From contig VICG01000006.1 of assembly GCA_008692225.1 (NCBI GenBank), positions 563,501 through 627,500 of the forward strand: a stretch of 64,000 bases of DNA, in the 5' to 3' direction. The DNA is from Monilinia fructicola. Lineage: Eukaryota; Ascomycota; Leotiomycetes; Helotiales; Sclerotiniaceae. Shown one piece after another: positions 1 to 64,000 of the stretch. The translations under genes and the position numbers were made by a program. Position 1 is the first letter of the stretch. Each line of letters begins with the position of its first letter. The notes beneath the pieces are model-generated. The model was given only the letters and a program-made list of their open reading frames with translations. It ran no database searches and was not told the DNA's origin.

Positions 1-687
1 TGCACTCTCTCCTTCAATCTTGTAGTTCTATTTCAATGGTCTCCTATTGAATCGTTTACCAGTATATGTTTTGTTGCTCTTGCCATTTTTTCAGAGAGCT
101 TGGTCCGCAAACTAGCTTACCCTCAAGTACCAGCCCGTGGTTTCCCTGCTTAAAGGTTGTTTAGAAAGTTGTTCGAGGAAAACAGGACGGATAAAGATAA
201 GCAAGGGTAGTAATATGAGACGCTAGATTCTCACAAGTAGGACGTCGCCGTAGAATTCATGCTTCCCTCCTGCCTCCCCAGACAAAAAGTTCGACTTTAA
301 GACCAAATATTTTCCGCAAAGTTTCATTTCCACTGGATTATTCGTTATTCCACTGCCGAAAACAATTTTTCGTCATATCATTGCACCAAAACTCATGAAT
401 AGTTCAATAATCACAGTTTTGAAAATCACACTCATTCCATTCACCCCCAGAATGCATGACTAGGCCTTCTTAGTATAACGAATGTTATTTTTTGCATTCG
501 GTTTCCTCAAGGAAGCTTGAATAGAAAACACCATTATAAAAAAAAGTATCTACATCTCTCCCTACCGCTCTTCCAACTCGCTTCCCGAGAACTCCTGAGG
601 TTCATCGAGTCTTTTCTATTGTATTAAAATGGGCTAACGCGTTTCTGGAGATGGTGTACCGCAAAATTGCAGATAAACCGCCCGCCC
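1..687. other. gene-free stretch at window start
   Basis: No convincing reading frame or RNA gene was seen. Composition is ordinary. The last ~50 bases would be the 3' flank of the minus-strand hypothetical gene that follows. Confidence 0.5.
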
Positions 688-1224
688 TTAACAATTACAC
701 TCATGAATCCTGCAAAGAACATCATCAGGGAGGAACTGCTGGAAGAAGGCCAAAAAAGCATGCATCTCCGCATCATTTTGAAATTCGACGTAAAATATAT
801 CTGCTGCTGGGCTATCCGCATCCAGAATGCTCAAGATAGATCGTCCATTCGTGCTGTAGCCCATATCTGCGAAATGCAATGGGGAGATGAGATACTCGGC
901 ATGCTCCCGATCGGCCTCATTCACGAACCCCAGAGGGTAGCCCCGAAACCAGAACTCGAATTCTTGACTTATTTGGTTGAACTGGATTGACATTCCATCT
1001 AGTTTCTCGTCTCCTGGGCCCGGAAGGTCCTCGAACTTGCATGGGGTGTTGTAGATTTTAAAACTTTCTGGTTCAGCCTGTTCAATTGCGGTCATCTCAT
1101 CAACCGACTTCCCGAGTGATTGGGCTACAGCTATTCTCATTTGTTCCTCATCATCCACAAATTCGGTGTTCGGTAATGTTTGGGACTCTTGTGGAGTAGT
1201 GGGCAGACGAAATGGCGGCTCCAT
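688..1224 (-). CDS. hypothetical acidic protein, 178 aa
   Basis: A single uninterrupted minus-strand frame from an ATG (MEPPFRLP...) to a stop. The product is 178 residues, acidic, with no signal peptide or membrane segment. The N-terminal third is polar and low complexity (NTEFVDDEEQMRIAVAQSLG, close to a ubiquitin-interacting-motif pattern of acidic residues followed by AxxxS). The C-terminal half is richer in aromatics and hydrophobics (EFEFWFRGYPLGF, AFLAFFQQFLPDDVL) and may be folded. I do not recognise the family. Overlapping plus-strand frames are shorter and lack plausible composition. No intron is needed. Confidence 0.55.
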   Translation of the reverse strand: MEPPFRLPTTPQESQTLPNTEFVDDEEQMRIAVAQSLGKSVDEMTAIEQAEPESFKIYNTPCKFEDLPGPGDEKLDGMSIQFNQISQEFEFWFRGYPLGFVNEADREHAEYLISPLHFADMGYSTNGRSILSILDADSPAADIFYVEFQNDAEMHAFLAFFQQFLPDDVLCRIHECNC

Positions 1225-2043
1225 TCTGTGAATGGAGATATACCGACGTTCAATCTGGATTGAAAGGTTTTAGTGTCCCAATATGTAAATTGAGGCTGCG
1301 TGGAGCGATGTAATAAGTTGGAAGCTTAGTATCTAGAGTGCTGAATCCATGATATAGATGTACAGTGCTCTAATATGTTTAGTCGAAGTCGGTGAAAAGA
1401 AAGAATCAACAGAGGGGAATGAAGTGTTAATGAAGTAACTTTTGTCTGGCAGGATAAAAGCCTCGTTTCGCCTCTTTCCCCGTTTCCATTTGAGCTAGCG
1501 CAACTATTCCTAAATAAGCAAGGATATTATTGTTCATCATGCCCAGGTGACTTTATCAAAGTTCATCTTGAATACCGTTGAAACTTGAAAGACAGTAGTT
1601 GATTAAAGTGCCATTTTCAAAAGTTAGCACAATTCATGGGTACTTGGTGAGTGTAACTTTGATATGCCGTTTACTGTGTTAAATTAGAGCAAGATACTAA
1701 CGAGAGCCTAGCATACTGATACATAATCTATTTGGGATTCAGTAGTAATTAGTTGGATTAGTCTACATGTCTTACTAATGGAGATCTCCCAACTACTGTC
1801 GGTATTTGTGCTCACTGATTGTAAAGTGACTCGTGTTTCTTCTATTAACCCTATCTAGAATACGAGAGACGATGCAAGACCATCTTATGAATCCTTACAG
1901 TCTTATTCATTTCACAACTCTCGAATGTTTAGTTATCTTGACATACATGTCTAGACATTCTAAATGAAACAATTCCATTCAGCTAAATGAAAAAATGGCA
2001 TGGTCTCAAAAACCAAATGAAAGCTTAACTATACATGTCTTGG
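1225..2043. other. intergenic, no gene seen
   Basis: About 820 bases with frequent stops in all frames. It should contain the promoter of the upstream minus-strand gene. No repeat or RNA recognised. Confidence 0.45.
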
Positions 2044-2361
2044 CTATTGCATCTTCGCAATACCCACTTCGCCTCTCCAGTGCCCTAGAAGTGCAACATC
2101 TTCGATAAATTTCTTATTTTCCATTGCCCTATTGTATTCTTCTCTCTTATCGGCCCTCCACTTCTCAATCTCGTGAAGTACATCCAATATCGGCACCTCC
2201 GTGCTTCTCGTTTTCTCGTCACATCTGTAGCACATGCTATTTCCATCCCTTATCAAGCGATAACTGGGCTTTCCAAGACTAGCATCGATATTTTCTTCAA
2301 TGAGCAGGAGCTCTCCATCATCATCGCCAAAGAATGGCAAATCCCTTTCGCTGGCCGTCAT
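2044..2361 (-). CDS. hypothetical small protein, 105 aa or longer
   Basis: Minus-strand frame of 105 codons starting at an ATG (MTASERDLPFFGDDDG...). The same frame stays open about 80 bases further upstream and would add a Ser/Arg/Lys-rich, charged leader, so the true start could lie upstream or come from an earlier exon. The product has an acidic N-terminal patch (FFGDDDGELLLIEEN), a CYRC motif and a helical charged segment (HEIEKWRADKREEYNRAMENKK). Family not recognised. It lies next to the broken LRR gene and may itself be a remnant. Confidence 0.4.
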   Translation of the reverse strand: MTASERDLPFFGDDDGELLLIEENIDASLGKPSYRLIRDGNSMCYRCDEKTRSTEVPILDVLHEIEKWRADKREEYNRAMENKKFIEDVALLGHWRGEVGIAKMQ

Positions 2362-2852
2362 AAACTTATCCCTATCTTCAGATTCTGACGATTTGGTAAA
2401 TGATTCTCTTTTCGATTTTCGACTTGGACTAATACGGGACGACGGTGGCTAGCTTTCTACCTCAGTATGGGGACTAAACTCAAGCATTATATTATGTATT
2501 TTGTGGAGATTGTTTGAGGTCACTGTACGCGTATTAGAGAGTTTGAGAGAAGCCTCTAGGTTTGCAATTCCTTACTCCTCGGCACATTCTTGCAGGAATA
2601 AAAGTACCCTATCGATTATGTGGCGCGTTTTTGTTTTCTTAGGGATATTAGTTAAAATAAGTTTCTTTAGACTGTGTAACATGGATGGCTTCAATCGAGG
2701 TGAGTTTCTTTCTCGTGATTCGACACGCTGACGATGTTGAGTAATTTGAGAGATTATTTCTTGGGTGGCTTTTGGTGATTGTGATATTTGTGCGGTTAGT
2801 ACGTGATACTCATAGGGGGACGTTTGACGTACCGAAGGAACCGAATCAGAGG

Positions 2853-4224
2853 TTAGGGGACTGGGGGAGAGGGTATATCTTCAAGTTCAAAATCATATGG
2901 TAGATAGCATACTGCGCTAGCAGGGCTGCTCGGCTGTATGAGTTCCTGTAATTTAGGTATCTGATGAGGATCACAAATGGCTGGCTCACTGACTTCTATA
3001 GATGTTTTATTCGTTTCGATCTTGTTCGAGAAGAAATTCTTCAAAAAATTTGATTCCAGATCATCGGGATTTTCCCAACATGCACTGGTCGGGGGGTATA
3101 CACTGGTATTTGTCCCAGCCTCGTCGATGCATGTACTATCAAATTCATGGCAGATACCTGGTATATCAATAGGTGTAGAATCGAGTTTACACTTCAGCCC
3201 CTGCTTGCGAATCTCAAAAGATTGTCCTTCGGACGAACTGGTAGAACTGGTAAAATAATCTTGAGTGATGATACTATGGTGTATTCTCAATGTTGTGAGG
3301 TTTTTGAATGTTTGAGAGAATACATTTGATTCCAGCAAGTTTGTGCAAAGAGATAGGAATTTTTGGGATGTTGGGGCTGTCAAGAGATTCGTCTCCTTGT
3401 TACCAATTAACGAACCACAGTCCAGTAATCTCAAGCCTAAGTTATCGAGGATATTGGTGGCACTATCGATCGTTAAGCAGTTGTTGGCAATGTAAAGATA
3501 TGATATGCCAGATGTCGATACATCTTCGTCAAACCGTTGGCCTAAAACTTTACCGGTAGGGTTAGTCGAAACGAAGCTTTCTATACCCTCCAGCTCGTTC
3601 CTAATAGATGATACCGTAGGCAAACTCTTGATATACAATGAAGATTTGCTGCTAGAAATTCCATTTCCGTGTTTTTCATACATTGACGCAGCAGGCATCA
3701 AACGATGAATGATGTTTTAAATCCCATTTCCAGAAAGATGGTTATGGTTTAGATCAAGACTTCGAATCATACTGCTTAGTTCGAAAGAAAGGTATTCCGA
3801 ATCAGAATCTCCCAAGCCACAATCACGTAACTTCAGTACCTGCAGGCTCTCGAGCGATACTATTCGTTGGAGCACTACAGAACTTTTGGCACCTTGTGAC
3901 GAGGAGAGATCTAAATAGAATAGTTCTAGAAAGCAGGGAAGAGCTGACGCCAGATTTGATGAAGTAGTATTTTCATAATTCGCGGTAATGAAAAGTTTTT
4001 ATTTCGCAAAACTTCTGAGTGTTATGATTGATATTAGCTAGGGACTGATGTTCAAAAAATGATAGATTCGACAATATCAGAGCTTGAAGTGAAGGTAATC
4101 GATCGAGAAGATCTCGTAGCCATCCTTCTTGGGCAACACCATGAAACTTGGTTTTTGCCGATGGTAGTTCTATATGAAAGGTACGAATCAAAGTACGAAC
4201 ATCGAGACTGGCCCGCTTGACCAC
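2853..4224 (-). pseudogene. decayed leucine-rich-repeat protein gene
   Basis: Three consecutive minus-strand segments together read as one LRR protein. The first (4224 to ~3975) contains LPSLQALILSNLSFFEH. The second (~3970 to ~3718) contains LQVLKLRDCGLG and IRSLDLNHNHLSGNG, classic LxxLxLxxN/C repeats. The third (3701 to 2853) begins with an LRR-like GISYLYIANNCLTI and ends in a Ser/Pro-rich tail. Segments one and two are offset by one base at an A-run near 3995-4000, and two and three are in the same frame but separated by a TAA (about 3717) that a single C-to-T change from CAA would create. LRR proteins normally mediate protein contacts. The partner is unknown. The breaks and the position beside the RIP-degraded block suggest a dying gene, though a sequencing indel could explain one of them. 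Confidence 0.6.
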
Positions 4225-4640
4225 ACGCTTGAATCTTGTGATTGCAACTAGCAGATTATTAGAATCTGTCTTTCTCGTGTGGACAGGTGTGCAGTTGTTG
4301 ATTCAGAGAAGTTAAAGTAGTAAAAGCATTATGTGACGGCAATCATCACATGACTGTAGGTTCTAGAAAATGCTGAATCAATAGCTATAGACCATTGGTT
4401 TAAGAAAAGACGGCGATTCACATCGGGATATAGCATCGCTATCATTTCCAAAATGCGAGGCCGGGTTTCCCCAAAGGCATGGCGAGAATAACTACCACCA
4501 ATTTCGACATACTAAACATGCTGAATACAGATTCAGATCATCAACGTATGGCACGACAAGTACCCAAACCTCCCGATATGACACCGGCGCAGTCATATAT
4601 TGACAAATACCATCACCCCATGCAAAGTTCATTTGGCTTT
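4225..4640. other. flank between LRR remnant and AT isochore
   Basis: Normal-composition DNA with no gene recognised. The change to AT-rich sequence occurs abruptly after about 4640, next to short direct copies of AACTTAACTTAAAG near 4655-4702. Confidence 0.45.
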
Positions 4641-5184
4641 ATAAGCCCTGTAAGTTAACTTAACTTAAAGGCTTTATAAAGCCTAAAACTTAACTTAAAG
4701 CATGAAATTTTTTATTTAATAATATAAATAAATATTTTTATTTTTAATCAAAAGACATAATAGTAATAAATCAATATATAAAATCAAAAAGATTGATTTT
4801 TTTTAAATTTTATTATTTCTTAATTATTATTGATAATAATTTATATTAAAACAAAATTATTTTATATAATAAATTTTATTTTAATATAATCTTTAATAAA
4901 TTTTTAGATTATTAATAATTAAATTTATCTTATTTTATTTAAAATTATTTAATATAAAAGATTTCAATAATAATTATTTTATTTATAAATAATTATTAAT
5001 AATAATTTATTATAATTATATTAATTAAATTATTCAATTTATATTTAATATATATTTACTTAATAAATATATATTTACCTAAGTTTTAAACTATTTAAAT
5101 ATAGATAATATTATATAATTTTATATATTTAAAAATAATCTTAAATAGCTTTTTATTTAATTAATCATAAAATTTAATCTTTAT

Positions 5185-5348
5185 TATAACGAACATCACG
5201 TGCCTTAGGCATGTGATATCTCATCACGCTAAACGATACTATATATATAAGAGAGATCTCTAGGTTCTCTAAAGATCTTTTCCCTTTTTAGCTTTTTATT
5301 TCTAGTTAACCAATCTCTATTAATCTACTTTAGTATGTAATTGTGACA
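5185..5348 (+). repeat. LTR-like repeat A, copy 1 (degraded)
   Basis: About 164 bp that matches, as a reverse complement, the better preserved copy at 11133-11294. Shared blocks include ATCACGTGCCTTAGGC, GATATCTCATCACGCTAA, GAGATCTCTAGGTT and TTTAGTATGT. The intact version reads TGTGACG...CGTGACA, that is TG...CA with short inverted ends, as in LTRs. This copy has lost G/C at its 5' edge (TTATAACG for TGTGACG), as expected from RIP. Confidence 0.65.
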
Positions 5349-6233
5349 TTTATAATCTTAGATTAATTAAAAAAAATTAATTTAATAAAGATTAATCTAT
5401 ATTATAACTTTTTTTATATAAATTTATAATTATTCTATAGAAATAAAATAGTTTTAATTGATGATAATAAATTTTAATTAATATAAATAGATATTAAATA
5501 AAAATATTAAAATTATAAATATTTAAATTAAATAATCTAAAATAAAAATAATTAAATATAATATTATTATATAAGTTTTATAATTTATTTTTCATATAAA
5601 TAAAATTATTTGATAATAATCTTAATTAATTAATATTAATAAGAATTATTTTAAATAAAATTTAAATAAAATTGTTTAAATTATAAATATTTAAACGTAA
5701 TGATTTTAAAGATTTATATATTAAATAAAATAATCTTATATAAATAATAATAGGTTTATTATATAGATATAGTATCTTTAATTTTTAAAAAATAAGTTTT
5801 ATTAATTTTAATTAATATATTTTATTATTAATTTTTTCAAAATTATTTAATTTTTAATGATTTATATTTTTTCAAAAAAAAAATTATATTTATTTATTTT
5901 ATTTTATTTGTTTATTTTTAGAATTAATTTATATTAAAAAGTAATAATAGAAGCTTTTGAATATAAAATAATATTAATTTATTTAATATATAAAATTTTA
6001 ATTAATAAAATGATTTACTTATAGAATTATTATATATAGAAAATATAATTTAAATCTTTTAAATAAATTAATAGTTTTAATATAATTATTCTTTTTATAA
6101 TTATCAATAAAAAGTTAGATATAATTATTTTAAAATATTCTTTTTTAAATAAGATAATTTTTTTATAATTAAGAAATTAAATTCAATTATTATAGATTAC
6201 TATATTTTAATTAAATAAGATTATGTCACGGAG

Positions 6234-6540
6234 GACGGATTATACGAGAGCATACGAGGATCATTAATAGGAGTAAGCATAAATATAGAATATGGTATAT
6301 ATGAATAAGCTATTAATTCTGCTTTTATTATAGAGTAATAGGAGGAGTAGTATATATAACTAAAAAAGCGATCTATAATTCTCGATCAAAGAGCATAAAA
6401 TACTTCATATATTCGAAATCAGCATTAAAGAATCAAAATAAACCTTTGGTTTATTTCTTACTAATAATATATTAGAATTATATAATTACTTTTGTGTGAT
6501 ATACTTTTTTAAATTAAATTAATCTATTAAAAACTAATAA
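6234..6540 (+). repeat. LTR-like repeat B, copy 1
   Basis: Begins TGTCACGGAGGACGG and matches, in direct orientation, the degraded copy starting at 13460. Aligned landmarks include TATTAATTCTGCTTTTATTATAG versus the same with T for C, and TATAGAGTAATAGGAGGAG versus GAAGAAG. The 3' edge is uncertain (between about 6490 and 6545). It directly abuts the left arm of the large inverted-repeat unit. Confidence 0.6.
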
Positions 6541-6776
6541 AATATAATGGATTCGAAGAATCAACCTCAGAGAAATGTGGAGTCATGTGACTATTATCAT
6601 GTGATTATTATACCTGTACTATAGGAGGTTCAAAATGAAAAAACACGAAACCTTAAATCCTTAGCGGCTCGTGTGATTGGTCATAAGTAAACAGCGAAAA
6701 TTTTAATTGGTCGAGCATTAGTAAGCGAAAAACCTTAATTTTTTTGATGCCGACTTTCCGTTCTACCTTCGGAGCT

Positions 6777-6950
6777 TAATTATTCCGACCATTTCGGCCC
6801 ATTCCATTTCGACCCATTCCATTTCGACCCATTCCATTTCGGCCATTTCAAAGGTGGTCAACCATTTCAGCCCATTCCATTTCGGCCCATTCCATTTCGG
6901 CCCATTCCATTTCGGCCATTCCATTCCGCCTATTTCATATGGGCTTATTT
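6777..6950 (+). repeat. CCATTTCGGCC minisatellite, left arm
   Basis: Tandem units of about 14-17 bp built on CCATTTCGGCCCATT and variants such as CCATTTCGACC. Related arrays occur inverted at ~16670-16770 and in direct orientation inside the MITE at ~15082-15265. Confidence 0.8.
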
Positions 6951-6957
6951 TATTTCG

Positions 6958-7245
6958 AAATAATAAATAATAAATAATAAATAATAAATAATAAATAATA
7001 AATAATAATAAATAATAAATAATAAATAATAAATAATAAATAATAATAATAATAAATAAATAAAAATAATAAATAATAAATAATAAATAATAAATAATAA
7101 ATAATAAATATAATAAATAAATAATAAAAATAATAAATAATAATAATAAAATAATAAATAATAAATAATAAATAATAAATAATAAAATAATAAATAATAA
7201 TATAATAAATAATAAATAATAAATAATAAATAATAAATAATAAAG
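6958..7245 (+). repeat. AATAAT/AAATAAT microsatellite
   Basis: Long run of TAAATAA units, mostly a 7 bp period, with occasional slips to AAT. The inverted counterpart is at about 16340-16650. Confidence 0.85.
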
Positions 7246-7379
7246 ATTTACTATTATAATTATACTAAAAGCTTAGTATATTTAATATATAATTAAAAAA
7301 AATATTTAAAAATATATAAAAACTATAAAGCTTTTTTATAACTTTTTATATATAAATTAAATAGAAAAATATTTATAAG

Positions 7380-7620
7380 TAGAATAAATAGAATAAATAG
7401 AATTAGTAGAATAAATAGAATAAATATTTATAAATAGAATAAAATATTTATAAATATTTATAAATAGAATAAATAGAATAGAATAAATAGAATAAATAGA
7501 ATAAATAGAATAAATAGAATAAATAGAATAAATAGAATAAATAGAATAAATAGAATAAATAGAATAAATAGAATAAATAGAATAAATAGAATAAATAGAA
7601 TAAATAGAATAATAGAATAT
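7380..7620 (+). repeat. GAATAAATA 9 bp tandem array
   Basis: Tandem GAATAAATA units, nearly perfect from about 7480 to 7610. A shorter inverted version (TATTTATTC) lies at about 16125-16205. Confidence 0.85.
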
Positions 7621-7812
7621 AATAATCTTTTAAAAACTTTATAAAATAATTTATATTTTAAAGTATTATAATATAACGTATATCTTTTTAAAAACGGAAA
7701 AAGAAATATAGAAATATAATATATTATTATAAAATACTTTATTTTAAAGTATTAATTTATAAAAAAAAATTAATAATAATATAAGAATTAAAGAATTATA
7801 AATTACTTAAAG

Positions 7813-8032
<220 letters not shown>

Positions 8033-8189
8033 ACTAGCACTCGCGGAAAATAAATTTTTAGATTATGGATTCGTAGAATTTTATTAGCCTCGAACGAAGT
8101 GAGGATTGAGGGTTTGGGGGCTAGCCCCCATTAAGTAATAAAATTCGAAGAATCCATAGTCTGAAAATTTATTTTCCGCGAGTGCTAGT
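8033..8189 (+). mobile_element. 157 bp foldback element, copy 1
   Basis: Starts ACTAGCACTCGCGGAAAATA and ends with the reverse complement TATTTTCCGCGAGTGCTAGT. The inverted repeats run about 55 bp each (ACTAGCAC...TATGGATTCG) around a short GC-richer middle with GGGGGCTAGCCCCC. It cannot encode a protein, so it is a non-autonomous foldback/MITE-like element. A second copy of identical length is at 15577-15733, inverted. Confidence 0.8.
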
Positions 8190-11132
8190 CTTTTATTAAT
8201 ATACAAATAAATATATATATATTAATCTAATTATTTATTATATATCAAAAAAGAATATTATTATTATTGAGGATTAAATTTAAAAATAAAGAAAAAGAAA
8301 TTATAAAGAAAACATATTAATTTAAAATTAAAAAAAGGGTATTTAGCCCTTAATCTTTAATATAACCAATAATTATTAATAAATATAAATAAATGTTTAT
8401 ATAACTTTTTATATTAGTAATGAGGTGTATTGAATATATTATAAATAAATAAAAAATATATTTAAGCATTTAAACGTAAAATCTATTGGAACTTATTAAA
8501 ATATTAATAATATTTAATTATCTAATTCAATAAGTAAATGCTATAGCTTTATAAACAATAAAAAATATAATTAATAAACAAAATATAATTTTTGAGTTTA
8601 TATAGAGAGTTTTATAAAAATATATTGGAATAATTCTTAACATCTTTAATTTAATTACTTTTATTTATTTTAATATGTTTCCAAAACAATCAAAAAGAGT
8701 AATTAAATAATCAAAGCAAAATTAAATAACTTAAACTTGTATAACAAAAAATAAAGAATTGAATATTGGATTTTTATTATTTGATAAAGCTATTTATAAT
8801 ATTAATTCTAACATTAATATTGATATTATTATATTATTTAGTCTTATTTATAATATATTGAAATCTTACAATTTAGATAAGGATTTTAAGAGATTACAAA
8901 ATAAGGGATTTAACTATAATCTTATAATTACAAAATCTTTTATTATAAAATATATTTTAATTATTTATTTAAAAAGTATTTTATTAATTTTAATCTCTTT
9001 TAAATATTTTCCAAGAATATAAAATTTATTATCACTTTAATAATAACAAAAGCAATTTAAAGTTCTTTAATAAAAATACAAAGTTATAGATTTAAGAATA
9101 TTTAACAAAATATAAATTGCTCTTTAGGAATATAGAAATATAATTAATCAACTATTTTTGCTATAGGTTACTCTTTTATTTTATATTTATAAAATTATAA
9201 ATATAAATAATAATAAGGATACAAAAGTATTTATTATAAAAGTCAAAAGATTATTTAATTTAAAAAATTATTTTATAATTGTATCGTTTTATTATTTCTA
9301 TTTTTGTTTTTAATGTTTGTTAAGAACATTTTTGTTTTTATTGTATTAGATTATTTTGTTCAAGAAATGATAATAGCAAATATATTGATAATATTAATAT
9401 TATAGAAAGTCGTTATATGCATTGTAAGAATTATTCTTATATTACGATTGTTCTTGATTTATATATAAAGTTATTGATTGTTTATATAGCTTTAGGAATT
9501 GAGATAAAGCTATTCCTTTATAAGTAATTTTTTACTTTTTCAATTAAAATAGCATTAAATTGATATATATCAATTATAAAAGTAAATGGGATTATATTAT
9601 AATATAAAGAAGATAGTATTAATAGATTGGGAGAAAGTATAGAAAATATTGTATGAAAAAATTACTTGTTTTATATACAATTCTTTTATTTTTTTTAATC
9701 CTTAAGATTATATAATACTTTCTTTAATACTCTTTTATTCAATTATAGATTAATATCCTAAATAATCAAAAGAATTTATTCAAAAACACTTAAAAGATTA
9801 TAAAACGATTAAATTAAATGATATTATTATTTATAAAGAAACTTTATAAATACTTTATATTAATACTTTTTACTTAGGTTACTCTAATCCTTTTATTATA
9901 GAATCCTTTTTGTTGGCTGTTTATAATTCTATTGTGCAAAGTTTTATATTTTGCTTTTCCTAAAGTTTTGGGTTTTGTTTTCTTTGAAGTTTTATTTTTT
10001 ATTTTATTTATTATAATACTTTTATTGTTATAAAATTTTTTAATTTTTATAATATAAATTTTTAAATCTTAACTTTTTTCTATTGTTTATAAAAAGCATT
10101 TTGTTATAAAAACATTTTTTTTTTAAAAGAGAAATTATTTTATTTTTGGATTTTAATAATAAATTAGTAGATTTTAATCCTGAAAATTATAAAGTTATAA
10201 AAGATTACAAGATTAGAAAGAATAAAAATTAATTTTACTTATATGCAAATTAAGTTAAATGAAAAAAGAATTGCTAAGAAAAGGAAGAAGAAAAAGAAGG
10301 TAAAATTATTAAAAAAGATTAAAGAATCTTGTAAAATAAAAGCAAAGTTTAAAAAACCCTTAAAAGAGTAAATAATTTTTTAAATTATATAATGATCTTT
10401 AATTATTATAATATTATATTTGAAAATATATGATATATAAAACTTTTAAAAAGGTTCTATATAATTAATCTTTTAATTTTATTTGATTTTGGATTAAACA
10501 TCTTGTAAATTAAATAATAATTTAAAATACTTAAATTTTTAATAAGTAAGATTTTTAATTAATTCATTAATAAGTATTTAATTTATTAATAAAATATAAT
10601 ATAACAAAATTATTTTTTAAATATTTTTATTTTAACTATATATTTTATATATTTATATATTTAAGCTTAATAAAGATTTTTTTATTCTTACCAATTATTA
10701 AACGAATTGTTTAAATATTATTATAATATATAATAATAAACTCTTTAATTGTAAAATCCATTTTTTTTAAAAATCTAAAAGTAATTATAATCTTTTTTAA
10801 AGTACATTTTATTTCGAGGAACTTTATTTTAATAATAAAAATAGTTATAGTATTCTATTATATTGTTTTTTATATAATAAAGCCACTGAAAAGCAATATT
10901 ATATACTTTTGGGATAATTTTTATATTTTAGGATTATTTGTAAATAATATATTAAAAAACATTAAAAGCTATAGAATATGCTTTGCAAAGTATTTTATTC
11001 TTAGGAATCTTATATTTTATAAATATCGAATATAATAATCTATTATATTTATATAATTTTAAAAAAAGTTAATTAGGTAATAATTAAACTAAAAAACTAT
11101 AAAAGCAATATTTGCTTAAACTATTATTGTAG

Positions 11133-11294
11133 TGTCACGATCACATACTAAAGCGAATCAATAGAGGTCAGTTAACTAGAATAAGAAAGCTAAGGAGGGA
11201 AGAGATCTCTAGGAAACCTAGAGATCTCTTATATGTACAGTATCGCTTAGCGTGATGAGATATCACGTGCCTAAGGCACGTGATATTCGTCACA
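11133..11294 (-). repeat. LTR-like repeat A, copy 2 (well preserved)
   Basis: About 162 bp, an island of normal composition in AT-rich DNA. On the minus strand it reads TGTGACGAATATCACGTGCC ... GATCGTGACA, with internal palindromes CACGTGCCTTAGGCACGTG and AGAGATCTCTAGG/CCTAGAGATCTCT. TG...CA ends suggest a solo LTR. The inverted orientation relative to copy 1 means these are not the two LTRs of one intact element. Confidence 0.65.
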
Positions 11295-13459
11295 TAAAAT
11301 CAAAAAGATCTTATTGTATCTTATAAAAGGGTTAAGAAAATTATTTTTTAAATACTTTTAATATAATTTATAAAATATAAATAAAAGAATATTCTATATA
11401 TTTCTTCTTAGGAACACTGATAATTTTCATTTTTTGAACTAATATAACTAAATGTTTTAATATTTATTTTTTAAAATATTTTATACATTTATACTACATT
11501 TTTCTTAAATCTAATCTTTTAAATTAAGGATTCTTTAAATATCTAAATGAATAATATTAATTATTTAAGATTGCAGGATACATTATATAATAATTATTTA
11601 TTAAAATAAATAAAAAATTAAAGTAAAAGAATAAAGATTTATATTCTAAAAAGTAGAAGATTATCTTTTTTAATTAATTAAATAAAAATAATACTTTTTT
11701 TTATAATACTTATATAAAAAGTATTATTATAACCATATAACTATACCCCTAACTTTACGAGAATAGCCTTTAAAATAATATTTGTATAAAAACCTGGAAT
11801 AAAAGTAATATTTAGAAGAATAAAATTTATTAATTAAAGATTATTATTATTATTTAAGATATTAATTATAATACATAATTCTTTATTGATTACTTAATAT
11901 AAAAATTATACTAGCTTTAATTATATTATTGAGAGATTAAATAGAGTGTATTTAAAGTTGTTAAGTAATAAAATATTATTAACCAAATAAATTGATTTAT
12001 AACTATTAAAAAAGTAAAATAAACAAAAATAATAAAGATTAATAATTAAAGTAATTGAATAAATTCTAAAATTAAATTATTAAAAGATTATATAAGTAAA
12101 AAATGCTTTTTTACTCTTTTAATTATTTAATAACTATTTTTTTTTATAAATCTTAGAATTAAATGTTTGAATTATTAATTATATACTTTTGATTTAATTT
12201 TTTTAATAACCTTTTTAGATAGCTTTTTATTTAATTAATTAATATATTTTTCGTTTTTTGTTTGATAAAAACAAATTCAACATTTTTTTCTATATTTTTT
12301 TAATTTTTATTTGTAATACGAATAATCTTTAATTATTTTTTGATTGGTAAAAATATTTGTATTTGAATTTGTTTTTTATAGGAGTATTTTAATTAAAGTT
12401 GCTTTTATTATTACTTTTTAAGTATAGTATATACCCTTATTCTTTGGATTCTATACGTTTCTATTAAACTTTGAATATATTATATTATTATAATTGTTAA
12501 AGTTTAATATAGATAATCCTATATAAAGATTTATTTTGATAATATCAAATTATACTTAAATATATTCAAATAGAAACTTTGATTTTATAGTATTAAAAAA
12601 ATCGATGATTGCTTTAGTTTCTTTTAATTTTATTAAGATTATAAGTAACTGCTTTTAAATATATATATAATTATTTTTTATATTATTTAAAAGGATTATC
12701 TTTATTTAATATTACGTTTGTAAACATTTGTTTATATACTAATTAAACTTATATATTATTATAATAATATTAATAAAAATAAATCTTTTTTTAAGATAAA
12801 AAATTATAAATAAAAATGATTTATTATTATTCAATAGATAAATAGTTTTTATAAAAAGTTGAAGATTAATAATAATATTAATCTAATTGTATACTTTATA
12901 ATATAAAATCCTTTTTAATAAAGTATATACTTTTAATCGCTTTTTAGGATTGCTTTTTTTGATTATATTCTTTTTAAAATTCCTTTATTATTAATATCTT
13001 TAGTTTTTATAACTTTATATAGGTTTAATAATTATAGAAAATGTTTATATTACTAAAAGTAAGAATATTAATTAATATACTTTGATCTGTATTAATTATT
13101 ATAATATTGTATTCGCTTTTTTCATAATAATATTTCTTTAATTACTTTTAGTTTACTTAATCCGTTAATTCTTTAATTATAATAAAAATAAGTAAAATAA
13201 TGTTTAATTAATTAATCTATTAAATTTCTATAATATAAAAAGTATTAAAGTTAATTTTATTTTATATACTTTTCATATTATATCGCTTTTTAAAAGTATA
13301 ATACCATTTAATTCATTCATCTTAATTGAATAAACTGCAATTTGTTATTGAATAATATAATAATTATAAATAAATAAAAGAATAAAGTTTTTTAATAATG
13401 ATTTATAGAAATATATTAAAAGAATAATAGAAAATTAAATACTATATTAGGTTTATAAT

Positions 13460-14010
<551 letters not shown>

Positions 14011-14829
14011 CGTTTAAATAATTATAATACCTTTAAAAATGAATTACTTTTTATAATAATAAAGTTTTAAGGAAGTTATAGAATTACTAGAATTAGTTTG
14101 TTTTTTTACTTTTTACTATATAAGCTATATAAAAGGATTTTTGTATATTTCTATATAATTTTGCAACAAGAACAGTTAGAGTGTAAGTAAAATTAGGTTT
14201 TTGATATAAGATTCACTGATTATCAAAAGATCAGAATTTTGGTCCCATAAACCGAGCTCCCTGTATCATGTACGCCCCTGTATCTTGAACGTTTTAACAT
14301 TTTCGAAAATAAATAATTATAAATTAATTAATCGATAAAATGATCTGAAATTTTTATATAATCATAAATTAAAATAAATCGATTATAATAATAATTTTTT
14401 GAATATAAAATATTATATAGTGTTAAAATTAATATTAATAAAATAATAAAAAAGTTAAATTAATATTTTATTAATAAAATAAAGAATATAAGATTTTTAA
14501 AGATTATATTTTATTTTTTAATATTTTTATTATTTATGATTAAAGATTTGTTTCTTAAATTTCTTAAAAATATATAATTTGATTTTTATATTGAATTTTA
14601 AAAATAAGAATAAAGAAAATTTAATACAAAAATAAAATAATTAAAAAGAATATCTTATAATAATAATATTAATAAATATAAAACTTAATCAAATAAATAT
14701 ATAGAAAAATATATAAAAATAATTTTTATTAAAAAAACTTATTTCAATTAAATTTAAATGATTATTTAAAATTTTAAGTAATATAAAAAATAAAGTAAAA
14801 TTAAAATTAAAGAATATAATTATTATATA

Positions 14830-15432
14830 CGGTAAATTACTCTCATGCCACGAAAATCAGACTTATTTTACTATAATGCCACATAGATTCTAGCCTTTTT
14901 GAATAGAATCTAATTTAGAATCTAACCAAAAAAGGCTAGATTCTAAATTAGATTCTATTCAAAAAGGCTAGAATCTAAATAGTGAATTATAAATTTTTCA
15001 AAATCTAGTATTTTCATTGGTCGATTATTAGTAAGCAAAAAAGCTCCGACTTTCCGTCCTACCTTCGGAGCTTAATTATTCCGGCCATTTCGAAGGTGGT
15101 CAACCATTTCGGCCATTTCGAAGGTGATCAACCATTTCAGCCATTCCATTCTGGCCCTTCCATTCCGACCATTCCATTCCGACCATTCCATTCTGGCCCT
15201 TCCATTTCGGCCATTCCATTCCCGACCCTTCCATTTCGGCCATTTCATTCTGGCCCTTCCATTTCGAAATAATATAACTACTAATTTATTAATATAAAAA
15301 ATCTATTATAAAACCCTAGATTCTAGCCTTTTTGAATAGAATCTAAATTTGGCATTATAGTAAAATCACCTCGATTTTTGTGGCATGAGAGTAATTTTTT
15401 TCGACTTTTCATGGCATGAGAGTAATTTACCG
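14830..15432 (+). mobile_element. 603 bp MITE-like element with inverted ends
   Basis: Left end CGGTAAATTACTCTCATGCC and right end GGCATGAGAGTAATTTACCG are perfect inverted repeats. Further in, CATAATGCCA... and TAGATTCTAGCCTTTTTGAATAG are also inverted on both sides. The interior carries a copy of the ACTTTCCGTCCTACCTTCGG + CCATTTCGGCC minisatellite block found in the large arms. There is no coding frame. Flanks are AT-only, so the target duplication cannot be called with certainty (possibly TA). Confidence 0.75.
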
Positions 15433-15576
15433 AATTATATATTATATTATATAAAAAATAATATATAGTATTTATTATCTTATAAATTTATTATATATAA
15501 GTTTTTTTAAAATAAAAAATTATATAATTGTTTTAAATAAAAATTTTATAATTCAAATTGTTGATTTTCTATAGCG

Positions 15577-17018
<1,442 letters not shown>

Positions 17019-17085
17019 AAATGCTCTTCCACTCCCTTCTACTCCCTTCCTCCCACCTCCTCTCTTCCACCTCCTTCCTTCCGCT

Positions 17086-17255
17086 ATTCTATATGCTCCT
17101 GTATACTCCTATATGCTCCTATATGCTCCTATATGCTTTTATATGCTTTTATATGCTCTTATATACTCCTATATACTCCTATATACTCCTATATGCTCCT
17201 ATATGCTCCTATATGCTCCTATATACTCTTATATATACTCTTATATACTCCTTTT
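17086..17255 (+). repeat. 10 bp minisatellite (ATATGCTCCT/ATATACTCCT)
   Basis: Tandem 10 bp units with G/A variation at one position, keeping all three frames open for about 80 codons (repeating Tyr-Ala-Pro-Ile / Leu-Leu-Tyr). The open frames come from the period, so I do not call a protein. Confidence 0.85.
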
Positions 17256-18058
17256 CAGACTTTTGAAAAGCTATAGTTATTATAACTCCACCACCACCAT
17301 CACCCTTTCAACGCCACTAACGCAATTAACAAATAAAACTTTAAATATAATTTAAGCAAAGCTTTTAATTGATTTTATTTTTATAGTTAATATAATAAAT
17401 TTTAAGTTATTGAAAAAACTCACTTCGTTAAAACCTTGAAATTAAAACCAGAATTTCCAATTAATTATAAATCTAATAAACTTAAAATTGATTTAGATTA
17501 TAAAAGTAATTAAATTGATTTTAAATATATAATTAGTTTTTTAATATCTCATTGTAATCTAATACATATATAGCTTTAAAATAGCTTTTACTAAAGGAAT
17601 TCAGTTTTTTATCAAAAATGTAATTAAATAATTTTAAATCTTTATAAAGATTAACGTGCCCCTCGTTTTGATTAGCTTAATTTATAATATAAAATTAATT
17701 AATGCGTATTTATTATTATAAATTATAATAAATTGTTAAAATGTTAAAACTTTATGAGGGTATGAAAATTGAGATAATAGGGATGGCTATTACGAAATTC
17801 GGTGAGGTTACGAGTTAACATCCAGATGGACTATAGTGAATCATAGTAAATCAAATTGACATACATGAGATTGGGGAGAAATGATTTCACCTCGTCATTC
17901 AATCCAATCAATACATTAAACATAAGTGAATTTGAATCTGTGCCCTTCTCGCTTTCCTAATGTAAACCGTATAAAGTGAAAGTATAATAGTCCAGAACCC
18001 AAGATTCAAACAATTCCACTACAACCGAATTCAACAAAACATCTAACGAGATTGATAA
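17256..18058. other. transition zone, no gene seen
   Basis: AT-rich to about 17760 with no repeat copy recognised, then ordinary composition. The last 150 bases would hold the promoter of the RBR gene. Confidence 0.45.
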
Positions 18059-18137
18059 ATGTTAATTTTCAAGAGCTTTAGTTCTGGAACTATCAGTATG
18101 GATAAGTATCAATTATCACCTGGCGCATCGGAGGAGT

Positions 18138-19298
18138 TTGACTCAGGATTACAAAACAACGGCTATAGATCGATCATTACATACCTCCAGCGATATTGAC
18201 GTCGTAAAACAATCAACAGCTGCTCCTACGAGCCATCTCAATCCAAAAACCATCTTCGGTCACCCAATAGAGATATTTACCTTGCAATCCGTCAAAAAAA
18301 TCCTCTCCCTGTTCAAAAAGCAAGGCAGTATTCGCAAAACGTCAACTCTCGAAACACTGCTCCCCAAGATCCTCGATCTCGAATGCAAAGTCACTTTCGA
18401 AGAGCACATTACCGTCGCGCAACTCCTTGCTAACAATCGACCTCTCACGCGCTCCAGCCTTAGGAGAGGATTTAGAAACTGTGACGATGACGGGGAGGAG
18501 GTATTCACTGGGGAAAATCGAACTTGCCAAATTTGCTTGGAGAGCTTGCCCGCGGCAATGTTTAGGAAGGGGCTGTGTGGATACGAGAAAGGAGAACTCA
18601 CAGCGAATTGCAGACATCATGGCCATCATAGCCTTTGTACTGATTGTGCGAAGGCATATATGATGGCTACGTGTGAGAGTAGACACTGGCATGATATCAG
18701 ATGTCCGCTTTGCCCTGAGAAGATTGAGGCGTCGACTGTGGCAAAGTACTTGAGTGGAGATATGCTGTTAAAGTAGGTTTTCTCTCTACATACGGCTTTT
18801 GTTTGATCAATCTCTTCATTCTTCTTGTCTTGTATCGAATCTAGACTAATCTTTCTAAAGCTACAACGAGTATATGAGAACATCCAAAATGCGCCATCTG
18901 CCAGGGTTCTCCTGGTGTCTTTCTCCTAGCTGCAGCTCTGGACAAGTTCATACCCCAGGCGACGCATCCCCAAATATGATTTGCCAAAAATGCGGATTTG
19001 CTACATGTTATTCTCATCAACTACCCTGGCACCATGGCAAAACATGCGAGCAAGCTGGCGGTTTGAAGTCCAAGGAAGACCGCGATTCAGAGGCGTGGAT
19101 TAGATCACAGACAAAAAATTGTCCGCGCTGTGGCGTTGCGACTATGAAGAGTGGAGGTTGTGATGGAATTTTTTGTAAGTCATCTGAGATTGTGCTAACG
19201 ACCTCGGCTATTCTTAAGGGGAAATGCTTATGCAGAATCATGGACTAACGTATATAGGTAAATGTGGTAAATCCTGGAACTGGAAGAGCAATATTTAG
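18138..19298 (+). CDS. RBR (RING-IBR-RING2) E3 ubiquitin ligase-like protein
   Basis: Three exons: up to 18772, 18861-19174 and 19258-19298, with introns GTAGGT..AAAG and GTAAGT..ATAG. RING1 is CQICLE...CRHHGHHSLCTDC...CPLC, IBR is WCLSPSCSSG...CQKCG..CYSHQLPWHHGKTC, and RING2 is CPRCGVATMKSGGCDGIFC joined across intron 2 to KCGKSWNW. RBR ligases take ubiquitin from an E2 via a RING2 cysteine. Here C of GGCDGIFC is the likely site. It is short, with stop soon after RING2. An in-frame stretch after a further stop (about 19325-19494, ICDHRTAPEAYH...) may be a lost C-terminal exon. The 5' end is unclear: the frame opens only at a TTG at 18138, while an ATG at 18059 starts a different frame that closes at ~18200, so a frame break or missed intron is likely. 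Confidence 0.75.
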
Positions 19299-20544
19299 TA
19301 TATACTACTGATCAATAGAGACAAATTTGTGATCATCGCACCGCACCAGAAGCATATCACCAGAGGCAGATGGAGATTGCGAACATCGCTGATGGGGACA
19401 TGAAAAAGCAAACTCCAGAATTTGAGGATTTGAATTCAACAGCGAATAGAGACTACAAATATGTACAGTGTTGCTTCATGACTGACAAGCCCTGATATTA
19501 CTTCTAAATGGATCCATTTTGGATATTCAAGAAAAGTTAATATGAGGATAGGATAGTCCAGCACTGGGGATCTTAGATAGCAGTAATGTTATATCATTAC
19601 GAAAGATCTTCACGATGATAAATCTGTGGAAATTCACCAGCACGGTACTAACAATCTACATGGTATTTCCTTCCATTCCGTGCTCTGCAACACCTTTAAA
19701 TCATATAAATTCGTAGTTGTACCCCTATTTCATAACTTCGTATTTAGGAATGCAATAAATGATGTATTACTATATATGAGAGAACCCTCATCTCTTAGCA
19801 TTGGTACAACAGATTACCTACCTAGTAGTATATAGGTAAGATTCTGGCATTTCATTTCGGCTTCAGAGCATAATTACCACTCGCGCGCTTAACTTCCTTG
19901 CGATGGTGACCTGTAAGTAGTTGACTACCATTCCATGGACCGAATCAAAAAAACACCACGAGTCGCTCCAGCCTCTGAGGATCACGAAACTTTGTACAAT
20001 GATGAGACTGAGGAAGCTCTTGCTGAAAAGCAATTTCGCAATGTGGATTTAGAGGGGTGTGGCGTTGCTGGGGGCTTGGGTTTCGGGGATGTTGGGGAGG
20101 TGTGTGCAGTCATTCGATCGGGCTTGCTGTGGACGCATATTGGTTTCTGGAAGATTTTGGTGAGTTGTGTGATGGATGCTAGGGGGCTTTGTTCAATAAT
20201 GGACGTCGAAGTGAAGTTTTTAGGGGGGAAATGGTTTGAATTTTGGGAGAGTGACCATAATTATTGCATACCTCAGGGAGGAATGCAAATCTAGAAATCG
20301 TGAGTGCTGTGGGTGTCTGGACTCTTTAGTAGCTTGTGAGCTGAATCTGGTTGATAATTATATTTTGCTATAATAGCTCAGCTGCTCGCGTGCAGGTAGA
20401 GATGATAGAATGCTGATGGCTAGTGGTTCAAGTGGTTTACACTTTGATCAGAATTTCCCTTTCTTAGCCAGCCCCCCTAATGATTAACCACTCCATTGAT
20501 CTTTTAATGCCCCTCATAGTACTAGCCTAGAGTCACAGATATAT
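19299..20544. other. gene-poor spacer with one doubtful ORF
   Basis: Contains the possible trailing RBR exon to ~19494 and a plus-strand ORF at 19935-20294 (119 codons, MDRIKKTPRVAPASEDHETL...). The first ~45 residues have natural composition (charged, DETEEALAEKQF), the rest looks like read-through. It could be the first exon of an unknown gene, but I cannot support more. Confidence 0.35.
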
Positions 20545-21090
20545 CTACGTCCTGGCCGTCCTTTTCTCCTTTTCCTCCCACTTCCGTAGAAGGCCTCCGG
20601 CGATCTTCTCGAATCCTTCTATATCATCTTCATTCAACGGTGGAGCATTCTCTCTGAATGGAACCATGACCAATTTATCTTCCATTATCCTGTCTATCAT
20701 CTTCTCCAAATACTCTATATCGATCTTGATTTCCGATAGCTCCAATTTGGCCTTCCTGATTTCAACTCTGTTGACCATCGCCTTTTGAGCATTCTGATTC
20801 ACGGTTTGCGAGTTCCTAATGTTCCCATTGGTTGGTGTCTTCATCATGATCATCTCCATTATTTTTCCCATAAACGTATCTCTTGTCCCCTCCAAAGGAT
20901 TGCTAGATTCAGGTATAGATCTGTTCTCCGCCTGTAGGCTGATGAGATCATTATATCTGGAGAGCATTCGCTGTTCATAATCTTTTACGTAATTCAAGGC
21001 GAGGGTAATCTTCTCGTTAAGTATCACCTCCGATACAACGGTGAAGCTAGAGCAAAAGGATGGAGAAGGTGAAACCACATGTTGATTCAT
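20545..21090 (-). CDS. hypothetical coiled-coil protein, 181 aa
   Basis: One uninterrupted minus-strand frame of 181 codons from an ATG (MNQHVVSPSPSF...). After a short Ser/Pro start the protein is strongly helical and charged, with likely coiled coils around residues 28-55 (EKITLALNYVKDYEQRMLSR) and 110-145 (RVEIRKAKLELSEIKIDIEY), and a C-terminal segment FEKIAGGLLRKWEEKEKR. No signal peptide, membrane segment or enzyme motif. I do not recognise the family. Nearby minus-strand ORFs could be relatives or remnants but show no clear match. Confidence 0.6.
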   Translation of the reverse strand: MNQHVVSPSPSFCSSFTVVSEVILNEKITLALNYVKDYEQRMLSRYNDLISLQAENRSIPESSNPLEGTRDTFMGKIMEMIMMKTPTNGNIRNSQTVNQNAQKAMVNRVEIRKAKLELSEIKIDIEYLEKMIDRIMEDKLVMVPFRENAPPLNEDDIEGFEKIAGGLLRKWEEKEKRTART

Positions 21091-22020
21091 GATAGGCGGA
21101 GGTAAGGATTGATCTCTTGAGATTCTAAGCGAAAATGGATGTTTCTGAGGCTACATAGGAGAAGGAGCGTGGGAGATTGTATGTGTGAAACTTCACTGGA
21201 CTGGAAAATCGGTAATCCTTGGGGTCCAGTAGAAATAGATAGAATGATCAAAGTCTTGATATCTGGGACTCCAATCAAACAAGAATGATGGCTAAGAATG
21301 ATGAAGACCAAATAAAAGTGTTCAGATTTTCCTAAAGTAGTAATGCAAGTATATGTATTTGATAATAGAGCTATTAATGCTGTAACAAGATGTTGAAAGA
21401 AGAAGTGCTTGAATATCAATCAGCCGTGTAGACAGGAAAGACAAATGCTCAGAGTATTGCATAAGAGGTGCGATATCTAAATATTTGTAAGAGGAGAGGC
21501 TCGGTGTAGAGGGGAAGGAGCAAAGATGATGTGTTTGGTACGTTAACTACTCAATTAGTCTTGCTCAAGAAGAAAATAAAATACTTTCGATAGAACCTTC
21601 CAAGGGCTTGATTACCGAATCATGACAGATTGAAGTTTGAGAATGGTTTAACATCGGAATAGCATTTTGCGAAAGACGGTGCAAGATATCACGCATGGTA
21701 GGCTTTTGATCATTCTCGGAGGGTGCGATGATAATGCATATTGCTTTCGGTCTATCGTTATTGTTCATTATTTGGTCATAATCCCCAGTGCTTTTCTCCT
21801 TTTTATCCAACTACTTAACACGTCCACGGTCTTCTAGGTAAGATTTCGCGAATCACTAGTGCAACACTCTCCCATTATTCTTTCATAGAAGTTTCATCAT
21901 ATTTGTTTTATCCAAATGGCAAGAAAATAAGTTACGGATAGTCTCCATGAAACATGGACTTTTCACCAACTCCTCAAATCCTACCCATTCAAAGAGTTGC
22001 CTTCTTTTCCTCAAGTATCC
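21091..22020. other. spacer with a doubtful short ORF
   Basis: A minus-strand ORF of 81 codons at 21565-21810 (MDKKEKSTGDYDQIM...) has reasonable composition but no family. Nothing else is seen. Confidence 0.35.
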
Positions 22021-22329
22021 TTACCACCTCTTCACTCTTCCCCATACTCCAAGATTTCTGCATCCCTCTCCCTCAGCAGCTCGGCAGCTCAGCCGAACTG
22101 CCTCTCTTCTCCTACTCCGAAACTCCCATATCACCTCATAAAGACCCAACACGCGTTTCGTCTCCACACATCTCTCAAACATTGCTAGGGCAGCCATACT
22201 CGCATCGTTTGCTAAACTTTCCAAGCTTGTCAAAGTTTCAATATCAGTGCTCAGGTGCTTGTCCGTAGACTTTCGGTCCAACGCCCCTAAAGCTATCTTC
22301 TCCATTTTTTGCGTTTGATATAGTTGCAT
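22021..22329 (-). CDS. hypothetical protein, 102 aa (weak)
   Basis: Minus-strand frame of 102 codons from an ATG (MQLYQTQKMEKIALG...). The first ~75 residues look like a real soluble helical protein (TDIETLTSLESLANDASMAA, MFERCVETKRVLGLYEVIW), followed by an Arg-rich tail. No family recognised, no partner exon found. It may be a fragment of a longer gene. Confidence 0.35.
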   Translation of the reverse strand: MQLYQTQKMEKIALGALDRKSTDKHLSTDIETLTSLESLANDASMAALAMFERCVETKRVLGLYEVIWEFRSRRREAVRLSCRAAEGEGCRNLGVWGRVKRW

Positions 22330-22987
22330 TTCTTTGAGGTAGAAGGTTATTTTCTTATATTCTGGTGGACTGGTATCTGTTGAATGAGAGGCTCCATAGA
22401 GGAGGTTGGGGCTCTATGGAGCCTAGGGGGCGTGGATGGAGTGTGGGATATAGTATGCAGGGAATGAGATCTGGGATTTGGCTCTGGCAAGATGCGACTT
22501 GAGATCTAGAGTGTAGAGCTGGTTATTGAGAATAGCAGAAGACGATTTCTTCGAGTTGAAAAGAGTTGTGTAGTATAGCAGTCAGTATGCAGAACGCTAA
22601 ATGAATGGATTTCTGACAGCAAGGTAAGCAAATGAAACACTTTGTTCGTGAATATTTGTGATTGCAAACTTCTTTCTTTCGACGTCTTTATTGATTATTA
22701 GAATTCTCTTTTGTTTCGAATCAAGCAGAATTTCCTACATTTGTGAAGGTCATTCTCCAGTACGCTTCCCTGTGTTTGGAAGAAAGGTGGAGAGCTATAA
22801 TTCTGTCTCAAATCCCACGAGCTCTTGTTTCCTTCAAGTTCCCTCGGGAATCCCTGCTCGACTATGACTGTGAAATGTATCGCTTGTATCTCTTCCAACG
22901 ATATCGAAAGTCCAAGCCGATCTAACCTTTCAATGACATGCGCTGAGAATGACCAGAATTTTCATCTCCAAGAATATGCATTTTACT
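22330..22987. other. intergenic, no gene seen
   Basis: Several short overlapping frames on both strands, none with convincing composition. Confidence 0.4.
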
Positions 22988-24033
22988 TCATGAAGTTTTC
23001 AAAGCCCACTTAAGCAAATCCTTCTCGACAATATCGTCCTTCCTCTCAAGCAACTCATTAACATCCCATCTAGCGTCCAAAAATCTCCCATTTAACCACT
23101 TCAGATCCTTGATATTCCTACTTAACCAAACACAAAACCCTCCACAGAGATCCACACTATCAACCAAATCTATGTCTCTCATCAGCACTTTTCAAACCAA
23201 GCTAACTATAAATTTAAAACCTATCCGAAAATCCAACTAGAATGAAAATGGCGGAGCAAACTCAAAATCCCAAACAATAATCTAAAGAAAAAGGGAAAAT
23301 AAAAAAGAAGAAACTCACACTCCAAAAACACCTCCGGCGTATTTCCAGCCGCCATCCTGGTCGCCACAGCCCCCGGATGCACAACCACAGCCACCACACC
23401 CCTCCCCCCAAACTGCCTCCCCACCATCTCCACCAACCTACTCTGCGCAAACTTACTCACACAATACCCCGTATTGGCAATCGGGCCCTCCACCAACCCC
23501 GCAGCCAACGACCCAATCTGGATGAAGGCCCCCGGGCCCGCTCCCTCGCCCCCCACCAACAGCGGAACAAGATACCGCGCACAATAATACGCCCCCAACA
23601 CATTAACATCGAAGTTCCTTCGGAACCACTCCGGGTCTCCCTCCGTCACCTCCAGGGTCACGGGACCCGCGTACCCGGCATTCACGACGCAGGTATCGAG
23701 ACGGGGAAAGGTGTTCCGGATGAAGAGCCCGAGATCGCGGATGTCATTTTCGGAGGAGATGTCGCAGGGGACGATGGCGATGTGGGGCTTGGGATGGGGT
23801 GGTGGGGGGTAGAGCGAGCGGGCTTTTTGGGCGACGAGGGATAGGTCGGTGGAGGAGCGTGAGGCGAGAATGAGTCCTGTTGCGCCGGCTTGCGCGTAGC
23901 TGTAGGCGATGTGCTCGCCGATGCCGGTGCTGGCTCCGAGGATGCAGACCGTGAAGGGGGTGGGGAGGGGGTTGTTGGTTGGGGCTGTGGAGGGGGTGAG
24001 GGTGTGGTGGCGGGTGGACGTTATGGTGTTCAT
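22988..24033 (-). CDS. short-chain dehydrogenase/reductase (SDR), 298 aa
   Basis: Two exons (24033-23319 and 23169-22988) joined over a 149 bp GTGAGT...ATAG intron give 299 in-frame codons including stop. Classical SDR features are visible: the cofactor loop GASTGIG at about residues 33-39, a following ASRSS that suggests NADP(H) use, NAG in VVNAGYAGP, the active-site YCVSK (Tyr-x-x-x-Lys), and HPGAVATRM after it. The C-terminal exon (VDSVDLCGGFCVWLSRN...WLNGRFLDARWDVNEL) is typical of fungal SDRs of unknown substrate. No targeting signal. The substrate cannot be told. The 5' exon is very GC/pyrimidine rich compared with its neighbours. Confidence 0.88.
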
Positions 24034-25037
24034 TGTTTTGGGAGGATAGAGTTAACGTTGAGGGGGGAAGTTTGAGGAAAGAGATCATGAAGCGGGATAT
24101 CGAGGTCGCTTTATGTGAACTTTTGATTTATACATTTTACCCATCGTGATGTAATCTTATCCATCATGACATGGGATCTAGGTAGCTATTCTTTCGACTC
24201 ATAATGAGCAATCTTGATAGAAGCCATATATATAAGCTTTCATTGGCCCAGCAATTCGAAAACAACAGTGGGGTCCAACTCCGGCGAGTCAGTGACGCTT
24301 TAGTGTCTTCCACGTCTTATGGACCCTGTATTGAGCGGCGCTTAGGGGCTCTTTTTAGCGAGTAATCTACAAACGCGATACTTGGTAATTTACCAGAACC
24401 TCCTTTCAATCCTTACACTTTGCCATTCACATCAATTTCATGATGAGGTTTGATTCGAGTATTATATCGTTTCCTGAATTCTTATTGCTGATCAAGATTT
24501 TCTATTCATATTAATGTGATAAAGAGAAACAATCTGATTCACCTTATTTTTAGTTTGAGGAGGCTAGCTACGCTGAGACAATTTTACGATCAACATGTAT
24601 ATACCGAGCCCGAAAGGCCTAAAAGTGAAAATAGCCGGCCTCCACGGCGGTGGCCCCCGGAGGGCCAGCGGAGCGTCAGTAAAGCATCATTTTCTTGCTT
24701 CATTGGATATTGTAGCGAGATATTTGGAGTCATGTCAAAAGATCAATGTGTAAATTTGGAAGAATTCTATTCTCTATTCCTTATTATATCGTGGTATCGT
24801 GTTGTGTCGTATCGTATCCATCCTTCCATCTTCCGCTTGCAACTCCGCCTAACAAAGAGGAGAGAAGGAAAATCATGCAAATGCAAGAAATTAGAACGCG
24901 CGTATATACATTAGTGTGCCTATTGCCACCCAGCCTATCATCAGATATTCCCTTTCCTTTTCCCTGTCCCAAACCAGACACCCTTAGAGCAATCCACTCC
25001 TATCCTTGGTTTCCATTATTAGAGTAAGGGACGTGAA
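24034..25037. other. intergenic between SDR and permease
   Basis: No credible gene. A short GC-rich patch at about 24630-24680 interrupts ordinary sequence. It is read by a 132-codon plus-strand ORF (24516-24914) that otherwise looks random. Confidence 0.4.
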
Positions 25038-26522
25038 TTAGACGGTTTCCTTCTCCTCAACTGTCATAACCTTATCGCCATCATAATGAACATTCTCAAC
25101 CACACCACCTAATGCTCCACCCTCAAAGCTAGCAACGACAACGTCCTTAACTCTCATGATATGCTTTCCGTGTCTAATCCAATGGAAAGTAACATATCCA
25201 AGGACATAAACAAATCCGACCAATGGGACCACATACGAGATACGTGTTCCGGCAGAATCTGCAATAGCACCTTGAATAGGAGGGAAGACTGCACCACCGG
25301 AGACACCCATGACGAGAATACCTGCACCGCGACGGGTGTGACGGCCAAGATTTGCAGTACCGAGTGTAAAAAGAGTGGGGTACATAGGAGCCTCGAAGAA
25401 AAAGAGAAGGATGAGGATGACGACTGCGCCCTTTCCGTGCCAAGCTGATACAACAGCTGTGAAAACGATGGCAAAGAAGGAATAAATCATCATGAGGAAA
25501 TCGGCTTGGAAAATGGTTGCAAGGGCAGTGGCGATGAATCGACCAACTGTGAAAGTGATGAGCGCGTAGGAAAGCATGTTGGAAGCTTGTGAGGAACTGA
25601 AAGATGCATTCTCTGTGGCGTAGTTGATGAAAAACGATGCAACAGTAACTTGAGCACCAACATAGCAGAATTGAGCAATGAAGGCGAAGATCATGTTGTA
25701 TTGCTTGTAAATGGGTCCTTGGCCAATCTCTCTTCCAAACTCATCGACAGCAAAATTTTCGGTTTTGACCGTGCTGGATTCGAGCATTTCTTCGGAAACT
25801 TCAGGGAGTTTTGCGACGAGGAAAAGGACAGCGATAGCGACACCGGCGCAAGCAACTGCGAGATAGACAAATTGAACATTGGTCAAGTTATGAGCATTGG
25901 CACCCGTGAAGAAATATTTTCCGGCGATCAAAGGGCCAATGAAGGAAGCAACACCATTCCATGATTGACAAAATTGAAGACGAGCGGATGCAGATGCTGG
26001 GTCACCAATGACAACAGCATAAGAGTTGGCGGCAGTTTCAAGAGTAGCGAGACCGCATGCAATGACCAAAGTACAAGCGCAGAAACCACCAAAGGAGGCA
26101 ATTCTGTTTTGATATGTGGAGAAATGGGCAGTTGGCCTTGAGTGTGATGTTAGCTATGATTCAAACATCATTAATGTTTGAGTGGATACAAAAACTTACC
26201 AAAACATAACAGCCCCAAGAGAGTAGAGTGAAAGACCCATCAAGATAGTAATCTTATAGCCCTTACGCTTCATGACTTCAGCGGCGATGGGAGAGAAGAG
26301 AAGATAGCCACCACCAAAGTAAACCACTTGCAGACCAGTAGATTGAAGTTTGGTAATATCGAGAACGGTCTGGAAATGTTTGTTAAGAACATCAAGTAAA
26401 CCATAAGAGAACCCCCATAGGAAGAAAAGAGAGATCACAAGGGAGAGTGGGAAGATGAGAGCTTTTCCACGTAGGAAACCTGTCGAGAGAGGTGTAGTAT
26501 TGATTGGAATTCCACCAGCCAT
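25038..26522 (-). CDS. major facilitator sugar/H+ symporter, FucP/GluP type
   Basis: Two exons (26522-26200 and 26136-25038) over a 63 bp GTAAGT...CAAG intron give 474 codons including stop. The product has about 12 hydrophobic segments: the first two are ALIFPLSLVISLFFLWGFSYG and LQVVYFGGGYLLFSPIAAEV, and a loop has the typical MKRKGYK. The FFLWGFSYGLLDVLNKHFQ segment near residues 30-50 and ATLETAANSYAVVIG are hallmarks of the L-fucose/glucose-galactose permease family, which imports sugars with protons across the plasma membrane. Long hydrophilic middle loop at EEMLESSTVKTENFAVDEFG. N-terminus and C-terminal tail are cytosolic by family topology. Substrate is not determinable. Confidence 0.88.
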
Positions 26523-29500
26523 TTTGAAGATATTGATCGGAAATAAGGTGAAGGGTGCTATTGATGAGAGAAGATTGGAATCCTTATCTATAGAGAATGG
26601 AGAGAATATGAAGTTCTTCGTGTGGAAAGGGAAAAGGATGATGATGTCGTTGTTGTAGATGATGATGTTGTATTTAAAAACGGGGTTGGTCCTTCTTTAT
26701 AGTATTTTTCAATGATGAACTACACTCCCTTCTCCATACCCCAGTCTCCATTTATTTCGATTGATTTGATATTAAACCTTACCCCAGACCCATACAAATT
26801 GTCAATCATTCATCAAATCCACCATCCAGATTCCAAGTTCTAGATTTCAGACTTTTGCACCCACAGACCTTGAATGGTTTGATCGAATCAAATCAAGTCA
26901 ACTAAACCAAACTAAACTACAGAGTAGACTAAACTAATCAACCTCCATGTCCACGGGTATACTTACATAACTTTTATAAGTGGATATAACATAATATATT
27001 CTATTTCATACTGTGCAGATAACATTGAGTATGTTGCTAATGTTTGACGGTCTTGGTTCCCGAAAAGCTATTCAGCCAGATCATATCTTGGACTGGTTTT
27101 TGACGGTAGATTTGACGTATTTTGATTTGTTGATTTGTTGATTTCACAAGTAGAGGGCAGAAAACAAATGATATCAATGGTTGAAGGGTTGAAGGGTTGA
27201 AGGGTTGGAGGGTTGGAGGGTTGAAGGGCTCTCCGAGAACATGACCATAAGAGGAATTTCCCGTAGTTGATCTATTGAAGAGAATATAAAAGCTACAGTA
27301 AGGAGCATAGTAAATGACGATACTAGTAGAGCTAAGCCAAATATAGTTAATTTCATGCAAAACTTGACCATTTTAGCATAATAACCTCAATCCATGGATC
27401 ACTTCTGCCGAACCAATCCTTCAATAGTTTAACCCCCCTTTTCTCTCCACATTATCTTCGCGGTCACCACAGTGGCACGGTTCTCTCTACAGATTTGCCA
27501 TCGGGGTTATTATGGATCTTTGGAGTATAATTGAGCTAAATGAAATGTTTTTTATGATTTCCAGTGCTTGATCAAGCGGAAAAGACCCGGAAAAGCATCT
27601 AGTCAGTCCGGCAGTTAGTTGGTTGGACAGTAGACAGTCACTCTTCCACTCTTTCACTCACTCGCTCACTCGCCCACTCACTCAGAAAGTGCAAGACGTC
27701 TAGATCAAGTGACCGTGCATTGTGAATGAACAATATCCCAATTGTACATTACAGTAATTTGTGTGAGGGGTAAGGGGGTGCGGGAGAGGCGAGAGGGGCA
27801 ATAATCTCAGCAAGGTAAAACATCGTAAGGTTACTATAGAGACAAGACTTGGCGGGGAAAAGATTAATTACAGGAGGACAGGGAAAGAAAATGATGCGGG
27901 GAACTTGCATTAGAACTAACCTAACAGTACAATAATACAGTACAGTATAACCGGATCAACAATAATTGGCCAACAATAATGGATTTATAATATCAAAGAC
28001 GGTATAAGATTTCTTCCATTATACAGGTAACAACAGTGTAAGATTACATCTTTTCATCAACTTATCAACCAATGATTGAACATTCAATCAGATAATCCTC
28101 GCTAGATCTTGTGCCAAATCTTCCTAGACTCATACATACATTGCATAACAATATCTGCACTGCGATAACACACATAACCGTACGGAGCAAACGATACAAG
28201 CAAATACTATTAGACTATCATAATACAGTCAATCTCCTCAAAACCCAATAACAAGAAGTTTGTTAAAGACGGGCACGCCGAAAGAAGGAGCAAGAGAAAA
28301 ACTTTGTAAGAAAATAGTTCTAGTTCAAATGTTTAATACGCGTGAAGAATCTAGACAAAGCCCATTAGGAAACGAGCATCTAAAATTCTTCTAGTCAGTT
28401 TCTAGCCGCCTTCTAGCGCTATTGTGAATACAATTATCACCTGGGCATCTTACAGTACTGTAGGAGCCTCCATCTAATTGCCGCCTTCACAAATTCTTGC
28501 CACGCTAATTCTGGCACCTCATCGGCAAGAAAAGCTTTGAATCTTATTACATTAGGAGTATTTTTTTCACCAGGTTGGCCTGGATCAAGAATCACCTAGC
28601 TTCAATAACCTTATTATCAAATTAAGACACGCGTCGCCTATTGTTAGTATAATGCCCAAAAAGCTTCTAGAAGCTTATGAAGGCTTTGGAAAGCTTAATG
28701 TGGCGTCTCTTCCATTAGGTTGAGGTTATGCTTTAATGTGATTTTGGCTTGATGCGAAATGTTGACCGATGTGGTAGGTCTTGATGAGTCTCTCTTCCAT
28801 GCTGATTGATGTCCATGTTTCTGTATGACATGCCCCGATTAATATTAGTGAAAGTGACTTACCTCAAGTGAGTTGGTTATCGTTATTGAGTGACATTTCA
28901 CCATCACACGTTATGATCATCATCAAGGCGACCATTCACCAACGACGATGTAAACTTCAGCAACTCACTACCATTTTCTTTGAGGAATCCATTTTCTACC
29001 ATTCCGGAACATAGTCGAGACTCTTCCCTCTTCTTCTCACCACTACGGAGACAGATCCACTATCTCCAACCACTCAATTTCACCAGATCCACTACCTGAC
29101 AATTTCAGCTTCATATCTTCTTGATGCTGATTGCATTTCTCTCCCTCGACCTCACCCCGTACATCTCTGATGAGTGTAGTCCACGAATCCATGTATCCAC
29201 GCATCCACGCACCTGGTACTCGTGGTACGGTACAATAGCCTACCCCATTATGGGTTAAGCATTTAGAACTACGGAGTATAGCTACGGTAAGTACTTGATC
29301 TGTGCTGGGAAGCGGGATCCCCAATCTCCATAATAGGTCCGACTTCTCCAGACTCACCACGTTGAGCTTTGGGGATATTTCCATAATCCACTGCACAGTA
29401 GAGTATCATACGACTGCGCCGTGTGTATGAAAGCGGACATTGGCCCGAAGTCGCGGGATAGTCGCTTGTTCTGTGGTTTTGTTGCGGGGATTTCTTGGTA

Positions 29501-32145
29501 GAACTAACCTTACTCGAGTTTCGCTCTTCGCTAATAACCTTATTTTGTGGGATTTCCCTTGGGGAATCAAAGGGTTGATCACGGTCTCGTCTTCTCTTTA
29601 GGTGATTTGAAGTTGGTTGGTCATATCATCACGTGTACGTTATCGCATTGTTGTTATGGATTAGAAGATTATCATGGGTTTTATCTTGGGATGTGGCATT
29701 GGTGTGCTGCTACAACACTTTTACTGAGCATTTTCCTTCTCAGATGAAGCATGTCAAGTGATGTCGAGTTATCCCTTGACCAGAATAAGCAGTGTTTGTT
29801 CATCTAACACCAAGTTAATACATAGTTGAAAGCCCTCCATCTGCTTTCTCAATTACCATCATATGTTCTCATTTCATCAATACCTCATAGTTGCCTTCCC
29901 TTCTCGAACCTCTCAACTTTTGAGATTACATGAAACAGACGCAGCTTCAATCGCCATGAATCTATCCATCCAACCACTTCCTACCGCTACACGACCAAAC
30001 AGAACCGAAATCAACACAATACGTCGTTGATATCTTGCTGACCCATGAATAACACAGGTTTCAATTACTATCAAATAATCTCCACTCCTGTTTCTCAACT
30101 TTCCCAATCATGTTATCTACTCTCATTGATACAATACCGTGTATGTAATCCCAAATCTGCTTTCCATACAAATCGTAAACAACCTCAACAACTTCATCTT
30201 GGAACTTCTTCGCTTCCACCTTCATTTTCAATACAGCTATAGTAAGTAGCTGTAGCAACCTCAAATCCTTGAAAATTGAAAAACGTCCCCAGCATTCACG
30301 TCTAAGTTCCAAGCGAACACAACAGGAGGATTTCAAATTCTTAGTTGTTTTGCATGTATAGAGAGAAAGCTTGATTACATACATCCATCTACCTCCCTTC
30401 GGAGTGACCTAATTACAAACACAACTCTTCGTCTCCTTCCCCCCCTGCTATCTCTACTTACATCTATCCAACAACTCTAAACCATCTGAGCTTCTACGTA
30501 TTCTGCTGAGGTCCCACTATCTTCTACCTCTCACTTAACTCAACAAGGCAACTATAAAGTATACTTTAGAACCTGCGAACTTTACCCCTTACTCTTCCCG
30601 TTCTTCTCTCCATCCATCCATCCATCTACCCATCATCTCCCAAATAATAAAACTTATAGCTTACTAAAACCCATCCAACAAACCCCATCTAGATTCCATC
30701 CACACCTAATAATCCGATCCCCCCTCGCCCTCTATCCCTTTGATTAGAAGCTCAACCCACGAATGCCCCTTTCAAGCAATTTTTCCACCTTATACCTTCT
30801 TCCCATCTCCCATCTCCCATCTCCCATCTCCCATCTCCCATCACCCATCTCCCATCTCCCATCACCCATCTCCCATCTCTCACCTCTCACCTCTCACCCC
30901 CTCCCCTCCCTTAAAATTAATAATACCATAACAACTTCCTCCACATCTTCGAATTCCTCAACATCATCCTCGCCACCGTCTCAAACCCTCTCATCTCCTT
31001 TAATCCATCCTCCATCTCTCTACCACCTCACTCAAAACCCAACGCTCAAGCTCACCCAGCGCCACATCCACCTTTCCCATCTCGCATCCCAATATAAACA
31101 CCCGTCCGCCCACAAATAAACACCAGACCACCAAAACACACCCCGTAAAAGAGCATCTAGCCCTACAAACCTAACTATCATCCATCCATACGTCCCTCCA
31201 CCACCATCAAAAACATCAAAACCTTCCCACCCCTCCAACCCCCCTCCGCTCCTCCCCAGCCCCTCTACCCCCGTGCCGTCCCTCCCACATTCAACACCCC
31301 AAGCCATTAGAGATCCTATAAAAAACAAATCCCCCTTCCCCCCCTCTCCCTCTCCCTCTCCCTGCCCTATCCCATCCATCCCCCTACCCCCCAAAAAACA
31401 CAAAACCAACCAAGAAAAAAAAATCAAATCAAACAAAGCATACAATGAAAAAAAATTACAAAAAACAAAAACAAAAAAAAAATTACAAAAAGAAAAAGAA
31501 GAAAGAAAAGAAAAGAAAAGAAAATCAGATACTTCCATGTACGGATGCGGATCAATCATCCTCCCGATCGATGACTTGCAATTGACCAATCCAGCAGATG
31601 AGCGATTGGTGCGTCCCATTGCCACGCTTAAGCTTAAGCAAGATCTTTTATTACCTACCTAGGTATTTACCCCCCTCCCGACCTGCCTACCTACCTCCCT
31701 ACCTACCTAATGGAAGTAACTTGTAGCCTGGGCACCGTAAGCAAATTCGCCGATTACTCCTCCAACTGTGCTCCTACTGAAATGTGGTCGGGGGGGGATG
31801 GGGGGGTCAATATTCACTTATCAAATAGCGAGAAATCTCTTATACATATCTATCATGGGCTTTTGCGAGGGGAGATGAGGGCTTTGTGGAATTTACGATA
31901 TAGGGCGTCTTGAGACTTCGAGGTTGGCGATGATAGAACGATGGCGATGTTAACGTTGTTCGTGGTACAATCATGATTCTGGCAGAAATTTGCGTCATCG
32001 ACGTTATTTTGAGCTCAAGCATGCACATACATGAAGCGGGGGGAGAGGGGGAAACCTCGCAGATCAGCAAAGACTACTTCTTAATTTCCTCTCCGCTTGC
32101 GCTCGCACCCCTCTCCTTGTATCTCCGGAGCCCCTCGTTCCTCCT
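26523..32145. other. 5.6 kb gene-poor region
   Basis: No convincing gene. The first part is the permease promoter. 27175-27230 has GGGTTGAA tandem units, 27650-27690 CACTCACTCG units. A minus-strand ORF at 29043-29396 (117 codons, MQWIMEISPKLNVVSLEK...) and one at 30061-30384 have no recognisable family. 30740-31520 is extremely pyrimidine-rich on the plus strand and then A-rich, so its long frames are composition artefacts. A non-coding RNA cannot be excluded. Confidence 0.45.
30800..30898 (+). repeat. CCATCTC/CCATCAC 7 bp tandem array
   Basis: About fourteen tandem 7 bp units, CCATCTC with CCATCAC variants, grading into CTCTCAC units. Confidence 0.85.
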
Positions 32146-33597
32146 TCAGACCTTCAGTAACAATTTCCCGGTGGTGCCTCTGCCTTCGATATCCGAATGC
32201 GCCCTTCTCACCTCCTCCAAAGGATAAATTTCATGAATCTTCACGTTCAACTTATCCTTGATGATGAAATCGAACAGTTCCTTCGTGTACGCTTCAAATT
32301 CTTCGCGTGTGGCGATGTAGCCGAAGAGTGTTGGACGCAGAACTCTGAGGTTCTTTCCGGCTAGCTTGGAGATTGCGAAAGGAGGGACTGCACCGGACTG
32401 GATATATTGTTAGGCGGGGGGCAGAACAGGTAGGTTGAGACGATATGGAGTAAAAAAGGGAGAGGTGGATATATCAGAAGAAAGGAGAATTGCTCACCGC
32501 ATTACCAAAACTGACCACCGTCCCCTTCCTCTTTGTAACCTCCAAATCCCCCTCGAAAGTATCTTTTCCCACACTATCAAAAACAGCATGCACTCCTTCT
32601 CCCTTTGTGATATCAAGTACCCTCTTCACAATGTCCTCTTCCTTGTTATTAATCCCGACGGCCGCGCCATTCTCCTTTGCTAACTCCAACTTCGCAGCGG
32701 AACTCGCAGTGGCTATAACCTTAGCCCCAACGACACGGAGAAGTTGGCAGAGCCAGAGTCCAACTCCGCCAGCGGCAGCGTGAACGAGGATCCAATCATT
32801 GGGTTGTACGTGGTAGGCTTCGCGAATGAGAGTCAGGGCTGTGAGACCTTGCAGGAACGCGGCGGCAGCGATTCCGGGTGCAAGTTCCGCGGGTATGCTG
32901 TGCACTTTTTGGGCGGGGATCGTGGTGTATTCTGCGTATGTCGATGTTCCCATGTAAACAACTCGATCGCCAACTTTTGAGGCCAGATGGCGCGGTTGTA
33001 GAGGGGCCGAGAGAAACTATGGTGCCTTCTGCTTCTCGACCGAGGATTTCGGGTTTGGGTGAGGGGTAAAGACCGGTGCGGAAATAGCTGAGAGGGGGTT
33101 AGTGATGGTGATTTTGATGCGTGTGAACATATTTGCAAGTTGGGGGCATCAAATATAAGCACACACTAGCTGCATGCAAATGGAAGAGGAGAGTATCAAG
33201 ATCAAGGCTAAATTTCACAACACAACACAACACAACACAGTATTCAAGGAAAGGTAAAGAAAACCTACGTATCAATATAATTCACTCCCACAAACTCATT
33301 CTTTGCTAAAAGCTCTCCCTCCTTTGGAGTTGGGACGGGCAAATCCGTTCTATAGTCCAATACTTCCACACCACCTGTTTTCTCAATCAAAACCCCCTTC
33401 ATCGTTTGTGGGATCGATGTGGTCATTTTTCGAATTTGAAAGGTTGGTGAGGTACGAAGATGTGATGTGAGTTGTAGGAGACGTGCAGAGGGGATTTCTA
33501 GATTAGATTGAAGAGAGAGAGGAGCGAGCAGGCGCGAACTTGTTCTTGTGAGTGATCTGGTTGTGCTTGAGAGAAGAGGGATGAAACGTGTAGACAT
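32146..33597 (-). CDS. zeta-crystallin-type NADPH:quinone oxidoreductase, with one frame break
   Basis: Exons 33597-33269, 33087-32498 and 32397-32146 with GTAGGT..CAG and GTGAGC..CAG introns. The protein belongs to the medium-chain reductase family like yeast Zta1: MKGVLIEKTGG, NEFVGVNYIDTYFRTGLYP, the NADPH loop AAAGGVGLWLCQLLRVVGAK, and a C-terminus EVRRAHSDIEGRGTTGKLLL. Such enzymes make one-electron reduction of quinones using NADPH and lack catalytic zinc. The ~55-residue N-terminal leader rich in Ser/Arg/Leu suggests import into mitochondria, with an internal Met start for a cytosolic form. The exons sum to 1171 nt, one more than a multiple of three: near 32975 the codons for GLK and VGDRVVYMG are separated by an extra A in an AAAA run. 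So it is either a new pseudogene or a one-base sequence error. Confidence 0.85.
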
Positions 33598-34199
33598 GCG
33601 AATAGATATAATACGATGAGTATCTCAAAGGTTAGAAGAGAAGAACAACAGATGGGTAGATGTAGATGTAGATGCAGCTATATATACATATACTCGTAAT
33701 ATGGATCTCTCAACGGGAGCCGGATTATACTCGTATGATGAATCAAATCAAATCAAATCAAATCATACATGTGCTTAACAATCAATCCAACAGCAAAGGA
33801 ATAATGTGTTGTATAAACTTAGCAGAACTATTGAATCGAATTATTAATTGCTTAGAAACGAATTTACTGAAGCTATCACGCAAGTGAGGGGTCAATTCAC
33901 AAGGGTGAAGCGGGTCACAGGATTCGAAGGTTGCCAATGATAGTAAAGTTATCCAATTACTCCGTAACCTATCGTATCTGTTGAGCTTTAACCTTACCGG
34001 TGAGGTCCACAGTCTAGAACTCGGAACTAGAACTACCTGCGGAATAGCTACTGTTATTGTTTGTTCCTTGTTCGTTTGCTGGTTATTATTGTATGACGAA
34101 TCTCTTGATACTATCAAACACCGTAACATTAATCAATGATATCGATTATAGACAGTTTCATCAGGTGCAGGTGATTGAAGTCGACCAATTCGACCTCAC
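33598..34199. other. intergenic before the transposon
   Basis: Promoter side of the quinone oxidoreductase, with a short AATCA tandem at 33741-33765. No gene seen. Confidence 0.5.
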
Positions 34200-34249
34200 T
34201 AAGGTTACCTGACTTTCGGATGACTGATTATAAAGGTTACCAGGTATGT

Positions 34250-34276
34250 AGGTCGGATGGACGTCCATCTGAGCTC
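34250..34276 (+). repeat. left terminal inverted repeat core, 27 bp
   Basis: AGGTCGGATGGACGTCCATC followed by TGAGCTC. Its exact reverse complement is at 43067-43093. The core itself contains the palindrome GATGGACGTCCATC. Confidence 0.9.
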
Positions 34277-34600
34277 ATATGGACCTGTGGGGCATCACTT
34301 AAAAAAAAAAAGGTCAACCGCAAAACGTCGCGCAGGTCCACCCGACCTTTTGCCGAATTCATAACTTTGTGCAATATGGATCCACATCGTAGTTCTAAAC
34401 GTTTCGAAAACGTTTAGAAAACATTTAGATAGCATTATTATACAATTGATCCACTCCCAACCACCGTATTTATTTATCTTTTTTAAAACACGTTTATCAA
34501 ACGTTTAGAAAACATTTCGAAAACGTTTAAATAATGATTCTTATTCCTTTCATTTATAGATTTTTCCTTTCTTTCTTTCATTTATTGTTCTCTTTTCAAA

Positions 34601-37600
34601 ATGCATCCTATCACTTGGTTACGTCGTTCTTGTCTTGCTACAATACACGAATTAGGTATCACCCTACCAGAAGGAGAACATTTATATTCTAATTGGGATA
34701 CCGAATTAGTTGGAAGAAGAATTGTTGAGGATGAACTACCAGAATTATATCCTTTGGATGAAAATATTCAAGTAAGATTATTTGAACACACATTTTTAAC
34801 TCGTTTCTAAAACGTTTTCTAATCGTTATATAAATAGGAAGCAATAGATAATCTTCAAGAGAATCCAATATTTCTACTTTCAGATAGAGCACAAGAACCA
34901 TTAAGTGTTGAACAAATCAATTATGTGATTGATTGCCCATTATATCCCCCTACTTCAGAACGAGGAATTGGCAATTTAATCAATGTACATGAATTGACAC
35001 CTGAGCAAGCAGATAAAGTATGTTCAAAGGTATGTATATCCTAAATGTTTTCAAAACGTTTAGAAACCATTTAGAAAACGTTTCGAAAGCATTTTTTAAA
35101 GCATTTTTAAAGCACATTTTGTTAATAAATTATAATTAGATTCAATATTCAACACATACAAATCGATCACTTCACAGGAAAACTACCATTTCACATTGGA
35201 TGGGAGGTATTCAGGTTAAACGTACAATCAAAAAAATGCAGCGGAATAAATGCATGTCTTCATGCATCAAATTATATTTCTAGTTCGCATACTAGTTGGA
35301 CATCAAGCGATTGGGAAGACAAACGGATTCGAACACATTCTAGTCAACGTGTTTTTGCTGAGGAATATAATGCTGGTTTGGGACAAAAAGAAACATTAAC
35401 GTATGTATCATTATGAAAACGTTTTGAAAATATTTCGAAAAACGTTTAGAATACGTTTTTTATTACTATTTTCTAACTCATCCTCTTTAGAACTTATCAT
35501 ACAGTTAAAAAAAGCATTTTGAAAAGTATGGCTGTGGATTCTACAAAATTGATCCTAATACTGGGGAGACAATACTATGCGATGGAGTACCAGAAGTTCG
35601 ACATTTCAATACTACAGTAAGTTTAATCACATTCTAAACGTTTTAAAAACGTTTTCGAAGTGTGTTGAAGCTGATTTTTGATTAGAACTTCAATGGTGAT
35701 GCACGTTATTATATATGCTGCAATAAAATAACTAATAATAATGAATTCTTTCAACATTATTATCATACTATCAATCCAACAAGACCAATCAATTGGGAAT
35801 ATATGATGGATTTATTAACTTACGGATTTCACCCTAATCAACCATCTGAATGCTTTCAAGTATTTGGTACTCAAACACGTCGAAGTGATTGTGGTACGTC
35901 TTCAACTTCTACTTAACTCATTTTTAACTCATTTTTAACTCATTTTTAACTTATATTGAAAACGTTTTCAAAACGTTTTTAAAATCGTTTTCACATCGTT
36001 TTCAACTCGTTTTTGTATCTTATTTATTAATAGTTTTTTAGGTGTTCCTCATCATGATGGAAATCAACCATTGCAACGTATTGAATGCGATGTAACATTC
36101 AATATCATTGTTCCAATCGATCTTCAAGGACCACCCTTATATTCTGATCACTTCTCACGGTGAACATACACATGTGCCTCCACCACCATCCCGAAGTCCT
36201 GCTTTATTAACTGAATTAATTGTTGATCGAGTTAAAAACTTTATCAACTTTTGGACGTGGGTATTGTAAGTAATTTATATTTTATATTTATTTAACAAGA
36301 AAAACGAAAAATTAATGCAATTTGTAGGTGATATCATTGCAAGTGAAGGAATGAATCGACTCTGTCAAGAGTTGAATATCGAGCAGTTAATGAATGCACA
36401 TCCTGCATGGAATAACAAATCAAAAATTCAAGCAATCGCAATGCTGGAACAGATTGATAGGTATCCTTACGGTGTTGAATGGGCTGGTAAGTAATATATT
36501 CAAAACGTTTAATAAACGTTTTCTAAACGTTTTCTAAACGTTTTCAAATCTATTAATAACTAATATTATTAGGTGTATGGTATGATTATAGAGCTAATCA
36601 TTACAATAAATTCGGAACACAACAATACATTCGACGAATGTATAATTATGGTGATCGTCGAGAAATTCATTGTTTTTATTTGGATCAAGCATTATATTTG
36701 AAAAATCTCGATACTTTTCAAATAGATACCAGTTATAAACGTACAGCTGGCAAATGGCGTGAAGTCATTTTTTGCTCAATATATAGAGCAAGAAAACATT
36801 GATCAATGTATGTAGTATATTCACTTCGAAAATACTTTATAAATGTTTTTTGATTATATATTAACCATTTTATAGTAACTCAGCTTTCACGGGTATATAC
36901 CGACGTTGAAACTGCTGAGGGTTTCTACCAACTTTTCAAAAATTGGTATATCGATGTATTAATGAAGCATTGGAAAATGCTGATCAACCACCTCTTCACT
37001 TTCATCATATTCATGGGAATGGAATTAAAGCAATTGTGGTGGATATGTGTGCAAAACAAGCAAATGGTAAAGCAAATTTCATTTTCTAAACGTTTAGAAA
37101 ACGTTTTTTAAACGTTTAGAAAAACGTTTAATCAATATTCAACGAATTTTTAACTAATATATCAATAATGATTTAGGTTGGGGTTGTTTCTTAAGTGATA
37201 TTGATCCACAGCATCGTCCATGGCAATTTCACATTCAATCTACTATGATTTATTGCTTGGTACATTATCAAAGAGGAATTGATAATAGTATCATTGCAAA
37301 TGATGGTTATGCAGGTCTTCTAAAAGATATAAGTATTGCAAAATCAAAAAAACGATTGCTATGCATTATTAGAATGTGTTCGACAGGATTAGTAGGTTTT
37401 CACGTCTCTATCTTTAAACGTTTAGAAAACGTTTAGAAAACGTTTATTAACAGTTTTATTTTTAAGTCCAGATATGATGGGATGGTGCACTCATAAAGAA
37501 TGGGATTGGATTATTTCGGGTTTAAACGAGCAATTCTTTTTAGGGGATAAAGCAACATTTCGAAATTGCATTCGAAATACAAATGCAGTAGAGGCAAGCG

Positions 37601-38309
37601 GAGCTCAAACTAATCGTTATGGCAAAGCGTTATCATTAGCTATTTCGATCGAAAAGTAAGTGTTTTTTAAACGTTTTCAAAACGTTTTCTAAACGTTTTA
37701 CTATCAATCTAACAATTATTTACTAGAGGGCGAAAGCATGATCTTCGAATCAATTTTGGTGGTGGTCGAGATAATGCAATATTAGGGGTTACAAACTCAT
37801 GGCGAGGTCGTTCTGTGTATGATCGAATAAATGAAAGGCGAAAAAGAAGTTGTGAGTATTTTTAATCTAATGATAAACGTTTAATAAACGTTTAGAAAAC
37901 GTTTTCTAAACGTTTTCTAAACGTTTTCTAAATGATTTAATTCCATTCGCTAATAATTCATTTAGTATTAAAACAAAAGAAGAATCAACAATTTGCACAA
38001 GAAAAACAATCTGTTGTTATCTGACGATATTCCTGAAGAGCAACAGATTCATCATCAATCTTCTCAATTATCTAATTCTGATTATAATCATAGTAGTAGC
38101 GGCCGACCACCTAGAATAAGAAGATCACGTAGACAGCAATCTGTTCCAATACAAACAACAACAAAGCAATATAACTGCTACATTGGAAGAATCAGTCAGA
38201 CAAGCTGATTTAAGAATACAACTTGCAAATAAGGAATTGGAACTCAAAGAAAGACAAATAGAAATAGCACGAAGGGATCGAGAAATCAGGGAACTACAAT
38301 GTACATAAT
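34601..38309 (+). pseudogene. gene A: MULE-like transposase, frame-broken
   Basis: About a dozen exons starting at ATG 34601 (MHPITWLRRSCLATIHELG...). Recognisable parts: a HGEHTHVPPPP zinc-ligand-like motif (~36165) preceded by YILIT, as in fungal MULE-type transposases; a first catalytic-type Asp in LDTFQIDTSYKRTAGKW (~36715); RVYTDVETAEGFYQLF; IVVDMCAKQANGWG with a second Asp; VHYQRGI; and a C-terminal coiled coil (ELELKERQIEIARRDREI) ending at ~38309. It would cut and paste the element. Frame changes are needed near 36137, 36770 (T-run), 36940 (A-run), 38015 and 38170, and intron joins near 35140 and 35510 do not keep phase. So this copy is probably inactive, unless the indels are sequencing errors. 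Superfamily assignment is by motif style only. Confidence 0.7.
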
Positions 38310-38589
38310 ATCACTTCAAAAGCAATGATAAATTCCTAGTAGTTTATTTTATTTTAAGAGCAATTCATTTATCAAACGTTTTCGAATCGTTTTCTAAACG
38401 TTTAGAAAGCAATTTCGAATAGCAATGCGATCTATTTTTCAACCTAAATTCTACAAAAGTGATTGATATAATATTAGAACATAACGATCAATATATAAAT
38501 GATTGAAAATAATAATATCAATTATTTAATTATCACTATCACCTACACTACTAGTAGTGTTAACACTACTACTACCACTACCACTACCA

Positions 38590-40494
38590 CTAAATACTAA
38601 TAACACTAACATTACCACTACCACTACCAGCATCAGAATCAACATCAGTATCAGTATTATTCGTTTTATGAAATCGAATCATATTCCCATTCTCATCAAC
38701 AGGCTGTTTAAACATTCTAATATCATCGCATGCATCAGATACGAAATATGGTGCATGCCAATTAGGACATGGACATTCTATTGAAAAACATTTAGTAAAC
38801 GTTTTGAAAATGCTTTCAAAACGTTTTCAATTTGAGTAGATATCAACTTACTTTTGCAAACCTTCCAGCTTTTCCCTGATTTATATTTAAGATTGCATCC
38901 TGATGGTCTTGATGAACAATTCATACAACATTTCGAGCTCCTTTTAAGCATTTTTAACATTTCAGTAACGTTGGGCAAATGATTATAATATGGTAGATCG
39001 AATGGTCCACCAATTGCATTCCATCTCATCTTTGTATCTAATCGAGGCCTAGTATTTGGCTAATAATAATAAAGAAACGTATTAGAATGAATTCTTTCAT
39101 CGAGCAAACTGAGGGAAAAATAAACGGAACAATCTTACAGTAAGTTTAGGAGGAGTGGGAGGATGTGCACTATCGATATCATTACAAATATCAATAAATT
39201 TTTGTGTAGATGGATTGATTCGTTGTTTTTTCTTTTTTGTATAAGTTAGCATAAACCTTTTTTAAACGTTTCTTAAACGTTTCTTAAACGTTTTTTAAAC
39301 GTTTTTTAAACGTTTTCAAAAGGTTTTGAATAGAATTCTTACTAGAATAGAACTTTCAGTAGTTGTTATTTCATGATTATTAGTACTATTCTCTTCAGAG
39401 GAATCATTTTTTCGCTTTTCTAACGTTTTGCTAGTAGGATTCGGAGCAGATTGAGGTAGTTGTGTTGTTGAATGTGGTGTTAATGTAGAGGAAGTAGTAG
39501 TAGTTGAAGGGTCCGTAGGCTGTGATGTCAAAACGTTTTCAGAACGTTTTGAAGTCGATTCCGAATCGATTTCTGAGGGGATTGGAATGTTATCTTGAGG
39601 GGATGCAGGAATCTCTGGTTCTGGTGGTCCTGATTCTTGAGTTTGATCTCCACTAGAAAGTATTGGAGATTCAGCGCGTTGTTGTTGTCGACTTTTATTC
39701 AATTTACGTCGAGTAGGAGGTTTCCTCTTCGAGCTTTTTGAGTGTAGAGAATTCTATTTTAATGATATCAGAAAATGTATGAAAAATGATTCGAAAACGT
39801 TTTCTAATCGTTTTGAAAACGTTTTCTAATCGTTTTGAATCGTTTTGAAAACATTTTCGGATTGTTTTTTTAATAGATACCTTCGACGATTCGTTGATTG
39901 AATCATTAGTTTCAATATTTTTATCTTTCTCTTTGGTGTTTTGTTGAATATAAGCATATACAGCTTTGAAATGCTTATATGCTGCATTTTTCATTGCCTA
40001 TTAAGAATAAAATTAAAAAAAGGTTGATTATAATTATTTATCAATAATCAACATACCGTATTTGGTACACCTTGAACGGAATGAAAGTGAACTTCCTCTT
40101 TATGAACTTTACGCAAATGTAGAAGTAAAGCATTAGTTTGTTTATATTGATGCTGATCAAGAATTAGCTATAGAACGAATCAAAAACGATTTGGAAATGT
40201 TTTGAAAACGATTAGAAAACGATTGAAAAACGTTTAGAAAATGAATTCGAAATGAATTGAGTTACATACATTTGTAGTGCACAATTCTCCATCTTCATCA
40301 ATTTTGAACTCGACAAAACCTTTCCCCAGGGTAGATTTTAACACATTTTGATTTATTGGTACATTGCGAATCCTATAAATATATTAATAATGAATTGATT
40401 TAGAATAGGGTAACATTACATTGCATTTGATCTCTTCATATGGAGGACAATGATTTGGTCGTTGAGAAAAAGACGAAGGGTAAGTAGTAGACAT
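38590..40494 (-). CDS. gene C: element-encoded zinc-finger-like accessory protein
   Basis: About eight exons read without a frame break from ATG 40494 (MSTTYPSSFSQRPNHC) to TAG at 38590. Intron 1 needs a weak GTTACC donor to keep phase. Order: a Cys pair (NHCPPYEEIKC), GFVEFKIDEDGELC, then a C2H2-like half with LLLHLRKVHKEEVHFH, a helical segment (AAYKHFKAVYAYIQQN), a basic then Ser/Thr/Pro-rich linker, and a Cys-rich C-terminus (CCMNCSSRPSGC...CKKCPCPNW...C) with an Asp/Gly/Ser tail. The basic and Cys/His-rich make-up suggests a nuclear DNA- or RNA-binding protein. It parallels gene B in order of parts, so they look like duplicates. Function unknown. Regulation of the transposon is a guess. 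Confidence 0.65.
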
Positions 40495-41200
40495 AATGTA
40501 TTTTTGATTTAAACGATTGAAAGTAAAGTTAGAAGAGAGAATGAACGATTCACGATGTGGAAATACTATAGTTTTAATACAAAAATAAAGTGGATATCTT
40601 AGCGAAAGGATAAACGTATATCCATGACCGAAGAATGTAAATTAAACAATGGAGATTGAGGAGATATGTAGAAAGAAAACATTTAGAAAACGTTTATTAA
40701 ACGATTCGAAAACGTTTATGAAATGTTTTAGAAAATGATTAGAGAACGTTTTTTAAATAATTTGTAGGTATATTGTTTGTCTTTTTTTTATATTATGATC
40801 GATGATTTCTAGTGTTTGTATGGTGCTATATAAGTGTTTATATAGTACTCTATAAGTATTGTTTTGATATTTTATAAGTGTTTGATTAATATTTTTTAAT
40901 ACTTCTTTATAATAAGATTGGTGAATTTAACCTGAGATCTTTATTTGTATACATACCAAAATGACTATTAAATAAAATTCTTTCAATACCATATATTTTT
41001 TATTATTTATGCTACCTAGTTGAAGAATTCGTAAAGGTCGTTAATATGAAAAAATTGCTTGTGTAAACGTTTTCTAAACGTTTTGAAAACGTTTATAAAA
41101 TGATTAGAAAACGTTTAAAAAACATTTCGGATTCAAGTTGAAAATATTTCGAAGTAACAAAAAGAATATTTCCCAAATATAAAGAAAATCCCAATCTAAC

Positions 41201-42487
41201 TCATTCAACACTACCCTCTTCATCATCGTTTTCATCTTCATCTTCAACATCGTCGACTCTATTTGAAGGTTTCCTATAATTCAAAAGAATTATACAACCT
41301 CCATTGTTAGTCCAATCCTGTGCACTAACATCAGGACAACGATCACGCGAAGCAGCAACACAATGATCACATTTTTGATTGGGTTTAAACCCACAGCCAG
41401 CTCGCATTCGCGTTACGTTGGGCTAAACAATTGATAAACAATTAGCAAACGTTAGTTAACTTATCTCGAAAACGTTTTAAACTTACTCTCATAGCTCCCT
41501 TATACTTGCGTACAGGGCAATCTTTCACCACACGAGAAGGTCCAGCAGATGCAATTTGCTCTGCTTCCTCTCGAACGCGTGCTTGCTCGTGATTGCGTTC
41601 ATCACGTTTTCTCTTTCGCAATTTCTTTGATGGAGAGAAATGACTCTGCATATAAAATTAATAAATGTTGGAAAGTGAAAACGTTTTCTAAACGTTTAGA
41701 AAACGTTTTCAAAAATGATTTATAAAATGATTAGAAAACGTTTAAAAAATGATTAGAAAACGTTTATAAAATGCTTTCAAAAAGGTTGAAAAATAATAGT
41801 GAGATCACGTACGTTTGAGAGATCAATCTATCATCAGTTTCTTGTCTTACTTCACCAATTGACTTCTCGTACTCAAGGTGAGCACGATAGCATTGGGCGA
41901 ATGCTTCCCGAGCGACTGCTTGATCTTCCTGCAAACGTTTTAAAAACGATTAGAAAACGTTTTCAAACGAATAGAAAGAACAATACTAAAGTTATTTAAA
42001 AAATTATTTAATAATGAGTACTGACCATTCTCGTACTACCCTTTTTCCCCTTATCAAACGAAAGATCCGAATGTTTTTGCTTCAAATGAAGACGAAGATT
42101 GTTGGTAGCATTGTATTTGATCTAAATGATTTTGAAAACGTTTAGAAAACGTTTAGAAAACGTTTATATTCAATGATAACATACGAGTTTTGGACAAATT
42201 TCATTGCGTGGACCCCAAGGTGCACGACAAAATATTTCTCCCGCAGGCACTTGATAAACATCATTCTAAGATAATTAATAAATGTTAATAAATATACTAC
42301 AAAAAGCGATTTGAAAACGTTTAATAAACGTTTATTAAACGTTTTGAGATTGAATAACACTTACTTCATCACACTTCCACAAAGAACATCCAGAGGGACG
42401 AGGGTTACTACGAAGATATGCGTCTGCTTGTTGATCCTTCGTTGAATAAACAAGAGTATTCACAGTTGCATTAGGTCCAGATGCCAT
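41201..42487 (-). CDS. gene B: element-encoded zinc-finger-like accessory protein
   Basis: Six exons with no frame break, from ATG 42487 (MASGPNATVNTLVYSTKDQQ) to the stop at 41201. The intron after the fourth exon keeps phase if GTGATC is the donor. Parts in order: CSLWKC, then FCRAPWGPRNEICPKL...LRLHLKQKH, a C/H-rich finger resembling BED or C2H2 types, a helical EDQAVAREAFAQCYRAHLEY, a strongly basic SKKLRKRKRDER (likely nuclear import signal), and a Cys-rich C-terminus CGFKPNQKCDHC...DRC with the acidic tail DEDENDDEEG. Every intron carries AAACGTTT motifs. Same plan as gene C. I know no named family. DNA binding is inference. Confidence 0.65.
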
Positions 42488-43066
42488 ATCGAAAAAAAAA
42501 TCAAGTATCTATAAGTGAGAATTTAAATCGATTTGTAAACGTTTTCTAAACGTTTTGAAAACGTTTAGTAAGTGATTTCTAAATGAATTGATAGAGCACT
42601 GATGGGGAGATCGAAAAAAAAGTTGTAAGCGAGAGTAGTTGTAGTTGGAATAAAAATTCGGTGGGGAAATATCAGATAATATAAACGAAAAAAAGCAATA
42701 CTCGAATTGATACAACGTTAATTATCAAGGTAGATAAATGATTCAATTGAGGTTGCTTGCAATATTAATTAATTCTCGAATCTCTTTTTTTGCTTTATAG
42801 ATGACATATAACATTTGAGAATTAGGTGGGCATAAACGTTTTGGAAACGTTTTTTGAAAACGTTTATTAAACGTTTATTAAACGTTTCCATACGGCTATG
42901 ATTAGAATCAATTGAAGAGGTACGATCAATTCAATCACGCAAATCTACTGTTCAATGAGATCGACGATCGGACGTTCTGCATAAATTATGAAGAGGTTGC
43001 GGACCCATTTCGCAAAAGGTCAGCCGCGCCCCACTAGTCCACCCGACGTTTTTCCGAGTACCACGG

Positions 43067-43093
43067 GAGCTCAGATGGACGTCCATCCGACCT
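43067..43093 (-). repeat. right terminal inverted repeat core, 27 bp
   Basis: Perfect reverse complement of 34250-34276. Further inside, GACCTTTTGCGAAATGG (read on minus) matches GACCTTTTGCCGAATTC of the left side. Confidence 0.9.
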
Positions 43094-43139
43094 GTCGACT
43101 CAGGTTACCTAGGCATGTAACCCTACTCATTTTCTTCCA

Positions 43140-44352
43140 TAGAAGAATCCACGGGCCAACTGAACACACTGGCCAACTGAACAGTCTAACCTAATTAGGT
43201 CACCGCTTTCAAGCTTCAACTCAAATTTCTACTGTTATTCTATTATTATATTCAATATTAAATCAAATTATAATAATTATATTTTTAAATAATATTAAAT
43301 TAATTTTTATATATTATATAATTGAATTTATTATTTTTTTTTAATTATATTATTCAAATTATATAAAAAACTTAAAAATAAAATTAATAATCTTTTTCTT
43401 AAATAAAAAATTGGTAAGAAATGTATATTGTAGTAAAAGTTGATCTGTATTAAACTGTTTAATATTATTTACTTATAATTAAACTTATACTATTCGTTTT
43501 TATTAATAACATTGGTAACGCTAACTATATCGTTCTTGCTGATACACCAAAGATATCAGCTTCAAGGCTGATTTTTTTTATATCGGTCGTGATACGATCA
43601 TCACAAAAATAGAATATTTTTACGATTTTTCTTAAAGTTATTAAATGTTATTTTATAGTATTTATATTTAAATAAAAGCTATAAACTATTTAATATAACC
43701 GTATACTTATTTTTTATATAATCTCGTTTTTATTTTAAAATTTAAATAATTTTTTATATATTATATTAACTTAAGTTTTTATTATTAATTTATTTATTAA
43801 ATTAAATTATAACTTACTTTTTTTATAAATATAAAAAATATAATGAGAAAATTAAGTATTTTTTTTATAAATATTAAAAATCTTTATAGTTTTTTAAAAA
43901 GAAACTTAGTCTTTTAGCTTATTCTTTTTAAAAAGAAATAGATTATTATTAATAATTTTAATTAATAATTTTAATTTAATAAAATAAAGCTTTATAAATA
44001 TACTTATAAAAAAGTAACTTATCTAATTTTTAATTAATAATAATAAAATTAAAAGATTTAATATTATATAGTTATTTTTTATATTTAATATTTATAGATT
44101 AAATAAATAAATCTATTAAAAAGCTTTATTATTATAAATTTAAATTTATAAATTACTTTTTAAAGATTTTTCATTAATTATATTAAAAAAAAGATATATT
44201 ATTCTAAATAGTATTATTATAAAAATATATATAACAATAATAAAGTATTAAAGTTAAATATACCTTTAAAATGGAATATTGCCTATACATCACCTAAAAG
44301 GGTTTAGCACGTTCAGTTGGTCAGTGTGTTCAGTTGGCCCGTGGATCCTTCT
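43140..44352. mobile_element. 1.2 kb AT-degraded element with ~42 bp inverted ends
   Basis: 43141-43182 (AGAAGAATCCACGGGCCAAC...CCAACTGAAC) and 44311-44352 are inverted copies with two mismatches. Each end holds two CCAACTGAAC boxes, and weaker similarity continues inward. Both edges are preceded by TA, which fits TA-target transposons (Tc1/mariner-Fot1 type), but this is not proof. The interior (43220-44280) is almost only A/T with no frame, as after RIP. Confidence 0.7.
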
Positions 44353-47300
44353 ACTTGTACTTGACATGGAATATCATTAGCGGGGTGGATACTCGAGTAG
44401 AAAGCCTCTTCTCATCTGGAACAGCCATGGGTTACCGGTACCAAGATCTCACTCACATTGAGAATCGTCCGCTTGTTTATTACTGGTACGACGGGATGGA
44501 GGCTTCAGTAGAAGGACCATCGGCGGACTTGAGAGCTCGCAAAGAACAACCATCGGAGAAGAAAGGTAGACAAGGCAAGAAGCTGCGAGTGCGGCTTTCA
44601 ACTACATTTGAGCAATGCGATTGAGAGCACGTCAAAAGGGAATCGAGTCAAGCACAAATAATGAAGACCCAGATTTGGGGAATGAGACGCCTGGATTCGA
44701 GATCGCTGCAAGCTTATCAATCGGGTGGTTACCTGGCTAGCTAGGTTTGCCTCAAGGAGACATCACCTCTGATGCTAAGGTACTTCTTGCATTCATCGCC
44801 GCAGAGGCTAGTGGGCTGGACACATAGCTGGAAGTTTCCATCTCCCGTAATAACAGTTCAGAGATAAGAAGCGGACGGCGATGCTGATGGTGGTGTTTTG
44901 GATAGCCAAAGGTCCTCTCGATAGTATTGACATGTACCATGGAAACGTATAAATGAGCAATTACGTTGGAATAGTAGATTTTCAATCTATCTCAAGAAAG
45001 CACTCTGATACTTGGAAAAGATATCAGCATCATGTATACGGATCGTATCCGGAAGTGGAATGTTTGGGTAGATTATGACGATGGCAAAAATGTCACGCTA
45101 CAACTCCTTAACCAGTATGAATTGCTGGAACGAGGGGGAACCTTCTGTGGATTGTGCCAGTTCACTTGCGTATATAGTTTTACTGTAGTGCGTAAAATGT
45201 CATTGGTCTCATTGTTTCTTCATAGAGGGGCTGCATATTCTCAGGTCGATCCATATGTACTTGTGCCAACTGCTTTAGGGATCATACATCTGCACTCAAA
45301 ACGCACGCAAAGTCTACGAAGTCTTTGAACGTAGCAAGTGAGTCAAAAGACTGCATTTGAAGATCCTGTGTTGCTAATACCGTTGCAGATTGAAGATCTA
45401 GCTCCTGGGTGAAGTTCTAGTCATGAGAGTGGTTGCGCCTTCGCGAAGCAAGATTTCCTCTCTTTTTCCAGCTTTCAATGACGAATAACTGAAAACTAAG
45501 TGAAGTTATTATCCTGTAAAATCCATTGAAATGAGCAAAAGCCAGAATCTACCCTAATCACCTCTTTTTTTCACTCTCAGCCTAGACCAAAGAGTCAAGT
45601 TCAGGAATTTGGGTTATTGTATGGTTTACCTGCAATCATGGTTTACATTTCAATCATAGCATTATCTGGTGAATCTAAAGTTGCATTGGGTGCCTTACTG
45701 TACTTTTATAGATTCACAACGATTCTGTAGTTCCTATGATTGGTTGAGAAGTAGTGGTTTACAACGATTCTGCAAATTCGTGTAACAATATAGCTACAAC
45801 TCTCCTCTAAGAAATGCATATATCGATTCCATCTGTTTCTTCTAATGACAGCGCAACAACCTATTCTAGCAACATCCAATCAGGGAGTATCATTGCCCTG
45901 TATATTTCTATCTGGTCAACAACGACAGTACCTTCCCCATTCGCTTCTTCCTTCAAAAATCAAAACGTTCTCCTTGAAATCAAGTCCTAAACTCGCCATT
46001 TTCTAATGCTGTATAGAAGCTGATCTTTTCAACGCACTCGGCTTCTGCCCTCTCCTATACACCTATCTCACCTGGAATATTCAGCTGTTTTTCCCTCCCT
46101 TGTTTCTGGAAGAAGCGACCCCATCATTTCCGAGGCAGACTCTTTTAGACTCCTCCTCTTGCCACCACATCAATGCTTCACCATTCTTCGCATTCAGCTG
46201 CAGAGAATATCTCAGATTTTCCAAGACTGTGAGTAGTTGACCTAACCACAACTCTCATCGCTACTTTGCATAACTCATCAATCACTTATAGTGTGTAGTT
46301 ACAGTATTCTTTCCAGCGCCCGAGAGAACGCTGGGATGTGATTTCGATCCTGGAATAGGGGTGGTATCACAAATTCAATACCAGATTCCACACAATGCGC
46401 ATCGATTAAATGGTTTGAATTCTAGCTCGATCAATCTTTTTGCCTACTTCATCTTTCTACTTCTCTTGCCTACTTCTTTTTCCTCCTTCCTTAAATCATA
46501 CGGACAGTAATCAGTGACGCGTCTGACCACGGCCAACTCTGTTGTCGATGCAATATTCTTATCCTTACACCTCCTATCACACAACATCCAAGTGAGCAAA
46601 GTCACCATCCAAAAAATAATCACGAATCACTTGCTGCATTCCAAAACATACCATTGCAAGCCCCAAATAAAAGATCCATTTCTTCGGGATCAATCCTCAC
46701 ACGTTCTCCCGTTCGGTTTTCGCAGGATCTGTGCCCGACGCGTTTGGGTGAAGATAGGAACTTACATGCAGCAGTATGATCTCACGTGGTCAACCAAGCC
46801 CTGAAGTGTTTCGGAGCCCGGCCCGATCTACGCGACAGGTGCGTGGGATCGCTCATAGCCATCCCACGGGAGAAAGGCACGGAGACGCCACACTGCCCTC
46901 CGAACACCGTGGTAACGATCCATGCGCGTTGCGATCTGCCACGCTCGCCCAAACTCTACGTGCATCTTTCTCCAACGCGCAAGTCAGTGTAACCTCCTGC
47001 ACCTCGCAACCCAGATGCCTCTCACATCGCCGAGGTGGGTTGGAAGGTGATCCCCGGGCCTCCTATCCAAACCGCACATCCTCCACGACTGATCTGGTTT
47101 TGGTGTTGTTTTTGTTCTTGTCGTGCAAATAGGACGATGAAGGAGGATATACACGTACTACCAAAATCTCCATGAATCTTCCTCCTAAAAGGTGGGGAAA
47201 GTTGCAAGTGGTGCGGTGCGGTTCGTCGTCGAAAGTATTCCATAACTCTGGGGCTGGTCTATGTTTCGATATCACGAGTATCATTACGATTATAATTATA

Positions 47301-47617
47301 ACCATTGTCGCCGTAATTTTATCATCATCATCATCATCATCATGTAAGTTACCAATAACGAGATGGAAAATCTTAGGAAACGCTGCATCGTCAATCGTTG
47401 ACTGGAGCATCTCAAGTCTCGACGTCGAAAAAGCGCCATGAAATAGGGGGAGCGAGAAGCGAATTATTAATGAAAAAGTAAGGTTAATGAGAACTAATGA
47501 TTACCTCTAGGTTAACCAAGTTACATCTGAATTTGCACAGGATATTTTCCAAGCTACTTTGATCGATATGGTGAAATAACTTCTCAGGTTACACTTGAAT
47601 GAGATAATTTACCTTTG

Positions 47618-47686
<69 letters not shown>

Positions 47687-48665
47687 AAAAAATCAAACAG
47701 ATCAAAAACTAAACGATACCAAATAAAGCGCTCTAAACTACTCACCCCATCTCGAGCCAATCAACAGACCTTAGACGAGCCCCAGGGACACTCCTCATTG
47801 ATACAACCAACAGAATTCAGATGATCTACTCGAGTAGATATCCTCAAAGACCCATATCTTCATCAAAGGTGATTTATTTTCATTTTCATTTTCATTTCCA
47901 TTTTCATTTTCGTTTCCATTTCCATTTCCATTTCCATCTCCATCTCTATCTCCATCTCCATCTCTATCTCATCTTTATCTCTATCTTTATCTCCATCTTC
48001 ATTTTTATTTCCATTTTTATTTTTATTTTTATTTTTATTTTTATTTTTATTTTTATTTATTTTTTTTTTATTTTTATTTTTATTTTTATTCTTTATTTCC
48101 ATTTTATTTTATCTTCATCTCCATCTCCATCTCCATCTCCATCTCCATCTCCATCTCCATCTCCATCTCCATCTCCATCTCCATCTCCATCTCCATTTCC
48201 ATCTCCATCTCCATCTCCATCTCCATCTCCATCTTCATTTCCTATTCATCATCATCATCATCATCATCATCAACATCCCCTTCCCGAAAAAAAACCCCCC
48301 CATCCCTTCCCCCCGTCCCCCCCCACACCTCCATACCCAGAAATCTCCCCCCTCCCCTCCCCTCCCTCCCCTCCGCCCACAGCGCAACACGCCCACGCCC
48401 ACCCCACCCCACCTCACCTCACCTCACCACCCCTCGATCCTGCGCGACACCATCCCTCCCGCGCACGTCCAGGCGACAACCCCACGCGCATCTCGCTATT
48501 CGAGCATACATACATACATACATACAACCGATCGATCGATCGATGGTCGGTCGGTCGGTCGGTCGTTCTGCCGGTGGGAGGACCAGCAGAGGGAGCGAGA
48601 ACACAGGCGCGTACGTGAAGGGGGGGGGAGGGGGGGTTCCTTTCCAGCGGCGCGGGGATGTGAGA

Positions 48666-48719
<54 letters not shown>

Positions 48720-49615
48720 GCTGTCTGTCTGTCTGTCTGTCTGTCTAGCTAGCTGTCTAGCTATCGATCGATTCATCGCGTTATAGGCGTGGGAAGGGGA
48801 TGGAGTTGCGCTGTTTTGTTGCGAGGGAGGAGCTTGTTTTGTAAAGCTGGATGTGCAGCGTGATGGGAGATGTGAGATGTGAGAATTTTTGGGGATGGAT
48901 GGATGGATGGATTGGGGGTTGATGGTGGATGTGGATGTGGATGTGGATGTGGATGTGGATGTGGATGTGGATGTGGATGTGGATGTGGATGTGGATGTGG
49001 ATGTGTTTATATATGTATGTATATGTATATATGTATATATATATGTATATGTATATGTATATGTATAATCTATAATCACCCGTTAGCAAACAGAGAGATA
49101 CGAATCCATCCATCCATCCATCCATCCATCCATCCATCCATTCCTTCTTTCCTTCTTTCCTTCCTTCCTTCCCTTCATAAACTAAACAAGCACTTGATCC
49201 TTCTGCTGTAGACTTTTGTGTTTTATGTATGTATGAATATATGTATGAATATATGTATGTATGTAGGGATGGATGGATGGATGAATGGTTTTGGTATTGT
49301 ATTAATTATACTGTTTATACAGGTGCAAGGTGCAGCTGCTGAAAACTAATAATTATACTTTTGTTTGCTAGCTTTCTGATACATGAATCCCTCTCTAATC
49401 CTCATACAAATAATCTCACCATTTCCCCAACTAATTCTGCAACATATCATCTCATGATGATAACCCCTTGAATTTTGTTCCCTAAACTAATCGTGAATGA
49501 ACTTATCTGATATCTATAACTAATGTAACCTCATGTAAATGCTCGAAATGAATCGTAAAATTCCTCCCATGTCCCCCAAACCCGTGAAGCTATCTAGCCA
49601 AGACCCTGCCTTCAA
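44353..49615. other. gene-poor region between transposon and epimerase
   Basis: No supportable gene. Weak ORFs: 44334-44624 plus (TTG start inside the repeat; VESLFSSGTAMGYRYQDLTH...) could be an old gene fragment truncated by the element. 45032-45328 plus (MYTDRIRKWNVW...) faintly recalls the fungal Clr5-type motif. 46776-47132 plus is GC-rich and probably random. From 47615 on the DNA is dominated by simple repeats. Confidence 0.4.
47615..49280. repeat. cluster of simple-sequence repeats
   Basis: In order: GA then GAAA (47620-47690), TTTTCA/TTTCCA (47877-47935), CATCTC/TATCTC (47936-47998), TTTTTA (48000-48090), CATCTC (48112-48236), ATC (48246-48271), C-rich (48280-48420), ACAT (48505-48528), CGAT/GGTC (48530-48565), GTCT (48666-48750), GGATGT (48926-49005), TATATG (49010-49070), ATCC (49106-49141), TTCC (49142-49175), ATGT (49225-49265) and GGAT (49268-49285). 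Long frames across them are period artefacts. Confidence 0.85.
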
Positions 49616-51364
<1,749 letters not shown>

Positions 51365-51927
51365 GATGGACGATGGATGATGGATGATGGATGATTGATG
51401 ATGGATGATTGACTGTTGATTTTATTTGATTCTTGACTTTTTGGATTGAATTGATTGTGAATGAGAGGAGAAGAGAGGAGAAGAGAGGAGAGGAGAGGAG
51501 AGGAGAGAGAAGAGAGGATGAGAAAGGATGAGAGAGTATGAGAGATGAGTGAGGAGAAGAAGAGACGGGAAGAGAAGAGAAGAGAAGAGTGATGGTGATG
51601 GTTGGTGATGGTGATCACACAACAAGCGAGAGCGTTGGATGATAAATGGTAAATGGTAAATGGTAAATGATCAATGATCAATGATAAACGATCAACGATA
51701 AAATATAAAATATAAAATTAAACACTTCTTTTTCCCTTTTCCATTTATTCCTTATTCGAATAACCTTGACCTGCAGGTGGAATGAATACTTGCATTAATT
51801 GATAGGAACCCAGGAAGAATGAATTGCCTACCTAGGTACAAGTATCTCGTCTCTACTCTCTACTGTCCCTCATCGGGGGCCTGCAGATCTGTGAGTGGGG
51901 TTAATTTTCAAGGGTTGTATAGTACAA

Positions 51928-52030
51928 GGTAGGTAGGTGGTAGGTGGTAGGTGGTAGGTGGTAGGTGGTAGGTGGTAGGTGTAGGTAGTAGGTAGTAGGT
52001 AGTAGGTAGTAGGTACTAGGTACTAGGTAG
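51928..52030 (+). repeat. GTAGGTG / GTAGGTA tandem array
   Basis: Seven-base GGTAGGT units passing to GTAGGTA and GTACTAG variants near 52000-52025. CCTACCTA-type strings recur at 31655-31710. Confidence 0.8.
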
Positions 52031-53454
52031 GTATGTATGGAAATGAGTTTCGAAACTGCTTCAACGATGAATGAAATGAATGCATTTTGTGGATTTTGGA
52101 TTGTGGATTATGGATTATGGATTGTGGATTGTGGATTGGTTCGAGATTGAATGAACAAGGGGAGGCAGAGGGGGGAGGTTAATGACGATTGCCTCACAAC
52201 ATGTAACAATACTCCGGAGTATGATAATACCTAGGTACTGTAATCATAAATCTAAACGGATCCATGGATTAATATATTTGACTATTTGGTTATTGGGAGC
52301 CACGGAGGCACGGGGTAACCAAGGGATAAATGATAAGGGAATGCTGATGATAGTCACTCGGAGTACTAGGGACTCGAGTGTTTTAATTTGCAAACATTGT
52401 ATTTGTATGGTATTGGAGGCTGGAGTGCTGAGGAGGGGGGAAGAGAAACTTAATCATATGATACTATTCCGTAGATACGAGAAAGCTCTCGTCGACATGC
52501 ACCTAGTAATCCAACATCTAACATCTAACATCCAACATCCAACATCCAACATCAACATGAGATGTGATGTGATGTGATGATACTGCAATATCATGATATG
52601 AATGATATGATATGATATGAATGATATGATGTTGAACCCGAGTAACCACCATCGAGTATCAAGCATCGGATGAGAATACTTGCTTGTATCCAATATATCA
52701 AGCACGGAGCAGAACCTACCTAGTCCCAGGCTAGCACTCTAAGCAATTCAACCCACCTCCCCAGGGCCCGGCTAGATCAAACAACCTTGGCATCCCCATA
52801 TCCGCTCGAATGAAAGTCCGTTCTCCCTGTTGTCGCGTGTAGCGTGTAGCTTGTAGCTTGTAGCTTGTAGCTTGTAACTTGGACCGAGGAGACTGACAAC
52901 TTACAAGAACACCGACGAGAACACTAGCTTGGTACCGGCACGAGGGAGGAATCTAGTCATTGGTGATAGTACGTGATACTGTAGTAGGTACTAGGTAGGT
53001 GCTGAGAGCACTGCGCTAACGGGGACTTCCGGGGATAGTGCTGCCGGCGACGGTACCGTGGCGGCGTAGCGGCCGTAGCAAGAAGTGTAGGATAGGATGC
53101 GATCTAGTTAGTCATCATCTTGCCTAGGCAAATTGTTACAGGACTGTACAGTCTGTACTCTGTAGATAGAGTTTGAAAGTGCGTGGCAGGAAGAAGATGG
53201 AGAAGAATGGGGAAAAGAACGGGGGGGACGGGGAGGGGGAGAAAAGGAAGAGGGAAGGGGAGGGAAGAAAGTGGGAAAGGAGAAAAGAGAGAAGAAGAAG
53301 AGGAAGAGGAAGAAAGAAGAGGCTCAGCTGTTTACGGAGTAGAAGTGGTTCATTAACCTCAACTTATGAATTGGTTAATCCATATGGATATACTAAATAC
53401 TTCCATTTATAACCTTGGAAGAGAATGAAGAAAAGAGAATGAATGAATATATCC

Positions 53455-53518
53455 ATGGATGTATATATACTAGGTAAATACTATATATATACGAGTATTT
53501 ACTAAGTATATACTATAC

Positions 53519-53565
<47 letters not shown>

Positions 53566-53705
53566 TTTACTAGATATATATTATATACATATATATATAT
53601 ATATACAAGTCTTTACTAAGTATATAATATATATACATATAAATATATATACATATATGTATATATATACGAATATTTACTAGGTATATACTATACATAT
53701 ATATT
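53455..53705 (+). repeat. AT tandem with TATTTACTAGGTATATACTA unit
   Basis: Four or more imperfect copies of a ~60-80 bp unit centred on a TTTACTAGGTATATACTAT-like core, with a pure (AT) run at 53521-53560 between copies. Confidence 0.75.
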
Positions 53706-55527
53706 ATCCTTTATTTAAAATCTAAATATCTAAAGCTATATATAAATAGGAAGATAGGTGGTATACATAGTAATAAACAAGTATATCTATCCATGGACGT
53801 ATTGCATATACAAGTACTAGATAGATAAATAAATACATAAATATATCCATACAGAGTAACCTTGAAGGCGTAATAATGGACAATGGAGAAATGAGATGAG
53901 AAGATGCTGATCTTTATTTTCGCCCTTCTCCTGCTCTATCAAACATTCAAGATTTTCATTTGATTGGTCTTATCGGATGATTACCAACCTTGTCGTCTTA
54001 CGAATCACATGCATCAATTAAATTTGATCCTCTGTACTGCCCCGGTGGTTAATCAAATCTATCGTTACGCTATGTGCGGCTTGTGGCGTATGGTGTGTGG
54101 CATGTGGCATGTGGCATGTGGCATGTGGCATGCGGCTTATCTAGCTTATCTTGTGGCTGATAACGTTCCCTGAGCAGTGAGCACTGGTATTTAATCCCAG
54201 CCAACCTTGTAACATCAATATCATCCATGGATTCATGGATTCATGGATGACCTCGGGATGGATATCAATACTGCAATAAAAAGATTCTACGGCCAAAAGA
54301 ATATCCGCGAATACTGACCTCGGCTTCAAAGCTTATCCGTGGACCTCTATTGCTGTACTTTTTTTTGGCTGGAGTGATTTTATACTATGGATTAGGTAAT
54401 TAGGTCGATGCCCGTGGATCTATTAGGTAGTACATATGGGGACACCTTGGTATTTACAAGTACCTAGGTATAATTAAGGTATGGTATCAGAAATTTATTG
54501 CTTTGATTACATAATCTTCATAGAAATCCCAAACTTATCTTAAACCAACACCCATGCACAACAAACACAACACAACACAACACAACAACTACCACTACTC
54601 ACTACTGCTACTACTTGACTTGTACTTCTAAACAACATCACAGCAAAGAATGAAAGAAAACAAATAAATAAATAAATAAATCAAAAAGAACTACGTCCTT
54701 CCCCTCATCAAATTAAATAAATTGAAAGAACAAATTTTCTTTGTGTTTTAATATTTCATCTTGGCTGAATCCATCATTACTTTGTCCTCTAAAGAATTCA
54801 TTCATCTTCCTAGCGAGACATACTGTTTGCAGCTCAACTTAAATGGCCTTTGAAGCTATTGTATCGTTCAATGTCTTTCGCGTTATCGTGAACCTCAATT
54901 TTTCAACACGCGCCACAGAGTACCATCAACCATAATAGCTACTGCGCGTACAATCCAAATGCTTCAATATACGCACCTTTGATCTCGCTTCTTATTGAGA
55001 CGCGTAGACGAGAAAAATTTGGGTCTTGTCGTTTGGTTTGAAAAGTGAATTCGAGTTCCTATTGTTCTTATTGTTAAATTTATCCGAATAGCTTCACAAT
55101 AGCGTCACAGGAGCTACAACTTCAACCACCAGAAGCGATAAGATCATATAAGACTGCTCAAGTTATCCTCTTTGCTTTCTGCTTCTGCTTCTGCTTCTGC
55201 TTCTTCTCCTGCATTCATACCAAGATTCGCAAGACGAGATTGTGTGAAGTTCATACTACAGTTCATGACAAACGACTTCACAAAGGTACGGCTCTCAAGT
55301 ACCTCCCTCCATTTTACGGTTGAAAATAGCTTCGAGGATTGGACTTGCGCATTCTTGTTGACTGTTCCATTTGAAACTTTCAGCCTTCTTTTACTAATAC
55401 ATATATATGTATCTGCAGACACCCATCGAATCTCAAGTCTTTCAAGTCTTTCGAATCCTCTCAATCCTCTCAGTCCCCTTTCGACACCACTGCTAAGAAG
55501 GCAAGCTTTACAACAACATAACGAAGA

Positions 55528-58120
55528 ATGTCTACAAGGCGTACCACTCGAGCTGGTAGCCGTGCTGCTAGCAGTGTTGGTGGAGCTTATGCGGTTGGTC
55601 CTGATGATATTCCCGTCGGACGAACACCAGGTAGAGGTCGTCCGCGGAAATCAGGTGGCTCAGTAGCTGGTTCTGAACGTAGCAATGGCCTTCCTACCAT
55701 GGCAGCTACTTCTAGCACTGCATATGGCACAAACACTCTTGCTCTTCCAAACTATGGTCCACGAGGTGCTCCATTGGCCAATGACATTTCTTCCGTCATC
55801 GAAGGTCTTTTAGAACCCGAGCCTCCCAAAAAGGGAACTAGACTTAGACCCGGTTCTCCTCGAGAACCGGTCCCAGATGGTAAGTTCTCCCAAGATGGTT
55901 TTTGGAAGACTTTGGCTAATTCCATAAGTTGATGCGTCTGCTGCCCAAGCTATTCCTGGTGCGCCCGCTTATACCCCTACCATGCGTTCAAGATCTGGAC
56001 CTGTCAAGCGACGGGTTCCGGCTCAGACCTTCGACAGGAATTTCCAAAATGAAAGTCAACTCTTTGATAATGCTAGTATCTTGTCCACCTCTTACCAACA
56101 GGATGATTATCTTAATTTTTCTGGTCCCCCTTTGGACGAGGGCGAGATAAACCGTCGTTCTGCATTGCGGGACATTCTTGAAGAACAACAATACATGCGT
56201 GGTGGTGCTCGAGATGAAACTTTCTCGTCTCTCGGTGAAGGAATTACTACCAATTTGAGAGAATTTTTGAGAGCGCCAGTTGACCTGTGAGTGGCTTTGA
56301 TCCTGTTATTTGAACAAATTAGCTGATCCAATGTTTATAGCTCCAAAAAGATTGCCAAGAGCCTTTTCAGTCATCTCACCGCGTCTTTATTGCCGTTGCT
56401 CTTTCTTGGCCTCGTAGCTTTCATCGCATGGATTATCTTGCTGAATAGTGGTGGTCCTAGCATACATTGGTATGGATCTGACATCGCGGCAAACCTTGGT
56501 CAATTCATCCCATCGCAAATCAAACATCCTTCTCGACTTTTCGCTCCAGAGGATCTCCGAGATGTTTACCGACGTTTAGATATTGCTGAATCCGATATTA
56601 ACTTCCTGAAACATCGATCTACGATCGACAAGAATGCACTGGCAGAAATTGAGAAAATTCTTCCTGATTTCATTGCTCTTGAAAAGGACTACAACGGCCA
56701 ACCAACTCTCCCAGCAAATCTCTGGCAAGCCATGAGAGAGAGGATTCGAGCGGACCCAGCTCTTATTCCAACCGCAATCCGAACTCCTCACGAAGAGTCA
56801 CCCTCTGATCCTTCCCGGCCTGACACCACATCTGATAGTCGCCATGAAATTTTCAATTCCAAGGAATTTGATCGATATCTTGAGAGCAACAGACTGAGGA
56901 TTCAAAGTTGGGCTGGTTCTGAATTTGATGCCCTTCATCAAGCGCGATTGGATCAACTTATCAAAGATGGCAAGATTGCTTCAAGGACAAGCGTTGTCGA
57001 GCTAATCAAAGAGAATTGGAAACAATCGGCGCTTGAAGTCAAATCTGAGCTTTTAAAGCTTACCAAAGACTTGGAAATGAAGGTTGCAAATCTTGGTACT
57101 CACGCACTCACGGCTCAACAAGTCAAGGCACTTGCCAATGAAGTCGTTAGAGCTCAAATTGAAGCTATCTCCAACGCAAATGTTAACAAGAATGCCGGTC
57201 GAGCAATTAACCGCAAGGATCACTTTGCCAAACGTTCACATTCTGCCGTCATTCCCCGACTAACCACACCTTCCTACCGTTTCCCTCATATGGACTTTGG
57301 TTTCGTTCGAAGAACTCTTGCCTTTATCGTCCAACACCCCATCCCCCTTCCCAATCCCGCCGACGCAGCTCTCACTGCCTGGGAGGAGATTGGTGATTGT
57401 TGGTGCTCACCACAACAAAACGGCGACGGCCCTACACTTGGTGTCATGACGCCTCACAATGTCACGCCTGACCAAGTTGTGGTGGAACACTTTCCTCAAT
57501 CCGGCTATGCCAATTCTGGTCTTTCGCCAGGCTCTACGCCCCAAAAGATGCAACTCCTGGCTTACATATATGACAAGCCCACGTTCCTCAAGGTCAAAGC
57601 CCAATCGGATCAAATTTTCCCCGAGAATAAAGATGATGCAGGTCCTGGAGACGGCTGGGTACAAGTGGGTGAATGGGCATACGATGCTTATGGTTCCATC
57701 GTACAAGTTTTTCCCTTGCAAATCGATCTGAAGGATTTCACCCCAGCAAAAGTAGAGGGTAGCAGAAAGGATCTATCGGCGACAAACAAATACCTCATCA
57801 GGGTCAAGAGTAATTATGGGAATGGACTTGTGCCTTATACTTGTCTTTATCGTGTCAGGTTGCACGGGAAGTGCAACTTGATAACGATGTCTCTTCAGCG
57901 GCTTAGTCCGTCAAGGATTCGAGTGGTTGAAATGTATATGAATGGGGCTTTCTCTCCCTTCTTCCGTGAGATTATACGGTTGTGGTGTACTTGGCGCAGT
58001 CTTGATTTTATATGGTACAGAGCAATGGAGTGGGATGGAAATGGGTATGGGTATGGGTATGGGTATGGGGATAGGTATGGGTATGGATTGGTGTTGCTTG
58101 TGATCACCTGTCATCTATGA
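55528..58120 (+). CDS. SUN-domain inner nuclear membrane protein
   Basis: Exons 55528-55879, 55929-56286 and 56341-58120 sum to 830 codons including stop, with GTAAGT..AAG and GTGAGT..TAG introns. Layout: a basic Ser/Gly-rich nucleoplasmic N-terminus (residues 1-~250, with an AT-hook-like RGRPRK near residue 35), one membrane span LLPLLFLGLVAFIAWIILLN at about 253-272, coiled-coil lumenal stalk (~300-500), and a C-terminal SUN domain (~525-770: AVIPRLTTPSYRF, DNVTPDQVVVEHF-like, YTCLYRVRLHG). SUN proteins bind KASH partners to form the LINC complex that tethers the nuclear envelope to the cytoskeleton or spindle pole body. The last ~70 residues after RVRLHGK look like read-through, so an extra intron or an earlier end is possible. 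Confidence 0.85.
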
Positions 58121-58900
58121 ATGAAGCTGGACTGAACTGGATTGGGCTTTACAATAGGTTTTAATAGGATGGCTCGGATGGCTCCCTGCACTAGGCTTTA
58201 TACACAAGGTACTAACTATACTATACATAGAGCTTCTTGACCTGATGTTTAGCAGTCGGGCAACAAAAAATGTAAATGTGTACTTTGCTCACTTTGCTTC
58301 TTCATGTTACTTAGCATGCATGACATGATGGCTGGTCTTGGGTGACGCGCTCTGAGATCTGATGACGGAAGCGATGATCGAAGGAAGGAAAGGAAAGGAA
58401 AGGAAAGGAAAGAAAATAAAGAAATTGATATTCATCCCCTCAAGCATCATGTAGGTAGCTGCTATATGTAAAATGCCCATGTAATTCCTATATGAGCTAC
58501 GCTACGCTACGCTACGCTACGCAGCGCCGCGCAGAACAAAACCCAAGAGTATAAATAAAATACAACGCATTCTCTATACGAGACCCCAGCGCAGCCCTGC
58601 TCACATACCCTCTAGTCCTATGCCATTGAGAATTTGAAAAAAAAAGGGGGGGGGGAAGAAAGATGAGGGGAGAAGGAAAAAAAAGCAAAAAAAAAAAAAA
58701 AAAGATATAGAAAAAAAATTTTCAAAAAAAAATCTTCTGTATTTCTGTATCCCGTATGCTTCTCTCTGGCTCTCTCTAGTGGTATTATGCTATCCTCGCG
58801 ACGTTTTCATGGCCCGTTCGTGCATCCTTCGTCCATTCTTCGGCCTTTGTCCTTCGTCCTTCGTCACACATCACACATCACACATCCTCCTCCACAGCCC
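58121..58900. other. intergenic with simple repeats
   Basis: 3' flanks of two convergent genes. Contains GGAAA units (58385-58412), GCTAC units (58497-58521), homopolymer A/G runs (58636-58725). No gene. Confidence 0.5.
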
Positions 58901-60106
58901 CTAATAATCTCGGCCCAAGCGCTCCTCCATGTCCTCCACCAATTCATACGCCGGACGAAATCTCCTCGGCTGCGTCGCGTCGTCCGCCGCGGCGACGAGC
59001 ACCGGGTTGGGGTGCGTGTCCGTGGTGCCGCCGAGCGATGTGTATCCCTGGTCGTAGAGGGGGCAGTAGGGGACCTGGAGGTGGCGGATGAACTGTTTCC
59101 GCGGGAGGGGGGCGGGTTAGCTTTGTGCCTTTGGGGGAGCGGGGGGGGGGGGCACTCACCGCCCAGATTTCCCGGTAGTGCCAATCGATGACGGGGTGCA
59201 CGCGCATGAAGCGCGGCCAGCCCCCATCGGTCATGTCGAAGTGGGTGAGGTCTGCTCCGTGCGGGTCGGTCCTGCGCGTCCCGACTAGGATCGCGCGGAT
59301 GTGTTTGTGCTCGTCGAGGTACTGGGCAAAGGCTTGCTTCATGGGCGAGGCGTAGCGGGAGAGCGAGAGGTGGTAGTGCGCGGAGGAGGTGGCGACGAAG
59401 TCGTCGACCTCGGGGAAGGGGTGCGGGGAGAGGATGTAGACGGAGGGGAGCTTGGGGGGGAGCGGGGGTGGGGCGGTGGCCGGCGACGTGGATGTGGATG
59501 TGGATGTGGCGGGTGCGGTCCCGGTGGAGGGCGGGGATTGATGGTTGGAAAGCGCGGCGAGGAGCAGTATGAGTAACACTAAACAGTCCTTCCCGCCGTT
59601 GTAAGAAAACGATATCTCGTCTAAACTATTGCCCGCCCAGCATGTCAGCAGCGATCTCACCCAGAAGAGCACATCCTCCCCTTCCCGCGAACCATCAGCA
59701 CTCCTCCCTCCCCCCCCTCAAACACATACCTGTATCTCTCCAAGCACTCCGCGATAACCCCCAGCGCCAGCCTCGTCTGCGTCTGCACGCCCCGCAAGAC
59801 CTCGTCCTCCGCCGCAAACTCCTCGGCCAGAAACCCATTCACCCGCGCGGCCACCTCCCGACACCTCTCTGCCAGATCCCTCGCGCCACGCTCACGCCCA
59901 GGGGAATCTGCACGCGCGCGCCGCGCCGCCGGATCCGCGTCCGCTCCATTCCCGCCGCCGCTGCCGTTGCCGTTGCCGCACCCGTTGATGCCCGCAGCGC
60001 ACGCGGCTTGCCATTGCTTTTCGATATGGCTGTCGTCACAAACCTGCATTTCGTCGGCGGATAAACTTAAGCGTTCCGCTGACGTCCATCTATTTGGAAG
60101 GAGCAA
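58901..60106 (-). CDS. FAD1: FAD synthase (FMN adenylyltransferase), PAPS-reductase-like fold
   Basis: Exons (60106 or 60049)-59730, 59625-59160 and 59092-58901, with GTATGT..ATAG and GTGAGT..CAG introns, all in phase. ATG at 60049 gives 325 residues; the frame stays open upstream to 60106 from a TTG. Hallmarks of eukaryotic FAD synthase are visible: SYNGGKDCLVLL (ATP-binding PP-loop), RRTDPHGADLTHFDMTDGGWP, FMRVHPVIDWHYREIW, and GYTSLGGTTDTHPNP near the C-terminus. It makes FAD from FMN and ATP in the cytosol. Low-complexity inserts (Gly/Asn-rich near the start; Ser/Thr/Pro-rich GTAPATSTSTSTSPATAPPP after the PP-loop) and high GC set it apart from its neighbours. Confidence 0.87.
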
Positions 60107-60524
60107 CGCAAGAAGAGAAGGGAGAGGGGAGAGGGAGAGGGGAATAGAAATGGAAATAGAAATGGAAATAGAAGTGGAAAGGGAAAGGGAAATGGCAATT
60201 TGTAGAAGTACATGTGTAAGGTGGGTGCAGCCGTGCCCTTCGGATTGCCTCCGTGTGCTGTCTCCATAAAAATCTGTGGTGAGCCGGAATCTTATGTGAG
60301 CTAAGCTTTGATGGCCGATGAACCAATGGTAGTGTGGTAAGATAGTGATAGTGGTTCATAAGCGACTGATTAGTCTGAACGTGGGGTCTAGAATGGAGGG
60401 GCAGTTTTAGCTTCCGATAATATAATTAAGGGTCATGATTTGCGAGTGGATAAAGGGGTATATAAACTCTTCATTTAGATTATCAACGCTATCTATACAT
60501 TGTATGTTTATTCTGTCTCCAACA
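60107..60524. other. intergenic, FAD synthase promoter side
   Basis: Purine-rich GGAAAT/AGAAATG units at 60120-60200. No gene seen. Confidence 0.45.
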
Positions 60525-62974
60525 TTAATTAAGAAGACCAGCAGCAAGAGCCTCGAGATCTTCCAATGTCTCAGGCTCATCCGCAGCTTCAATAACACGA
60601 CTCTTTCTCTTGGCAACTTTTCTTTCATCGTCTGAATCATCCTCAAACCATTTCTTAGGTCTCTTTGCAGGTCTCGTTGTAGCATCATCATCCTCCTCGT
60701 CTTCTGGAAGAGGCAGGGATCTGAGAAGAGCCATAGGATCTTCATCTCCAACATCGGCCAATTCTGGTGCCTCATCATCATCATCATCATCCAATGCTGC
60801 CTCTCTTGCTTTGCGTTTCTCGCGTTTTTCTCTTTTCTTATCCTTTGCTGTTTGTTTGTCGAGAAGATCTGCTTCACGAACTCTTTTAGCCTCCTCTTCC
60901 AAGAATTTCGCTCGCTGTTCCTCGGCTGAGCCTCTGGCTCGGAAATCTTCTTCGTCTTCCAATTCATATACTTGATGAGGATTGCCTTCTTCATCAAATA
61001 TCATCTTAGTTCCACGGTCTTTGAGCTTCAAAAGCTTCTTCTTAGATTTCAGTAATTTCTCTTTTCGTTTAGAGTCTATCACGATAGGATCTTTGCTGAT
61101 ACCATCTATAACCTTGGCCAATGGTCCAGTGGCGACACCTCCGTCGCTATCATCAGAACTGTCGTCATTCTCTATAGGCAATACTCTCTTAACAGACAGG
61201 AAGTCATTGTCCTCATCGGCATCCGCGGTACCATCTCCGACCTTCGTAGGGTTATCATCTGCGATCATCTTCGAGTAATGACCAGACAAAACATCTTGGT
61301 TTCGGCGCTCAAACATTCTATCGTACTTCGTTCGTACTTCACCCTTCTTTTTAGGTTTCTTTTCGGTCTCGCTGTCCTCATCACTAGACTCAATGGCAGC
61401 TCTTGGAGCATTTTTGACGTCCTTCGCATCGTTTCCTTTCTGAAATTTGATTTTCGGTGCACCGGGAAGACCCATACTCGAAGCAAAACCCTCTAAATCA
61501 ACCTCATTGATATTGAATATCTCCTTGTCCTTTTGTAGGAAGATGGACTTGGCATAACTGACAAATGCTTTCTGACCTAGGTATTTCAACTCGGGATCTT
61601 GAAAACACATATTTTGTAGTTGGTTTTTGATGTCTTGAGTCTTATTAGGTCGAATGTTGATCTTTTGTATGGGTACTTTTTTATGTTCCAATCGTTTAAG
61701 CATGCCTTCTTCCTCCGAAGGATCCAGGAATAAGACTGCCCTTCCTACTTTGCCATAACGTGCAGTTCGACCAACTCTGTGAATATAGGTATCAGCATCC
61801 TCGGGGCAATCTAATTGGATAACCCAATCAACTGCAGGAAAGTCAAGACCTCGTGCAACGACATCGGTAGCAAATATACAAGAGTTCTTCGAAGAAGAGA
61901 ATTTTGATGTTATATCAAGCCTTGCTGTTTGTTTTTGCCTACCGTGTAGATGAAGCAATGGAATACCAGGTTGCAAGTGCCTTAAACTCTCGTAAACAAA
62001 ACGGACTTGCTTCCCTGAAGACATGAATACTATTATTTTAGCTTTGAGATTAGCTCGGATGAAACCGAAAAGAGTGTTCAACTTTTCAGGCAGAGGAACT
62101 ACGCAGTAATGTTGTTGGAGTGTTGTGGGGGTCGCGGAAGACGCAGCTTCATGCACTGCAACATATTCGGGCTCCTTCAAACTCAATCTTCCAAGGTCTG
62201 ACACCTTTTTTGTTTGGGTGGCACTGAACAGCATCGTCTGCCTTTGTTTTGGTAGATGTTCCAGTATGGCATCAACCGATTTTTGAAATCCCATGTCCAT
62301 AATTCGATCCGCTTCATCTAGGACTAGCATTTGTAGATTATCCACATCGAATGCGGCTGTTTGATCCATATGTTGTAGCATGCGCCCCGGCGTGCACACA
62401 AGTATATTCATCCTCCCTAAACGTTCTCTCTCCTCTTGTAAACTTCGACCTCCGATAATTAATCCCGCTGAGAAGGTATGATATCGTCCGATTTTTCGCA
62501 GAACCTCGAAGATTTGGATTGCCAACTCTCGAGTAGGCGATATAATGAGAGCTCCAAGCCCATCCAATTCGGTCCATTTTTGTCGGTAGAGATTCTCCAG
62601 AACCGGTACTAAAAATGCAAGAGTCTTTCCACTACCAGTTTTGGCAGCACCCAGAATATCTTTCCCTTTTAGCGCGAGAGGTACAGCTTTCGATTGAACG
62701 TCCGTTAAAGTTTTGAAATGAGACGCTTCGAGTCCAGATGAGGTCGGTTCAGATAGGGGGAGTTCTGAAAAGGTTTTTATTTCTGCTTTCGCATCCTAAG
62801 ACAGTGAGAAGATGGTCGACAATCAAGATGGATAATTGCGAGACTTACAAGTTCATCAATTGCTTTTTGAAGTTTTTCGAGATCTTCGACATCTCTTTTC
62901 CTTTTTAGAGTTCGCGCATCATTTTTGACCTTTTTTATATTCTTTGACTTGCGTCCGGTAGGTGGTGGTGCCAT
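60525..62974 (-). CDS. DBP4: DEAD-box RNA helicase Dbp4/Hca4
   Basis: Exon 62974-62849 ([15 protein letters not shown]...) and exon 62795-60525, over a 53 bp intron, give 798 residues. Helicase motifs in order: Q-motif region [26 protein letters not shown] (Walker A), [21 protein letters not shown], then [25 protein letters not shown] and [11 protein letters not shown]. The C-terminal extension is long and charged with runs such as [19 protein letters not shown] and [14 protein letters not shown], as in Dbp4. It works in the nucleolus in 18S pre-rRNA processing, releasing U14 snoRNA from pre-ribosomes. Length and the charged tail match the family. It sits head to head with DBP10. Confidence 0.93.
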
Positions 62975-63210
62975 AATTTTGAAATTTATCCTACAATACC
63001 AATTCCTCAATCAATGTTCCAAAATATTTCCAACTTATTTTTCCCTCACGGGCAGATTTTCCTCCAAAATTTAAGGTTTTGCACTAATGAAGGCGGTGAG
63101 TTAATGCACGAGCCATATCAGAAAAAAAGTTGAACTGATAAGATTTTGGATATCTTCAATGCTTCAATCTTGATGCTTTGCGCGTCCTGTTGAAAATTAG
63201 GACAATCAAA
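62975..63210. promoter_or_regulatory. shared 236 bp divergent promoter of DBP4 and DBP10
   Basis: Only 236 bases lie between the two start codons. There is no TATA box obvious at either side. The region has AT-rich centre (AAAATTTAAGG) and short poly-A/T. Both genes act in ribosome biogenesis, so common regulation is likely but inferred. Confidence 0.6.
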
Positions 63211-64000
63211 ATGCCTCGTCGCGCAGCATCACCCGCCCTTTCGGAGAACGAATTCGATATCACAAAGTCCCTCTTCAATGACGATATCGACGGAGATGAT
63301 GACGACTTCGGAAATATAACTACCAAAAACGTAGAACCTTTGGATGCTAATGGTATACTGGACTTGGGACTTGAGAGCGATGGAGATGGTGATGGAGCTT
63401 TTATATCGGCACAGCAAGCGGCTGCAAATCGAAAGGCGTCAAACCTCAAAGGCCAAAGTGTGAAGAAGGGTGGTGGATTTCAAGCAATGGGTAAGTCATT
63501 TTTTTCTGTCTGTATTTTTCACAACCGTGCTAATTCCAAGTCCAGGATTGAACTCCCATTTGTTGAAGGCAATTAGTAGAAAAGGATTTAATGTACCTAC
63601 ACCAATTCAGCGAAAAACGATACCATTAGTCCTCGATAATCAAGATGTTGTCGGTATGGCTAGAACTGGTTCCGGAAAGACTGCGGCTTTCGTTATTCCA
63701 ATGATTGAAAAATTGAGGGCTCATAGTGTACGTGTGGGTGCAAGAGCTTTGATTATGTCGCCATCTCGAGAGTTGGCATTACAAACATTGAAAGTCGTGA
63801 AGGAATTCGGGCGAGGAACCGACCTTAAATGTGTTTTACTTGTTGGAGGTGACAGTCTCGAAGAACAATTCGGATTTATGGCCAGTAATCCCGATATTGT
63901 TATTGCTACGCCCGGTCGATTTTTACATTTGAAGGTAGAAATGTCCTTGGATTTATCATCTATGAAATATGTTGTTTTTGATGAGGCCGATCGTCTATTC
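63211..64000 (+). CDS. DBP10: DEAD-box RNA helicase Dbp10, 5' part
   Basis: Starts at ATG 63211 ([16 protein letters not shown]...). Exon 1 ends 63490, a 55 bp GTAAGT..CAG intron follows, and exon 2 runs from 63546 off the window edge. The N-terminus is acidic ([11 protein letters not shown]). Visible motifs: [20 protein letters not shown] with Q-motif [40 protein letters not shown] and [10 protein letters not shown] at the very end. The spacing and the phrase FQAMGLN...LLKAI are those of Dbp10 (DDX54), needed for 60S ribosomal subunit assembly in the nucleolus. The helicase C-domain is outside the window. Confidence 0.92.

Follow-up and report, generated by a model that had tools for sequence, protein, structure and literature searches.

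The stretch of DNA from the brown-rot fungus Monilinia fructicola analysed here (the window, 64 kb, to which all coordinates refer) carries a mobile element of 8,860 bp; the other 55 kb are its host part. Ten full-length copies of the element, including the one in the window (W), are present in the genome. Their 8-bp target-site duplication (TSD) is exact in eight copies, has one mismatch in one and is out of register in another. A perfect 27-nt inverted repeat, which recurs with few changes in the other full copies, sits 8 bp from each end of the element (Table 1). An earlier note on this DNA had given 34388 to 42890 as the part of the element filled with the motif described below. This range is borne out as the span of the motif, and the bounds of the element itself were refined to 34242-43101. 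Six close copies have a mutual identity of 99% and lack the excess of C>T/G>A changes seen in three others (C4, C8 and C16). No second related family, in which motif and protein might co-vary, was found in searches of this genome.

The element has three genes. Gene A, a predicted transposase, has several frame breaks in the window copy, and its catalytic half is 96% identical to the public protein P0001/MFRU_038g00010. Pfam gave no match for gene A pieces (E<=1) or for P0001 by hmmscan (E<=10), where neither a transposase family, hAT included, nor the MULE domain PF10551 was detected. PF10551 was also missing from a six-frame search of the genome, which is a weaker test because introns are read as coding. 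The products of genes B and C appear to be zinc-finger proteins that are related to each other: a single comparison of P0002 with B gave 27% identity over 130 aa (E 1e-4), and gene C scored 12.8 bits against zf-BED, under the Pfam cut-off of 20.6. They are the sole candidate DNA-binding genes seen in the element, and all gene C matches in the genome lie inside the ten full copies. Searches with C and B, which required shared 5-residue words, returned only M. fructicola proteins. A sequence search of the PDB yielded nothing for P0001 and only four ribosomal protein matches at chance level for P0002; single-sequence structure predictions of the two were unusable (mean pLDDT 40.1 and 41.8).

Table 1. 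Features of the element in the window; motif counts refer to AAACGTTT in the window
Feature	Position	Strand	Basis
Left TSD AGGTTACC	34234..34241	+	identical to 43102-43109
Whole mobile element, 8,860 bp	34242..43101	+	ends and TSD compared across all ten full-length copies
27-nt inverted repeat, left arm	34250..34276	+	perfect reverse complement of 43067-43093
Left subterminal arrays, 4 motifs	34397..34528	.	motif count
Gene A, predicted transposase, 13 exons in model	34601..38308	+	introns modelled on sibling copies
Gene A intron 1, 1 motif	34810..34817	.	motif count
Gene A intron, 2 motifs	35054..35083	.	motif count
Gene A intron, 2 motifs	35417..35447	.	motif count
Gene A intron, 2 motifs	35636..35654	.	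motif count
Gene A intron, 2 motifs	35960..35978	.	motif count
Gene A intron, 4 motifs, 11-bp steps	36503..36543	.	motif count
Gene A intron, 4 motifs	37088..37129	.	motif count
Gene A intron, 3 motifs	37416..37445	.	motif count
Gene A intron, 3 motifs	37669..37698	.	motif count
Gene A last intron, 5 motifs, 11-bp steps	37875..37926	.	motif count
A/B spacer, 2 motifs	38374..38403	.	motif count
Gene B, predicted Cys/His zinc-finger protein, 8 exons in model	38526..40494	-	public EYC84_000141
Gene B intron, 2 motifs	38797..38826	.	motif count
Gene B intron, 5 motifs, 11-bp steps	39264..39315	.	motif count
Sole exonic motif, gene B	39531..39538	.	motif count
Gene B intron, 2 motifs	39795..39824	.	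motif count
Gene B intron, 1 motif	40228..40235	.	motif count
B/C spacer, two arrays, 2 + 4 motifs	40688..41116	.	motif count
Gene C, predicted BED-like zinc-finger protein, 6 exons in model	41201..42487	-	public EYC84_000142
Gene C intron, 1 motif	41470..41477	.	motif count
Gene C intron, 5 motifs	41679..41765	.	motif count
Gene C intron, 2 motifs	41933..41962	.	motif count
Gene C intron, 3 motifs	42136..42165	.	motif count
Gene C intron, 3 motifs	42315..42344	.	motif count
Spacer upstream of gene C, 3 motifs	42537..42566	.	motif count
Right subterminal array, 5 motifs	42834..42887	.	motif count
27-nt inverted repeat, right arm	43067..43093	-	pairs with left arm
Right TSD AGGTTACC	43102..43109	+	identical to left one

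The palindrome AAACGTTT occurs 73 times in the element and not once in the rest of the window. Dinucleotide shuffling of the element gave a mean of 0.82 and a maximum of 3 occurrences (100 shuffles). For the 55,070 host bases, a first-order simulation predicted 1.25 sites where none was seen; it is thus the element that is unusual and not the host part. A count in the other copies, which the earlier note had proposed as a check, brought the number to 706 in the ten full copies, with 76-78 in each of the six close ones. For the count of coding and non-coding sites, the gene models follow the public proteins P0001 and P0002 at two splice sites. With these models, 72 of the 73 sites are non-coding (52 in introns, 20 in spacers), and 19 of the 24 introns hold the motif; the five without it are 47-68 bp long. 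The clustering in introns and spacers and the near absence from exons were therefore read correctly at the outset. The sites form 27 blocks over the entire length of the element (8.2 per kb), with variable linkers between the cores. As an 8-bp CpG palindrome, the motif has the form expected for the target of a dimer.

A spacing of about 11 bp had also been noticed. Among the 444 core-to-core steps of at most 40 bp in the ten full copies, exactly 11 bp, or about one helical turn, is the commonest (301), followed by 22 bp (96), 12 bp (20), 23 and 33 bp (10 each) and other lengths (7). The motif does stop near the inverted ends: no site falls within the first 155 bp or the last 214 bp of the element, and W shares with its six close copies a distance from end to motif of about 155 bp on the left and 212-214 bp on the right. 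Intrinsic curvature caused by phased A-tracts was discounted by reasoning only, since AAA and TTT, being half a turn out of phase, should offset each other.

A new finding was a set of 29 complete short elements (765-2,219 bp) whose ends are common to the full element. They contain no match to genes A or C, and their longest open frame does not exceed 63 aa in 28 cases (116 aa in L068). Their TSD is exact in 19, has one mismatch in three and is not exact in seven. Being short and gene-less, with shared termini and a TSD, they are non-autonomous elements of the MITE type. Arrays are present in all 29, with 308 copies of AAACGTTT against 3.6 in shuffles. The density is 8.5-14.8 per kb in 27 of them, and 3.6 and 5.0 in the other two. 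Outside the cores the G+C content is 9%, and intact cores outnumber versions with a single C>T/G>A change by 308 to 85. As gene-less elements carry them, the arrays are a property of the mobile unit and not of introns or of splicing. Their tie to introns and spacers thus describes where they stand in the full element, and the statement that splicing alone could not account for them is upheld. A splicing signal is indeed ruled out: the short elements lack the family genes, yet 27 of the 29 are denser in the motif than the full element. The 308 sites in elements without genes argue for a cis role of the arrays. This question is directly testable, since gene-less elements hold little beyond two ends and the arrays.

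The short elements were found mostly with the left end as query, a sequence with four motifs of its own, and the count of 29 leaves out five further right-end matches, so that array-free relatives may have been missed; L046, which has a left end only, is without an array. When clustered on the similarity of their interiors, the short elements fell into a single group; this is an effect of AT-rich and motif sequence and therefore uninformative on independent origins. Genome-wide, there are 481 exact 11-bp pairs of AAACGTTT, 449 of which lie in the 39 family elements (301 in the ten full copies, 148 in the short elements), that is, in about 0.27% of the genome DNA. A reversed control pair had no occurrence in the genome. 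In all, the genome has 2,050 AAACGTTT sites, with about 1,036 outside the full copies and short elements.

We propose that the arrays serve as landing pads for B and C, the element's predicted zinc-finger proteins, whose binding would keep the copies of the element accessible and mobilisable, and we put the probability of this reading at about 0.5. B and/or C, whose predicted fingers come from weak Pfam calls, would bind AAACGTTT as dimers and, by way of the 11-bp steps, on one face of the helix. Coating every copy in this manner, they would hold the element in an open state in which it can be mobilised, a VANC-like role beyond the mere assembly of a transposition complex. An anti-silencing function of the arrays is plausible by analogy. 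The earlier note had suggested such a system for B and C; that both look like zinc-finger proteins, related to each other, fits this, but direct support was not obtained, and three of the ten full copies are RIP-mutated despite their arrays. It is possible, and we say so more tentatively, that this is an independently evolved fungal self-recognition, in which two BED-like proteins read the palindrome, repeated at one helical turn across all non-coding DNA, and block silencing, while gene-less elements, with an array retained at intervals of a few hundred base pairs, free-ride on the same protein.

To our knowledge, element-wide motif arrays read by the element's own protein have been worked out only for the VANDALs of Arabidopsis. 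If our reading is true, we know of no earlier anti-silencing code of this kind outside plants, and its presence in a fungus, with other genes, would mean that transposons have evolved the discrimination of self and host convergently. The systems compared are VANDAL21/VANC21 and VANDAL6/VANC6 (PMC5735166; Sasaki et al. 2023, PMC10398659). What the Monilinia element has in common with them is a DNA transposon of several genes with a short motif in tandem throughout its non-coding parts (introns, spacers and termini) but not in its coding parts, and with accessory proteins encoded next to the transposase. The distribution of VANC targets is reported as non-coding, tandem and element-wide (Hosaka et al. 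2017, PMC5735166), and 72 of our 73 sites show this confinement of tandem arrays to non-coding DNA. The VANDAL motifs are given as YAGTATTAY or AGTTGTCC/AGTTGTAC, whereas the Monilinia element uses a CpG palindrome of 8 bp with an 11-bp step. It also differs from the reported VANDALs in its fungal host, its two related finger-like genes and the arrays kept by gene-less elements, and no VANC homology was found for B and C by a search needing shared 5-residue words. The best reading, by analogy and as far as sequence alone can tell, is that the element may work like VANDAL/VANC as an analogue rather than as a confirmed member. The proposed likeness to VANDAL MULEs stands for the motif distribution and not for PF10551.

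Membership of the element in the MULEs is not confirmed. Its 8-bp TSD fits both the MULE range of 8-11 bp and the 8 bp of hAT, and its 27-nt inverted repeat is much shorter than MULE TIRs, usually given as hundreds of bp (PMC6446971). The yeast MULE Mutyl (9-10 bp TSDs, 22-bp TIRs) is another DNA transposon of a fungus in which the transposase is accompanied by an accessory gene, the second ORF mutB, said to act in DNA binding (PMC6446971). It has one accessory ORF, the orientation of which is given both ways, and motif arrays go unmentioned in that source's passages on Mutyl. Fungal DNA transposons reported to bear a TET/JBP dioxygenase (PMC12730594) resemble the element in having an accessory gene that may act on epigenetic marks; Pfam showed no such domain in any of the three Monilinia genes.

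According to one alternative, which we regard as unlikely, only the subterminal sites matter, as a place to assemble the transposition complex, and the internal arrays are surplus. In all 29 short elements, an array is kept at a near-fixed distance from the ends (161-203 bp on the left, measured to the first motif, and 159-187 bp on the right, measured to the last), close to that in the autonomous element. hAT elements make 8-bp TSDs, and maize Ac has AAACGG as a subterminal binding site. BED domains are reported to bind subterminally in Hermes (PMC10368747), and a BED-like finger and subterminal repeats in non-autonomous derivatives are shared with hAT as described for Hermes and for Ac/Ds (PMC3260210). 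Unlike in hAT, however, the Monilinia repeats run through the whole element, in 27 blocks and 19 of 24 introns, and the fingers are encoded by genes of their own, apart from the presumed transposase. Longer short elements moreover gain internal blocks: there are two blocks in 19 of them, three in nine and five in one of 1.8 kb, and block number rises with length (rho 0.83, among elements that are related to each other).

A host DNA-binding or chromatin factor that binds AAACGTTT and is exploited by the element, be it for nucleosome exclusion, replication or transcription, is a less likely explanation still. The roughly 1,036 outside sites make a host site possible, but 449 of the 481 tandem pairs belong to the family and none lies in host DNA of the window. 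Transcriptional autoregulation of the three genes by the arrays is improbable; arrays do stand ahead of A and of C and in the B/C spacer, but 52 of the 73 sites are in introns against 20 in spacers, and elements without genes keep them. We also give little credit to the idea that slippage expanded the motif neutrally where no coding constraint acts. The arrays do turn over, with gaps at 5.4% of the positions in cores and 6.5% of those in linkers against 0.4% in other non-coding DNA (C14 compared with W). The recurrence of one 8-mer in 27 distinct blocks, with linkers that vary between the cores, next to host DNA in the window without it, speaks against slippage, as do the 459 non-CpG core positions, none of which changed from C14 to C8 and C16, though this is a weak point because RIP alters only C and G.

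In C4, C8 and C16, the changes are nearly all C>T/G>A (298/355, 1233/1278 and 1458/1519, respectively), and in exons of C8 and C16 CpA is preferred (54 and 66% mutated, against 35 and 40% of CpC), as is characteristic of RIP. Their differences being RIP, C8 and C16 are ruled out as old lineages; in this RIP-capable genome, close and RIP-mutated copies serve as natural controls. That AAACGTTT is a mere RIP leftover in AT-rich DNA is very improbable: CpGs flanked by A/T are less mutated by RIP and the short elements are very AT-rich, but RIP makes no 11-bp arrays, and the idea is contradicted by the six close copies, which carry their 76-78 sites without an excess of RIP. No regional protection from RIP beside the arrays was found in non-coding DNA of C8 and C16, where CpA mutation is not lower within 20 bp of arrays (47/101 and 62/101) than beyond 150 bp (15/36 and 19/36). 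The core CpGs themselves are mutated at 21-23%, all other CpGs at 43-51% (p 4.7e-7 and 2.3e-9). With the closest flank matches, this sign of protection of the motif by a bound protein is weak or vanishes. With three A/T matched on each side the gap shrinks (p 0.085 and 0.051), and comparison with AAACG and CGTTT outside cores gave p 0.14 and 1.0, and 1.0 and 0.014, respectively. Against shorter contexts of four letters, such as ACGT and CGTT, the difference stays (p 2e-7 to 1e-3).

The palindrome AAACGTTT (the core) occurs 73 times in the element of the window, compared with 0.82 expected from a dinucleotide shuffle of the element and none in the remaining 55 kb of the window. Every other palindromic 8-mer is found there five times at most. 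The 73 cores form 27 blocks, and 72 of them are non-coding. At least one core is found in 19 of the 24 introns; the remaining five measure 47-68 bp. Across the ten full-length copies in the genome, blocks follow each other at a median of 306 bp, and 301 of the 444 successive steps of up to 40 bp are exactly 11 bp long (96 are 22 bp).

The genome (44.03 Mb in 20 contigs, the window lying on C6) contains 2,050 sites for AAACGTTT and 1,506 for its reversal TTTGCAAA. The full-length copies account for 706 and 29 short gene-less elements for 308, so that about 118 kb hold half of the sites. Of 481 exact 11-bp pairs, 301 lie in the full-length copies, 148 in the short elements and three in one unpaired short locus, leaving 29 unplaced; no 11-bp pair of the reversed motif was found genome-wide. 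Within 15-18 kb around each full-length copy, only one site was found beside copy C7 and twelve beside C11, which belong to a short element. It is the mobile unit that carries the arrays: they lie near both of its ends, recur along its length and avoid exons, and their pairs are rare in the host.

Boundaries of the element were set from 8-bp target duplications, which are exact in eight of the ten copies, have one mismatch in C8 and are out of register in C5a. A perfect inverted repeat of 27 nt starts 8 bp inward of either end. Identity to the window copy is 99% in six of the others, 96% in C4, 86% in C8 and 83% in C16.

Features of the window and a short element on contig C11, with their positions
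Feature	Position	Strand	Remark
Low-G+C region	4000-18000		G+C down to 11-22% across ~13 kb
Window copy of element	34242-43101		target duplication AGGTTACC on both flanks
Gene A	34601-38308	+	several frame breaks at homopolymers
C-terminus of gene A protein	38120-38308	+	long predicted helix
Genes B and C		-	
Short element L056	C11:101274-102150		~90 bp off right end of full-length C11 copy

Gene A is presumed to encode the transposase. By eye, its protein has the order D...D...C-x2-H...E, as in MULEs. No Pfam transposase family matched it, and a search of the genome with the PF10551 profile gave no match, but such a test has little power for a gene interrupted by introns. The frame breaks are not the same in all copies and may stem from assembly error or from decay. 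The predicted C-terminal helix (435-485 of P0001, the public protein for the catalytic half) makes up most of what the structure model shows with confidence and is likely a coiled coil. The proteins of genes B and C share a finger-like segment with Cys and His residues (27% across 130 aa), gene C has a sub-threshold match to zf-BED, and all its matches in the genome lie within the ten full-length copies. Public gene models split or merge the genes of the element; P0003, for instance, combines C and B.

Hypothetical proteins of M. fructicola (EYC84_ and MFRU_ tags) match the element proteins. Since a database search requiring shared 5-residue words matched M. fructicola proteins only (one for the transposase half, four for gene C, three for gene B), the family looks isolated within that limit. 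Judged by title or abstract start, no description of the element was found in the literature, and the 20 papers listed, of 377 that contain AAACGTTT, include no fungal-transposon title. For an M. fructicola assembly with EYC84 tags, RIP and few active transposons have been reported, and MULE, Mutator and MITE do not appear as whole words in the main text of that report (PMC8959702). The low-G+C region of the window resembles RIP-affected regions reported for M. fructicola.

The short elements share the ends of the full-length copies. Genome searches gave at least 99 matches for the left end (40 scored of 68 candidates) and at least 41 for the right end (40 of 56), lower bounds because only a subset was scored. 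The left-end query of 401 bases includes four motifs, the right-end query just the last three bases of one. From 32 loci fetched (L054 and L055 chosen from the genome motif listing), 29 have both ends; L045, L046 and L069 are unpaired, and L046 has no motif. Five further right-end matches are left out of this set. The 29 elements measure 765-2,219 bp, with target duplications that are exact in 19, have one mismatch in three and are not exact in seven; 28 have no open frame above 63 aa. Each carries 5-21 motifs, in two (19 elements), three (nine) or five blocks (one). The distance from the left end to the first motif is 161-203 bp, and that from the last motif to the right end 159-187 bp. The median gap between blocks is 399 bp; three-block elements have gaps of 275-436 bp, apart from one of 1.47 kb in L068. 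As the elements are related and partly near-identical (L061 and L064: 99.6%), they are not 29 independent cases.

This layout would fit a dimeric protein that reads the palindrome, adjacent dimers occupying one face of the helix; the product of B and/or C is the candidate. A protein that would coat the whole element is favoured over recognition of the ends alone, since most introns contain blocks and the longer short elements have additional ones inside. The targets of VANC, the anti-silencing protein of Arabidopsis VANDAL elements, lie in introns, between genes and in non-coding DNA at the termini, while hypomethylation extends across the whole element (PMC5735166, PMC10398659). Because the array layout resembles that of VANC targets, we favour anti-silencing as the putative function of the arrays.

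RIP provides a natural test. Three array-bearing full-length copies are RIP-mutated to differing degrees (C4, C8, C16; L039-L044), with C>T/G>A making up 298/355, 1233/1278 and 1458/1519 of their differences from copy C14; the arrays thus did not prevent RIP. The other seven are free of it, and together the copies are a ready-made series for RIP context. Core CpGs are mutated in 32/154 (C8) and 36/154 cases (C16), other CpGs in 200/462 and 234/462. The corresponding values (p against core CpGs in brackets) are 27/86 and 31/86 for CpGs flanked by three A/T per side (0.085, 0.051), 13/40 and 9/40 for AAACG outside cores (0.14, 1.0), 8/38 and 17/38 for CGTTT (1.0, 0.014), and 38/66 and 34/66 for ACGT (2e-7, 7e-5). 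No spreading protection from RIP was seen, CpA mutation rates being no lower near arrays. RIP is a process of the sexual phase and therefore says little about vegetative silencing.

At the left ends of the short elements (L045-L076), 314 of 519 differences from the autonomous end are C>T/G>A, suggesting that these elements come from a copy hit by RIP, which multiplied afterwards. Outside cores, their interiors have 9% G+C, compared with 25% in the non-coding DNA of the window copy. Despite this, 308 cores are intact and 85 have one C>T or G>A, which we read as selection or re-expansion of the intact ones in elements that kept moving. The longest element, L068 (2,219 bp), has a motif-free stretch of 1.47 kb with about 30% G+C and an open frame of 116 aa, and may hold captured or inserted DNA. 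L053 (1,822 bp), whose motifs form five blocks, has a second partial right-end match internally, as if two elements had fused.
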